Assembly: GCA_963281255.1 (NCBI GenBank)
Contig: OY725490.1
Span: 6,510,001 to 6,574,000, forward strand
Length of the DNA stretch: 64,000 bases
From: Aphrocallistes beatrix
Lineage: Eukaryota > Porifera > Hexactinellida > Sceptrulophora > Aphrocallistidae
Direction of reading: 5' to 3'
In this document: positions 1 through 64,000 of the stretch, piece after piece
How the letters are laid out: each line of letters starts with the position of its first letter
Numbering within the stretch: position 1 is the stretch's first letter
Made by a program: the position numbers and the translations under genes
Notes under the pieces: model-generated
The model's database searches: none
The model's input: the letters and a program-made list of their open reading frames with translations, nothing else
What the model was told of the DNA's origin: nothing

Positions 1-2
1 TC

Positions 3-377
3 ATTTGGGACTTAAGGTATCCTTCAGATGTGTTTGCACGTCTATCCAGGCTGTCTCCTACTAGCCAGAGAATATACTTTGATGTGGATCCTGTCACGAA
101 TCTTCTCGCTTCAGGGAATCAAGATGGGACTATCAGCTTATGGGACGAAATCACTTGGAAATCACCTGGTGCGGAAGAGAACTTAATAAAGGCCGATTGG
201 AATTTTTTAGCTCATCAAGATTCAGTAAACGGAGTTTGCATCCATCCTAAGCTAGGATTGTTAGGAAGTGTTTCTGGAGAGAAAAAGTTTTTTCTGGACT
301 TCAGCCTGGAAAATGAAGAAGAAGATATCAAAATTGTAACAGATAATTGTATAAAGGTATGGGAATTTTATAAGTAA
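3..377 (+). CDS. WRAP53: WRAP53/TCAB1-like WD40 protein, C-terminal end (partial)
   Basis: The frame is open from the left window edge, so the 5' part of the gene lies outside. The translation begins IWDLRYPSD, continues through SQRIYFDVDP and LLASGNQDGTISLWD, and ends IKVWEFYK. This matches the last WD40 blades of WRAP53 (telomerase Cajal body protein 1), which has the same QRIYFDLDP and SGxxxGxVSVWD landmarks followed by a NGVxxHPxLxLLxxxSG segment. WRAP53 binds the CAB box of scaRNAs and telomerase RNA and directs them to Cajal bodies. The in-frame GTG at 30 is not a start, because homology continues upstream of it. The acidic stretch before the last strand is also present in vertebrate orthologues. 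Identification is by remembered family similarity. Confidence 0.85.
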   Translation: MWDLRYPSDVFARLSRLSPTSQRIYFDVDPVTNLLASGNQDGTISLWDEITWKSPGAEENLIKADWNFLAHQDSVNGVCIHPKLGLLGSVSGEKKFFLDFSLENEEEDIKIVTDNCIKVWEFYK

Positions 378-3192
378 TGATTTTAGTTTCGAAAGACTTG
401 AACTAAAAGATTCAATATTTTTAGTTTTAATTTACAAGTAGAAAGACTTAGAAAGACAAGAATTGAAAAATGCAATTCAGTACAAGAATATTTATCAGAG
501 AAATTAAAATTCCTGAAAATTTGCTCTTAAAGTCATGCTTATTCTATCGTCTGCACCTGGATGCATGATCTTATTCATAAGATTTCGTACTACATTTTAA
601 GTAGCAATAGAACATATATTTAACTACATCAATACATGGATTAAACCTTATGATGTATGGAGATGGAATCCTGATCACATTCCTCTACTCGAATCACTAA
701 TTAGCTCACAACTGATAGAACTCACAAAAAGTGCACAGTTTTTTTTCCATATTCAATTTGCAGATGTTTTTTAATCAAGTAGTATTGAAACGTTAAAATT
801 TAAATTATACCCTATACGTAAAGAGATAAACGTATTTAACAATTGACACTATGTGGTTAAGACTAGTCTAGTAAATATAATGTTGAGACATCAAATATTA
901 ATTACTCTACATTGAAACGACAGTAGAAACAAAGTTTGTTCAGGTACGCATGACGATTAGGTGGTAAATTCATTTTCAAGTCCTTAAATATAATTTTTAT
1001 GATTTATATTTTGATTGACATCCTGAAACGGTCACAGTTTGTTTCAGTTTACAAGACAAATTTTAGATTAGACCTTTTTGGACCTTTCATCCTCTCCCAA
1101 AAATGCAGATTCAACCCTATTGTTCTAGTACGTATTTCCGTACATTTTTGTGCGGCCATAAAAAATGCACTGCCTGATGAAAATATTTTAAAATACAATA
1201 TTCATCATAAATATCTAAACTGTCCAATTCGCGCTTGGAGACAGCCAATCAAACTATAAAATATGATATACTTGTAACATCAAATTCGTATTCTACATTA
1301 TTGAATGGTTCATTTCAAATTTCCTACGGAATTCTTTCCAAAGGTTAATAATTATCCTCCTATGCGCGTGTGCCAATTACAGTCAACTCCGCTTAATTGG
1401 GACAGGTCTCCAGGAACTGAATAGTTCCCTTACATATAAGCTAATAGTAAATTTCATCGGTTAATTGGGAACTCCGCTTAATCGGGACAAAATATCCGGG
1501 ACCAAAGTGTCCCAATTAAGCGGAGTCACCTGTATAATGATCGTGTATAATGGTCGTGACTGGTGACAAATGTCTCAAGGTAGATGAACCCAGATTCAGT
1601 AACCAGTTTCTTTACTGAGTAATTTGAAATGTATAGAATATGTATGGATTTGATATCAGAAGCAGTAGAACATGTGATATATCACTAGTTTTAAGTTTTA
1701 ACTGCGCTGGGTTATATCTGAAATCGAATTCCAAAGGGAATCAAATGCTACTAGGATCCTTCATTTCGCTATAACTCGCGTTAACTCATCCCTGTTAATT
1801 CAATAAACAAATCTTCAAATTAGTTAGATCACGAATATAATTTCTTCTTGCCTATATATGTATTAAATCTGGGCAGTTCTTTTTTGAGTCTTCACAAATA
1901 ACGTCTAAATGACCAATACTATGGGTTACGTTTAATTTTCAGATCTCGGCGTGTACCATGGGTTCACCACACACCTACTCGAGATGACAGCATTCAACTA
2001 GAATAAACTCTGTAATACATACAAAGCAAACGCGTGCTCCATGCTTACACTAATGTGTGTGTGTGAGTAGGTGCTAGTTTTTACTCATAGGAATATCAAG
2101 TTAAATTTACGTCAATCGTGTTTTCTAAAATCGCCCTATATCTGCCAGGCCAATCCCTCTTGAACTTAACGACAATGCGTGGGGACTTTATTCTATCAAA
2201 GTTATATTTCAAAGGAAAAGTTAGAACATACACAAAACCTAATTGACTATCAAGATATAACAGTTAGATAATGTAATTGCTTTGATTCATACTGGTTCAT
2301 ATTTTTTCTAATTAGTTTATAAATATACATGTATTATGTAATATCCATCGCGGACAGTTTCTGATATCAGCATTCTGATTTTGATCTAGAATTAGTGAAA
2401 ATTGCATGAATTGAAGTGTTGTTGTATTTTAGAGATCAAAATTGTGGAATTTTATTCTATTTTGGGTGAAAAACTTACTCTACTGTAATTTAAATTTTCG
2501 TTCAAAAAGAAAACCACATTCATCATCTTCAATTCATCACTCTCGATCTAATAGTTCTGGTTGCAAGTACTTATTCCGATATTTTCCAAAGAATAGGATT
2601 CCTGAGAAAGCCTCAAGGCAAATCATTCTTATCGGTTTCCGGCCAATCTATTGTACTTGTAACCCACGGTTTTCGCGCAATGATGCTAACACTCGTTCAT
2701 TCCGAAAAATGTCTACCTTCAAGTAGAGCATAGTTGTTAGATATGTTTCATTGATTCAATTCGAATATTTTATGATTTAATGACGGAGAAATTTTTCTTT
2801 ACAGCTCAAACTTCAGTGCAATTCCTATGAAGAGACACCCTATTTAGAATTGTTGAATTATCACTTTTTCAAAATTGACTTTAAATAATACTGAAGATGT
2901 TTGCAATAATTAACGTATTTGTTTATATCTTATCCTTATTATGAAACTAGATCCGTTGTTTTTGGTAATATCCTAATTCAATAACTTTTTTCTTTTTTTA
3001 TGTTTAGCATAGTGAGTAGCATTGTTTGTAGATTGGTTAAATCTAGAAAATAGCTTCCCACGTATGATAAACAAAAGAATTGCATTACTCAAGTACTATG
3101 TCCTAACCTTTAATCTATCCTGAATGAATCAAGTTTAAACCTTTTGGATAATCAAAATAAAAATTAATCAATTAGATTTATAGACTCCAACA
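378..3192. other. AT-rich intergenic region
   Basis: No supported gene was found. Short open frames at 999-1259 and 2442-2726 have neither family resemblance nor coding-like composition. The only structured element seen is the pogo-like MITE at 1380-1532. Confidence 0.6.
1380..1532 (+). mobile_element. Pogo/Tigger-like MITE, copy 1
   Basis: This is a short non-coding element with inverted ends. The left end reads CAGTCAACTCCGCTTAAT and the right end is the complement of CAGGTGACTCCGCTTAAT. A TA dinucleotide flanks both sides (1378-1379 and 1533-1534). TA target duplication with CAGT-type ends is typical of the Tc1/mariner-pogo superfamily. An internal GGGACA/GTCCC motif recurs inverted. A second copy lies at 31532-31673 in the opposite orientation. 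There is no transposase, so mobility would depend on an element elsewhere. Confidence 0.75.
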
Positions 3193-3972
3193 CTACAAGT
3201 CGCTTGGTGTGTTGTAGTAGTGTTTAGTTGTGAGGAGAGGATTGGCTCCACGGGATAACAGCAACTCCTCGATCTCACTCTCTTGCCAGTAACTAGCTAC
3301 ATGGAGAGGTGTCCAGCCGTCACTGTCTCTTGTGTTCACACTCACCACACCCTCTTCACAGATGTACTTCACCAGACGTGAGTAACCGTAGGCTGCAGCC
3401 AGATGGAGGATGCTGGCATCTTCACTGATGCCGAGCATCTCTTCCCACTCGGACACGTTCTGTTTGTGTGTGAGTGCTTGTTTGAGAGCTGTGAGGAGAG
3501 ATTCTTCTTCATCTTCTGTCTCTCCCTCCCCCTCCCCCTCTCCCTCTCTCAATGCTGCTTCTGCCTCTTCCTCTCTCCTCCTTTTCTCCTCTGCTGCGTG
3601 CAGAAGAGAGTGTATCTCTTCCTCTTCAGCCACGTCACTGGCTGTTTCCTGATCGTTGTTGAGTAGACAGGGATCAGCGCCTTCTGCCAGCAGTCGGACA
3701 GCTAGTTGGTGGTTGTTAGTGGCTGCTGCGATGTGAAGTGGTGTCCATCCCTCGATGTCCTGTAGTGAAGGATCGGCATCATGTTCTAGCAGACACTCCA
3801 CCATATCCAGGTCTTCTTCTAGACATGCGTGGTGAATGGGGGCAATGCCGTGAGGAGATGTTTTGTTGATTTCGTTTCTGTGTAATGTAGTGAGAAATGA
3901 ACTCAGATCTCTTCGAGTCTCATTTCTTATTATGTCGAATATTACTTCAATTGAGTCAAATTTGATAGACAT
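3193..3972 (-). CDS. MYPT-like ankyrin repeat protein, copy 1
   Basis: A 259-residue single-exon protein. It has two ankyrin repeats (about 42-105), a charged helical and acidic linker (about 112-170, KRRREEEAEAA then a Gly-Glu run), and two more ankyrin repeats (about 186-250). This order, with the linker between repeats and wording such as ALHxACxxxxxDMV, GWTPLHxAA, DxAEEE and DGWTPLHxAxxW, matches the ankyrin domain of the myosin phosphatase targeting subunits (PPP1R12/MYPT). The start MSIKFD sits where MYPT has its PP1-docking KVKFDD, but the basic residue is missing. The C-terminal leucine zipper and kinase sites of MYPT are absent. Binding to PP1 is therefore only a hypothesis. It is nearly identical to the copy at 23413-24186, including the N-terminus. 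A TATAAATA box begins 57 bp before the ATG. Confidence 0.85.
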   Translation of the reverse strand: MSIKFDSIEVIFDIIRNETRRDLSSFLTTLHRNEINKTSPHGIAPIHHACLEEDLDMVECLLEHDADPSLQDIEGWTPLHIAAATNNHQLAVRLLAEGADPCLLNNDQETASDVAEEEEIHSLLHAAEEKRRREEEAEAALREGEGEGEGETEDEEESLLTALKQALTHKQNVSEWEEMLGISEDASILHLAAAYGYSRLVKYICEEGVVSVNTRDSDGWTPLHVASYWQESEIEELLLSRGANPLLTTKHYYNTPSDL

Positions 3973-4021
3973 TTAGTTGTTTGATTTGAAATATGTTTAT
4001 TGATATCAAAGAAATCAGATA

Positions 4022-4029
4022 TATTTATA
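4022..4029 (-). promoter_or_regulatory. TATA box of ankyrin copy 1
   Basis: Exact TATAAATA on the minus strand, its first T 57 bp before the ATG at 3972. All four ankyrin copies and both transporter genes have the same octamer at a comparable distance, although the rest of their 5' flanks differ. Confidence 0.6.
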
Positions 4030-4520
4030 CTATCTCGTTCCTAAACATGTGTCCATGTCATACAGTATTATATGATTCCATTGATGTTCTCAATTACCCA
4101 ATGACTGTTTTTTCAACAACTTCGTAATGATCAAAAACATTATTAACCTCATGCTAAACAATTATTATTTTGCTAGCAATCACTTCCAAAACAACTTTGA
4201 ACTTTAACCTTATAATTTTCAAAATATCAAATTTAAGGTAGCACAATTCTGGGTAATAATAATCATAAGAACTTCGTTTTACTTGCTGGAGAAGCTCAAT
4301 TAATTTTTTTATCAAATCAAGGCTGTTATTGCGTTACCTATCAACTTACTATGAGATAGGGAATCCCGAAATCTCCAGCTGGCATGGAATGATAAGGTTG
4401 CATTCAGAATAGATTGTTTACAATAAAATTACTAAGTTTCGTCGTGGAAATTACTATAGAATAGAAGCCAGAAATGAGGCCATCTTTTCGGTAATTTATG
4501 CACCAATATTTTTTTGAAGT

Positions 4521-4574
4521 TGAAAAGAATTTTTCCTTCATTTGAAAAGAATTTTTCCTTCATTTGAAAAAGAA
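4521..4574. repeat. Tandem 22-bp repeat, about 2.4 copies
   Basis: The unit TGAAAAGAATTTTTCCTTCA plus TT occurs twice in perfect tandem, followed by a partial third copy. The unit contains a short inverted motif (GAAAA / TTTTC). Confidence 0.8.
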
Positions 4575-6320
4575 TAAAGCAAGAAATGTAAGTAACTCGA
4601 TTTCGCCTAAAATTTTACCGTCGTTAAAAATTAAAATGTATTTATTCATAATGGTCATTTTAGCTTTCACGTCAATATACTTGTAAATGCTAACAGTATT
4701 TCATTACATATATACATACGTACTGAGAATATTAATTATAAAACAAGGAAATTCTTGAAATCACGAATTCAAATGTTAATAAGCCACTACCCGCATGTGA
4801 ATATATACAAACAGATGAATAAAATGACGATGATTACAAGTATGCAGAGTGGGATGTACTATATGCATGCACATCTCAACATTTCATCTGGTAAATTTAA
4901 ATAATGCTGAATATCCAAATCTTGAAATTAAAATATCTCTACGTGTAGTGTAGGTAGTAGTTTCCTTCTTCAATACTTGCTAGCTGTTAGTTTTTATTTA
5001 CCAGGTATAGATACTTTTATTTATTCTATAAATATTAGTGTAAGGCTTACACTAAGCTATTTGATTTGAAATTTCTATATACTATTATAAAAGTACTTTT
5101 TCAAATTTGGATGTTCGAATAATACAACTTTCCATAGAAAGGTGTATCGAATTCGCTGAGATGGTAATACATTTCTCTGAATTGTGTGATGTCAATAAAA
5201 AATGACTGAAAATAAAATAGTGTAGCTCAGATACAACCAATTCCAGCTCAGATACGACCAATTCAAGCCAATGATTCATATCTACAAGTATTACATGTTA
5301 CGTCGGTAATAAATGATTAGAAATATTACTATGTATAGGATTCGGGAATAAAGATGTTCAGCCTGTGTTATGGTTTAAAATACAATGAACCAATGCGAAC
5401 ATTTGATTGTACAATTTGTACTCGGTATTCAAAATTCTTTAAGACTAGATATCAGCTTAGAACTAGTGAACTCTGTTGAACCAACTCATGTTATGATTTC
5501 AGAAAGTTCAAAAGAATAGAGAGTCTACGACATCATCTAATTGTGTTCAATTCTGTTCAGTTGTGTACAAGATATATTCTAAGGAAAATCCTCTGTTCTC
5601 TACTATATTGGGTGAGTCATATTAGGAAATTCTTAAAAACATAATACAAACAAGGTATACATACTACTACTACTACTATATGCATGTGATTCTACTTACA
5701 TTAATGATGCTCGACACGAAATCTAGCTTACTCTCTTTGACCTTGATGTTAAACTTTGTTGGGCAAGAAGCATTGAGATATAATCATTTAAAGATGAAAG
5801 CTTTAGCTATACAGAATTCTAAAGATAATAAAAATAGACGGGAGGCGTTTCATATTACCTGAAGATGATAAAGATTTGTGTTCAACAGAGCTTTTGCGTT
5901 GGAAAATGTTTCAGTATGAATGCATCCAAATGTGGATGATGAAATTAAACTAAAATAGCATCGTCAATAATAAGATTGAGTGTAAAGTCGAATGATTAAC
6001 ATCATGGAAACATCCGCTCGATCTGCTAAAAATAATTATTCAATCATATGTCAACTAAAATAATCTTAAAATAGAATTACTAATCTTTGTCGTTTAATAT
6101 TTTCACTTTGTTTGTTTAGATGGCAAATTTTGTTGAAGCGAGAAAACTAATTGCCATTAGATAAGGTTAATTTCCTGATTGCAATCGAAACACATTCAAA
6201 CCCAAAATTAATTCTTGAAAAGTTGATTAATCGAAACGAATTTGACTCAATTATAACATCGAAAATGCTTCTTAAAATAACATTAGCGAAATATCTAAAA
6301 CCGACAGTATAATCAACCGT

Positions 6321-6418
6321 CAGGTGCTATCGCTCTGTTAGCTACGATTGCTAAGGAGCTGTTACATCACGAAGAGGCTGTGCAGACACAATAATGTAGA
6401 TAGCACAGAGCGAGCACT
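6321..6418. repeat. Imperfect inverted repeat
   Basis: CAGGTGCTATCGCTCTGTTA at 6321-6340 pairs imperfectly with the complement of AGATAGCACAGAGCGAGCACTG at about 6397-6418. The spacer can be read as a short peptide, but no gene is supported. It could be a decayed MITE. Confidence 0.4.
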
Positions 6419-8265
6419 GTGGAAATTAAAATTGATATCTCAATATACAAGTAGCTGATGTGTCGAACTGCATCAAATTAATCAACGGCTGCATTTGGTG
6501 GAAAATATTTCTAAATCCTTTGATTTTTTCTCTCCCTCACCTTGGGCATCAGAGGAATCGTAAAATTGCAAGAAAAGCACTTGAGTATCAGACGTATTAA
6601 GACAAGACCGAACTAGAGAGAGAATTGCATTGTGACATTTATAGTGATTCGAAAGCGGCAAATGTTTCAGTGAATTGATAATAAGATTAATTGGGTAACT
6701 TGGCAGCCTGATTATGACTAGAAAGACGGAGTGGAGGCGTGTAATTTTGCAGATTTAATTTCACACGATAATATAATAATGGCATGGAGATGGAAATAAA
6801 TGAAAAGCAGCTAAAAAAGAGAGAAAATAGTGGTCTAATCAAAAGAAGGGGGAAGGAATAATTATCCGGCTAAATTGTCCCAGGTACGTAGAATGCATGG
6901 AGGCGTTACTCGCCTTCTGTAATCAATATGTGTAGCTATTAGCACATTGTGATATGTTGATTGAACATCAGGCTCCCGCATATTTTATGGGTCATATATA
7001 ACTCGTAGTCAAAACATTGTGTGTGGATTTTAATTGAGAAATATCCGGTGTGACAAAGTCAAGCTGAATCAATAGCAGTATTTTGAACTAAATCTTAAAC
7101 TTTAATTAGAGTTCTGATCTCGATACATTTATGTAATTTTAATAATTTATCGAAAAGTTATTGCCAATTTGGGAAAGATTAAATATCTTCGTGACGTATA
7201 TAATGATGATTCAGGTGTGAATATTCATTTCTTCGGACTTTATAACCCCAAGAGGTAAAGGGATATGAATAAAATCCTGTCAATTTATCTCCATATTAGG
7301 CGGCTTCTACACGGTTTCAAGCACACAGATATACTCCTACTACGTATGTGCTTTAAGATGGAAATGAAATGAATTTCTATGAAAAAAGTGTTTGATTTAA
7401 ATTCAAATTAGAATTATACAGTGCTGATGTTTGATCAGACTAAATGATAATTTTAATTTCAATTGAAATTGTGTAAATTGAATGCGAGGTCGGCTTCTCG
7501 TTCTGATTGATGCATTTGTTTGCTTTGATCCATTTCAATGTCTTTATAGTGTAGAACCAGAGAGAAACCTTGAAGAATATTTGTACTTCTATCTTATTTT
7601 AACAAATTGGAAAAGTGATCAGTGGACAGGAATGGATCAGATGTCGTTTGTTCTAATTCCATTAATGGTTGGATATGTGTAAATCAGTCAATATTTGACT
7701 CTGGTCTACTGATTTCATGCTCTATAGATAGTTACTTCAAATGTTGCGGAGTTTGCAAAACAACGTAAAGTAGAACCTTTCTTGTTTGTACTCCTAAATC
7801 AAAGATTTCTCTCTCTCCTTTTTACGGCGAATGCAACGGGAGTCCAGGAGTCTAGCATCCGGAAAGTTATGAAGGTTTTTATCCAGGCTACAAGGCCCGT
7901 AAACGAGAGAGGCTCTAATATTCATTTATTTTTTAACAATTTTATGAAAGAGAAACTTCTAAATGATATGAATGGAATCAACAGATCACAGTTTTATTTA
8001 CTTTCAGGTAATATTCGTAAGCGCACTTTGGTGGCGAGAGCCGCGAAGTAATATATTTTATGTCCTGATTTTTCTTTCAACTGTTGCCTTTTTTGTCTTA
8101 TCAGATTTAATAAGAAAAGTGTAATATACCTCGAAAACTGACACTTTATCAATCTGACTTAGCCTGCTGTTTTAGTTAAATGTAATCGTATTTCATATCC
8201 TTGTCAAGTCAAGAACTTAGCTGCAACATTTGGCATCTAATGGACTAGGGCAAGAGTGGATTTAG

Positions 8266-8273
8266 TATAAATA
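8266..8273 (+). promoter_or_regulatory. TATA box of ankyrin copy 2
   Basis: Exact TATAAATA, its first T 82 bp before the ATG at 8348. Confidence 0.6.
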
Positions 8274-8347
8274 GAGTCAGACTTGCTATCAACTAATTCT
8301 GAACACTAATACAAACTACATTTGAATCAAATTTTATACAATTAAAA

Positions 8348-9121
8348 ATGTCAATCTCATTCAACAAAACCGAAATAATAATCGACTCCATTAAAAAGCA
8401 CGACATGGAGGATTTGAAATTAATTATCCAAAAAATACAAAGAAACGAAATCAACAAAACATCTCCTCACGGCCTTGCCCCCATTCACCACGCATGTCTA
8501 GAAGAAGACCTGGACATGGTGGAATGTCTGCTAGAACATGATGCCGATCCTTCACTACAGGACATCGAGGGATGGACACCACTTCACATCGCAGCAGCCA
8601 CTAACAACCACCAACTAGCTGTCCGACTGCTGGCAGAAGGCGCTGATCCCTGTCTACTCAACAACGATCAGGAAACAGCCAGTGACGTGGCTGAAGAGGA
8701 AGAGATACACTCTCTTCTGCATGCAGCAGAGGAGAAAAGGAGGAGAGAGGAAGAGGCAGAAGCAGCACTGAGAGAGGGAGAGGGGGAGGGAGAAACAGAA
8801 GATGAAGAAGAATCTCTCCTCACAGCTCTCAAACAAGCACTCACACACAAACAGAACGTGTCCGAGTGGGAAGAGATGCTCGGCATCAGTGAAGATGCCA
8901 GCATCCTCCATCTGGCTGCAGCCTACGGTTACTCACGTCTGGTGAAGTACATCTGTGAAGAGGGTGTGGTGAGTGTGAACACTAGAGACAGTGACGGCTG
9001 GACACCTCTCCATGTAGCTAGTTACTGGCAAGAGAGTGAGATCGAGGAGTTGCTGTTATCCCGTGGAGCCAATCCTCTCCTCACAACTAAGCACTACTAC
9101 AACACACCAAGCGACTTGTAA
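8348..9121 (+). CDS. MYPT-like ankyrin repeat protein, copy 2
   Basis: 257 residues with the same four-repeat, split-linker architecture as the other copies. The first ~32 residues (MSISFNKTEIIIDSI...) differ strongly from copies 1 and 3, with only a helical pattern shared. From 8441 (AGAAACGAAATCAACAAAAC) to the stop codon the DNA is nearly identical to them. The sharp boundary points to gene conversion or recombination of the ankyrin block onto a different head. The Gly-Glu run is one GE unit shorter than in copies 1 and 4. The N-terminal SISF keeps the hydrophobic-x-aromatic spacing of a PP1 RVxF site but lacks the basic residue. Function is unknown; at most it is related to PP1 targeting. 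Confidence 0.85.
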   Translation: MSISFNKTEIIIDSIKKHDMEDLKLIIQKIQRNEINKTSPHGLAPIHHACLEEDLDMVECLLEHDADPSLQDIEGWTPLHIAAATNNHQLAVRLLAEGADPCLLNNDQETASDVAEEEEIHSLLHAAEEKRRREEEAEAALREGEGEGETEDEEESLLTALKQALTHKQNVSEWEEMLGISEDASILHLAAAYGYSRLVKYICEEGVVSVNTRDSDGWTPLHVASYWQESEIEELLLSRGANPLLTTKHYYNTPSDL

Positions 9122-12100
9122 CGAACTTCCAAAATCAAATATCGATGGCTTTCAATCTTCACTCGAATTGCAGATTTTAATAATTTTTTCATGAGTTTTA
9201 ACTATTATATCTATCTGTACCGTTTTATTGAGAATTAAAAATTTTTTCATATACTCTTACAACAATCACGCGAGTATTAAGGGGGAATTATAATTAGATA
9301 ATGAAGTCAGTTTTACATATCACATAACAGTAACTGGAAGCTCGATCAATGCAATCAAACCTAATAACCAAAATAACACATAAGTATTATTGCACAAGTG
9401 GCAGCGATGTAAACAACATTTTGATCTCTTCCTAATTCCATCACATTTTGAGTTTGAGCTAATCAATCTTTAGAATGATGATATTATTCATCTCAATCTT
9501 TTTTCTTGGATTTCATTTCTTAAAAAAAGAAAATGGAAGCCATCACATATGTAACAGATGTGATCACTTCTACAGAGTGTTAGATCATACATCACTCACT
9601 CTTCAAAATTAAGTACCAAAACTCTAAATTTAGAATTGCTCTTACTGAGTTGGAGTTTCACATGATCGGAAATTCATGCATTGGAGAACACTTTTAAGTG
9701 TGAATTATTTTATTCTCTCATTCCAATTTGGAATGCAAGAACTCAATTCCTTAACATGTGAATGCGTTGAGTGACTTTCCCCTGAACGAGAAGCTTGATG
9801 ATATCATAATAAATGATATGATTAGTTGCCCTCTGTTAAGTTTCATTACTCAATATCGCGGTCATTTATTTCACTTACGTATCATCTACGAATAAGGAAG
9901 GATCAAGTAATTGCGAATTGTTCCGTTCTCAGATATTATTCCACTAGCAGCGATATGTGATCATAATTAATTCAAAATGTTCCCCAATTATGAAATTCAT
10001 GCATACGTACGTACATACAATACCACCATTATCCACTGGCTCAATAAACAAACACGGACAGTTCGCTTACAGGTTTTGTACTATTTGCACATCTACAATC
10101 TACATGGGACAGTTGCAGTGTTATTAGCAATGAAATTGAATAAATGCAAATACAGTACAAATTCATTAGCCCAAACAACCACCTGAAATGACACAAAAAG
10201 TGTTTACTAGTGAAGTATACGTATTAATATGACAGAAGTAAACAACAAATTCAAATCTCATCAAGAAAAAGATGAGAACATACGCTTAATGCAGAATACT
10301 CTCAGTTTGTTATCTTTCCTTGATAATCCAGTCAGTGAGGGACCATATATCAAAAGGTTTTGTTTACATCAACATATTGTTAAAACGTAGTTTTTCTGCT
10401 TTATAAAATATTATACTTAACAGTATGCTGAGGTAGTAGTTTCTAGAACCAGAACAAAAGTCAAATTAAAACAACAATGTCCAATGAAAAATTGATTAAT
10501 AAAGTTCCTTGACAATTTCAAAAGGTAATTTCATACAGTTGTTGGAATCATATGGCGATATTTGAAGAGTAGTGAAAACATCTAATTTTGATATCATTCT
10601 GTACGGTCTTTGAACTGGAGCTCCCGAAGTTCATCAATTAGTGATGGCTTCCCTTGGAGATGACCCAGAACTCACTTGACCTAGTAGAATGGCCGCTGAA
10701 TATCAATGGAGATTAAACGCATATATTCCCAAACATTATATTCCAAATTTAACTGTGTGCGCAATCAACTCCAGTTCGAAATAATGAAGCATTATATTCG
10801 ACCTAGCTGCCATTAACATGAACGCTAATTCAGTTAGAAATCAAGCAATCATATATTTTTGAGAAACAAACAACTCACAGTATTATTTTGGCCTCATTCT
10901 AATGATATAGTCTATACTAACAAATCTCCAAACAAGGACAAATTTATTACTCTCAGTTATTACTCATAAATTGGTGGTTAATTTGATTGAATTAGAAGAT
11001 TGATTTATCAAATCCCTCGACTAAACAAACAATGCCAAATATCTAAATTCAATTGAACCTGTTATGACTGGGGAATATGTGACGTGAATCGATACAACAT
11101 TTAAAAGTTTACAGAGCACTTTTCAAGAATAAATTAAATTATTCATCAGTCTTAATTCAACACGAAATGTTATGACATTTCACATGTACAAATTAATGGA
11201 GGAAGAGATGCACTACGTATTACGACACAATCTTGTATCTTATCTGTGAAACTAATATGGGATTGATTATTGAAACATCTAACCCAAGTATGTGGGTGAA
11301 TTTAGTAACATGTAGCTATTAAGATATTTAATCACCGTTCCAATAAAACCTCGAAGTAGAACAATTTACTAAGCACTTAACATTCCATTCACATTTTGAA
11401 AATTGTTGAAATAATTACTATGAACTATATTGAATGTACAAAATTAACAACAGTAATTACGACTAGGCTACCTCAAAATTCTTGTTTGACCTCTGAAAGT
11501 TCAGACTTATTCTTCTTTGTGAATGTATAAATAAGGTATAATGAATGGCACCATCCCACAATTAGATGTTTGGACTACAACGTCAACCCACATACTGCAT
11601 CATAGTGATTCTTGGGGTGTTAAACCATATTTTCATATTCATAATTGCTAAAAACATTCAAAATATTCAACACTGACTAAAGATAGGAAGCAAGAGAAAT
11701 GATATGATAAATTTGGATTTGAGAGCAGAAAAGTTTATGTTACAATGCTATGCACAATAAACTTATTATTATATGGAATTATTCATGGAAACAGATGTGA
11801 TGGATAAATATGTAGTGCAGTTTGGTTAGGAATAAGTAGAATACCATATCTATGTAATAAATCACAAAAACGTAATAGATCTCGATATCACATGGTATCC
11901 AATTTAAAATGTAAATCAAATCCTTCAGGTTAATTAAGGATAATTATAAAGTTATTTGTAAATTTGAACTTGATCAAGTGGTAAAGGAACTATTCAGAAA
12001 AATATTTTTCACAACTAGATAGCTTTATTTTCAAATATTAACAAATTCATAGAAAGGTATTGGAATACAAAATAGTTTGAATTGAGTAAAATCAGACTCA

Positions 12101-12175
12101 CAACTTTGGGGAGGTAGAAATTAATCAGAGCTTACAACTAAATTAAATACTCAAACACACAACAATGTCCTACAA
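9122..12175. other. AT-rich intergenic region
   Basis: No supported gene, RNA or mobile element was found. The frame at 9977-10186 is short and unrecognisable. Confidence 0.55.
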
Positions 12176-13723
12176 CTAAAATTTTGACACTTCTCTTGCA
12201 GTAAAGTACACAATGGGTAGACCTATGAACAGAACTATAATGGTGGAGAAGAACCCGAACAGGAGATAGCTGAAGAAACCGAGGCTGTATTTCACGTGTC
12301 TCTTTGCCTTCTCAGCCACGATTAGGTTCGCAACACTTCCGATTAGTGTGAAGTTACCTGCGATTGTTGACACCCATGCCAGCAACAGACTCGCTACAAT
12401 GTTCGATTCCTTCAGGTTACTACTTAGCCCGCTAGGAAGGCAGTGGATGTAGTCGACAATCAGAATGACCATCGGGACGTTACTGAGAAGATTGGAACCG
12501 ACAGTGATGAACAGAGTGAATAGCATCACGCCTCCAAATGTGTTGATGTTCATTAGCTGCTTAAGCGAAAGAAATGCTAATCGGGGAATATTGGTCTTTT
12601 TGAATCCTCCCAACCAGATGAAGAGACCACAGAAAAGTAGAATGACTCCCCAGTCCACGTGTCTCACTATCCGACTACTGTTCTGCTTATTCAAGACTCC
12701 ATCAATGATCATGAGAATACTCGCACAACCCACTGGCACCAACCCCAAGTCAAAATGCACTGATTTATCCGCTGGAACTGAGAGAAGGACGACTGTGGCT
12801 ATTAAGAGAAATATTATCAAAGACCAAAATATGGGACCACTGTATTTGTTCTTTGCAGGCTGCTTCAACTCTTCAATGACTGAAGCTTGAAACTTTAAGA
12901 TTGAGTTATCATCTAGCAGAGATTTAGTTTCCCGAAGAGATTCTTGATATTGGACAGCGGAGTATTTTTTCTGTGTGTAAAGGAAGTAGAAATACGTGTA
13001 GAGATAAAGCAGTCCTGTGTTCACAACCAATCCGATAAGAGCAGCAGGGAATAGTGAGAGGAATGTCTGAGCGAGATTGATTCCCTGTTTAGCAGCGATA
13101 TATGCATTCTGTGGGTTCCCCATCACAGTGGCTGCACTGCCAATATTCGCAGAAGTGGCTATCCCTAGCAGTATCGGTAAGTATTCGTGCTTTCTCCGCT
13201 TCTGTAGGATGTGTTCCTGTAGGATGAGAGGAGTCAACATCACACATGTAGCGTCGTTCGTTATAAGAGCAGATAGGACACCCGACATGAGACATATGAG
13301 CCAGAGTATTGCGTAGAACGACCTCTCTGTCTTCATGATCGGTTTCAGGAAGAAGGAAAGTAACCCTTCTCTCTCGATGTAGAAAGCGAACATCATCATG
13401 CCTAGCAGCAGACACAATGTCTGAAGATGGTCCTTCTCCCCTAAGATTGCGTACACCTCATCCTGAGACAACACGAGTGTCACTACCATCAACAGGGACC
13501 CGATCAGCACAGCTGCGATCCTTCCGAAAGGAATGCACTTAAATTCGAGGACAACGAATGGCCATATCACGACATACCAGAGGGTACCGAAAATGACTAG
13601 AGCAAGTGGTGGTAGTGCAGTTGTAGTGGTACTGTTCCGGTCTCCTAATAAGATTTGAGATGCATTTTCGTAGGTGCAGTTTTCATTTGGATGGTTTATG
13701 TTGCTAAAATCTCCTTGAAACAT
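12176..13723 (-). CDS. Lsi2-like (ArsB/NhaD superfamily) transporter, copy A
   Basis: A polytopic membrane protein of about 515 residues with 10 or more hydrophobic segments. Signature segments match the plant silicon-efflux transporter Lsi2 more closely than bacterial ArsB in my memory: IPFGRIAAVLIGSLLMV, ALITNDATCVMLTP, ATSANIGSAATVMGNPQN, SNLLSNVPMV and WVSTIAGNFTLIGSVANLIV. Such carriers use a cation gradient to export silicic acid or arsenite. An ATG lies further out at 13753, but it falls only 12 bp after the TATA box (13758-13765). The ATG at 13723 aligns with the start of copy B and leaves a normal TATA-to-ATG distance of 42 bp, so I chose it. The N-terminus has possible N-glycosylation sites (NCT, NAS). 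Copies A and B are nearly identical except in the extreme N-terminus and one hydrophilic loop. Substrate is inferred. Confidence 0.85.
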   Translation of the reverse strand: MFQGDFSNINHPNENCTYENASQILLGDRNSTTTTALPPLALVIFGTLWYVVIWPFVVLEFKCIPFGRIAAVLIGSLLMVVTLVLSQDEVYAILGEKDHLQTLCLLLGMMMFAFYIEREGLLSFFLKPIMKTERSFYAILWLICLMSGVLSALITNDATCVMLTPLILQEHILQKRRKHEYLPILLGIATSANIGSAATVMGNPQNAYIAAKQGINLAQTFLSLFPAALIGLVVNTGLLYLYTYFYFLYTQKKYSAVQYQESLRETKSLLDDNSILKFQASVIEELKQPAKNKYSGPIFWSLIIFLLIATVVLLSVPADKSVHFDLGLVPVGCASILMIIDGVLNKQNSSRIVRHVDWGVILLFCGLFIWLGGFKKTNIPRLAFLSLKQLMNINTFGGVMLFTLFITVGSNLLSNVPMVILIVDYIHCLPSGLSSNLKESNIVASLLLAWVSTIAGNFTLIGSVANLIVAEKAKRHVKYSLGFFSYLLFGFFSTIIVLFIGLPIVYFTAREVSKF

Positions 13724-13757
13724 TTTGAAGATTTTAAAAATGTACACATCCATTAAT

Positions 13758-13765
13758 TATTTATA
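13758..13765 (-). promoter_or_regulatory. TATA box of Lsi2-like copy A
   Basis: Exact TATAAATA on the minus strand, its first T 42 bp before the chosen ATG (13723). It makes the upstream ATG at 13753 an unlikely start. Confidence 0.65.
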
Positions 13766-15654
13766 GTTCGTTTTTTATTATCTTTAGCGTTGTTGAGAAA
13801 TTACAGTAGTGCATATGAATCATTTAATATGATAAATAGCTTAAGGGACAAAATATCTTGTTACGTGAATTTGTGCAATCTAAAGCCTTTCTAATTATAA
13901 GATACAATCAGATAGTAAGATGACTTGTTGGAGGTGTGCTTATGGTGATAGTCAGAGAGATGATGCCATGAGTGATATAAGTATGCAATTAAATATGTAG
14001 GAGTATCGTATTTTCTTTCAATCAAGCGGGGAGAATGCAATGACGAAATATTCGGAAAATTGCTGGTGTATGTGGCTTGGCATTAACTAATGGAAATTAT
14101 TCCACCTTGTGCGATTTAAAATGGACTTAGATGTGAGAATCAATATAAGGAAATGTGAAATATCATAGGTTTAATTAGTATTGAATGTAAATGAACACAT
14201 GTTGAACCAGGGTATTCAGGGTTGCCGTGGGAATGGGAATCTGTGGGTTTTCCCATGGGTATTCCCATATGGGATGGGAATGGGAATGATTTTAAGCCTA
14301 TGGGTATTCCCACTTGTGGGTTCTGTGGGTTTTCTTGGGGCATGCCTAATTTCCGGGACGGGACGGGTGAAGATACCTAATTCCCGGGACGGGATTATAA
14401 AGTTTCAAAATGTGCTTTCCTGGAAATTAGGTATCTAGATTTTCCGGGACGATCCGTCCCGTCCCGGAAATTAGGCAAGCCCGTTTTCTTGTGGGTTTCT
14501 GTGTTTTTTTTGTGAGGTTTCCTGTGGGTTCTGTGGGTTTTTGTGGGTATTCCCACAGAAATCCTGTGGGAATGGGATGGGTATTGAAATTCCATTCCCA
14601 CGGCAACCCTGAGGGTATTATACAGCTCTCCAGAGATACGCTCCTAATAAAAAATTCCTAAATTTACGCCTAAATCGATAAATTACATTATAATAAGGAT
14701 AAATTGGGTATTATTCTGGATTTTCATGCTCCTAAACACTTCGGCTTAAAAGCATACGCCTAAAGGAGCGTCTCACGCTCCTAGATAATCCCTTGCGTTG
14801 AACCATACCAAGCAAATCGTACATACAGCATGTACTTAGCTTGGTTGAATGGTTGAGCCTGTTACGTATCAGGTCCAGCCTAATTTTGGTATAGCTTACA
14901 CTCTTATAATTTAAATATGATGTAGGATGATTAGAAAGTTGACACAAAGCATTAATAATCATTATTAATGATTTGTTGCAAATGCTATGTTACTCAATAA
15001 ATTAATTAACATTTTAAATCAAAATATAGTTTTAAATGATTGAAGTTCTTAAATGTTTGAGAATAATTATGCGAGATATCTCCTATTGAATTTTGCTTTA
15101 GAATATACAGGTAATAGTCTAGCTACTCAAGTTAATCACAAATATGCAGCTTAGATGTGGTCCATTCAATATAAACCTGAAGATTGTGAATAGCAATAAT
15201 TATTGTCTCCTTCAGTCTTTGAAAAGTATTTGAAGTAGTTCTAGATTTTAATCTCTTTCTGTCTGCATCACCGATATCAAGTAATAATTAACTATCGATA
15301 TACTGTAGAATACCATGTAGGATGAGTGGAACTATCAACTTGATCAACTAATATACGCATAAATTATAACTAAATCTATTATGTTTTTGCATATACTATA
15401 CTATTTATTACAATAACGTGATTGGTTAATTAAATATCGTGTAATCTCGTGGAACAAAATGTACTGAAATGAAATGTCGGTATTCCTTTTAATATAATTC
15501 GCCACACGTTTAATAAATCAAAAACCACCCTGCAAAATTCATTCAAGCTACAAACCTTTCAGAAATACCCAAAGTGCAATGATATATGAATAGATAGATT
15601 AGTATGAATACTAATCTACCCAATTCTAGATGAGTAATATTATATTTTGCACGA
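13766..15654. other. Bidirectional spacer between the two Lsi2-like genes
   Basis: About 1.9 kb separates the TATA boxes of the head-to-head pair. It holds the hAT MITE (14217-14611) and an AT-rich remainder. Repeated CGCTCCTA/CGCCTAA words occur at about 14638-14785. No gene was seen. Confidence 0.5.
14217..14611. mobile_element. hAT MITE with nested inverted repeat
   Basis: A non-coding 395-bp element. The left end CAGGGTTGCCGTGGGAATGG and the right end are inverted copies. It is flanked by an exact 8-bp duplication AGGGTATT (14209-14216 and 14612-14619), the hAT hallmark. It is rich in GTGGG/CCCAC runs. Inside is a second inverted repeat (CTAATTTCCGGGACGGGACG at about 14348-14367 against its complement at about 14455-14476), which may be a nested element. 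A related fragment (CTAGATACCTAATTTCTGGG) occurs near 43330. Open frames in this element are by-products of the repeats. It sits between the two divergent transporter promoters. Confidence 0.85.
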
Positions 15655-15662
15655 TATAAATA
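15655..15662 (+). promoter_or_regulatory. TATA box of Lsi2-like copy B
   Basis: Exact TATAAATA, its first T 38 bp before the ATG at 15693. With a usual 25-30 bp TATA-to-start distance, the 5' leader would be only about ten bases. Confidence 0.65.
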
Positions 15663-15692
15663 TGTATTGATAAATTCATCAAACACGATATT

Positions 15693-17204
15693 ATGCAACA
15701 AGGAGAATTGAACAACCTAAGCTTTCCAAATGAAAACTGCACCTACAAAAATGCATCTCAAATCCTACTAGGAGACCGGACCCGTGGTACTACCACCGCA
15801 CTACCACCACTTGCTCTAGTCATTTTCGGTACCCTCTGGTATGTCGTGATATGGCCATTCGTTGTCCTCGAATTTAAGTGCATTCCTTTCGGAAGGATCG
15901 CAGCTGTGCTGATCGGGTCCCTGTTGATGGTAGTGACACTCGTGTTGTCTCAGGATGAGGTGTACGCAATCTTAGGGGAGAAGGACCATCTTCAGACATT
16001 GTGTCTGTTGCTAGGCATGATGATGTTCGCTTTCTACATCGAGAGAGAAGGGTTACTTTCCTTCTTCTTGAAACCGATCATGAAGACAGAGAGGTCGTTC
16101 TACGCAATACTCTGGCTCATATGTCTCATGTCGGGTGTCCTATCTGCTCTTATAACGAACGACGCTACGTGTGTGATGTTGACTCCTCTCATCCTACAGG
16201 AACACATCCGACAGAAGCGGAGAAAGCACGAATACTTACCGATACTGCTAGGGATAGCCACTTCTGCGAATATTGGCAGTGCAGCCACTGTGATGGGGAA
16301 CCCACAGAATGCATATATCGCTGCTACACAGGGAATCAATCTCGCTCAGACATTCCTCTCACTATTCCCTGCTGCTCTTATCGGATTGGTTGTGAACACA
16401 GGACTGCTTTATCTCTACACGTATTTCTTCTATTTGAGGAAAGATGACGTTGATCACGAAATGGTACAGCTCCTGCCTAGCAGAAACATGAATTCAGTTA
16501 GTATGGAACTCGAACAGATTACACCTAAAAGATACCAACATTTCATCTTTCTTCCTTTGATGATATCTCTTTTAATAGCCACAGTCGTCCTTCTCTCAGT
16601 TCCAGCGGATAAACCAGTGCATTTTGACTTGGGGTTGGTGCCAGTGGGTTGTGCGAGTATTCTCATGATCATTGATGGAGTCTTGAATAAGCAGAACAGT
16701 AGTCGGATAGTGAGACACGTGGACTGGGGAGTCATTCTACTTTTCTGTGGTCTCTTCGTCTGGTTGGAAGGATTCAAAAAGACCAATATTCCCCGATTAG
16801 CATTTCTTTCGCTTAAGCAGCTAATGAACATCAACACATTTGGAGGCGTGATGCTATTCACTCTGTTCATCACTGTCGGTTCCAATCTTCTCAGTAACGT
16901 CCCGATGGTCATTCTGATTGTCGACTACATCCACTGCCTTCCTAGCGAGCTAAGTAGTAACCTGAAGGAATCGAACATTGTAGCGAGTCTGTTGCTGGCA
17001 TGGGTGTCAACAATCGCAGGTAACTTCACACTAATCGGAAGTGTTGCGAACCTAATCGTGGCTGAGAAGGCAAAGAGACACGTGAAATACAGCTTCGGTT
17101 TCTTCAGTTATCTCCTGTTCGGGTTCTTCTCCACCATTATAGTCCTGTTCATAGGTCTACCCATTGTGTACTTTACTGCAAGAGAAGTATCAAATTTGAA
17201 GTAG
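15693..17204 (+). CDS. Lsi2-like (ArsB/NhaD superfamily) transporter, copy B
   Basis: 503 residues and single exon, divergently oriented to copy A. Key segments are TNDATCVMLTP (155-165), ATSANIGSAATVMGNPQN (189-206), SNLLSNVPMV (397-406) and WVSTIAGNFTLIGSVANLIV (437-456). These two-fold repeated Asn/Gly/Pro-rich hairpins form the transport core in the ion-transporter superfamily. Residues about 246-290, the hydrophilic loop between the two halves plus the edge of the next membrane segment, are unrelated to copy A in sequence and length, while the flanks are almost identical. Lsi2-like carriers are known from plants and have been reported in silicifying eukaryotes including sponges. A silicic-acid efflux role is therefore likely but unproven, and arsenite or another small anion remains possible. 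Confidence 0.85.
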   Translation: MQQGELNNLSFPNENCTYKNASQILLGDRTRGTTTALPPLALVIFGTLWYVVIWPFVVLEFKCIPFGRIAAVLIGSLLMVVTLVLSQDEVYAILGEKDHLQTLCLLLGMMMFAFYIEREGLLSFFLKPIMKTERSFYAILWLICLMSGVLSALITNDATCVMLTPLILQEHIRQKRRKHEYLPILLGIATSANIGSAATVMGNPQNAYIAATQGINLAQTFLSLFPAALIGLVVNTGLLYLYTYFFYLRKDDVDHEMVQLLPSRNMNSVSMELEQITPKRYQHFIFLPLMISLLIATVVLLSVPADKPVHFDLGLVPVGCASILMIIDGVLNKQNSSRIVRHVDWGVILLFCGLFVWLEGFKKTNIPRLAFLSLKQLMNINTFGGVMLFTLFITVGSNLLSNVPMVILIVDYIHCLPSELSSNLKESNIVASLLLAWVSTIAGNFTLIGSVANLIVAEKAKRHVKYSFGFFSYLLFGFFSTIIVLFIGLPIVYFTAREVSNLK

Positions 17205-20027
17205 GAAATAGATTATATCTCTACTTTGTACGTATAGCTATAATTATACTTGTTAGTATTTATGGTAGTTGTAGGAACATTTGATCTTGATATACTTTTG
17301 TACCTTGTAGAGTTAGCTAATTATGATTTCAACCTTTTAGAGTAGACATGTGTTCTAAAATTTATTCTCTGAGACCAAGTGGATGGGTAGGGTCGTAATT
17401 ACCTCATGCTTACCAAAATTAATATTTAACTGAGTTTTGATTTCAACTCAACATTCTTGTCAGAAATTCCTATAAACCTGAAACATACTACACACATATA
17501 AGTTCATGAATATACTAAGATATTAAAAAGTGTCTCTACTCGCAGGCTATTTTCGCATGTCTTCTCTTACATAGAGGATAGAGTTTACATAAATTCTTCT
17601 AATTAGAACTGTAACTTACGTGTGTTAAGCACCTGATGCTACTTATCGTCTTGATATGTTTCACCATATACGACATGTACCACCACATTACACCATGTGA
17701 AAGGAAGTAGATTGCTTTTTCGCCTGTTCTTATCTAATTTTCGACTTGGACAATTAAATCTAAATTAGAAATGACAAGTTATCCCACTAAAGATAATATG
17801 AATATATAGTAGTACATTGCCATACTAGGTTCATAGGGTTAAGTAAGACCTTCCAGGATATTGCAACGTCAACCTGGTACTTCATGTTTCAATTACATAA
17901 AATGTCGTTGACAGACCGATTGTACAGCTACATTAAAACACTAACACTAGGAATGTGAAAACTATGCATGCATACATGCATACGTATTAGATACATATTA
18001 AAAATTTAATAAATAGTCAAATTCTTTCTTTCTAAGCAAGTATAGATTAGTAATCGATATAGGCCACTATGGATAAGAACTATGTTCTATGGATGGCACA
18101 AAGCCATTCATAATTATTAATGTACTTATATCAAAAAGATTACTAAATGTTAAGATGCTTCCTTTTTAGGAGAGTGAATCAGGTTCCAGTAAGGGGAAAA
18201 GTAATCCCCATTTTGCATGAGGGTTTATTGAATGAGCATATTCACAAGAAAACGAGTCGAAAAGTCAAAATCCAAATAATCTTCTCAAATACAATATAAT
18301 GAGGTAATTGTCTCCGTCCATATATAATGATGTAAGCAGGAGTCTGCATCTTCGACTCAATCGGTACTTGGATCAAGTTTAGATTGTATACGATAATATA
18401 TGCCGAGAAAGATTTCATGTGATTAAAATCATTTTATAATACAATCAATAGAATTCTAGAGACACAAAGGTGAACAAAAACGTAAATGCATCAAGTTTCA
18501 ACTGATATAAGCAAAAATATGTATTAACTGGTACAACAATGACACGAGTGTGACTGGGATAATGGTTTTGTATTTTTCATTTTAACATGTTGGTTATTTA
18601 TTAATAACAAAAAAGATTATTAGAATTTTCTTAAAAGCATATCCCATATATTATATAGTAAAATTATGTTAAAACAATATAATTCGAGCTAACAAAATCC
18701 GATTCTATATCATGTAATATATTCTTAGCATTCAGGTGAGAATGGAGATATACTACAGATAGATCACTACACTCAATTCAAAGGATTTAAAACATTTAAT
18801 TAGTACTGAGAGTTATTGAAAAATGTCTTTAATGTATGACCTTTATGGTTAATCGGTCACAGATGCAACCACAGACATGTAATGCCATACCAATGTGAAG
18901 GCAGTACCACTCAAAAAAAGCTGACACATAATTATTTTCAGTATACATTCATATGATGATATAAGGATATACCAATAGCATGTGTTCCCTTTCTTCCAGC
19001 CTTCATAAATGCAGATTGAACGAATGGTGATGTCTCGCATATATTATAATGTGGGAACACCCTCTTACACCCAAAATTGAAAATTCAGCAAATTCCATTT
19101 TCTACTTAATACAATTTACTGGACTAATCATAGTAAAACTTACTGAATCAAATTTCAGTTTCACGAGAAAAGATTGGTTGTATTCCCACAATTGAATTCA
19201 GGCTAGTAGCTTATTGAGGCAATTACATAAATTATTCTGCAAATTTTGGATATCTCAAAAAATTGTTCAACAGCCATAAAATTACAGCATTAAAATTGAA
19301 AATTTAAATGTTTCTTTGAACATAACAAAACTAAAATAGTGAAATAGTGCAAACTCCACAAATTTCTAATCAAACTCGTAGTGATTTGGAGCACGCGATA
19401 TGTTTGATTTTAAAATACCAGTTTGGTAAAATAAGCTATATCATATAATCTGCAAAAAAATCGATGTAATTCTTGTTTAAAAAAACTGCATCTGTATTTT
19501 TACACTTTAAAATTATCAGTATTACTAGTAAAAATAAAGTAAAATATCGATGAATATTATACTATTATAAACTTTGGCAAGACTTGTAATCACAAAATAA
19601 AAGATTAGGTAAAATATATTATGTAAGAAATTCCATTTCTGAAAGGACTTGTGAAGAATAATTACTACTTAAAGATAATACGTATGAAGTATCATGCATT
19701 CTTAAGTCCAGCTAACTCCATTAGACCATGTGCTATCGCAAATCAGCTGGACCAGGCAGACAAGCATTTCGCGAGTAAGGAGTATCACTATCATGTTAAG
19801 TGCGTAGTTACAGACCATTAATAAGACAACATCAACATATTCATATGCTACGCCATTCAAATGAAAAAATTGCTCTATTATCCACACATCAATGATGATA
19901 TAAACTGAAGCAAATATGCCATTTTCTTAAATCAGATACTCTTGGTTTGAATTTCAAACGATTGTAAGGGATAAATTTACCGATAATTGTAGATGACTTT
20001 AAAATGGGGAATCGGACTAAGACATGC

Positions 20028-20280
20028 GAAGTAGGAATAAGACTTAAAATTGGAGGGAGAGCGAAAGTGAGCATTTTGGAGAGTGATATGTATAAGAATT
20101 AGTGAAAGGGATTTTAGGTTTGAAATAGTGTCAAATTGAATGTAAAAGTGGCATTTTTATTCGTGAGGGGGTACTGTGTGACATTTTAGGACTTATTCCT
20201 ACTTAGCAATTTTTAGGTCTTATTCCTATTTCGAAAATATTTTAGGTCTTATTCCTACTTAAAATTATGTCTTATTCTGG
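20028..20280. repeat. Inverted and direct repeat cluster of a ~21-bp word
   Basis: TTTTAGGTCTTATTCCTACT and close variants occur about four times in direct orientation (20182-20205, 20211-20231, 20239-20260, decayed at about 20261-20280). The word occurs once inverted at 20028-20050, giving an inverted-repeat arrangement. It is probably the termini and subterminal repeats of a small element. Confidence 0.55.
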
Positions 20281-20821
20281 CGACTCATTTTGACTAATTC
20301 CAACTTTTAAGCAGACCTTTGATTGTCTGGTACATTAAATTGTTAGTATATTAAAAGTAACACTAATTTCTTAACGTGGCTGTGTCCAACCAGATGCAAT
20401 AGTAAAGGAAATTAAATAGACGATGTGGTAAGTTAATACGCCTTAAATCCTGTTTCTACTATACGAGGCTTCTGATTACAAAAAAAACTAATTTGATTGC
20501 TCTTAGATCTTTTTAAATCTGTTAGAAGTCTGACGATAAATAGCTGATATATAGACACGTCAACGAATTGGCTGGTGTTCTTGAAATGCACTGTCGATGG
20601 TTTTTTCATCATGTTTAGGCATATTCTGTTGTTACCGAGTCACAGTTTTAAAAAACAGAGATATCGCATACATTTGCTCATTCAATTTCTCACGATGTGT
20701 TGGGGAAAAAGCTGTTATACGTATTCATTGTTGTATTGTTAGAACGAAGTTGTGTGACGAGTTACCATATGTGTTGTGCAATAGAATAATACTGAATTAA
20801 GATTGAATATTACATACGTAT

Positions 20822-20930
20822 CAGGGCCGGCGCCACTGTTCGGTTGGTACGGGTTTAACCGGACAACTTTTCAAAAGTGGTCCGGTTGGTTCGGTAAAAA
20901 CCGGACCACTTCTAAAACCGTGGCGCCGGC
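20822..20930. mobile_element. GGCGCCAC-ended MITE, copy 1
   Basis: A palindromic 109-bp element beginning CAGGGCCGGCGCCAC and ending in GTGGCGCCGGC. The interior alternates GGTCCGGTT and AACCGGAC words. A longer related copy lies at 47818-47972. The ends resemble hAT elements, but I could not identify a clean target duplication. Confidence 0.65.
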
Positions 20931-21390
20931 ATTTTGTATAGAAGTATTATAAACAGAACGAACTACGTAGATTATGAACTTGAAGTCTTGGATTACTCGA
21001 AAATTAAAAGCTAGTCCCAATCTCAAAAGATTAATGAAAAGGGAGGCTAAAAATAAAACATTTCAAGAGAACATCATTTCGTTGAATCTCACAATTAAAT
21101 AAGAACGATTAGTATTAGTTCAAATTATTGAGAGTATCAAAAAAGTTTTTCTCGACAATTAATATAGTTTAATTAGAAATACACACATTATTTTTCCAAC
21201 AATATTGAGATTGGAATTTGGAATGGTGAAAATATACATACCATCAATCCCATTTATGATTGTGTCTATAAATTAAAGAGAGAATCGGTGTCAGCAATCA
21301 AGGTTAGAGAGATTGGTTATTGGCAGTTTTCCTATAAATTAACAACGATCTGTAATCATCCCCATCATATTTAAAAATTATAAAACCCTT

Positions 21391-21520
21391 CGTTGCCTAG
21401 GAAATTTGTTGCGTCATTTCCGGTTTAAGCTATTTTTAGTAGGGAAGCCATACAAGTTGGGGTAGTTACCATCCTTACTATTAAAACTCGATTAACGTAT
21501 ATATATACGTATATAGTATA
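21391..21520. repeat. Dispersed repeat, uninterrupted copy
   Basis: Shares GCGTCATTTCCGGTTTAAGC, a GGGAAGCCAT motif and a TA-rich end (TATATATATACGTATATA at about 21500-21518) with 28034-28173. The hAT element at 28174 is inserted in the equivalent TATATACG of the other copy, so this copy serves as a paralogous empty site. Confidence 0.6.
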
Positions 21521-21610
21521 TATCTCTGTAACGAATTGATTGAAGAAACTGCCGGTCATAGAAAGCTAATTTTTGGCATGTGGGAGTCTTTTGGCTATGG
21601 CTCCAGTAAG

Positions 21611-21900
21611 TTCTGAGTTCAGAGCAAAATGTCGACTCATCATGGAATTATGACGTCATTGTCACATTTTAAAAAGTTAAGTATCATCAAAAAATGATGA
21701 CTCATCACTTTGTTATGACGTCATCATTACTCATCCAAAAAATTTAAAAAATTTGGTGATTTTTTGTGCGATATAGATTATAACAGTAGGACAGACGTAT
21801 TCAGAGATTTTATCTTCCTTATAATTAACCAATGTGACCCCAGGCGACCGAAGGGAGTGTCCGCCAGCCGCGCAGCGCAAGCAAGCGAAGCGCGCTTGTA
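21611..21900. repeat. Dispersed repeat family with ATGACGTCAT motifs, copy 1
   Basis: Shares with 49896-50288 the ordered segments TCGACTCATCA, GGAATTATGACGTCATTGTC, AAAAAATGATGACTCATCAC, TATGACGTCATCATTAC, TGACCCCAGGCG and a GC-rich end GCCGCGCAGCGCAAGCAAGC. Repeated TGACGTCA palindromes resemble CRE sites, but here they belong to the repeat. The class is unknown. Confidence 0.65.
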
Positions 21901-23347
21901 AATAGAAAAATCCCAGGTGCAAATTATAACTAATATTTTCAGTTAAAGAAATATGACTTGGCACAAAATTGTGCAAAGTTCAATCATATTGTTACATTTA
22001 ATAATTTCTATTATATCACTAAAGTAAATCTAATACTTGTTGCATTGATTAATTATTGCGCTTTTCTATTAGGCAAAATATTACGAGACTTATATTATTA
22101 GCTAATTAATAGAAACAAAGTCCAGTGTTTTACGGTTTTCATGATGATGAGTTTATATGGAATCTAAATTCAATTGGATACAAATGCAGAATTGATCTAA
22201 ACAACGGATTTATCTATCTCTCAAGTCCTCGCGAATCAAGGCACCTAATCATATACGTAGGATGATGTCCTTTAAAAATCTGGTGACACGTTTAAATCAG
22301 CTGGAAATCCGCTAGCTTTTTGATTTGGACCTAGGTATCCATTTAGATTAAAGTAATTATATAACTTTCCAGAATTAGTAAAGTGTTATAATCCATATCT
22401 AACATTCAATTTAGAACATTTGCAATGATGTATCAGGTCCATCGATTGCAATAACAAAGAGGAAGTGATGAGGAGAATGAACTGCAATTCAGAGTAGACA
22501 ATACAAATTCATTAAAAATTAACAATTAAATAGTTCAATGTAACATCAGCGAACTTCTTTGAACTGTTAGCAAAGTTTCCGCATCTGTCCCAAATCTATT
22601 AGATATACGTATACAGTAGCATAAAATTACCAATTAGGGTAAATTGGGTTGTTCGAACTATTGCGTTATGAATTCAAAGGCATTACTAAGAAAATGGTTA
22701 AGCTTTAGCATGACTGTACTAGCAAGATCGTCAGAGGGGGATGGCCAAGTTTTATTTCGCTTCCAGCGGCCAGTAATAGTCTTATATTTTTAGTTAATAA
22801 TTTAAAGATATCTGAAATAAATAATTAAGGAAATGAGTTGAGTTTAATCCTGAGAAGTTTTATTACCATTTCCTCTCTTCAGTTGAGAGAAAGTTTATTT
22901 CTTGTAAAAAAAAAGTAAATTGAAAAGTAGGAATATATGACGCAAATCTGGATTTGAACAATTTAAATGTAGGTGTGAATTATTGGAATTTGTGAAAGAC
23001 CAATTTAGGGAATAAAAGAAGTAATATGAAATTAGATATTCTAACAAATAAGTTCATTCCAATCTTGATAATGTTATTCAGAATAGATAATTCCCAATGA
23101 AAAATGATAGAGATAATGGATTATGAAAGCAGGAAGACAACTAAATTAAATGCGTACTCTTAACATAAAATTCAACTCACAAACGATGAATCGACATTGC
23201 ATGAATCATGAGTCACATTCAATGAACTTGTACTACCTCTGAACTTTAACTTTAAAATGATAGTAATATTAGAAATATATGTAGTCAGTAGTGAGTAGAA
23301 ATATTATACAACATTAAATTGCAGCATGTGAGTAGATCCAGTAATAG

Positions 23348-23355
23348 TATAAATA
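23348..23355 (+). promoter_or_regulatory. TATA box of ankyrin copy 3
   Basis: Exact TATAAATA, its first T 65 bp before the ATG at 23413. Confidence 0.6.
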
Positions 23356-23412
23356 TGGCCAAAGTCAGTGTAAAATCAAAAACTAAAAACAACAATAATT
23401 AAACAAAAGAAA

Positions 23413-24186
23413 ATGTCTATCAAATTTGACTCAATTGAAGTAATATTCGACATAATAAGAAATGAGACTCGAAGAGATCTGAGTTCATTTCTCACTACAT
23501 TACACAGAAACGAAATCAACAAAACATCTCCTCACGGCCTTGCCCCCATTCACCACGCATGTCTAGAAGAAGACCTGGACATGGTGGAATGTCTGCTAGA
23601 ACATGATGCCGATCCTTCACTACAGGACATCGAGGGATGGACACCACTTCACATCGCAGCAGCCACTAACAACCACCAACTAGCTGTCCGACTGCTGGCA
23701 GAAGGCGCTGATCCCTGTCTCCTCAACAACGATCAGGAAACAGCCAGTGACGTGGCTGAAGAGGAAGAGATACACTCTCTTCTGCACGCAGCAGAGGAGA
23801 AAAGGAGGAGAGAGGAAGAGGCAGAAGCAGCACTGAGAGAGGGGGAGGGGGAGGGAGAGACAGAAGATGAAGAAGAATCTCTCCTCACAGCTCTCAAACA
23901 AGCACTCACACACAAACAGAACGTGTCCGAGTGGGAAGAGATGCTCGGCATCAGTGAAGATGCCAGCATCCTCCATCTGGCTGCAGCCTACGGTTACTCA
24001 CGTCTGGTGAAGTACATCTGTGAAGAGGGTGTGGTGAGTGTGAACACAAGAGACAGTGACGGCTGGACACCTCTCCATGTAGCTAGTTACTGGCAAGAGA
24101 GTGAGATCGAGGAGTTGCTGTTATCCCACGGAGCCAATCCTCTCCTCACAACTCAACACTACTACAACACACCAAGCGACTTGTAA
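23413..24186 (+). CDS. MYPT-like ankyrin repeat protein, copy 3
   Basis: 257 residues. The N-terminal head (MSIKFDSIEVIFDIIRNETR...) and almost all the rest match copy 1 at the DNA level, although copy 1 lies 20 kb away on the other strand. Differences are an I/L change at residue 43, a shorter Gly-Glu run, and H/R and K/Q changes near the C-terminus. Similarity to copy 1 stops at the start and stop codons; the 5' and 3' flanks are not alignable by eye apart from the TATA box. Repeat layout is as in copy 1. Confidence 0.85.
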   Translation: MSIKFDSIEVIFDIIRNETRRDLSSFLTTLHRNEINKTSPHGLAPIHHACLEEDLDMVECLLEHDADPSLQDIEGWTPLHIAAATNNHQLAVRLLAEGADPCLLNNDQETASDVAEEEEIHSLLHAAEEKRRREEEAEAALREGEGEGETEDEEESLLTALKQALTHKQNVSEWEEMLGISEDASILHLAAAYGYSRLVKYICEEGVVSVNTRDSDGWTPLHVASYWQESEIEELLLSHGANPLLTTQHYYNTPSDL

Positions 24187-26270
24187 CAATAAATCAAAGA
24201 CTGAATTATATTATTTTATTTTCCGACCAAATTTCACTACTACTTTTACTTTCAAAATTATTAAATAAATATTATTTGTAAACTGGAAATCAAATTCATT
24301 AAAATAGAAAAGCTCAATATTAGTTATTACAAACTTCAATTGGGAATCAATAATATATATATATATCGCAAAACTCTTAATTGCGGTTAAATATTTTATA
24401 TATGAGCGTAAAATAAAACGCTTAAAGAATGTTACAAATGTTTAAATTCTATTTTTAAGCAAAAGGGAACAAATTCTCAAGGATATTTTTCCAAAACTAT
24501 TCTCTATTCGTTCTTCTTCAATTTTCTAATAAAACTTCCTATCTTATTAATGTTACATTATCTTGAAATGTGAAATGTCATAATATCACCACATACTATC
24601 ACATAAAGAATATTAATAATATCAAAGTTCAAATTTCTAATAAAACCCTTAAAGTTAGGAATAGACATAACCGGGACAATTATAATAATTCTTTCTGTCA
24701 TTGTTTGGTTTATTTCATATAATTATGTAATAAACCCTTTTACATTCATTAATAAAATAATTCGAAATGTTTATCTAGCAAACATATACACGTAACATAT
24801 GTCTAGATGATATTAGTCAACACTTTATTAATATAATTTATAAAATTAGAAAAAAATGATCCAAAATATTACTAATGCTATGATGATGATAGTCCTTCGT
24901 TGTAAATCGTGTTATATCTTGTGGGTGAAAATGATTCGGAATAAGATAGCGCGAGGTTGAGAATCTTTTGTTTTACGTAAAAAAGTTCTGCGAATATATG
25001 AATATATTCTATATCCCAATCAGACACACAGGGCTTTTTTCACCAATTTGTGAAATGCTACTAAGAAATGCCTTCTCTAAATAAATATTTAGTGTTAATA
25101 AACCCAATTGAAGTCATTAAAATGTGAAAAAATCATTTTAGAATCATCATATCAATGTAATGATTACAAGAAGTATGTACTTGCGGTAGATAATAGAAAA
25201 GTTAAGCAAAAAATAAGTGATTGTCTGAGATAAGTTCAAACTTATGGACTGGAGTTAGAGATGTTTAATCATTATTATTTGAAATGATAAAATAGTTCGA
25301 GTGTCAGTCAGCTTGATAATTTACCAGGAAGGATAAGTTAGTTTTATCTGACAAATATTAGTAAGGATAACGCAAAGTTTTCAGAGAATAATACCTCAAA
25401 ATGAGATGATACCCAGCAAAATTGTTAAAAAGTTCAAGTTGACACAAACAAATATTTTGAAGGTAATACCACCAGTGAGCCTAGCCTCAAGATATTATCT
25501 AGATATAATGTACTGAAATACGATTTAATGCATTCTAGCCTACAGGGGCAACAGGACAAATATTTGAACTTCAGAATTGAAATTCTAATTAGTTCTAAAG
25601 TTTAGATGAAAGTTCCTAATTAGAGGTCTATCTGATACCCCAATTGTCGATATAGATTGAAAATATTAGGAAATGTTGATCAAGTGATAGGCTATTATAA
25701 TTCTGTAAATTGAAAATTAGGGGTGTGAGTCAGTTCGTTATCTCTATAGAGTTAATTAGATCATAGCATTGCCAGTAGAATAGTTTCATTATGTATTAGA
25801 TAAGACAAAAACTAGTGGTTACAATCTACGCAGTGGATCGAATGAGTGGAAGAATAACCAGAAGAGGAAAGCCGTAATGGCAGAATTCATTCGCTTGAAT
25901 AACGTCAGGACTCTCTGTGATAGAGATGTGTGTAAAATTAGAAATATCATGTGCACCAACTCTCATCGTTAAACTAGATTTGTCGAGATTACATTTCAAC
26001 GTTAAAGGTTTTAATTACATGTTAATTACGCATATACATCACGTCATAGAGTCTAAGTACAATTCTGCATTCAAAAGTTTGTTACTGATGATACTTTTTA
26101 TGACCTTTACCTTGTATTGGGGTGTTCTGGTATCTACGCATGTGAATTCAGGATGCAATGATTAAATATTTTACGTATGCTGATGGAATATTAATTTAGA
26201 ACGTGTAATTTTAAAATAATTTAATTGTGAAAATTTATGAACAATAATTATTCATTAAAACGTCAACAAA
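24187..26270. other. AT-rich intergenic region
   Basis: Nothing beyond simple AT-rich tracts (for example TATATATATATA at about 24352-24366) was recognised. The frame at 25917-26165 has no family resemblance. Confidence 0.55.
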
Positions 26271-27071
26271 TTAATTGTGTATTTGCAAATTTTGCAAGTC
26301 ACTTGGTGTGTTGTAGTAGTGCTTAGTTGTGAGGAGAGGATTGGCTCCGTGGGATAACAGCAACTCCTCGATCTCACTCTCTTGCCAGTAACTAGCTACA
26401 TGGAGAGGTGTCCAGCCGTCACTGTCTCTTGTGTTCACACTCACCACACCCTCTTCACAGATGTACTTCACCAGACGTGAGTAACCGTAGGCTGCAGCCA
26501 GATGGAGGATGCTGGCATCTTCACTGATGCCGAGCATCTCTTCCCACTCGGACACGTTCTGTTTGTGTGTGAGTGCTTGTTTGAGAGCTGTGAGGAGAGA
26601 TTCTTCTTCATCTTCTGTTTCTCCCTCCCCCTCCCCCTCTCCCTCTCTCAGTGCTGCTTCTGCCTCTTCCTCTCTCCTCCTTTTCTCCTCTGCTGCGTGC
26701 AGAAGAGAGTGTATCTCTTCCTCTTCAGCCACGTCACTGGCTGTTTCCTGATCGTTGTTGAGGAGACAGGGATCGGCGCCTTCTGCCAGCAGTCGGACAG
26801 CTAGTTGGTGGTTGTTAGTGGCTGCTGCGATGTGAAGTGGTGTCCATCCATCAATGTCCTGTAGTGAAGGATCGGCGGTATGTTCTAACAGACATTCCAC
26901 CATATCCAGGTCTTCTTCAATGCACGCATAATGTAAGGGTGTTATGCCGTGTGGAGATAACTTATTGATCTCATCTCTTTGCAAAGTTGAAACTTCAGTT
27001 TTCAAATTTTCAATATCATCATTCAAGATGCAGTCAACAACAATTAAAACTTTATCAAATGAAAGAGTCAT
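26271..27071 (-). CDS. MYPT-like ankyrin repeat protein, copy 4
   Basis: 266 residues. It is the most divergent copy: the head (MTLSFDKVLIVVDCI...) and the first ankyrin repeat (GITPLHYACIEEDLDMV) differ from the others in both protein and synonymous sites. From about 26876 downward (DPSLQDI onward) the DNA becomes nearly identical to the other copies up to the end of the shared block. The shared tract therefore starts later here than in copy 2, as expected for independent conversion events. The protein also runs seven residues past the usual end (QNLQIHN), because the shared stop codon is altered. N-terminal LSFD again resembles the PP1-docking position of MYPT without its basic residue. Confidence 0.85.
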   Translation of the reverse strand: MTLSFDKVLIVVDCILNDDIENLKTEVSTLQRDEINKLSPHGITPLHYACIEEDLDMVECLLEHTADPSLQDIDGWTPLHIAAATNNHQLAVRLLAEGADPCLLNNDQETASDVAEEEEIHSLLHAAEEKRRREEEAEAALREGEGEGEGETEDEEESLLTALKQALTHKQNVSEWEEMLGISEDASILHLAAAYGYSRLVKYICEEGVVSVNTRDSDGWTPLHVASYWQESEIEELLLSHGANPLLTTKHYYNTPSDLQNLQIHN

Positions 27072-27128
27072 TTCTATGGCTTTAGTTTTTACTTGGATTA
27101 TGAATTTATCATTTGATAAATAAACCGG

Positions 27129-27136
27129 TATTTATA
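27129..27136 (-). promoter_or_regulatory. TATA box of ankyrin copy 4
   Basis: Exact TATAAATA on the minus strand (within TATATAAATA), its first T 65 bp before the ATG at 27071. Confidence 0.6.
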
Positions 27137-28033
27137 TAGCACTAGCATATGACCAATATGGAGCATTAGACTTTCTGGCATCGGATAATTACGTGTAAAT
27201 GATTGGCCCTCAGCAATATAAGATAACTGATTAGGATGCAGTAATTCAGTATACTAGACATTTAAATTGCATCACTAGATTAAATGAATAAATTAGTGAG
27301 AGAATACAACTAATGAGTTCTGTATTGTATGCCATCTTACTTGTAGTTATATCTTGATAGTTAAAGGGCTCTCTACAACTTTAGCGGAAGTTTTATCACA
27401 ATACAATTTAGCGTATATTATTTTGGGACTTCGCTTACATCAATATTTTGCAGGAAAAGATAATAGATTGAATTTTTTTGTAAATACTGCCATCACAAAT
27501 AGCACACATAAACTCAGTTGGTGTGGTACGTAGACATTTAATAATGACTGTTGATTTTAGAATTATGAACGGATTATATAATTACATATGTTCACAATAA
27601 AAGAACAAGAATCTACCTGCAAGTGGAATTCTCGAAAATCTACGACTGATTTCCTGGAGTCTGTGAAACATGATTATTATTTTATGACAACTATCCAGAA
27701 TCTGTTAAAGTTTACCTCAGTGTCTGTAAGTCTATCTAAGATTCTAAAGAATTCATTTCACTACATTAATTATAAATGAATGTTCAATAGAAGCAACATT
27801 CATACATCTCGAGACATACGTATTACTACATCGATTATAATCGACTGACATAATCATGTAGAAAGGACCATACTTGGTTGGCCATACTATACATGCAGGG
27901 TGACCAATAAGTTCTGTTCCAAGCTTGATTAGGTATAAAATTTCGCATATTCAAACAATCTTAGTTATTATGGTCTTTAGAGAGTTTTAACACAAAATGC
28001 ACACTAGAAAAATATTGATAAATAATGATCCCT

Positions 28034-28173
28034 CCGTTGCCCCTGGAATGCGTCGCGTCATTTCCGGTTTAAGCCATTTTGGGCGGGGAAGCCATAAAAA
28101 TTCAGGGTATTTACTATAAATAGAAAAAACCTCAAGCCAACCGGGGTTATCATAATATGTATATATATATACG
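28034..28173. repeat. Dispersed repeat, copy interrupted by hAT element
   Basis: Left part of the repeat also seen at 21391-21520 (GCGTCATTTCCGGTTTAAGC, GGGGAAGCCAT, TA-rich end). It is cut at its TATATACG by the element beginning at 28174. Confidence 0.6.
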
Positions 28174-28200
28174 CAAGGCCGGCGAGAGGGGGGGGCAGGG

Positions 28201-28243
28201 GGGACAAAATACCCAGGGCCCGGGACCCTGGGTATTTTGTCCC
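28201..28243. repeat. Perfect 18-bp hairpin inside the hAT left end
   Basis: GGGACAAAATACCCAGGG (28201-28218) and its exact complement (28226-28243) are separated by 7 bases. Subterminal hairpins of this kind can be transposase-binding or end-recognition structures. Confidence 0.9.
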
Positions 28244-28422
28244 GCCCGGGACCGGGCCGCGTGCCCGTTGCGACTTCAGTCTTAGGGTGACTGGCGTAAC
28301 TGCAATGCGGACCAATGAAATGTTGAAACCATTATGTGTACCTACGAAATACTCTTATATTTGTCTGTGTGTTTCTCTCGCTTATTAGAGTTTTAGCGCG
28401 CATTTGGCTGGTGAATGAAAGA

Positions 28423-29281
28423 ATGGATTCTTACCATCATAAGTCGGGGAGCAAGAAGAGAAAGGAGAAGATTGTAAGGGAAAAAAGTGCCAAACGAGGG
28501 CTGAGATCACTTTCCAGATTTTTGATCCTAGGCGGAGAATGCTCTACTTGTGTTGATGATACAGTTATGATTTCTTTAGAAAGTGATGCTGCTGATGTTG
28601 ACGATACGTATACTTCGCGATTTGATTGTGAGCTCACACTGGAACAATCTTGTTCTGACAGTAGTAGCTGTAGTAGTGCGGCATTGGAGGTTCAGCCGTC
28701 CCGAACTGTATCACCGAGATCCTCTGGCTCTATAGCTCCTACCGCTGAAAGTACTCCCTTGATATCCGTAGGGCAGCTGCATAGTTTTGACATTGGAATG
28801 CTCGACAACGAGACACTTTCCTCAGAACAGATCCGCACCGCTGTGCAGAGGGGCCATCAAAGATATCCTACTGTTTTCCCTCCTGATAAGACGGGCCGTA
28901 ATTTCCTGTGTTCTTTGTTGAATACACAATTGAACAATGGGGAAAAAGTCCTTCGTGACTGGTTTGTATGGAGCAATGAAAAGCAGTCACTTTACTGTTT
29001 GTGTTGCCGTCTATTTTACAAAGGCCCGGGCCGGCCATCGCTAGCTCAACTACATGGTATAAGTGACAACTGGGACCTCACCTATCTCAATTGCTGGAGC
29101 GGAGCGGTCCTTCAGTGGATTGGCCGCTCTAAAAGACGATCTTCGGTCGACGATGGGCCAGATCCGTCTCTCTTCTTTGGGAATGCTATACTTTAATTCA
29201 GACTTTGCACGTCAGCAGAGCTTTGAGGCACTAATTGACGATTTTGCCAACAGCAAGGCCAGAATAGTTAGGTTGTCGTAA
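28423..29281 (+). pseudogene. hAT transposase (ZMYM1/TTF-zinc-finger type), central part deleted
   Basis: The first piece starts at ATG 28423 (MDSYHHKSGSKKRKEK, the usual basic start of this family). An N-terminal acidic and Ser-rich region follows, then a TTF-type zinc finger (residues such as RDWFVWSNEKQSLYCLCCRLF) ending near 29045. The catalytic core that should follow is absent. The C-terminal dimerisation domain (AGAERSFSGL, DDLRSTMGQ, RLSSLGML, IDDFANSKAR) resumes at about 29075-29281 in a different frame. It therefore carries both an internal deletion and a frameshift and cannot make active transposase. An upstream GTG-initiated extension to 28336 is not needed. Confidence 0.88.
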
Positions 29282-30134
29282 AGTTTCTTCGATGTAAAGT
29301 GAATGATCAAATAATAATAGTTTTCGTATAAATTGTAGACATTGCGTTGTAGATTGTAGCGTACGATTTAAACGACCATGTCTTGCGATAACAATTATAT
29401 AGTATTGTACTGTACTACCGTTACAACTGTACAATAGACAATAATTTCACAATAAGCGTATCTAAAAAGTAAACCTGCAAGCCATCATTCACATATTTCA
29501 CGTAATTGACGCAAATTTATTAATTTAGGGAAGGGGGCCCGTATACATGTCAGTCCTGGGCCCGGGTTTTGCTCTCGCCGGCCTTGTATATACGTATATA
29601 ATAATTGACTCACATTAAGTATTACTTGGCAATCTACTATGATACATTCATAATTTTATATTACGTGAAAGAATTGTAAGAGTATAACCTATAATGTATC
29701 TCCTAAATAGGAGAATGTATCATATTTCATTTATGTGGGACGCAAATCAAATGGGATTTTCTTAAAAGTACCTTCATCACATTGATTTGTAATAGGGTAA
29801 GGTGCTTTGTATCATTTGACATGTGGTTATTGTATAACATAATTATGGATTGATTAGTAATCCTCCAGATTTACAAAGAAAGTCCTGATCCCCTGGGAAA
29901 TCATGGCTAGCTTAGGATACTAGATAGGGCCATCTGGGCCCACAATCTGATGCGGCCCCTGACGAAAGTTAAAAGGGATCCGGGCTTCTAAGCAGTGGAA
30001 ATTACTTCTGTTGAGTCTATATGCAGATCAGAGAAAAATCAATTTATTATATTGTATATCAAATCAAATAGAATTCGTTTTTATTGTCAAAAATATCGGA
30101 CAAACACAAATTGTACTATAGTAGTCCCCACACT

Positions 30135-30282
30135 TCATTTCTTCGCTGCTGTCTCCTCTTGGTCACCTTCTTCCACCATCTTGTGTTCTTTTGCTCTTTG
30201 ATCATCCGCAGTATGATGCATCAGCTGCAGTTGTTCATCTGAGTCATTATTGGGGGAGCAGTCTTCCCCCGCGTTTCTCTAA
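30135..30282 (-). other. Possible terminal coding exon, unknown gene
   Basis: An island of higher GC. On the minus strand it reads about 48 codons of hydrophilic peptide (NDSDEQLQLMHHTADD, RAKEHKMVEEGDQEE, ending TAAKK) before a TGA at 30135-30137. A splice-acceptor-like TTGCAATTAG directly precedes it. No upstream exon was recognised and I do not know the family. It may equally be a decayed gene fragment. Confidence 0.25.
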
Positions 30283-31426
30283 TTGCAATTATAACGTTAC
30301 AGCTGAACCAAAAATTATAGCAGGTCAATTCGACATATCCGGAAATAGAATAATGGAACCTGACCGACTGGGTTTCTAACAATGAATATGTATTAGGGAT
30401 CAGATGGTTTGTTCAGATGAAAAGATGTCCATCTTAGACGTGTTGACTACATTTAAGTTTGATACCAACTAGGTAAAATAGAGGACTATTAAACTCATGC
30501 ACAATTCAATAGTTAATTTACTAAATACCAGTTATATCATTTACATAGTATTGTCTGATTCTTAAGAATTCCAAATAACCAAAGGAATTCAGATCATATG
30601 CCCACTAGAACAAAGCAAAATCCGCAAATGAATGTATGAACATTTAGCACGTTAAACTGATGAATGGAGCATACAGTGTGGTTTATGGAGCAAGGTCTAA
30701 TAAGCTTTTAGCATTAAGTTAGCAGTTTAGTGGAGCCACAAAGTTATATGGCTATTTGTTACATCAATTGGCAGACTAGACTAATAAAGGTCTAAATTTT
30801 GGCTTTAAACACAGCTGATTCAAACTAAAATAGATGTAAATGAGATTCACCTAATGGAATCTTAATTATCTTTTTGGCTATGATGATGAGCGAAAAAGAA
30901 TCAGAGAGAATGGCATTACACAAATGAAGAAGTTTCATAGCGTAATGCCAGTACATATATCGTAGTGCACTATTTTCTGATAAATATCTACTGGCTCCTC
31001 ATTCTCACTAATCAATCATCTGTAATTGTATGAAATCTACTTAAACAGGATTTAGGAATTCGAACTACCATACGAATGCTCAACATGCGAAAACAACTTG
31101 AAGTGACTTTTTTTTTTTGTGTCGCTAAATCATTTGACCTTGCATACATAGATCATACTTGATGATGTTCTAAGTATGAGATAATGTCAGTTTGTTTAAT
31201 TTAAATTAATTAAGATTGAAATGAATTGAATCCCTAAATTCATGATTAAATCTTAGTTTTGGAGCAATCATTTAGAAAAATAATAATAAGTTGATTTGAA
31301 AGAAATATGCCATCGAGTTTTCAGTTTATAACATAAAAGTTTCGCCACATGAAAAACTAGAGATTTCCCCTATAAACTAATTGCAGTTAAACATAGAGGT
31401 CGTAACGGACCTGAATATTTGCACTA

Positions 31427-31479
31427 AAGTCGTTTTTCCAGGCCCAAGCCCGCCCCCATTTCGCCCGGGCTTGCGACTT
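31427..31479. repeat. Short hairpin element
   Basis: AAGTCG...CAAGCCCG (31427-31452) is mirrored by CGGGCTTGCGACTT (31466-31479), with a C-rich loop. This forms an inverted repeat of about 53 bp. Confidence 0.6.
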
Positions 31480-31531
31480 CTAATTGGTAGAAATAATAAA
31501 AAATTCATGTTGTTGTTACATTTTAGAATCT

Positions 31532-31673
31532 AAGGTGACTCCGCATAATCGGGACACTTTGGTTCCGGAAAATTTGTCCCGATTAAGCGGAGTTCCCAAT
31601 TAACCGATGAAATTTAGTATTAGCTTCTATGTATGGGAACCATTCCGTTGTCCCGATTAAGTGGAGTTGACTG
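31532..31673 (-). mobile_element. Pogo/Tigger-like MITE, copy 2
   Basis: Inverted relative to 1380-1532 and collinear with it throughout, including GTCCCGATTAAGCGGAGTTC and TTAACCGATGAAATTTA. The right end GGAGTTGACTG is followed by TA. The left end has lost the first base and its TA. Confidence 0.75.
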
Positions 31674-33349
31674 TATATCATTAAAAGAACATCGAGTCAT
31701 TAAACACGATAATATTCAGTTAGATACCTGAAAAAGATTCGCACATTTAAAACATGATACATCACTTGTACTCGGTAAACCCTTGATAGTCCTAACTTTC
31801 AAAGAAATATAAAATTTGGGTAAAAATGTGATAATCTTATAACGTACAGAAACCTCAATTACTGACGTAAGTTAATTCTCAATGATCTAGTGAATAACAT
31901 GGACCTGTATAACCTATTCAAATTTGGAAATATTTAAGAGGAACAAGATAGCAAAATTGAATAAAATAAAACATTGGTCAAGACAAAAATGTGCCAAATG
32001 AACATGCCTAGAACCCCTAATGAATAAGATACTACTAACATATGTATAACAGATGCAGAAGGAGTCGAAGAGTCTCCTCCACAATAATTGTTACTTGGTC
32101 ATGTTTCCTAGGATTCTAGAATAGGAACAAAAGACTCATACTCTATTCATCACAAATTAACCTTAATGTTTAATATATTCGATTCGACGTAGGTCACGGA
32201 ACATAGAAAGCAAAATATACTAACTGGAAATTAAAGTTTAAACTAATAGATGAGTGATATATCGCCCCAAACATAACTAATGATGAGAGGCCATTCATTA
32301 GCACATCATACAAGATACTAGAGTAGTAACCAGATGAGATTAAACTCCTAGTATCATACTGAATGCTCTGCAACCATGCTTTCCTCTGAGCCCAGACAGT
32401 AATATTGCTATTTTTTGACAATTTTATGAAAGAAGTGGTGTCCTGTATAATTTTAACATGTCGACTTTAGACCTGTAGGTTTACCATGGCATTGCATAAC
32501 CGCGTGTAAATTATTCCTACCAAAATACATTCGCCAAGAATATGAAGAGGCCATCATTTTTCCTTTTCATTTCCTGATGAAATGAAACTCGATTATCACA
32601 TGATATACGTACATAGAAACTCGTGTAATTAGTTAAGAGTAATGGTTGGTTAGAAGAGGCGTATCTTACTTATCATCCTGTCGTGCAAAACCAAAATTAA
32701 ATACAATTAGTACATCTTTCAATAAAGGTTACACTTTCGATGGTTTACCATAGGAATTTCCGAATTGCAAATATATACAATCTTGAAGATAAGCTTTTCA
32801 CCATTTGTTTTTGTATCATGCTACTACAGTCATAAAGTACAGAGTTTATGTCTGTGTGTAGGCGTATATTATTATTAGGAAATATTAGCTAGACTTAGTG
32901 GTGTGTTAATCAAGATTAATTAGAAAGAAAATCTCCAAATTATCTATCTAGAAAAAATTAATCTCTTTAAAATTCTTAAAACGCTTCATAAGGTTTGGTA
33001 TCCATCAAACATAAATTACAGATAAACCTCCGAGATAAGGCACAAAACCATTCTCCCGATTGACTTTCCTATATACCTGTAGTCATTACAGTTTACTACA
33101 ACCAATGAGTGAGGTACAGCGATCAATGTTTGTCCCGACTAAACATGGTTCAAAAGGATACTACAAAACTAAAAATATTATAAATAAGTAAAAAATATTA
33201 TGTGAAATATTTTTAGGAAAAAAAACCCAGCAAAAAGCCTAATTTCACCAATCAGTTTCGAGTATTGGAAAAAATCAATATTGGTGAACCCAGGATAAAG
33301 ATATCAAAATAATTATTCTATTGCAAGCTATGAAGTTAATTAAGTATCA

Positions 33350-33802
33350 CTAAACTTTGGATATCAAATGAGAATCAACAGAGAAGTTTGGAAATAGAAT
33401 CTTAATCTCTCGAAGAGCCTCGCCTGAGTCTTGAGATGCGTGGACTGCATTGACAGTCTCGCTGGTCCCATAGAGAGCTCGGAGAGAATCCTCTCTACAC
33501 CCTTCCCTTCCTCTAACAAGAACTTTAAAATCCTCAATCGCATTTATCTTTGATAAAATGCATGCGATCACCGGTCCCTCAGTGATATACTTCACTGCTC
33601 GCGAAAAGTAATACTTGTGAACATGTGGTGAATAAAAATGTTCTGCTTGTAACTTAGAAAGTGTAAGCGTTCGTTGGTGGGCGATTTCAAAACCTTCGTT
33701 TTTAATTCTGGCAATTATTTGGTCGCGGATGATCGGTAGTTTGACAATTTCTGGTTTTATCAAAGTTAAAGTCAACTCTAAGATCGAACATTTAGACATC
33801 AC
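33350..33802 (-). CDS. NME6: Nucleoside diphosphate kinase, NME6 type
   Basis: 150 residues covering the whole NDPK fold. Landmarks are LTLIKPE with the phosphate-binding Lys16, the ES/DS-type DSLRALYG segment (Arg108), and the active-site NAVHASQDS with the phospho-accepting His121. The IKLP-type N-terminus, the longer loop before DSLR, and the NAVHAS...EIKILFPNF ending resemble NME6 rather than the classical NME1/2 group. NME6 proteins are mitochondrial or low-activity NDPKs in animals. The protein is shorter than vertebrate NME6 because it lacks their C-terminal tail. An alternative start is Met2. It lies 403 bp downstream of the Rab-like gene on the same strand. Confidence 0.85.
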   Translation of the reverse strand: MMSKCSILELTLTLIKPEIVKLPIIRDQIIARIKNEGFEIAHQRTLTLSKLQAEHFYSPHVHKYYFSRAVKYITEGPVIACILSKINAIEDFKVLVRGREGCREDSLRALYGTSETVNAVHASQDSGEALREIKILFPNFSVDSHLISKV

Positions 33803-34205
33803 TCAACAATACTAAACTTAAAAAAAGGGTAGTAAAGCGTTTTTGGACTATTATCTCTTTAAAAAAATTATTATACCGAAATTAGCATTCACAAATTTGT
33901 GAAAATATAGTGCACGAAATACTACATTGTCTAAACGAAAAAGATTCCATATTCGTTCGTTCAAGGTTTCGAATATTCATGGTGGCCTTCGTTATATTTA
34001 GTGTAATTAAACAATAGAAACATGACAATATTAATTTATAAACATATACGTACATGTACGTAGCTTCAGTGAATACTAGAAATTCAGAAAAAAGACAAGT
34101 ATATACAAAATGAAAACACATTAACATTGCATGTACTATATATATTAAATGCACATATGTCTATAATTAGTTCTAAAAATTTATCTCATAAGCACACCTG
34201 TGAGA

Positions 34206-34841
34206 TTAGTTACAACATTTCCTGTGCGGTTCTCCAGCTGGATTGGGCTGGTTTAAGATGGGACCTTGGTTACTGCCCTCTTTATTGGTACTCTGCTTAA
34301 GATCCAACATCTCCATTATACTGGCCGCCATATCACCGAATATAACATTTATACTCTCCTGGTCTTTCAGGCTGAACTCGACATAGCGCATGTCAGCTGA
34401 TTCCGCGAAATCTTTCGCCCTCTCAGCTGTCACCTGTCGCTCGTTGTGATCACTCTCAGTAATGTTTCCCACCACAAACTTTGGAATGCTCGGCGTTCTC
34501 ACGTGCTCATCGACTTCTTTCAACCAATACTGAATCGAGTTAAACGATAGTTCGTCCTCAACATCAAACACCATTAAAATGCCATGCGCACCGCGATAGA
34601 AAGATGACGTCATCGACCGAAATCTCTCCAGCCCTGCCGTATCCCATAACTGTAGTTTAATCAGTCTCCCGTCTATTTCGACAGGTTTGGTTTTGAAATC
34701 GAGTCCTCCACCTGTGGTATCGGTACGGGCATTATTGCTCGAGTTCTCGTTAATATAGGCAGAGAGAAGATTCGATTTTCCAGAGCTGGACTCACCTAAC
34801 AGTAAAATTTTCAGTAACTGTTTGTAGGATCCTGTAGCCAT
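34206..34841 (-). CDS. Atypical Rab-family small GTPase
   Basis: 211 residues and single exon. The Rab fold is clear: P-loop GESSSGKS (16-23), switch I TTGGGLDF (42-49), switch II WDTAGLERFRS (66-76), and RabF-like YRGAHGILMVFDV (82-94). The C-terminus KCCN is suited to geranylgeranylation. Three nucleotide-site positions are unusual. The catalytic Gln of DTAGQE is Leu71, the change that locks Rabs and Ras in the GTP form. The NKxD base-recognition motif reads NITE (126-129). SAK reads SLK (157-159). One extra Gly lies in switch I. The frame is otherwise intact, so this looks like a functional but non-hydrolysing or weakly nucleotide-binding Rab, not a pseudogene. The subfamily cannot be assigned; the switch region is closest to the Rab1/8/10/35 group. 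Confidence 0.85.
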   Translation of the reverse strand: MATGSYKQLLKILLLGESSSGKSNLLSAYINENSSNNARTDTTGGGLDFKTKPVEIDGRLIKLQLWDTAGLERFRSMTSSFYRGAHGILMVFDVEDELSFNSIQYWLKEVDEHVRTPSIPKFVVGNITESDHNERQVTAERAKDFAESADMRYVEFSLKDQESINVIFGDMAASIMEMLDLKQSTNKEGSNQGPILNQPNPAGEPHRKCCN

Positions 34842-35519
34842 TGCAGGATATTATAATATTGTAATGTTGAGAGCTAATTAATTGTTAGTTGCAATTATTC
34901 AAAAGTTGCTTAAATAGCGCAAGTGTGTATTTGATTTGCATAAAATCTCTTTTTTGAAATACCGACTAGAAGCCAGCTCGTGATGGAAGCTTGATAAAGT
35001 TTTGGCATTTTTGGACCTGCTAAGACCCCGTGTGCATTTGATTAGGAATTATATGAAATCTTAGGTAAATGTTAAATGTTATTTATTAATAGACATGATG
35101 TCAAAATATAATTTGATTAGGTTTTGCGAACACTCACTTTCAGTAAAGATGTACAAGACAATATTGAATCATAATTTAATGCTGATTTGTGTGCAAAAAT
35201 ATTATCCAATTTGGAATTAAAAGTAATGTACTTGAACCTAGTTGACAAATACTGACAACACAATCAGCATGTGGACATATGTGACATCATACATTCAGAC
35301 TAGTTGAAGTCTAGATATATTGCTCTGGAGATGAATAAGATGCGTCGTGCTCCAAAAAGTATAAACATGAATTCTAAATTATATTATCATGTTAGAACAA
35401 TCAAAATAAACAAAATGTCATAATAAATTAGAGTAGATATAATAAGTAGATGAGGGAGGGGGCAATGGGGGCGTATTGTGCGTATATGAATAAAAACAGA
35501 TTGCAGATGTGTAGTTGTT
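34842..35519. other. Intergenic region between Rab and TRP genes
   Basis: AT-rich; nothing recognised apart from the Rab upstream region (a TATTATAATA stretch about 10-25 bp before its ATG). Confidence 0.5.
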
Positions 35520-38018
35520 CTATTTATAAGACTTTTCTGTAACAGGGGGGAGTGTTCTGGAATATCTCACGGAGGCATCAGTTGGATGGAGTTTTTTCTC
35601 CAGCTCTCCTATGCGCTTGTTAAGACTATCAATCGAAGTTGTTACATTAGAGATATTCTCATTCATCGCACATATTAAATTTTCAAACCGGGTAGTATCA
35701 AATATTTCAGGTTTGGGTCTATCTTGTACAAACACTTCTTCTACATCTCTCCTGTCTCCTTCCTCTCTAACATAACCATATTGTCTCAAGGACTGCTTCC
35801 GTTGGGTACTTTTTGAGTTAACATGCTTCATGAAATCCTGTAGGATATTCTCAACACCTTTAACTCTTGTGAGTATGTTTTCAGTCGCAAGTTTCGTTGC
35901 ACTCTCTCCACTCGTTAGATCTACATCGTCGTCGAAATTCTCAATCAGAGGCTTGCATTTCTGGTGAATGTGCTCATAGTAATATTTCATGATACGAAAA
36001 GGTAGCTTTCTCTCAAAACTGAGGAGAATTCTTGCTTTCTCCATAGTAGCATTGGCCTTGGAGTTATCATACACAGTCTGGAATGTGTTGGACAGAAGAG
36101 CGATGAATAGATTCAGACTGACAATGCTAACTATTGATATGTAGCTACCTATGATAAAATACGTCATCCACTCATCAGTATCTCTCATTATGTGGAATGG
36201 GTACTCGTCTACCACTATGATACGGAATACGGTAAAAACAGTGGAGTAGAAAGTATTCAAGTCTCTATCTTGGAATTGATAGATCACCCAGACTCCTATC
36301 GAATAGGGAATTAACAGAGTCATTAGAAATATCGTGAAACGAATGATGTCTGCTTTGAGGTAGATGAGAATCGTGATGAACCAACCGATGAACTCGAAGG
36401 GGCGGAGATATTTCAGAAATCGAAACCATAAAATGATTATATTCACCACTCCAATCCGTGCATGCCAATCTGCAGCCGTATTAGAATGTGCAATGACGTC
36501 TGCGAGGTGACTAACGATCGTAGCAACCATCAGAATGTAAGCTAGCCAATCGATGTAATTCCAGAAATCCCCTGTGTACGGATTCCGAAAATGCTTCAAA
36601 TTTTGAAGCATGTTGCTAATATACGTTTGTTCTGTCTCAAGGTATGTTGGGAAATTATCTCTGTCCTTTGTGAAGATTACACGCATGCGTTTTGTGAAAT
36701 AGTTTTGCTCAAATATGTCCTTAAAAAGTTCTGTAAATTCTTCCACAATTTGGAAGACAAGAAATGCAATACAAACAAATCCCAATATGACCCTCCACAC
36801 GGCTGTTGGGAAGTCATACAAATACTTATCTCCCTTTAAAGGATGGATAGTGAATAGAGACCAGAATAGTAAATTTGTGAAGTAGAAGGCAGTCTGTATG
36901 ATGGCGAATAGAAAGCCATACTTTCTCCACTTCATCTCGAGTAGTTTTTCAAAAATCGGATGGAGTACGAGCTCAAATCGTTTGAACTGTACCACAGCAT
37001 CAAGAGGGGTGCGAGTTAAGTCCCTATTTGTCCTCTTCTCAAGAAGATTCAAATGAAACACCTGTTTGCGCGTCAGGGCATCTGTTGAATGGAATTGGTC
37101 AAGTGCGGATTTTGACACAAACGCCATCTTCTCAATCATGTGCACCAAACAGAATTGGTCGAAAGAGTCGAACGTAGCAGCATAGGAGAGAGAATGCTCC
37201 AACAAAAACCGAGCAGACATGCTCCTGTCGTACTGGGTGGCAAGATGGAGAGCGGATCTGCCTTGATAGTCCCGCATTTCAAGCCACTTCCTGAACACCA
37301 CTTCCCTGTCCGCGTCTTTCGAGAGGAAATCCTTCATCTGATGCACCAGCTCACAAATCACATCCGTCGCATCGCTGAGAGAGGCCAGGTGGAGTGGGGT
37401 GTGTTTCATGGTCACGGTCTGATGGTACAAGAGGTGAGGACTGTGGCTACAGAGGAGTCTCACGATGTCTACGCGATTCTCTATGCAAGCTAGGTGTAGT
37501 GCACTCCACCCATAGACATCTACCGTCTCAGTACGGGCGCCATTGTTAACCAACCACTCAGATACACGAAGTGGGAACTTCAACACGGATTGGTGCAGAC
37601 TGGTATAGCCTTGGGGAGTTGAAGCATTTACGTTAGCTCCTGACTTCAACAGCAACTCCAGCTGTTCTATGTCCACGTCTTCGTGTGTGGTCTGTGATTC
37701 TAAAGAGGCGAGGTAGTACAGGATCTTCTGCTCATTCTCAATCGTGATGGTAGAGTCTGAAGTGACTGGGTTGTGGCTTTCTGGTTGTGATACGTCAAGG
37801 TGGAAGTTGATAGGTTGGAGGCACGAAGAGAGATCGAAGGAAGTTTGTTTTCGTATCCTGCCTCCGATGAGACTTGTGCTGTTGCCGTGGTAGCGAGTGG
37901 AGTATATTATGGGAGGACCGTTGTCGTCGAAGTGGTTGATGGAGGAAGTGGAATGTGTCTCCCCGAAGAGAGGGTCAGGTAGGAGGGGCTGTGGGGAGAC
38001 TTTGTTGGTTGGCATCAA
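35520..38018 (-). CDS. TRP-family cation channel with N-terminal ankyrin repeats
   Basis: 832 residues in one exon. A Ser/Thr-rich N-terminus (1-110) precedes about four to five ankyrin repeats (about 113-300; TSLHQSV, SALHLACIENRVDIV, TPLHLASLSDATDVI, SALHLATQYDRS). Six membrane segments follow (about 368-390, 406-428, 486-510, 521-545, 553-580, 619-645), with a pore helix near 590-608 (VFRIIVVDEYP). After S6 comes LNLFIALLSNTFQTVYDNS, then a cytosolic tail with a predicted coiled coil at about 785-810 (SIDSLNKRIGELEKKL). The layout fits TRPV/TRPA/TRPN-like channels, which pass Ca2+ and Na+ in response to mechanical or chemical stimuli. Subfamily is unresolved. The region upstream of its start is the left boundary of the duplicated NHL units. 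Confidence 0.85.
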   Translation of the reverse strand: MMPTNKVSPQPLLPDPLFGETHSTSSINHFDDNGPPIIYSTRYHGNSTSLIGGRIRKQTSFDLSSCLQPINFHLDVSQPESHNPVTSDSTITIENEQKILYYLASLESQTTHEDVDIEQLELLLKSGANVNASTPQGYTSLHQSVLKFPLRVSEWLVNNGARTETVDVYGWSALHLACIENRVDIVRLLCSHSPHLLYHQTVTMKHTPLHLASLSDATDVICELVHQMKDFLSKDADREVVFRKWLEMRDYQGRSALHLATQYDRSMSARFLLEHSLSYAATFDSFDQFCLVHMIEKMAFVSKSALDQFHSTDALTRKQVFHLNLLEKRTNRDLTRTPLDAVVQFKRFELVLHPIFEKLLEMKWRKYGFLFAIIQTAFYFTNLLFWSLFTIHPLKGDKYLYDFPTAVWRVILGFVCIAFLVFQIVEEFTELFKDIFEQNYFTKRMRVIFTKDRDNFPTYLETEQTYISNMLQNLKHFRNPYTGDFWNYIDWLAYILMVATIVSHLADVIAHSNTAADWHARIGVVNIIILWFRFLKYLRPFEFIGWFITILIYLKADIIRFTIFLMTLLIPYSIGVWVIYQFQDRDLNTFYSTVFTVFRIIVVDEYPFHIMRDTDEWMTYFIIGSYISIVSIVSLNLFIALLSNTFQTVYDNSKANATMEKARILLSFERKLPFRIMKYYYEHIHQKCKPLIENFDDDVDLTSGESATKLATENILTRVKGVENILQDFMKHVNSKSTQRKQSLRQYGYVREEGDRRDVEEVFVQDRPKPEIFDTTRFENLICAMNENISNVTTSIDSLNKRIGELEKKLHPTDASVRYSRTLPPVTEKSYK

Positions 38019-38037
38019 TATAAAAGCTGGATCTTGC

Positions 38038-38310
38038 TTCTAAATGGATTTAAATTTTCCCTGTGAATAGAAAAAGTGAAGATTATCATCGTAAGGAATA
38101 TTATACGACTAACATTCCTCTCACACGGGCAACGAACTTTAGGAACTATTATCCAAGCGTGGGGGTTCCAAGAGGACAAAGCCTAGTTTACGTATTGAGT
38201 CTATAAACCATTTTTTAATCCAGAGGGGTCTGGAACCCATCCTCCCTACACCGGACACTGTACCTGTATTTTCTAATTTCTAATAAACTTAAAATTCAAT
38301 TTCAGTGAGA
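38038..38310. repeat. TRP 5'-flank module, original copy
   Basis: Starts TTCTAAATGG 20 bp before the TRP start codon and runs into the 3' flank of NHL-1. Related copies at 41373-41660 and 43664-43930 share TTTTCCCTGTGA, GGAATATTAT, ACTTTAGGAA, CCAAGCGTG, TGAGTCTATAAACCATTT and the ordered tail into the NHL 3' flank. It is thus the edge of the tandem duplication unit. Confidence 0.7.
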
Positions 38311-38587
38311 CATGGGATTCCAAACAATTTAAAGAATTCTCACATACTCCACTCCAACCCTAGGATACGGTCATTTTTAAGTAAAGTAAAATATACATAC
38401 AAATGACGAGAATAATATAGCAAAATAGAGCAAGTCAATCCAAATGCAAAATCACAAATTAGAGAGTTGATATTATAATTACCAAAAAGTATTTGGAGGA
38501 CAGATAGAGAATGCTAAAGTTCTACTACAAAATACTAAGGGTCTTACTAAATAGAGTTCATAACAAAGGATTCGTACTGAAATACTA

Positions 38588-39811
38588 TCAAAAAATAGCA
38601 ATAGCTTTAGAACCACTCCGGAAGGATACGACTACACATCCATTATTTCCCATATCAACACCAAATGGTAGTTCGAGGTCGAATTCAGTGAAACAGATTG
38701 AGTGGATGAGATCTCCTTCTGGGGATAAGATGAAGAGAGTGCTCTTATCTCGATCTGAAATAAGAAAATTGTTATGTATATCAAAGTTGAAATGATAGAT
38801 ACAATCAGAGAATACGGGAAGCTTTGGAATAGTCTTCAGGAGTTGATTCGTTTTAGAGAATAGTTTAATAACACCAGTCATCTCTACAATGTAGATTGTG
38901 TTATTTCTCACTCGCAAACAATAAGAATCATCTATTGCGTTATTCGCCATAATTCTATGGAATTTAAGATTCAAATCAAACACAGAAATACGCTTATTAT
39001 CATGCTCAACAACAAATAACTCTTCTTTATCAATATCGATACCGTATGGACCATCCAGTTGACCAAGTTTCGATCCTTTAGAAGCGTCTGATTTCTTAAC
39101 AAAGGTAAAGGTATCCAAGCACCATTTGGATAAGTGTCTAGTGTAATCTGAAATGTAAATAAAATCATCACACATTACAATCTCCCATGGCGTATTGAGA
39201 ACTTCTCTACCAAACTCAGACAAATAATCTCCTTCCACACTCCAAACTTGAATACAAGATTTATTTATATCTCCAATGAATATTCTTTGATTATTATTAT
39301 CAATTACAACACCTCTAGGATTAGTGAACTCTCCTTTTCCTTTTCCAAATGTACCAAACACTTTAACAGGTTTAGAGAGTTGAGTGTAATTCCTGACTAA
39401 CACATTGTGAGTCTCTTTACTCAAAGATCCAAATTTGGAAATCTTCAATTCCAAATCATTTCTGTCACAAACGAATCGAACTTGTGGATAATGGAGTTTC
39501 TTTTCTTTTTCAGTAATTTCATTACTTAAATCAGCAATTCCCTCTTTCAGTGTTGTTCTCGCTGTGTTTATTTTCAACGTAGCTAATAACTGTTCCATCT
39601 CAGTTCGTTCTCTCTTCATCTCTTCTAAAGATTGGATACAGCTAGCTCGTGTTTTGTTGAACTCTTCTTCCCATTGGTTCAGCTGTCTCAGGAGAACTTC
39701 TCTCCTCTCATTCACCTTCTCTACCAGAGAATGGAATAGTTCTTCTATTTCTCTCCTCACTCTCTTGAACACATCATCTCTCTCTGGGAAAGAAGATAAG
39801 CGTGTGGCCAT
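38588..39811 (-). CDS. NHL-propeller protein, array member 1
   Basis: 407 residues. A coiled coil (about 14-105, VFKRVRREIEELFHSL... to EKEKKLHYP) precedes NHL repeats from about 148 to the end. The first repeat is canonical (FGTFGKGKGEFTNPRGVVID...RIFI..INKSCIQVW). The plan is that of TRIM-NHL proteins without RING or B-box. It is nearly identical to the other six members except at spot residues in each blade (here IN, DD and HD at the shared variable sites). It shares the KGSKLGQL...GIDIDKEELF block with member 7 and not with its neighbours, so it is a mosaic. One residue is missing in the second blade turn (TRHLSKW). Propellers bind RNA or protein; the ligand is unknown. An NDUFAF7 pseudogene follows upstream on the same strand. 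Confidence 0.85.
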   Translation of the reverse strand: MATRLSSFPERDDVFKRVRREIEELFHSLVEKVNERREVLLRQLNQWEEEFNKTRASCIQSLEEMKRERTEMEQLLATLKINTARTTLKEGIADLSNEITEKEKKLHYPQVRFVCDRNDLELKISKFGSLSKETHNVLVRNYTQLSKPVKVFGTFGKGKGEFTNPRGVVIDNNNQRIFIGDINKSCIQVWSVEGDYLSEFGREVLNTPWEIVMCDDFIYISDYTRHLSKWCLDTFTFVKKSDASKGSKLGQLDGPYGIDIDKEELFVVEHDNKRISVFDLNLKFHRIMANNAIDDSYCLRVRNNTIYIVEMTGVIKLFSKTNQLLKTIPKLPVFSDCIYHFNFDIHNNFLISDRDKSTLFILSPEGDLIHSICFTEFDLELPFGVDMGNNGCVVVSFRSGSKAIAIF

Positions 39812-39975
39812 CTAGATTTTAGGCTAGTCGATAAAAAAAACTGAAACTACACAAAAACAAAAAGTTAATAAGATTTAATGTTTCAAGAATACTAAGAGTT
39901 ACAATAGAAATTGATTCTTGACTATAAGATGGTTAATAGTAGATTAGAAAATAGTTTCAATTTCAATTTTTTTTT

Positions 39976-41365
39976 TCAGGAATCGAATCCATAAGGAATA
40001 GCTCCACCTTTGGGAGACATAGCGAGGACTTTGAACCTCTCACCCATATACTGTGGACTGGTTAGAAACTCGTAACTCTTAACAAGAGAATTCCTCTCAT
40101 CCATGCTACAACCTTGTAACACCTTTCCAATCCTCTCTCGAATCCCCATTCTGTGTAGAAACCAAGGTTGAAACCCCTTCAACCAAATACCATTTTAACC
40201 GAATAATGGTCAGACCAAATAATTTGGTCAACCGAATAATTTGGTCAACCGAATAATTTGGTCAACCGAATAATTTGATCAACCAAATAATACTTGATTA
40301 TATGTTTGCATAAATGTTTATATAAATATTTATACAAAAATATATTCAAGTATAAGTAAGCCAATTATATTTATTTGTGTTCGGACCACTTCATGTAAGA
40401 ACATGCGATTATTGTGTTGGGAAAGCATGCAAATTATTCGGTTGACCAAATTATTCGGTTGACCAAATTATTTGGTTGACCAAATTATTCGGTTGACCAA
40501 ATTATTTGGTTCTCAACCGAATACCAAATAATGATATTTGGTTATAAACCAAATATCAATTATTTGCAAATAATATTTGGTTAAACCGAATAATCAATTA
40601 TTCGGTTTCAACCCTGGTAGAAACGCATTCTGACTTACTGGACCATGGACTGAGGTATTTCGATTGGTTATTTTCTTAATCAGATCGAAATTAACGTCAG
40701 CTGTCAAATCAGCTGTTCCAGGTTCCAACAGAACATTCCATTCTTTGTGGTTTCGGAATCCTCTCAGAGTGAAATCATTTAGTTCCAAATATCCATAGTC
40801 AATTATCAAACAAGAACCAGTTCCTTTCTCACTCAACAGGTCACTGATACATTCTGTTATCATCAAGCAATGTGGATTCACTTCAGCTTTCTCGGTTTCG
40901 CTATTTTGAAAGAATTCAGCATAAGCTCCTTGAGAAGTAGTTCTGTGGCTGGGAATGATGGAACGAAGTTTATTTCCATTCTTCTCCTCAGTGTCGATTA
41001 GAATTTCTTTCCATTTTTGCTCTGATTTGATGAACTGGTGGATTGGTAGTGCATCAAAGAATTCGTTGGCGATGAAGTAGGATGGCATTCGAGGAATATC
41101 CTTCACAGAGCTGTACCAGTGTATCGGAACTCCGTTCGATGAAATACCGGATTGTAAGGAGAGGGAAGGTTTGGAGAGATTCTCACTCTCACAAAGACTT
41201 ACAAACTGAACCTTTAGGAAATGTGGACTATTCTCAATCAAATTCACACAGAAAACTCAGTCTTCACTTTCAATTGAGTCAGTATTCTAAGAATATCTTT
41301 CGTAAGTGTTCCATTCCCTGGACCTAGCTCTACTACCTGTGCATCATGTGGTTTGCCCTGCCTCG
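39976..41365 (-). pseudogene. NDUFAF7: NDUFAF7-like pseudogene A
   Basis: It corresponds to roughly residues 100-410 of the intact copies and ends in the full GFDS tail. Three lesions are visible. The N-terminal third is missing, because homology stops at 41365, just before the TRP-flank module. A 1-base deletion at 41250/41251 (CACACA|GAAAAC) brings an immediate stop. A 454-bp hAT MITE sits at 40163-40616. The rest is nearly identical to the intact copies, so inactivation looks recent. Confidence 0.9.
40163..40616. mobile_element. hAT MITE inserted in NDUFAF7 pseudogene A
   Basis: The ends CAAGGTTGAAACC and (inverted) CAGGGTTGAAACC are flanked by an exact 8-bp duplication GTAGAAAC (40155-40162 and 40617-40624). 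The same position in copies B, C and D reads GTAGAAAC once, confirming the insertion. The interior is a long hairpin of tandem ~20-bp AACCGAATAATTTGGTC units on one arm and their inverted forms on the other. Confidence 0.95.
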
Positions 41366-41372
41366 AAACGGT

Positions 41373-41660
41373 CTTCTAAATGAGTTCATATTTTCCCTGT
41401 GAGTTTAAAAAGTGAAGATTGCTGTCGTAAGGAATATTATATGGTTCATTCCTTTCACACGGACACCAAACTTTAGGAATTATTATCCAAGCGTGTGGTC
41501 CTAAGAGTGCAATACCTAATTTATTTATTGAGTCTATAAACCATTTTTTAATACAGAAGAGCCCGTCTCCCTCCCCTCACCCTCACCTCGGGTTGTGTGC
41601 CTATATTTTCTAACTTCTAATGTACTTATAATTCAATTTCAGTGAGGTGTGCGATTCTGA
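41373..41660. repeat. TRP 5'-flank module, copy 2
   Basis: Copy of the sequence just upstream of the TRP gene, here joined to the truncated NDUFAF7 pseudogene at 41366-41372. It marks a tandem-duplication junction. Confidence 0.75.
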
Positions 41661-41978
41661 ACAATTTCAAGAATACTCACATACTCCACTCCAACCTAGA
41701 TATGGTCATGTTTAAGTAAAATAAAATATACACAAATATGACGATAATAGAAATATACCAAATATTGAAAAGTCGCATGCGCACTCGACTTTTCAACACC
41801 TCAATATACATGTAGTAAAATAGAGCAAGTCAATCCAAATGCAAAATCTCAAATTAGAGAGTCGATAGCCTATAATTACCAAAAATGAATTAGAGGACAG
41901 ATAGAGAAATGTCCTATCACAGAATACTAAGGTCTTACTAAATAGAGTTCACAACAAAGGTTTCGCACTGAAATACTA

Positions 41979-43210
41979 TCAAAAAGTAGCAATAGCTTTA
42001 GAACCACTCTGGAAGGATACCACTATACATCCATCATTTCCTATAGCAATACCAAATGGTAGTTCGAGGTCAAATTCAGTGAAACAGATTGAGTGAATGA
42101 GTTCTCCTTCTGGGGACAAGATGAAGAGAGTGTTTTTATCTCGATCTGAAATAAGAAAATTGTTATGTATATCAAAGTTGAAATGATAAATATAATCAGA
42201 GAATATTGGAAGTTTTGGAATAGTCTACAGGAGTTGAACTGTTTTAGAGAATAGTTTAATAACACCAGTCATCTCTACAATGTAGATTGTGTTATTTCTC
42301 ACTCGCAAACAATAAGAAGCAGCTATTGCTTTATCAGCCATAATTCTTTTGAATTCAAGATTCAAATCAAACACAGAAATACGTTTATTATAAAACTCAG
42401 CTACGAATAATTCTTCTCCATCGATATCCAAACCTTTGGGGCAATTCAACAGACCAGGTGCAGAACCTTGAGAAGTGTTCGATTTCTTTACAAAAGTAAA
42501 CTATTCAAGCACCATTTAGATAAGAAGTGTGCACTGTAATCAGAAATGTAAATACAATTATCACACAATACAATCTGCCATGGCTCATTGAGGATACCTC
42601 CACCAAACTCAGACAAATACTCTCCTTCCATACTCCAAACTTGAATACGAGAATTAAGCATATCAGCAATGAATATTCTTTGATTATTATTATCAATCAC
42701 AACACCTCTAGGATTTGTGAACTCTCCTTTTCCTTTCCCAAATGTACCAAACACTTTCGCAGGTTTAGAGAGTTGAGTGTAATTCCTGACTAACACATTG
42801 TCAGTCTCTTTACTCAAAGATCCGAATTTGGAAATCTTCAATTCTAAACCATTTCTATCACAAACAAATTGGAATGTTGGATAAAGGAGTTTCTGTTCTT
42901 TCTCACTAATGACAGTATTTAAGTCAGCAATTCCCTTTTCTATTGAGGTTCTAGCTTGATTGATTTTCAACGTAGCTAAAAACTGTTCCATCTCAGTTCG
43001 TTCTCTCTTAATCTCTTCTAAAGATTGGATGCAGCTAGCTCGTGTTCTGTTGAACTCTTCTTCCCATTGGTTCAGCTGTCTCAGGAGAACTTCTCTCCTC
43101 TCATTCACCTTCTCTATCAGAGAATGGAATAGCTCTTCTATTTCTCTCCTCACTCTCTGGAACACATTCTCTCTATCGAGATCAGGAATTTCGACTAAGC
43201 GTGTAGCCAT
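41979..43210 (-). pseudogene. NHL-propeller protein, array member 2 (broken)
   Basis: Full-length relative of the array genes, with N-terminal type LVEIPDLDRENVFQR as in member 5. A 1-base deletion after KWCLN (near 42500) shifts the frame into TAA. In the following frame a Lys codon is TAG at about 42223-42225 (CTG TAG ACT where relatives have CTG AAG ACT). The remainder down to the TGA at 41979-41981 is otherwise preserved. Its blade spot residues are ML, YSA, FY, AA and M. Confidence 0.9.
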
Positions 43211-43477
43211 CTAGAATTTTAACTGAAATTACAGATTAGAATCAGAATGAATGAGAGCTAGATTATTATAATATTATTTTTGCGTAGCATTCTTAAATTC
43301 CAGCGAAGGAACGGTATAATCCCAGAAATCTAGATACCTAATTTCTGGGACAGGGCGGGGAATTACAGACAAAATGTTCAGATAATCGAGGTTGTGTTAT
43401 AAGTATCAAATTGAGTTAAATAAACTCACAAACAAGAAATTCCGAGTCATTTATATCCAATTGATTTCATAGCCTAG

Positions 43478-43532
43478 GCGACAAAAACGACTATTTTGTA
43501 ATGGAGGTACAAAATAGCCCTTTTTTGTCGAC
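43478..43532. repeat. Short hairpin
   Basis: GCGACAAAAACGACTATTTT plus GTA is mirrored after a 7-base loop by TACAAAATAGCCCTTTTTTG plus TCGAC. It is probably a tiny MITE or a decayed element end. Confidence 0.65.
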
Positions 43533-43663
43533 GATAAAACCCGTTTTTAATTTTAGGATCGCGGTCTCTCACTCTCGCTACTAAATATCTATCGCCTTGC
43601 AAAACTCTCCTTTGAAGTTGTTCAAAGTTCAATAATCTCAATTCCACAAAAAGAACGATCTTA

Positions 43664-43930
43664 ATCTAAATGAATTCATATTTTCCCTGTAAGTTGAAAA
43701 GTGGAGACTGTCGTAGTAAGGAATACTATGTGGCTAACATTTCTCTCACAAGGACGTCGAACTTTAGGAATTATTAGCCAAGCGTGTGGCTCCAAGAGGG
43801 TCAGACCTAATTTGTGCATTGAGTCTATAAACTATTTCATAATCCAGTGGGGTTATCCGTCAATAGTACTCCGGATTCAATGCCTATATCTTCTAATTTC
43901 TAATAAACTTAATCCGATTTTAGTGAGACC
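43664..43930. repeat. TRP 5'-flank module, copy 3
   Basis: Third copy of the module seen at 38038-38310, upstream (minus strand sense) of nothing, running into the 3' flank of NHL member 3. A palindrome (CCATGACCTACTTAATA / TTAAGTAGGCCATGG) follows at about 43933-43964. Confidence 0.7.
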
Positions 43931-44250
43931 ATGACCTACTTAATATTTATTAAGTAGGCCATGGTGAGACATGGGATCCCGAATAATTTCAAGAAAATTC
44001 TCACATACTCTAAAGCAACCCTCTAGATACGGCCGTGTTTAAGCAAAATAAAATATAAACAAATATGACGAGAATATAAATATAGCAAAATAGAGCAAGT
44101 CAATCCAAATGCAAAATCTCAAATTAGAGCAGTCGATAGCATATAATTACCAAAAAGGATTTAGAGGAGAGATAGAGAAAAGTCCTCCCACAGAATACTA
44201 AGATCTTACTAAATAGAGTTCACAACAAAGTTCTTCGTACAGAAATACTA

Positions 44251-45477
44251 TTAAAAAATAGCAATAGCTTTAGAACCACTCTGGAAGGATACCACTATAC
44301 ATCCGTTCTTTCCTATAGCAATACCAAATGGTTCTTTGAGGTCGAATTCAGTGAAACAGATTGAGTGAATGAGATCTCCTTCTGGGGACAAGATGAAGAG
44401 AGTGTTCTTATCTCGATCGGAAATATGGAAATTGTTAAGAATATCAAAGTTGAAATGATAGATATAATTGGAGAATACTGAAAGCTTAGGAATAGTCTTC
44501 AGGAGTTGATCTGTTTTTGAGAATAGTTTTATAACACCAGTCTCCTCTACAATGTAGATTGTGTTATTTCTCACTCGCAAACAATAAGATTGCTCTATTA
44601 CGTTATTTGCCATAATTCTTTTGAATTCAAGATTCAAATCATAAACAGAAATACGTTTATTACCATATTCAACAACAAATAATTCTTCTCCATCGATATC
44701 TAGACCTGATGGCTGATTCAACTGACCAGGTGCAGAATCGCGAAAAGTGTTCGATTTTTTCACAAGAGTACAAGTATTCAAGCACCACATAGAAATAAAA
44801 TGTCCTGATAAGTCAGAAAAGTAAATACATTTATCATTTAATACACCCTCCCATGGCCAACTCAGAATACCACTGCCAAACTCAAACAAATACTCTCCTT
44901 TCATAGTCCAGGCTTGAATAGGAGAATTGGACATGCTAGTAATGAATATTCTTTCATTATTATTATCAATTACAACTCCTCTAGGATTTGTGAACTCTAC
45001 TTTTCCTTTTCCAAATTTACCAAACACTTTCACAGGTTTAGAGAGTTTAGTGCAATTCCTGACTAACACATTTTCAGTCTCTTCACTCAAAGACCCAAAT
45101 TTTGTAATATTCAATTCAAAATCATTTCTGCCACAAATAAATCGAACTTTTGGAAAATGGAGTTTCTTTTCTTTCTCACTAATTTCATTACTTAAATCAG
45201 CAATTCCTGTCTCTAGTGTTGTTCTCGCTGTGTTTATTTTCAACGTAGCTAATAACTGTTCCATCTCAGTTCGTTCTCTCTTCATCTCTTCTAAAGATTG
45301 GATACAGCTAGCTCGTGTTCTGTTGAACTCTTCTTCCAATTTGCTCAGCTGTGTCAGGAGAACTTCTCTCCTCTCATTCACCTTCTCTATCAGAGAATAG
45401 AATATCTCGTCAATCTCTCTCCTCACTCTCTTGAACACATCATCTCTCTCTGGGGAAGAAGATAAGCGTGTGGCCAT
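44251..45477 (-). CDS. NHL-propeller protein, array member 3
   Basis: 408 residues with the same coiled coil plus NHL plan. It is the most divergent in the first two blades (TSMSNSPIQAW, SWPWEGVLNDKC, SDLSGHFISMW), while blades 3-6 match member 4 almost exactly (YGNKRISVYDLN, NNVIEQ versus NNVIEH). This is again a conversion-type mosaic. Spot residues are MS, LSG, YG, EQ and E. The start MATRLSSSPERDDVFKR is shared with members 4, 6 and 7. The 3' flank from about 43944 matches that of member 6. Confidence 0.85.
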   Translation of the reverse strand: MATRLSSSPERDDVFKRVRREIDEIFYSLIEKVNERREVLLTQLSKLEEEFNRTRASCIQSLEEMKRERTEMEQLLATLKINTARTTLETGIADLSNEISEKEKKLHFPKVRFICGRNDFELNITKFGSLSEETENVLVRNCTKLSKPVKVFGKFGKGKVEFTNPRGVVIDNNNERIFITSMSNSPIQAWTMKGEYLFEFGSGILSWPWEGVLNDKCIYFSDLSGHFISMWCLNTCTLVKKSNTFRDSAPGQLNQPSGLDIDGEELFVVEYGNKRISVYDLNLEFKRIMANNVIEQSYCLRVRNNTIYIVEETGVIKLFSKTDQLLKTIPKLSVFSNYIYHFNFDILNNFHISDRDKNTLFILSPEGDLIHSICFTEFDLKEPFGIAIGKNGCIVVSFQSGSKAIAIF

Positions 45478-45642
45478 CTAGATTTTAGACTAGTTGATAA
45501 AAAACGGAACTATACAAAACAAAAACGAAAGTTAATAAGATTCAATGTTTCAACAGTGATAAGGATATAAAGAGTTACCATAGAAATTGATTTGTTACTA
45601 TAAGATGGTTAAATTAGAAAATAGCTTCAATTTCAATATTTT

Positions 45643-45980
45643 TCAGGAATTGAATCCATAAGGAATAGCTCCACCTTTGGGAGACATAGCGAGGACTTTG
45701 AACCTCTCACCCATATACTGTGGACTGGTTAGAAACTCGTAACTCTTAACAAGAGAATTCCTTTCATCCATGCTACAACCTTGTAACACCTTACCAATCC
45801 TCTCTCGAATCCCCATTCTGTGTAGAAACGCATTCTGACTTACTGGACCATGGACTGAGGTATTTTGATTGGTTACTTTCTTAATCAGATCGAATTTCCG
45901 TCAGCTGTCAAATCAGCTGTTCAAGGTTCCAACAGAACATTCCATTCTTTGTGGTTTCGGATTCCTCTGACTGAAATCGA
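45643..45980 (-). pseudogene. NDUFAF7: NDUFAF7-like 3' fragment B
   Basis: Only the last ~110 codons remain, ending with the GFNS-like tail. A 1-base deletion lies at about 45896 (GAATTTCCG versus GAAATTAACG), and similarity is lost at about 45980. It sits 166 bp upstream of NHL member 3, as pseudogene A does relative to member 1. Confidence 0.88.
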
Positions 45981-46460
45981 TATACTGAAACTAAAATATA
46001 GACATAACTGATATGAATGGCGGGAGTTTCGTCGCTGATATCTTTTCGAAATGATGGATTTTTCCCAGTTTCTAAAACCTCTTATAAATATTATTCTCCT
46101 AAATCCTCACTTTCACTCTCCCATTCATTGCAACAAATTCAGTATTCCCTAATTTCTAATCAAATATAATTCAATTTCAGTGAGGCAAGCGATTTGAACA
46201 ATTTTAAGAAAATTATCACATACTCCACTCCAACCCTCTAGATACGATCATGTCTAAGTAAAGTAAAATATACATAAATTTGACGAGTATAGAAATATAG
46301 CAAAATAGAGCAAATCAATCCAAATGCAAAATTTCAAATTAGAGAGTTGATAGCCTATAATTACCAAAAAGGATTTAGGACAGATAGAGAATGCCAAACT
46401 ACAAAATACTAAGGTCTTACTAAATAGAGTTCACAACAAAGGTTTCGCACTGAAATACTA

Positions 46461-47687
46461 TCAAAAAGTAGCAATAGGTTTAGAGCCACTCCAGAAGGAT
46501 ACAACTATACATCCATCATTTCCTATAGCAATACCAAATGGTTCTTCGAGGTCGAATTCAGTAAAACAGATTGAGTGAATGAGATTTCCTTCTGGAGATA
46601 AGATGAAGAGAGTGTTTTTACCTAGATCTGAAATAAGAAAATTGTTATAAATATCAAAGTTAAAATGATAGATAGAATCAGAGAAGACTGAAAGCTTTGA
46701 AATAGTCTTCAGGAGTTGATCTGTTTTTGAGAACAGTTTGATAACACCAGTCCTCTCTACAATGTAGATTGTATTATTTCTCACTCGCAAACAATAAGAA
46801 TGCTCTATTACGTTATTTGCCATAATTCTTTTGAATTCAAGATTCAAATCATAAACAGAAATACGTTTATTACCATATTCAACAACAAATAATTCTTCTC
46901 CATCGATATCTAGACCTGATGGCTGATTCAACTGACCAGGTGCAGAATCGCGAGAAGTATTCGATTTTTTCACAAGAGCAAAAGTATTCAAGCACCATTT
47001 AGATAAGAAGTGTCCGCTGACATTAGAAATGTAAATAAAAATATCACACAGTACAATCTCCCATGGGCCTTTTAGAATATCTCTACCAAACTCAGACAAA
47101 TATTCTCCTTCCATAATCCAAACTTGAATACGAGAATTAGAATAGTCAGCAATGAGTATTCTTTGATTATTATTATCGATTACAACACCCCTAGGATTTG
47201 TGAACTCTCCTTTTCTTTCCCCAAATTTACCAAACACTTTCTCAGGTTTAGAGAGTTTAGTGTAATTCCTGACTAACACATTGTCAGTCTCTTTACTCAA
47301 AGATCCAAATTTAGAAATCTTCAATTCCAAATCATTTCTATCACAAACGAATTGAACTTGTGGATAGTGGAGTTTCTTTTCTTTTTCAGTAATTTCATTA
47401 CTAAGTTCAACAATTCCCTTTTCCAGTGTTGTTCTCGCTGTGTTTATTTTCAACGTAGCTAAAAACTGTTCCATCTCAGTTCGTTCTCTCTTCATCTCTT
47501 CTAAAGATTGGATACAGCTAGCTCGTGTTCTGTTGAACTCTTCTTCCCATTGGTTCAGCTGTCTTATGAGATCTTCTCTCCTCTCATTCACCTTCTCTAT
47601 CAGAGAATGGAATATCTCGTCAATTTCTCTCCTCACTCTCTTGAACACATCATCTCTCTCTGGGGAAGAAGATAAGCGTGTGGCCAT
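46461..47687 (-). CDS. NHL-propeller protein, array member 4
   Basis: 408 residues, intact. Coiled coil about 14-105; NHL repeats from about 148. Spot residues are YS (first blade), VSG, YG, EH, R, DS and LG. Members 3 and 4 share their central blades; the first blade instead resembles members 5-6. No NDUFAF7 copy adjoins it; the upstream spacer carries a MITE (47818-47972). As in all members, the ATG sits in a conserved CTAGATGGCCACACGC context and no TATA box was seen. Confidence 0.85.
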   Translation of the reverse strand: MATRLSSSPERDDVFKRVRREIDEIFHSLIEKVNERREDLIRQLNQWEEEFNRTRASCIQSLEEMKRERTEMEQFLATLKINTARTTLEKGIVELSNEITEKEKKLHYPQVQFVCDRNDLELKISKFGSLSKETDNVLVRNYTKLSKPEKVFGKFGERKGEFTNPRGVVIDNNNQRILIADYSNSRIQVWIMEGEYLSEFGRDILKGPWEIVLCDIFIYISNVSGHFLSKWCLNTFALVKKSNTSRDSAPGQLNQPSGLDIDGEELFVVEYGNKRISVYDLNLEFKRIMANNVIEHSYCLRVRNNTIYIVERTGVIKLFSKTDQLLKTISKLSVFSDSIYHFNFDIYNNFLISDLGKNTLFILSPEGNLIHSICFTEFDLEEPFGIAIGNDGCIVVSFWSGSKPIATF

Positions 47688-47817
47688 CTAGATTTTAAGG
47701 CTAGTTGATGAAAAACTGGAACTATGCGAAAACAAAAATGAAATTAAATAAGATTTAATGTTTTAATTAATGTTGTATGAGAATATAAATAGTTATTATA
47801 GAAATTGATTCGTTACT

Positions 47818-47972
47818 CAGCGCCGACGCCACAGTTTTAGAAATGGTCCGGTTTTACCTAACCAACCGGACCACTATTAAAAAGTTGTCCAGTTTACCAT
47901 GACAAACCTGGGGCCACTTTTGAAAAGTGATCCGCTTAAACCGTACCAACCGGACTAGTGGCGCCGGCCAGG
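47818..47972. mobile_element. GGCGCCAC-ended MITE, copy 2
   Basis: Begins CAGCGCCGACGCCACAG and ends CTAGTGGCGCCGGCCAGG. The interior has GGTCCGGTT, ACCAACCGGACCA and GGGGCCACTTTTGAAAAGTG segments related to 20822-20930. No clear target duplication was seen. Confidence 0.6.
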
Positions 47973-48570
47973 CTAAGTTAATCAAATAATAGAGGTTTAA
48001 TTAAGAGACGAGTAAATATGTCAAAAACATTTGGTTCTATACTAATAGTACAGTAATTTCATTCCAAAAGATATCAGCGACGAAACATCCATTAAGAACT
48101 GATATTAATATGTAAATACAATCCCTTTTAATTTAACGATCTCTCACTCTCGCTACTAAATATTGTCGCTCTGCTAAGCTCTCTTTTGAAATTCAGACAT
48201 TAATAAATTACACGAAAACCTGTGGCTCAGGGCCCGTGCCCCCACCTCGGGTTCTGTGCCTATATCTCCTAATTTCTAATCAAAAAAATTTCAGTGTAGC
48301 ATGCGATCTCGAACAATTTTAAGAAAAATATTACATACTTCACTCCAAACCTCTAGATAAGATCGTGTTTAAGTAAAATATACACAAATATGACGAGAAT
48401 AGAAATATAGCAAAATAGAGCAAGTCAATCCAAATGTAAAATCTCAAATTAGAGCAGCTGATAGCCTATAATTACCAAAAAGGATTTAGAGGAGAGAGAA
48501 AAGTCCTACTACAGAATACTAAGGTCTTACTAAATAAAGTTCACAACAAAAGTTTCGTACTGAAATACTA

Positions 48571-49803
48571 TCAAAAAGTAGCAATAGCTTTAGAACCACT
48601 CTGGAATGATACCACTATACATCCATCATTTCCTATAGCAATACCAAATGGTTGTTTGAGGTCAAATTCAGTGAAACAGATTGAGTGAATGAGATCTCCT
48701 TCTGGGGATAAGATGAAGAGAGTGTTTTTACTTAGATCTGAAATAAGGAAATGGTTATGGATACCAAAGTTGAAATGATAGATATAATTGGAGAATACTG
48801 AAAGCTTAGGAATAGTCTTCAGGAATTGATCTGTTTTAGAGAAGAGTTTAATAACACCAGTAATCTCTACAATGTAGATTGTATTATTTCTCACTCGCAA
48901 ACAAAAAGAAGTAGCTATTGCGTTATTAGCCATAATTCTTTTGAATTCAAGATTCAAATCATAAACAGAAATACGTTTATTACCACATTCAACAACAAAT
49001 AATTCTTCTCCATCGATATCTAGACCTGATGGTCTATTCAACTGAGCAGGTGCAGAACCTTTAGCTGTGTTCGATTTATTTATAAAAGTAAAAGTATCCA
49101 AGCACCATTTAGATAAAAAATGTCCAGCGTAATCTGAAATGTAAATTGAATGATAGCACAATACAATCTCCCATGGCCTATTTAGAATATCTCTACCAAA
49201 CTCAGACAAATATTCTCCTTCCATACTCCAAACTTGAATACGAGAATTACAGATATCAGCAATGAATATCCTCTGATTATTATTATCAATCACAACACCT
49301 CTAGGATTAGTGAACTCTCCTTTTCCTTTCCCAAATGTACCAAACACTTCAACAGGTTTAGAGAGCTGAGTGTAATTCCTGACTAACACATTGTCAGTCT
49401 CTTTACTCAAAGATCCGAATTTGGAAATTTTCAACTCCAAACTATTTCTATCATAAACAAATTGGAATGTTGGATAATGGAGTTTCTGTTCTTTCTCACG
49501 AATGACAGCATTTAAGTCAGCAATTCCCTTTTCTATTGAGGTTCTAGCTTGATTCATCTTCAACGTAGCTAAAAACTGTTCCATCTCAGTTCGTTCTCTC
49601 TTAATCTCTTCTAGAGATTGGATACAGCTAGCTTGTGTTCTGTTGAACTCTTCTTCCAATTGATTCAGCTGTGTCAAGAGAACTTCTCTCCTCTCATTCA
49701 CCTTATCTATCAGAGAATGGAATAGCTCTTCTATTTCTCTCCTCACTCTCTGGAACACATCCTCTCCATCAAGACCAGGAATTTCAATTAAGCGTGTAGC
49801 CAT
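48571..49803 (-). CDS. NHL-propeller protein, array member 5
   Basis: 410 residues. The N-terminal coiled coil is of the second type (LIEIPGLDGEDVFQRVRREI, ...NQARTSIEKGIADLNAVI), shared with pseudogene member 2, whereas its propeller is like the others. Spot residues are IC, YAG, CG, AT, I, NY and LS. Head and propeller therefore have different histories. The 5' flank (AAAATTTTAACTGAAATTAC-like) also groups with member 2. Confidence 0.85.
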   Translation of the reverse strand: MATRLIEIPGLDGEDVFQRVRREIEELFHSLIDKVNERREVLLTQLNQLEEEFNRTQASCIQSLEEIKRERTEMEQFLATLKMNQARTSIEKGIADLNAVIREKEQKLHYPTFQFVYDRNSLELKISKFGSLSKETDNVLVRNYTQLSKPVEVFGTFGKGKGEFTNPRGVVIDNNNQRIFIADICNSRIQVWSMEGEYLSEFGRDILNRPWEIVLCYHSIYISDYAGHFLSKWCLDTFTFINKSNTAKGSAPAQLNRPSGLDIDGEELFVVECGNKRISVYDLNLEFKRIMANNAIATSFCLRVRNNTIYIVEITGVIKLFSKTDQFLKTIPKLSVFSNYIYHFNFGIHNHFLISDLSKNTLFILSPEGDLIHSICFTEFDLKQPFGIAIGNDGCIVVSFQSGSKAIATF

Positions 49804-49895
49804 CTAAAATTTTAACTGAAATTACAGATTAGAATCTAAATGAATGAGAGCTAAATTATTATATTTTTTTGCGTAGCATTCTTAAATTCAAGCGA

Positions 49896-50288
49896 AGGAA
49901 TTCTGAGCTTAGACTAAAATATCGACTCATCACGGAATTATGACGTCATTGTCACATTTTTAAAAGTTAAGCAATACAGTTATTCGAGCATAACTCAGCC
50001 ATTATAGGAGATAGAAGGCTCAAATTTTAATAGAATCTATATACTAACATACCTCACATATGATGCAACTATAATCAAAAAATGATGACTCATCACTTTG
50101 TCATGACGTCATCATTACGCATCAAAAATTAATAAATTTGGTGATTTTTCGTCGATATCGATTAACGTATTTAGAGATGTTATTTACCTTATAAATTACT
50201 CAATATGACCCCAGGCGCCCAAAGGACGCCTCCGGCGGACACAAAGTGTCCGCCAGCCGCGCAGCGCAAGCAAGCGAAGTGCGCTTGT
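49896..50288. repeat. Dispersed repeat family with ATGACGTCAT motifs, copy 2
   Basis: Collinear with 21611-21900 but with about 100 extra bases in the middle and an expanded GGCGGACACAAAGTGTCCGCC palindrome near the GC-rich end. It abuts exactly the start of the duplicated block carrying NHL member 6. Confidence 0.65.
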
Positions 50289-50592
50289 ATATATTAAGTA
50301 GGCCATGGTGAGACATGGGATCCCGAATAATTTCAAGAAAATTCTCACATACTCTAAAGCAACCCTCTAGATACGGCCGTGTTTAAGAAAATAAAATATA
50401 AACAAATATGACGAGAATATAAATATAGCAAAATAGAGCAAGTCAATCCAAATGCAAAATCTCAAATTAGAGCAGTCGATAGCCTATAATTATCAAAAAG
50501 GATTTAGAGGACAGATAGAGAAAAGTCCTACCACAGAATACTGAGGTCTTACTAAATAGAATTCACAACAAAGGTTTCGTATTGAAATACTA

Positions 50593-51819
50593 TCAAAAAG
50601 TAGCAATGGGTTTAGAACCACTCTGGAATGATACCACTATACATCCATCATTTCCCATATCAACACCAAATGGTTGTTTGAGGTCGAATTCAGTGAAACA
50701 GATTGAGTGAATGAGATCTCCTTCTGGGGATAAGATGAAGAGAGTGTTTTTACCTCGATCTGAAATAAGGAAATTGTTATGAATATCAAAGTTGAAATGA
50801 TTAATATCTTTAGAGAAGACCGGAAGCTTTGGAATAGTCTTCAGGAGTTGATCTGTTTTAGAGAATAGTTTTATAACACCAGTCTTCTCTACAATGTAGA
50901 TTGTGTTATTTCTCACTCGCAAACAATAAGAACGAGCTATTGCGTTATTTGCCATAATTCTTTTGAATTCAAGATTCAAATCAAACACAGGAATACATTC
51001 ATTACTCAACTCTACAACGAATAATTCGTCTCCATCGATATCTAGACCTGATGGCTGATTCAACTGACCAGGTGCAGGACCATTAGCTGTGTTCGATTTC
51101 TTTATAAAAGTAAAAGTATTCAAGCACCATTTAGATAAGAAGTGTCCATTGAAATCAGAAATATAAATAAAATCACTACACAATACAATCTCCCATGGCC
51201 TATTTAGAATATCTCTTCCAAACTCAGACAAATATTCTCCCTCCACACTCCAAACTTGAATACGAGAATTAGAGACATCAGCAATGAATATTCTTTGATT
51301 ATTATTATCAATTACAACACCTCTAGGATTAGTGAACTCTCCTTTTCCTTCGCCAAATGTACCAAATACTTTCACAGGTTTAGAGAGTTGAGTGTAATTC
51401 CTGACTAACACATTGTCAGTTTCTTTACTAAAAGTTCCAAATTTAGAAATCTTCAATTCCAAATCATTTCTATCACAAACAAATTGAACTTTTGGAAAAT
51501 GGAGTTGCTTTTCTTTTTCAGTAATTTCATTACTTAAATCAGCAATTCCCTTTTTCAGTGTTGCTCTCGCTGTGTATATTTTCAACGTATCTAATAATTG
51601 CTCCATCTCAGTTCGTTCTCTCTTCATCTCTTCTAAAGATTGGAAACAGCTAGCTCGTGTTCTGTTGAAATCTTCTTCCCATTGGTTCAGTTCTGTCAGG
51701 AAAACTTTTCTCCTCTCACTCACCTTCTCTATCAGAGAATCGAATATTTCGTCAATTTCTCTCCTCACTCTCTTGAACACATCATTTCTCTCTGGGGAAG
51801 AAGATAAGCGTGTGGCCAT
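50593..51819 (-). CDS. NHL-propeller protein, array member 6
   Basis: 408 residues. Coiled coil about 14-105; NHL region 148-408. Variable spots, by residue: 182-183 VS, 207 R, 215-217 SDF, 223-224 FN, 271-272 LS, 295-296 AR, 312 K, 337-338 KD, 355-356 RG, 381-382 KQ. Each falls in or beside the turn after the second strand of a blade (IFIAD^, IYISD^, LFVVE^, IYIVE^, FLISD^). The blade-3 turn also has NECIP in place of the NKRIS of most members. It lies 166 bp downstream of the intact NDUFAF7 copy C. Confidence 0.85.
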   Translation of the reverse strand: MATRLSSSPERNDVFKRVRREIDEIFDSLIEKVSERRKVFLTELNQWEEDFNRTRASCFQSLEEMKRERTEMEQLLDTLKIYTARATLKKGIADLSNEITEKEKQLHFPKVQFVCDRNDLELKISKFGTFSKETDNVLVRNYTQLSKPVKVFGTFGEGKGEFTNPRGVVIDNNNQRIFIADVSNSRIQVWSVEGEYLSEFGRDILNRPWEIVLCSDFIYISDFNGHFLSKWCLNTFTFIKKSNTANGPAPGQLNQPSGLDIDGDELFVVELSNECIPVFDLNLEFKRIMANNAIARSYCLRVRNNTIYIVEKTGVIKLFSKTDQLLKTIPKLPVFSKDINHFNFDIHNNFLISDRGKNTLFILSPEGDLIHSICFTEFDLKQPFGVDMGNDGCIVVSFQSGSKPIATF

Positions 51820-51984
51820 CTAGATTTTAGACTAGTCGATAAAAAACACAAAAAATGAAAGTTAATAAGATTTGATTTTTCAATGATGTAAAGAATACTT
51901 ATAGAAATAGATTTGTTACTATAAGATGGTTAAAATAGTAGATTGGAAAATAGTTTAAATTTAAATATTTTTTCAGGAATTGAA

Positions 51985-53205
51985 TCAGTAAGGAATAGCT
52001 CCACCTTTGGGAGACATAGCGAGGACTTTGAACCTCTCACCCATATACTGTGGACTGGTTAGAAACTCGTAACTCTTAACAAGAGAATTCCTTTCATCCA
52101 TGCTACAACCTTGTAACACCTTATCAATCCTCTCTCGAATCCCCATTCTGTGTAGAAACGCATTCTGACTTACTGGACCATGGACTGAGGTATTTCGATT
52201 GGTTACTTTCTTAATCAGATCGAAATTGACGTCAGCTGTCAAATAAGCTGTTCCAGGTTCCAACAGAACATTCCATTCTTTGTGGTTTCGGAATCCTCTC
52301 AGAGTGAAATCATTTAGTTCCAAATATCCATAGTCAATTATCAAACAAGAACCAGCTCCTTTCTCACTCAACAGGTCACTGATACATTCTGTTATCATCA
52401 AGCAATGTGGATTCACTTCAGCTTTCTCGGTTTCGCTATTTTGAAAGAATTCAGCATAAGCTCCTTGAGAAGTAGTTCTGTGGCTGGGAATGATGAAACG
52501 AAGTTTATTTCCATTCTCCTCCTCAGTGTCGATTAGAATTTCTTTCCATTTTTGCTCTGATTTGATGAACTGGTGGATTGGTAGTGCATCAAAGAATTCG
52601 TTGGCGATGAAGTAGGATGGCATTCGAGGAATATCCTTCACAGAGCTGTACCAGTGTATCGGAACTCCGTTCGATGAAATGCCGGATTGTAAGGAGAGGG
52701 AAGGTTTGGAGAGATTCTCACTCTCACAAAGACTTTCAAACTGAACCTTTAGGAAATGTGGACTATTCTCAATCAAATTCACACAAGAAAACTCACTCTT
52801 CACTTTCAATTGAGTCAGTATTCTAAGAATATCTTTGGTAAGTGTTCCGTTCCCTGGACCTAGCTCTACTATCTGTGCATTTTGTGGTTTGCCCTGTCTC
52901 GCCCACTCAGAAACCAACCAAACTCCCACCAACTCTCCGAACACTTGTGTTATCTCAGGAGATGTGATGAAATCTCCCCCGGGACCAATCCCTGGTCTGG
53001 ATGCGTAGTAGCCGTACTGAGGAGTAGACAGCACTTCTTGCATGTAGTCAAATACACTGATTGGACCTGTTGCTTTTATCTTGGTCACGATTTTAGACAG
53101 CATGTTAGGTTTCATAGCATTGTTGTGTGTGAAACGAATTGTTGATTTTCTGAGACAGAATATTTTACAATCATGACGAAAAATGGCTCTCCTAACATTG
53201 AGCAT
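51985..53205 (-). CDS. NDUFAF7: NDUFAF7-like complex I assembly methyltransferase, copy C
   Basis: 406 residues. A basic, Ser/Thr-containing N-terminus (1-30) fits a mitochondrial targeting peptide. The MidA/DUF185 methyltransferase signatures follow: GDFITSPEI (77-85), FGELVGVWL and the SAM-binding IVELGPGNGT (112-121). NDUFAF7 dimethylates an arginine of NDUFS2 early in complex I assembly. Compared with copy D, the stop comes four codons earlier (IPY then TGA, instead of IPYGFDS); otherwise the two are nearly identical. Both appear functional. It was duplicated together with NHL-6 and the receptor tail. Confidence 0.88.
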   Translation of the reverse strand: MLNVRRAIFRHDCKIFCLRKSTIRFTHNNAMKPNMLSKIVTKIKATGPISVFDYMQEVLSTPQYGYYASRPGIGPGGDFITSPEITQVFGELVGVWLVSEWARQGKPQNAQIVELGPGNGTLTKDILRILTQLKVKSEFSCVNLIENSPHFLKVQFESLCESENLSKPSLSLQSGISSNGVPIHWYSSVKDIPRMPSYFIANEFFDALPIHQFIKSEQKWKEILIDTEEENGNKLRFIIPSHRTTSQGAYAEFFQNSETEKAEVNPHCLMITECISDLLSEKGAGSCLIIDYGYLELNDFTLRGFRNHKEWNVLLEPGTAYLTADVNFDLIKKVTNRNTSVHGPVSQNAFLHRMGIRERIDKVLQGCSMDERNSLVKSYEFLTSPQYMGERFKVLAMSPKGGAIPY

Positions 53206-53377
53206 TTTGCTATGATGATACGACCAGCAAAGAAATGAACCAATTTTCTAAAGTAAAATTCTTCAAAGACACTTTTAATAACAGTATTTACATGATTAAA
53301 TACAGATCCAAGGATAACACATGCATATATACATAGATCCACTATTAAGAACTAATGCTACATGTTATAAGGAATAA

Positions 53378-53690
53378 TCAAGTGGAGACAGCTTCATTAT
53401 CTGCTGCAATCTCCTTGATGCTATCATAGACGTTGTTATCAGCATCGATGGGGTACATCTTGGTGTACTTATTTGCATCTGGAGTATCGCATATGGAATC
53501 TCGTGCTGGGCTTGAATCTGAGTTTTCTAACTCATTGAGAGGATCATACGCAGTCACATGTCTCTCTGTTCTCTGGAGACTAACCTCTTTGTAGATCTGT
53601 TTGTTCATTCTCCTTTTCTCTTTCGTTTTCCGTTTTCGTCTGAAAAACCCCCCAACACATCAGTGACAGTATCAATGGGACTGTTGGATG
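53378..53690 (-). pseudogene. Duplicated cytoplasmic tail of the LRR-EGF receptor
   Basis: The last 76 codons (MNKQIYKEVSLQ ... DNEAVST) repeat the C-terminus of the gene at 57468-59912 with two substitutions (PIDADN versus PINAEN). Upstream, the membrane-segment DNA has indels and an in-frame TGA (about 53660), and similarity fades near 53690. No signal or ectodomain is attached, so it is a truncated pseudogene. Confidence 0.88.
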
Positions 53691-54399
53691 AGATATTGAC
53701 CCCTCCCCTAAAAATGACCCCCTCTTAAAGGAACCATGGGTGCTATCATATAATCGAATAGCTTATCAATTTGTGTTTCTTCATTCTCTTAAACACATTC
53801 TCTCTATCATATCATGAATATCAACTACGGGATCCATTCGGGTGTTGAGCATCAATTTCCTGACTAGACCGGTCGAATCAAGATAAAAGCTAAAGTAATG
53901 AATGTCAATCGATATACTGAAACTAAAACATAGACATAACTGATATGGATGGCGGAAGTTTCGTCGCTGATATCTCTACGAAATGATCGATTTTTCTGTT
54001 TGTAAAACCTAATATTTTTCTAATTTGCATATTATCTCACGTATTGCTCTCATAATATTATTCTCTCCAAAATCTTCACTTTCACTCTCCCATTCATTTG
54101 AACAAATTCAGGATTCCCAACAGTTTGTAATTAACAATTTAATTCCAAGAAATATCAGCGACGAAACATCCATTAAGAACTGATATGAATATGTAAATAC
54201 AGTCGCTTTTAATTTAACGATCACGCCCTCTTTCTCGCCACTGAATATCAGTCGCTCTGCTAAGCACTCTTGAAGTTCAGACATTAATAAAAACACGAAA
54301 AGCTGAGGTTCAGGGCCTGTCCCCTCACCCTGGATTCTGTGTCAATATTTCCTAATTTATAATCAAATATAATTCAATTTCAGTGAGGCATGCGATTTC
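53691..54399. other. Duplicated NHL-array spacer
   Basis: Non-coding. It shares segments with other array spacers, for example GATATACTGAAACTAAAA and GTTTCGTCGCTGATATC with 45979-46050, and ATATCAGCGACGAAACATCC with about 48070-48190. Confidence 0.6.
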
Positions 54400-54663
54400 G
54401 AACAATTTTAAGAAAATTATCACATACTCCACTCCAACCCTCTAGATACGGTCATGTTTAAGTAAAGCAAAATATACACAAATATGACGAGAATAGAAAT
54501 ATAGCAAAATAGAGCAAGTCAATGCAAATGGAAAATCTCAAATTAGAGAGTCGATAGCCTATAAATACCAAAAAGGATTTGGGACAGATAGAGAATGTCA
54601 AACTGCAGAATACTAAGGTCTTACTAAATAAAATTCACAAAAAGGTTTCGCACTGAAATACTA

Positions 54664-55896
54664 TTAGAAAATTGCAATAGCTTTAGAACGACTCTGGAAG
54701 GATACCACTATACATCCGTCCTTTCCTATAGCAATACCAAATGGTTCTTTGAGGTCGAATTTAGTGAAACAGATTGAATGAATGAGATCTCCTTCTGGGG
54801 ACAAGATGAAGAGAGTGTTCTTATCTCGATCTGAAATAAGAAAATTGTTAAGAATATCAAAGTTGAAATGATAGATATTTGTATTTTTAGAGAATCCTGG
54901 AAGCTTGGGAATAGTTTTCAGGAGTTGATTTGTTTTAGAGAATAGTTTAATAACACCAGTCATCTCTACAATGTAGATTGTATTATTTCTCACTCGCAAA
55001 CAATAAGAATTAACTATTGCGTTATTCCCCATAATTCTTTTGAATTCAAGATTCAGATCAAACACAGAAATACGTTTATTATCAAACTCAACAACAAATA
55101 ACTCTCCCTTATCAATATCGATACCGCATGGACCATTCAGTTGACCAAGTTTCGATCCCTTAGTAGTGCCAGATTTCTTCACAAGAGTAAAAGTATTCAA
55201 GCGCCATTTAGATAAGAAATGTCCTCTGATATCAGAAATGTAAATTGAATGATCGCACAATACAATCTCCCATGGCCTATTTAGAATATCTCTACCAAAC
55301 TCAGACAAATATTCTCCTTCCATACGCCAAACTTGAATACGGGAATTAATTGCATCAGCAATGAATAGTCTTTGATGATTATTATCGATTACAACACCTC
55401 TAGGATTAGTGAACTCTACTTTTCCTTTTCCAAAGTTACCAAACACTTTCACAGGATTAGAGAGTTTGGTGTAATTCCTGACTAACACTTTGTCAGTCTC
55501 TTTACTCAAAGACCCAAATTTTGTAATATTCAATTCAAAATCATTTCTGCCACAAATAAATCGAACTTTTGGAAAATGGAGTTTCTTTTCTTTCACACTA
55601 ATTTCATTACTTAAATCAGCAATTCCTTTCTCCAGTGTTGTTCTCGCTGTGCTGATTTTCAACGTAGCTAAAAACTGTTCCATCTCAGTTCGTTCTCTCT
55701 TAATCTCTTCTAAAGATTGGATAAAGCTAGCTCGTGTTTTGTTGAACTCTTCTTCCAATTTGCTCAGCTGTGTCAGGAGAACTTCTCTCCTCTCATTCAC
55801 CTTCTCTATCAGAGAATAGAATATCTCGTCAATCTCTCTCCTCACTCTCTTGAACACATCATCTCTCTCTGGGGAAGAAGATAAGCGTGTGGCCAT
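54664..55896 (-). CDS. NHL-propeller protein, array member 7
   Basis: 410 residues. The head is of the SSSPERDDVFKR type; the coiled coil is shared with member 3 (IDEIFYSLIEKV, LSKLEEEF). The propeller shares KGSKLGQL and GIDIDK with member 1. Spot residues are AI, IRG, FD, VN, M, KNTN (two extra residues) and RD. It is the member nearest the intact NDUFAF7-D and receptor genes, so this may be the ancestral position. Confidence 0.85.
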   Translation of the reverse strand: MATRLSSSPERDDVFKRVRREIDEIFYSLIEKVNERREVLLTQLSKLEEEFNKTRASFIQSLEEIKRERTEMEQFLATLKISTARTTLEKGIADLSNEISVKEKKLHFPKVRFICGRNDFELNITKFGSLSKETDKVLVRNYTKLSNPVKVFGNFGKGKVEFTNPRGVVIDNNHQRLFIADAINSRIQVWRMEGEYLSEFGRDILNRPWEIVLCDHSIYISDIRGHFLSKWRLNTFTLVKKSGTTKGSKLGQLNGPCGIDIDKGELFVVEFDNKRISVFDLNLEFKRIMGNNAIVNSYCLRVRNNTIYIVEMTGVIKLFSKTNQLLKTIPKLPGFSKNTNIYHFNFDILNNFLISDRDKNTLFILSPEGDLIHSICFTKFDLKEPFGIAIGKDGCIVVSFQSRSKAIAIF

Positions 55897-56063
55897 CTAG
55901 ATTTTAACTAGTCGATAAAAAAACTGAAACTACACAAAACAAAAACGAAAGTTAATAAAATTTAATGTTTAAACAATGAATTGGGATATAAAGAGGCATC
56001 ATAGAAATTGATTTGTTACTATAAGATGGTTAAATTAGAAAATAGCTTCAATTTAAATATTTT

Positions 56064-57296
56064 TCAGGAATCGAATCCATAAGAAATAGCTCCACCTTTG
56101 GGAGACATAGCGAGGACTTTGAACCTCTCACCCATATACTGTGGACTGGTTAGAAACTCGTAACTCTTAACAAGAGAATTCCTCTCATCCATGCTACAAC
56201 CTTGTAACATCTTACCAATCCTCTCTCGAATCCCCATTCTGTGTAGAAACGCATTCTGACTTACTGGACCATGGACTGAGGTAGTTCGATTGGCTACTTT
56301 CTTAATCAGATCGAAATTAACGTCAGCTGTCAAATCAGCTGTTCCAGGTTCCAACAGAACATTCCATTCCTTGTGGTTTCGGAATCCTCTCAGAGTGAAA
56401 TCATTTAGTTCCAAATATCCATAGTCAATTATCAAACAAGAACCAGCTCCTTTCTCACTCAACAGGTCACTGATACATTCTGTTATCATCAAGCAATGTG
56501 GATTCACTTCAGCTTTCTCGGTTTCGCTATTTTGAAAGAATTCAGCATAAGCTCCTTGAGAAGTAGTTCTGTAGCTGGGAATGGTGAAACGAAGTTTATT
56601 TCCATTCTTCTCCTCAGTGTCGATTAGAATTTCTTTCCATTTTTGCTCTGATTTGATGAACTGGTGGATTGGTAGTGCATCAAAGAATTCGTTGGCGATG
56701 AAGTAGGATGGCATTCGAGGAATATCCTTCACAGAGCTGTACCAGTGTATCGGAACTCCGTTCGATGAAATGCCGGATTGTAAGGAGAGGGAAGGTTTGG
56801 AGAGATTCTCACTCTCACAAAGACTTTCAAACTGAACCTTTAGGAAATGTGGACTATTCTCAATCAAATTCACACAAGAAAACTCACTCTTCACTTTCAA
56901 TTGAGTCAGTATTCTAAGAATATCTTTGGTAAGTGTTCCGTTCCCTGGACCTAGCTCTACTATCTGTGCATTTTGTGGTTTGCCCTGTCTCGCCCACTCA
57001 GAAACCAACCAAACTCCCACCAACTCTCCGAACACTTGTGTTATCTCAGGAGATGTGATGAAATCTCCCCCGGGACCAATCCCTGGTCTGGATGCGTAGT
57101 AGCCGTACTGAGGAGTAGACAGCACTTCTTGCATGTAGTCAAATACACTGATTGGACCTGTTGCTTTTATCTTGGTCACGATTTTAGACAGCATGTTAGG
57201 TTTCATAGCATTGTTGTGTGTGAAACGAATTGTTGATTTTCTGAGACAGAATATTTTACAATCATGTCGAAAAATGGCTTTCCTAACATTGAGCAT
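56064..57296 (-). CDS. NDUFAF7: NDUFAF7-like complex I assembly methyltransferase, copy D
   Basis: 410 residues from the chosen ATG at 57296 (MLNVRKAIF), which aligns with copy C. An in-frame ATG at 57362 adds 22 hydrophobic residues, but the matching DNA in copy C differs there by indels, so that part is probably 5' leader. Targeting peptide, GDFITSPEI and ELGPGNGT motifs are as in copy C; the C-terminus is complete (IPYGFDS replaced here by ISYGFDS). With the complete tail and the receptor gene next door, this is the likely parental copy. Confidence 0.9.
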   Translation of the reverse strand: MLNVRKAIFRHDCKIFCLRKSTIRFTHNNAMKPNMLSKIVTKIKATGPISVFDYMQEVLSTPQYGYYASRPGIGPGGDFITSPEITQVFGELVGVWLVSEWARQGKPQNAQIVELGPGNGTLTKDILRILTQLKVKSEFSCVNLIENSPHFLKVQFESLCESENLSKPSLSLQSGISSNGVPIHWYSSVKDIPRMPSYFIANEFFDALPIHQFIKSEQKWKEILIDTEEKNGNKLRFTIPSYRTTSQGAYAEFFQNSETEKAEVNPHCLMITECISDLLSEKGAGSCLIIDYGYLELNDFTLRGFRNHKEWNVLLEPGTADLTADVNFDLIKKVANRTTSVHGPVSQNAFLHRMGIRERIGKMLQGCSMDERNSLVKSYEFLTSPQYMGERFKVLAMSPKGGAISYGFDS

Positions 57297-57467
57297 TTTG
57301 CTATGATGATACGCCAGCAAGAAAATGAACCAAAATGCTAAAGTAAAATTCTTCAAAGACACTTTTAATAACAGTATTTACATGATTAAATACAGATCCA
57401 AGGATAACACATGCATATATACATAGATCCACTATTAAGAACTAATGCTACATGTTATAAGGAATAA

Positions 57468-59912
57468 TCAAGTGGAGACAGCTTCATTATCTGCTGCAAT
57501 CTCCTTGATGCTATCATAGACGTTGTTTTCAGCATTGATGGGGTACATCTTGGTGTACTTATTTGCATCTGGAGTATCGCATATGGAATCTCGTGCTGGG
57601 CTTGAATCTGAGTTTTCTAACTCATTGAGAGGATCATACGCAGTCACATGTCTCTCTGTTCTCTGGAGGCTAACCTCTTTGTAGATCTGTTTGTTCATTC
57701 TCCTATTCTCTTTCTTTTTCTGTTTTCGTCTGTAAACAAACAAACAAATCAACAGTGACAGTATCAATATGACTAGCAGAGCAAGTGCTAGCAGTACTCC
57801 ACCAGTCACATAGTAAGCGTAGACGGGGACGAATCCACACTGGTCTGTTCCTTCAATGTTGTGATCGTGTTTGCACACACAGTCGTACGAATTTTCAATA
57901 TTCACACAAAGTTCCAATACTGTACATTTGGGTTTTCCCTCTCTGCATTCATCGATATCAACACAGGTCTTATTATCCGGCCCCAGTCGACTTCCTGGGT
58001 CACAGAGACATGAGTAACCACCGTCACTATCTTCACAACCCTGGCTACAAATCTGCGGAATCTTACACTCGTCAATATTCGCGCACCTTTCTACACTGCC
58101 AACTATTTCGCGAATATAACCTTCACCACACACACATTCAAACCGACCAGTGTTAACTTGACAATATCTGTCACATTCCGCGTGCAAATAATGACATGAG
58201 GTGTTGTCAATGCATCTCTTGCCGTCTCGATCCAGCTGATACCCAACAGGACATTCGCAATGGTAGCCTCCCACGTCGTTCTTACACTTGTAAGAACAGT
58301 CCTGATTAGAACTGGAACACTCGTCAATATCTCTACAGGATCTACCATCAGCTGATAGCTCGTATCCCTGGTCGCAAGCGCAGTTATAAGAGCCAACAGT
58401 GTTTTCGCAGATCTCTGTACAATCATTCAGAATGGTGTCAAAGCACTCATTTAAGTCTACACATCTCCCTTCACTGTCAATTCTAAATCCAGGCAGGCAG
58501 CATTCGTAAGACCCGGGCAGGTTACTACAGTGATGTTCACACTGAGCTATTCCTCGCTCACACTCGTCGATATCGACACACGTTCCATTCTCCTCTTCGA
58601 ATCCATTGTTGCAGGGACAGAGGAAAGTATTAGCGTAGCCCACACAGCGTGAGTTTTCTCTGCAAATGTTAGATCGATTGAAGCATTCTAATGAAAATGT
58701 TGGGCTGGTACAACTAGCGTAATTCGACTGTTCTGTGATTGCATTGTCCTCATTGGTAACAGTGCATTCTCCCTGGAATTCGAGTCCATATTTATCGCTG
58801 ACCTGAGAAACCCAAGCTAAATCGCAGTCGCATACTATTTTATTCAAACGTAGGTCGACAGATTTGAGGTCTCGGAGATGCTGGATGTGCTCGGGTGAGA
58901 GTGTTCTGAGTTGATTGCGTAATAATTTAAGCGTCTGCAAATCTCTCAGCTCGGAAAATATATCAATACTCAAATAGCCAATCCTATTAGAATCAAGATC
59001 AAGTTCTTTAAGGGTTTTCAAGCCTTTCAAATCTGGAGAGTCGAAATATGACACTTCGTTACTGAACAAGGCGAGCTCGGTGAGTTTAGGGAAATTTCCA
59101 AACGGTTTAAGAGAATTAATGCGGTTGAGAGCTAAATTTATTTCTTCGATGTTTGTCAGTCCTGAGTTTTCAAGAAAAGTTAAGTTACTGATGAAAGCAG
59201 AGGAAACCCTTAGAATTTTTAAATTCACCAAAGGATTCAACAAATCCAAAGGCACGCTGTTGAAGGAAACTCGTTTAAGGTTTAAGTAGGTAAGCACATT
59301 CAATTGACGGAACACATTCTCATTTTCAAAGGTTATCCTATCTGTATTTTCCGTCCTGAAAAAGAGATGTTCAAGATCGGGTAGGCCACTTACGAAATTT
59401 TCCGTTATTACGAGATCACTACCACCTATTTCTGTCTTGTCGCTATAGATGTGTGTTAGATGACGTAACTCAGTGAAACTTGGAATCCCACTCGGAAAAT
59501 AAGCACCTTGCAGTACTAGCAATTGCACATTAGGGAAACGTCTCAGAACGTTCTGATCTGGAAATTCGAATCTACCCACGAGATAGAAAGTTGTGACTTC
59601 ATAATGATCTCTCTCTGGTTGCACAATTAATTTTTGGCTTGGAGTTGAAATGAGTTTGAGATAAATGACAGTGACGTAGGAATTGAAGTTAAACTTGAGA
59701 TTGACCGTAGATATCCTCTGAGTTATGCCTGCGTCAATTAGTTCTTGGTTGAAATTCTCAAGGTAACATCTGCTCGCATTTCCGATCGTCGTAAATGCAC
59801 AGTTCGAATGGTAACGACCTGACTCCTGATCCAGAAACTCAACACAGTTCAACGAGCATGCATTTATTGCTTTAATCACGAATAGAAGAAAGATAAGATT
59901 TATCAAATTCAT
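57468..59912 (-). CDS. LRR-EGF single-pass transmembrane receptor
   Basis: 814 residues, one exon. Signal peptide 1-18; Cys-containing N-cap; leucine-rich repeats about 120-350 with LRR C-cap CDCDLAW (361-367). Seven EGF-like modules span about 408-692, most beginning D(I/L)(D/N)EC, the calcium-binding type. The transmembrane helix is about 698-727, followed by a stop-transfer RRKQKKK. The 85-residue tail has tyrosines in YKEV, YDPL, YTKM (a YxxM, PI3K-SH2-type) and YDSI, which suggests phosphotyrosine signalling. The combination resembles cell-surface adhesion or recognition receptors; I know no exact named orthologue. A TATAAATA box lies 55 bp upstream of the start. The tail was duplicated at 53378-53690. 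Confidence 0.85.
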   Translation of the reverse strand: MNLINLIFLLFVIKAINACSLNCVEFLDQESGRYHSNCAFTTIGNASRCYLENFNQELIDAGITQRISTVNLKFNFNSYVTVIYLKLISTPSQKLIVQPERDHYEVTTFYLVGRFEFPDQNVLRRFPNVQLLVLQGAYFPSGIPSFTELRHLTHIYSDKTEIGGSDLVITENFVSGLPDLEHLFFRTENTDRITFENENVFRQLNVLTYLNLKRVSFNSVPLDLLNPLVNLKILRVSSAFISNLTFLENSGLTNIEEINLALNRINSLKPFGNFPKLTELALFSNEVSYFDSPDLKGLKTLKELDLDSNRIGYLSIDIFSELRDLQTLKLLRNQLRTLSPEHIQHLRDLKSVDLRLNKIVCDCDLAWVSQVSDKYGLEFQGECTVTNEDNAITEQSNYASCTSPTFSLECFNRSNICRENSRCVGYANTFLCPCNNGFEEENGTCVDIDECERGIAQCEHHCSNLPGSYECCLPGFRIDSEGRCVDLNECFDTILNDCTEICENTVGSYNCACDQGYELSADGRSCRDIDECSSSNQDCSYKCKNDVGGYHCECPVGYQLDRDGKRCIDNTSCHYLHAECDRYCQVNTGRFECVCGEGYIREIVGSVERCANIDECKIPQICSQGCEDSDGGYSCLCDPGSRLGPDNKTCVDIDECREGKPKCTVLELCVNIENSYDCVCKHDHNIEGTDQCGFVPVYAYYVTGGVLLALALLVILILSLLICLFVYRRKQKKKENRRMNKQIYKEVSLQRTERHVTAYDPLNELENSDSSPARDSICDTPDANKYTKMYPINAENNVYDSIKEIAADNEAVST

Positions 59913-59959
59913 TTTGATGCAAGGTTTAATTTGGCTTAAATTAGTTTGACCAGGTTGAG

Positions 59960-59967
59960 TATTTATA
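59960..59967 (-). promoter_or_regulatory. TATA box of the LRR-EGF gene
   Basis: Exact TATAAATA on the minus strand, its first T 55 bp before the ATG at 59912. Confidence 0.55.
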
Positions 59968-60442
59968 CATTTTTGAAAAACTCAAATATTGCAAAGTCTG
60001 GTACCATTTACGCAGATGCACAATCTTCATCATTCTGTGTAGGGAGATGGCTAACCAGAACAGAGGAGTAAGAATGTGTTATTTCATTTATCTTAATCTA
60101 TCTCTCTATCGCCTACAAATAAACTTGTCCTGGAAAGCTAATAAGTATCATTACATCTTACATAAATTGCTTTCAGTGATAATAACACGTATATACTACA
60201 TAGAGTCAGTACAGGAGTAATTTTGCAAATATAGCTTTAATTTTAATTACTAATTCGGGTTTAGTTGCAATAATAATATTATGTAAGTCGGTCTACTAAT
60301 ATCGCCATAATCAGGAAAATCGACCAGCTATAGCCAATTACCCAATATCAATTAGTAGACGTCAATTGTTTTATGTCTAGCAAATGACTGATACACGTAA
60401 GATATTCCAAAGAAATCTATTTTTATTATCCAAATAATACTT
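59968..60442. other. Intergenic region
   Basis: AT-rich spacer between the receptor and NSUN6; nothing recognised. Confidence 0.5.
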
Positions 60443-61846
60443 TCAATTACACATTTTGATAAATTTAGCTATAAAAAATCCAATTGAATCTTCAAGGGGA
60501 TTCATTGTGTGTTGATCAAATAGTGAAGGTCCAAATCGTCTAACTTTGTTAACCAAATCTTTACCCAATCCATGTCCTAGGATCCCATCGTTACCGAAAC
60601 TCACACCAACATCCACAAGTTTTAATTGCGGCCATTTACTAAGTGCCCAAGAGACATTAGCTTCATTCTCCAGGGGGTTGATAGTACAGGTCGAGTAGAC
60701 GAGAGTGCCACCTGGTTTCAAAAGCGACACAGCTTGTGAAATAAACTGTTTCTGATAGGGAGGGTATGCCTTTAGTTCGCCCAGATTAATCTTGAGACAA
60801 AATTGCGGTCTCTGTCCTAAACCACTACAAGGCGCGTCTAGCAGGATTCGATCGAAACTGTCAGGAGGGTAGGGCGGAGACAAATTCTCTGGGATACCAG
60901 TAAGTCTGTGTAGATCACAACATTTAGTTGAATTGAAAACAAAAGTTTTAACACATTGTAATTTGAACCTCTCAATAGTACCTTCCAACATGTTCACCCT
61001 ACTCTGTCTGTTATCCAGAGCTACAACTAAACCTGTATCTTGCATCTTCAGTGCGATGTGTAGGGTCTTACCTCCAGGAGCTGCACACATGTCAAGGATA
61101 ACTTCATTTGGTTTAGGATCTAAAGCTTCAGTGACTAACATTGAAGGAATATTCTGCAGATAAATTTTATCTGTCATTAAGCCGTTAAGAGGTGGGGCAC
61201 AGTATACCGGTTCAACCATTTCCACAGCTGTACCTTTCTTCTCAACACTGCCCTTGAAAATACTTCTCCCAATCTTAAGCAGCCCGTTACCCACAAACAC
61301 CAACTCATGTTCCTTCCTATTCACACCCGTCATTCCCATGGTACAGGTACCCTCAACGTCACAAAACACAGACGCTAAATCACCGATCTTCACAACAGAA
61401 CTGATTGCTATTACACCAGGTACAAACACATCTGCACCTCTTAACACAGACATTCCACATCTGTAGTCTACTACAATATGAGCTGTCCCGTCTGTACCTA
61501 TAACAGACTGAGCCTTGCACTCCCCTCTTATCATTATAGCCTCTTCTACCACTGGACATGTCTCAATGGGCTGTGCATACTTGCAGCTTACTTCTGCCTG
61601 TAGTTGCACTATCACATCGTGCCTCGTTATAGCTAGTGAATTTACTAATAGGGTAGTGTATAACGGGGGCGTTGATAGAATTCGGAGGAAATTAGTGAAT
61701 GCTTGCTCTACCTGTGAGTCCTTAATGCTGTGTTGCTCTAAGGCTTCAGAGTTATAAACCAATTCCTTGAGGTAATTGGTAGTACTTTCTTTGAACACAG
61801 CTGTTTTCTTGGTTTGTCCTATGCTTTCACTTGAACTTGTAGCCAT
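60443..61846 (-). CDS. NSUN6: tRNA (cytosine-5) methyltransferase, NSUN6 type
   Basis: 467 residues. An N-terminal segment with STPPLYTTLLVN (58-69) precedes a PUA domain (about 112-205, CGMSVLRGADVFVPGV). The Rossmann SAM fold then carries ILDMCAAPGGKT (250-261), DAPCSGLGQRP (Cys340, release) and VYSTCTI (Cys387, nucleophile), and the protein ends SIGFFIAKF. The PUA placed between the N-terminus and catalytic domain is diagnostic of NSUN6, which methylates C72 in the acceptor stem of tRNA-Cys and tRNA-Thr and some mRNAs. Both catalytic cysteines are present, so it should be active. Confidence 0.93.
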   Translation of the reverse strand: MATSSSESIGQTKKTAVFKESTTNYLKELVYNSEALEQHSIKDSQVEQAFTNFLRILSTPPLYTTLLVNSLAITRHDVIVQLQAEVSCKYAQPIETCPVVEEAIMIRGECKAQSVIGTDGTAHIVVDYRCGMSVLRGADVFVPGVIAISSVVKIGDLASVFCDVEGTCTMGMTGVNRKEHELVFVGNGLLKIGRSIFKGSVEKKGTAVEMVEPVYCAPPLNGLMTDKIYLQNIPSMLVTEALDPKPNEVILDMCAAPGGKTLHIALKMQDTGLVVALDNRQSRVNMLEGTIERFKLQCVKTFVFNSTKCCDLHRLTGIPENLSPPYPPDSFDRILLDAPCSGLGQRPQFCLKINLGELKAYPPYQKQFISQAVSLLKPGGTLVYSTCTINPLENEANVSWALSKWPQLKLVDVGVSFGNDGILGHGLGKDLVNKVRRFGPSLFDQHTMNPLEDSIGFFIAKFIKMCN

Positions 61847-61960
61847 TAAAACTAATTTTTAATAAAATTCGTAATTTAATTTAAAATAAGATAAGGATAT
61901 TCTGCTCGTCATTGAGAATCAATAACCTAAAATAGAATTTAGCTAAATGCAAAAGTGGGA

Positions 61961-63388
61961 TCATTTCCAGCCTTTAGAATATAAGTCGAGAGGTTTGCCT
62001 TTTCGAGACGCTCGTTTCATATCCTCAGTCAGCTTAACATCTCTCTTCTTGACAACTAACGCGCTCACCTTGTAATACTGAATCTTTCCCTCGACGTGAA
62101 GTGGGTTCAGCCTCCCTGTTCGCCCAACCCGATGCAAGTAATCAATTGGTTGACTGGGAAAGTCGAACATGATCACGTGTTTAACAGTAGCAGTATCGAT
62201 GCCGCGAGAAAGTATGTCAGTACCGACTAGAATACGATTCTCCTCGGTCTGAAACTCTTTGATGATCCGACTCCTCTCTATATCCGGTAGACCGCCGTGT
62301 ATTTGAAGTGTGCTTATATTGTTTTGGGACAAATGATGGCCGAGCCATTCAACTGAATCGATTGTATTGCAGAATATGAGTGTTTTAAGGTTAGAATTGT
62401 TAGAGATTACTTTCAAGATGGTTTTCTCCTTGTCTCCTGGCAAGCAACGGTAGAATCTCTGCTCTACGTGTGGCAGCACCTTATGCAGACCCTCTGACTG
62501 GATGAACTCGACCTCTGGGATTTGTGAGACGATACGTTTTTTGACGTAAGTGCTAAGCGAAGCACCCGCGACTACAACCTGTATCCCCTCCTCTGAGAGG
62601 GGGCTGGTGCGTAGATTGAGGGACTTTAGGATGATCTCGTTTATCCCGAGGAAGGAGCTGTCGAACAATGTATCGTGCTCGTCGAACACGAGATAGGCCA
62701 AGTCCTCGAGACTGATGTTATTGTACTTCTTCTGTAGGAAGAGGGTCATTGGGGTGCTTATAAGTATTTCATTTGGACTCTCTAGGGCAGATTTTAGTTT
62801 CACACCTGGTAAACCTTTATAAATCGCTCTAGCGCGAAATTTCGTAGTATGCGCAAGTGATTTCGCGACAGCCAACACCTGAATGCACAGCTCTGCCGTC
62901 GGAACCAGAATCAGTGCGCGCGGTCTGGATACACGTGTTTCTACATTGAGAATGGTCTGTTCCTGCTTGAGGAGATGAATGATAGGCGCCAGATAGGCGA
63001 GGGTTTTACCTGAACCTGTTTCTGCGGCTATACACACGTTTCTACCCTCGATTATTCGCGGGATGGCGAGCGCTTGTATCTGACTGGGACGGATAACCTC
63101 AATTTTTGTGAGTGCATCTAGAACATCCTTTCTCAGATCAAATTCCATGAAATCTGTCAGTGCTTTGCTTTCAAATTCTTTATTGCTTTTTCGTATTTTC
63201 AGAGGTTGAAGTGAGGGATGAGCTGCGTCATGCGTAACATGCGTTTTGCTGACATTCTTGCTGGTATATTGTGAAGATTCGCTTGTGCTTGTGTGTAAGA
63301 GATATTTCGGAAGATATTGATTGGAAATTTTACAGTTGAAACTCAAGATTCTTGACATCACTATATTAAACCTCAGAACTGACTCCAT
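61961..63388 (-). CDS. DDX28: DEAD-box RNA helicase, DDX28-like (mitochondrial)
   Basis: 475 residues. The N-terminus is basic and Ser-rich (1-60), fitting mitochondrial import; Met11 is an alternative start. Helicase motifs are PSQIQ (Q motif, 101-105), AAETGSGKT (I, 121-129), PTAELCIQ (Ia), DEHD (II, 236-239, instead of DEAD), GASLS where SAT is usual (III, 274-278), LIFCNT (IV), VGTDILSRGID (V) and HRVGRTGR (VI, 419-426). The layout and sequence most resemble DDX28, an assembly factor of the mitochondrial large ribosomal subunit. DEHD and the loss of SAT are deviations; coupling of ATP use to unwinding may be altered. Confidence 0.8.
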   Translation of the reverse strand: MESVLRFNIVMSRILSFNCKISNQYLPKYLLHTSTSESSQYTSKNVSKTHVTHDAAHPSLQPLKIRKSNKEFESKALTDFMEFDLRKDVLDALTKIEVIRPSQIQALAIPRIIEGRNVCIAAETGSGKTLAYLAPIIHLLKQEQTILNVETRVSRPRALILVPTAELCIQVLAVAKSLAHTTKFRARAIYKGLPGVKLKSALESPNEILISTPMTLFLQKKYNNISLEDLAYLVFDEHDTLFDSSFLGINEIILKSLNLRTSPLSEEGIQVVVAGASLSTYVKKRIVSQIPEVEFIQSEGLHKVLPHVEQRFYRCLPGDKEKTILKVISNNSNLKTLIFCNTIDSVEWLGHHLSQNNISTLQIHGGLPDIERSRIIKEFQTEENRILVGTDILSRGIDTATVKHVIMFDFPSQPIDYLHRVGRTGRLNPLHVEGKIQYYKVSALVVKKRDVKLTEDMKRASRKGKPLDLYSKGWK

Positions 63389-63501
63389 GTATATCCTAAC
63401 ACAGTATTAAATAAAATATTAATTAAAAATCAGTCTTATTTCACTAGGTAAAAGCACAAAAATCTAATCTATTCTCTCTAAAATATATACACAAAAAGAT
63501 T

Positions 63502-64000
63502 CTAAAGCGAAAATTCCGAGAGTCCGTGTTCAAATTCCTGAGAGAACCCTACGCTCTCTCTGAGGTTCATCACAGCATGGCCCCACATGTCAGGAATGTA
63601 GAGGAGGTCTCCAGGGAACTGCGTACAGGTCGACATGCCAGCACCCTTGGCGATAAATCTAGCATTGTCTCGGTACCAATCCAGTACATGTTGTTTGGAA
63701 TAGAATGCCACATTGGGAGGAAAGAAGAACCACTTTTTCTTGCCATACACGAGGAGATTCCAAGCGTGGCTGTGGAAATGCGGTGGAACCCCAGATAACG
63801 CTGGTCCCAAGTAGAACTGATAATCTCGGAGATGGATGTTAAGCTTTTCAGGAGAGAGCATTTCTGGGAATTTGAAATCTTCTAGTAGAGAGGAATCAGT
63901 TGGGATGGCCTGGTAAATGTAATTCGGTGTAGGAAACTCTTCAATTTGGCGATAGTTATTCTCTGAAAACTGGTTAGACATCTCAACGAGGAACTCACTA
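63502..64000 (-). CDS. JMJD8: JmjC-domain protein, JMJD8-like (5' end outside window)
   Basis: The frame stays open from Met (63981) to the window edge (codons SEFLVE), so the start probably lies beyond. The visible part is the C-terminal JmjC fold: YLGPALSGVPPHFHSHAWN, LVYGKKKWFFFPP, then CTQFPGDLLYIPDMWGHAVMNL and a short end. GxxxSGVPxHxH, YGxKxWFxxPP and GxxLYxPDxWxHAxxNL are JMJD8 landmarks. JMJD8 is an ER-lumenal JmjC protein of uncertain activity. The first metal-ligand site reads HFHSH and the distal His (GHAV) is kept. Confidence 0.8.
   Translation of the reverse strand, partial: SEFLVEMSNQFSENNYRQIEEFPTPNYIYQAIPTDSSLLEDFKFPEMLSPEKLNIHLRDYQFYLGPALSGVPPHFHSHAWNLLVYGKKKWFFFPPNVAFYSKQHVLDWYRDNARFIAKGAGMSTCTQFPGDLLYIPDMWGHAVMNLRESVGFSQEFEHGLSEFSL

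Follow-up and report, generated by a model that had tools for sequence, protein, structure and literature searches.

Why do the copies of a tandemly duplicated NHL family differ most sharply at a few residues of the propeller, and what might those residues bind? The question is raised by a 64,000-nucleotide stretch of the genome of the hexactinellid sponge Aphrocallistes beatrix (the window), whose minus strand holds seven tandem single-ORF NHL paralogues, m2 being broken and m1 and m3-m7 intact (Table 1). The best-studied NHL propellers are developmental RNA regulators.

Array layout and fold

The first-pass annotation had described a tandem NHL family of seven copies with one broken member, and both coordinates and open reading frames bear this out. 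It had also called the copies almost identical at synonymous sites, an overstatement given pairwise dS values of 0.18-0.31 and a pooled pS of 0.204 among the six intact copies. Read by eye, the sequence agrees with the strings of residues and the pairs of codons that it reported, while its motif labels are loose (m1, for example, has FIGD, m3 FITS and m4 YISN). Paralogue m5 serves as the reference for the fold model and for residue numbering; the remaining five intact members share 77-81% protein identity with it.

Four paralogues are preceded by a copy or relic of a Methyltransf_28 gene, which we take to be NDUFAF7-like. Copies A and B differ by a pS of only 0.018, and the interruption of copy C is a piece of ~450 bp carrying 17-bp tandem repeats. 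The array would have been built by duplication, with at least four copies duplicated jointly with an NDUFAF7-like neighbour.

In each paralogue, N-terminal helices precede a propeller of six NHL blades. The Pfam NHL family (PF01436) scored over its cut-off in all four members scanned, out of the six intact ones, and the best Foldseek matches of the m5 model were the NHL domains of Brat, TRIM2, Thin and TRIM3 (against 1q7f, E 2.5e-14, with a TM score of 0.50 by query and 0.70 by target). Confidence in the AF2 model of m5 is moderate (mean pLDDT 63), with weak parts in blades 2-3; several strands in blades 2, 3 and 6 were placed by hand using the repeat pattern, and a model of the propeller alone (pLDDT 45) was left unused. 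Long helices are modelled at residues 13-80 and 84-107 and would probably form a dimerising coiled coil.

Table 1. Features of the NHL array, with positions in the window; variable residues are given in the order m1, m3-m7, and equivalents refer to the residues of LIN41 and Brat.
Feature	Position	Strand	Description	Equivalents
NHL paralogue m1	38588..39811	-	intact, 407 aa	
NHL paralogue m2	41979..43210	-	broken: frameshift and in-frame stop	
NHL paralogue m3	44251..45477	-	intact, 408 aa	
NHL paralogue m4	46461..47687	-	intact, 408 aa	
NHL paralogue m5	48571..49803	-	intact, 410 aa	
NHL paralogue m6	50593..51819	-	intact, 408 aa	
NHL paralogue m7	54664..55896	-	intact, 410 aa	
Methyltransf_28 gene copy A (NDUFAF7-like)	56064..57377	-	upstream of m7; belongs to duplicated unit	
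Methyltransf_28 gene copy B (NDUFAF7-like)	51985..53247	-	upstream of m6	
NDUFAF7-like copy C	39979..41366	-	truncated and interrupted; upstream of m1	
NDUFAF7-like C-terminal relic	45646..45974	-	upstream of m3	
m5 codons 184-185	49249..49254	-	blade 1 b-c loop: IN/MS/YS/IC/VS/AI	LIN41 Arg581, Ser582; Brat Asn800
m5 codon 209	49177..49179	-	residue preceding strand a, blade 2: T/W/G/R/R/R	LIN41 Arg611; Brat Tyr829
m5 codons 225-226	49126..49131	-	blade 2 b-c loop: YT/LS/VS/YA/FN/IR	LIN41 Lys628, Asp629; Brat Arg847
m5 codon 257	49033..49035	-	residue preceding strand a, blade 3: G/Q/Q/R/Q/G	LIN41 Tyr658
m5 codons 273-274	48982..48987	-	blade 3 b-c loop: HD/YG/YG/CG/LS/FD	274: LIN41 Arg676
m5 codons 297-298	48910..48915	-	residues preceding strand a, blade 4: DD/EQ/EH/AT/AR/VN	298: Brat Phe916
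m5 codon 314	48862..48864	-	blade 4 b-c loop: M/E/R/I/K/M	LIN41 Phe722; Brat Asn933
m5 codons 339-340	48784..48789	-	residues preceding strand a, blade 5: DC/NY/DS/NY/KD/KN	340: LIN41 Arg752
m5 codons 357-358	48730..48735	-	blade 5 b-c loop: RD/RD/LG/LS/RG/RD	358: LIN41 Arg770

Variation in the contact ring

Where on the propeller does the variation fall? In Brat and LIN41, the face holding the b-c turns and the strand-a entries binds RNA, according to the available parts of the published accounts. The 20 RNA contacts of the two proteins taken from these parts map to 15 positions of the propeller; the Brat list comprises the six residues named there, while the Mei-P26 paper speaks of 15. Because a MAFFT alignment to Brat put blade 2, together with part of blade 4, in the wrong place, the blades were anchored by hand, each by its own motif (the residue before strand a and the residue after strand b). 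MAFFT agrees with this anchoring at Brat 800, 875 and 933 and sets 829, 847 and 916 opposite gaps; after hand anchoring the LIN41 letters were checked at 14 of 14 contacts. The set of 15 contacts and the ring of 30 positions both derive from published contacts, whereas a set of 18 positions (a-1, b+1 and b+2) was chosen post hoc, once the variation per class had been seen, and no conclusion rests on it. On the m5 model with its hand-placed strands, the ring occupies the b-c turns and strand-a entries.

At least three different residues occur among the six intact paralogues at 12 of the 15 contact equivalents and at 18 of the 30 ring positions, compared with 31 of the 260 propeller residues (for the 30 positions, hypergeometric 4e-12 with sites taken as independent). 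When the ring mask was shifted circularly, the observed mean was not reached in any of the 259 shifts. By place, pN/pS is highest at b+1 (2.83), followed by b+2 (1.98), a-1 (1.78), a-2 (1.00) and P+1 (0.40). Broken m2, read by eye, adds some ring residues that are absent from the remaining copies. Not every contact equivalent varies, since residues 165 and 166 show no change and 300 almost none, and 13 propeller sites with at least three residues sit outside the 30 ring positions. When whole loops are taken, pN/pS is 0.66 for the top face, 0.55 for the bottom and 0.54 for the d-a loops, and the top-face excess of replacement changes among loop residues is modest (435 of 10000 permutations attain its value). 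The contact ring alone stands out; whole loops do not. The one-face hypervariable ring proposed in the first-pass annotation is better supported for the contact positions than for the loops as a whole, and on the opposite face at least three residues also occur at sites 217, 218, 266 and 349 of the a-b loops. Its placing of the variable sites after the second strand is right for the b-c turns, but the fourth of its spots (297-298) and residues 208-209, 247-248, 257 and 339-340 belong to d-a loops, and residue 384 is the start of a strand a in the model.

The TRIM-NHL proteins (LIN41/TRIM71, Brat, Mei-P26, TRIM2/3) have the six-bladed NHL propeller in common with the array, and their contacts map onto its variable ring. 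However, no RING or B-box family was found by Pfam at E up to 1 in the four of six intact members scanned, and the zinc-motif pattern of a RING/B-box exon was unmatched in the six inter-copy spacers. The ring is also invariant between mammal and zebrafish TRIM71 (0 of 30 positions changed, against 28 of 231 elsewhere, in 261 residues of HMMER stretches shown for both chains and paired by hand), whereas it is the most variable part of the array, where paralogue pairs differ at 12-20 of the 30 ring positions and at 10-22% elsewhere.

Does the ring, then, bind the animal's own RNA? It is conceivable that the copies regulate endogenous RNAs or proteins and were retuned after duplication to different targets, as happened to Brat, Mei-P26 and LIN41 on a longer time scale, which would be specialisation without an arms race. 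The ring falls where Brat and LIN41 contact RNA, the available text of one study reports the NHL RNA-binding surface as fast-evolving (PMC5908797), and positive selection following duplication would yield an equal signal. However, the net charge of the ring in the six copies is -4, -1, -1, +4, +6 and +3 (LIN41 +5 and Brat +2 at the hand-anchored equivalents). Lacking a consistent basic charge, the ring is unlikely to serve a single common RNA-backbone mode, and a uniform RNA-backbone binder is not favoured. Recombination and the one broken copy look more like a birth-and-death repertoire, and retuning to endogenous targets is judged unlikely.

Selection and recombination among the copies

Selection was tested on the six intact, mutually recombining sequences, using codon models written as custom Python code. 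Omega is 2.65-2.68 at the 15 contact equivalents, compared with 0.35-0.38 elsewhere. At the contacts, omega = 1 can be rejected with p 7e-7 on one tree and ~2e-6 on four segment trees with author-chosen boundaries (7e-7 to 2.4e-6 overall). M2a fits better than M1a on three topologies (p 2e-4 to 5e-4), with a posterior >0.9 at only four sites (naive empirical Bayes), and the post hoc 18-position set gives an omega of 2.8-3.1. Simple counts give a ratio of pN at the 15 contacts to pS of 2.18 (bootstrap 1.55-2.88), and the ratio is above 1 for every one of the 15 pairs.

The homoplasy index is lower than in any of 2000 permutations, and 13 of 15 pairs have an identical run of more than the expected length (p <0.05, uncorrected). 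The copies have thus been reshuffled by recombination, probably in the form of gene conversion. The combination of diversifying selection and gene conversion anticipated from the first reading is supported as regards selection with recombination, by an omega at the contact equivalents that held with four segment trees and by the homoplasy index and shared identical runs.

Site tests are known to yield false positives under gene conversion. Could weakly constrained loops, homogenising conversion and imported diverged tracts mimic hypervariability with no positive selection at all? The strength of recombination in the array and the two diverged sequence types into which the region of codons 245-266 falls are what such a process would leave. 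However, ring omega remains above 1 when each segment has its own tree, ring pN lies above whole-gene pS in 15 of 15 pairs, and pooled 3' flank divergence is just 0.098 against a ring pN of 0.32-0.44. Moreover, an omega above 1 is unattainable through relaxed constraint alone, and variation with no positive selection is very improbable.

What the propellers may recognise

The WD40 propellers of Podospora anserina HET-D and HET-E carry four selected codons in each repeat, divided evenly between the d-a loop and the b-c turn on the interaction face, and these HNWD genes exchange sequence within a family having broken members (PMC1805685, available text). The selected positions of the array occupy the same two loops of a beta-propeller, and its copies likewise recombine and include a broken member. 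Are the paralogues therefore genes for self/non-self recognition (allorecognition) or fusion compatibility, like HET-D/E? The fungal proteins are of NACHT-WD40 type, whereas Pfam found no NACHT, WD40 or cell-death domain, nor any known immune effector domain, in the four members scanned of this NHL array. The fungal repeats are highly conserved and exchanged, as far as the same text describes, whereas the blades of m5 are unlike each other: 11 of 15 blade pairs align over at least 9 residues at 21-44% identity and the other 4 over 3-7 residues, and no direct DNA repeats of at least 25 bases were found in its propeller. By eye the paralogues show neither a signal peptide nor a membrane segment; a cell-surface receptor was rejected on this basis, and surface allorecognition therefore looks unlikely. 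Self/non-self or fusion-compatibility genes are, overall, an improbable reading.

Among animals, coral tachylectin-2 is a beta-propeller with positive selection, but it is a five-bladed lectin whose selected sites match no sugar-binding residue in the available text (PMC2880987), whereas those of the array are contact equivalents. The fish finTRIM, btr and hltr genes are expanded TRIM families whose C-terminal binding domain, B30.2, is under positive selection and is described in the accessible part of the report as joined to RING-B-box-coiled coil (PMC3137616); the array carries NHL instead. None of 600 pattern matches for relatives in viral contigs, and none of 108 in bacterial and archaeal genomes, was confirmed. 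Among the papers listed by the literature searches, from which most subscription journals and all bioRxiv preprints were absent, none was seen to describe a hypervariable ring in NHL paralogues.

The best reading of the array, with a probability of about 0.58, is a family of intracellular recognition proteins shaped by diversifying selection and recombination, with ligands most likely from microbes, viruses or symbionts. Variation of this kind is known from genes for recognition and defence. Its products would be adaptor-like intracellular proteins, N-terminal helices leading into the propeller; recombination, probably gene conversion, reshuffles the copies, and selection would alter the ligand-face residues at the strand-a entry and b-c turn of most blades. 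Each copy may bind a different or fast-changing protein or nucleic acid, and for this reason the array may constitute an innate recognition repertoire. More tentatively, the NHL ligand ring may be an animal germline recognition repertoire that reached the geometry of the fungal hypervariable WD40 propellers independently, keeping residues before strand a and in the b-c turn free within a frame that is gene-converted between copies. The 15-30 listed codons would then be predicted to be polymorphic between individuals and to decide binding specificity. If this is true, the NHL domain would join the scaffolds that serve variable recognition, in parallel to the fungal incompatibility WD40 propellers and the B30.2 domains of fish TRIM proteins.

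Architecture and history of the NHL array

The minus strand of the window carries seven copies (m1-m7) of one single-ORF gene, six open and one (m2) broken. Each open copy encodes 407-410 residues arranged as a short N-terminus, long helices and an NHL propeller. In the model of m5, the copy used for residue numbering, the helices span residues 13-80 and 84-107; the model is of moderate quality (pLDDT 63.4, pTM 0.53), and Foldseek groups it with the NHL domains of Brat, TRIM2, Thin, TRIM3 and Mei-P26 (1q7f, E 2.5e-14). A scan of four members showed no RING or B-box, nor did a pattern search of the six spacers, and assignment to TRIM, judged by these domains, is rejected.

Protein identity to m5 is 77-81%. 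Pairing the six intact copies, a small and recombining data set, gives 15 comparisons with a pooled pS of 0.204 and pN of 0.103, and a dS of 0.18-0.31 per pair; the copies are therefore not nearly identical at synonymous sites, as the first-pass annotation had claimed. Its residue and codon strings do agree with the sequence. Divergence in the 3' flank is 0.098 (pooled, ~230 bases). Recombination between the copies is clear: none of 2000 permutations brought the homoplasy index down to the observed value, and m3 and m4 agree at 53 consecutive polymorphic sites. In m5 the blades are unlike one another, so that no exchange between them can be seen.

A Methyltransf_28 gene or piece, which we take to be NDUFAF7-like, lies directly upstream of m1, m3, m6 and m7, four of the seven NHL genes. 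It is intact next to m6 and m7, damaged next to m1 and reduced to a relic next to m3. The intact pair differs by a pS of 0.018 and the adjoining m6 and m7 by ~0.22 (57.5 synonymous differences at 266 sites), hence a roughly twelve-fold contrast between co-duplicated genes less than 200 bases apart. Either conversion homogenised the NDUFAF7-like gene and spared the NHL gene, or selection kept the diverged NHL sequence. The damaged copy is interrupted by a ~450-base piece, perhaps a small mobile element, in which the 17-bp tandem repeats toward one end have the opposite orientation to those toward the other.

Variation and selection at the contact ring

The ring was defined from published contacts, independently of variation among the paralogues. 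Fourteen RNA-contacting residues are named for LIN41 in one paper (PMC5908797) and six for Brat in two others. All fall at five blade places: two before strand a, one after the first residue of strand a and two after strand b. The LIN41 letters agree with the chain in 14 of 14 cases and the Brat numbering in nine of nine, one of these letters being background knowledge. The blade register was set by hand from motifs, since MAFFT by itself put blades 2 and 4 out of register.

The contacts map onto 15 propeller positions, 12 of which show at least three residues among the six copies, compared with 31 of the 260 residues in the whole propeller (hypergeometric 3e-10); positions 165 and 166 are invariant and 300 differs in one copy. 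Across the five places in all six blades, 18 of 30 positions show at least three residues (4e-12) and seven are invariant; a further 13 variable sites are found elsewhere in the propeller. The pN/pS ratios by place are 2.83 (b+1), 1.98 (b+2), 1.78 (a-1), 1.00 (a-2) and 0.40 (P+1).

The expectation that dN/dS exceeds 1 was borne out at the contact positions. Under a fixed-site codon model, omega at the 15 positions and elsewhere is 2.65 and 0.38 with one tree, 2.68 and 0.35 with four segment trees, and omega = 1 is rejected for the 15 (p 7.4e-7 and 2.4e-6, respectively). The 30 positions give 1.70-1.79 (p 5e-4 to 7e-4). M2a is preferred over M1a under each of three topologies (p 2e-4 to 5e-4), and naive empirical Bayes gives a posterior above 0.9 only to sites 184, 225, 226 and 257. 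Without a tree, pN at the ring over pS at all codons is 2.18 for 15 positions (bootstrap 1.55-2.88) and 1.59 for 30 (1.14-2.13), exceeding 1 in 15 of 15 pairs for both sets. Outside the ring the gene is under purifying selection; the proteins are therefore probably in use.

Does the variation occupy one face? By the usual propeller convention, the b-c and d-a loops share a face. For WD40 propellers this is stated in PMC1805685. The strands come from the m5 model, apart from some in blades 2, 3 and 6 that were hand-placed from the repeat pattern. On this assignment, pN and pN/pS are 0.239 and 1.02 in b-c loops, 0.163 and 0.54 in d-a, 0.144 and 0.50 in a-b, 0.068 and 0.56 in c-d, and 0.065 and 0.32 in strands. 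The excess of replacement changes in b-c and d-a loops was matched by none of 259 circular shifts or 5000 permutations. Among loop residues only, the top-over-bottom excess was reached by 435 of 10000 permutations, and pN/pS is 0.66 (top) vs 0.55 (bottom). The case for the proposed single variable face is thus weak for whole loops and strong for the contact ring inside them.

In TRIM71, mammal and zebrafish agree at all 30 ring positions and differ at 28 of the 231 remaining ones, a contrast only suggestive by itself since Fisher p is 0.054. Paralogue pairs differ at 12-20 of the 30 and at 10-22% of positions elsewhere, near the TRIM71 pair's 12%.

Neighbouring genes

The four ankyrin-repeat-like single-ORF genes are 93-98% identical across most of the coding sequence. 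The homology is coding-only, occurs on both strands and stops at the stop codon in three of four; blastn of four pairs found none in 600 bases of flank on each side. The transporter-like pair is inverted, with 97-98% identity in two coding blocks around a diverged middle stretch and no flank homology found within 600 bases. By eye, the LRR-EGF protein has an apparent membrane segment and tail tyrosines in YxxL/I-like settings. The window also carries an ankyrin ion-channel gene, which together with the LRR-EGF gene points to an animal source.

Features of the window with their coordinates
Feature	Positions	Strand
Ankyrin-repeat-like gene (by eye)	3193-3972	-
Ankyrin-repeat-like gene (by eye)	8303-9121	+
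Transporter-like gene (membrane transporter by eye)	12176-13756	-
Transporter-like gene (membrane transporter by eye)	15660-17204	+
Ankyrin-repeat-like gene (by eye)	23374-24186	+
Ankyrin-repeat-like gene (by eye)	26271-27131	-
Piece interrupting the NDUFAF7-like copy upstream of m1	40171-40617	
NHL gene m6	50593-51819	-
Intact NDUFAF7-like gene adjoining m6	51985-53247	
NHL gene m7	54664-55896	-
Intact NDUFAF7-like gene adjoining m7	56064-57377	
LRR and calcium-binding EGF protein, single ORF	57468-59981	-

Known systems and possible role

In Podospora HET-D/E, four codons per WD40 repeat are under selection, a d-a loop pair and a b-c turn pair on the interaction face (PMC1805685). The geometry of selected sites is the same as in the NHL family; the propeller class differs. 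Fish TRIM families follow the same logic in B30.2 loops (PMC3137616). Membership of either group is rejected, as a scan of four NHL members detected no NACHT, WD40 or B30.2.

The net charge of the ring ranges from -4 to +6 between copies, which makes a single mode of RNA-backbone binding unlikely and favours protein ligands. The N-terminal helices may form a dimer, the ring would bind fast-changing ligands, and the copies would make up a repertoire. By analogy with the known systems, immunity against microbes or viruses would be the likeliest driver.
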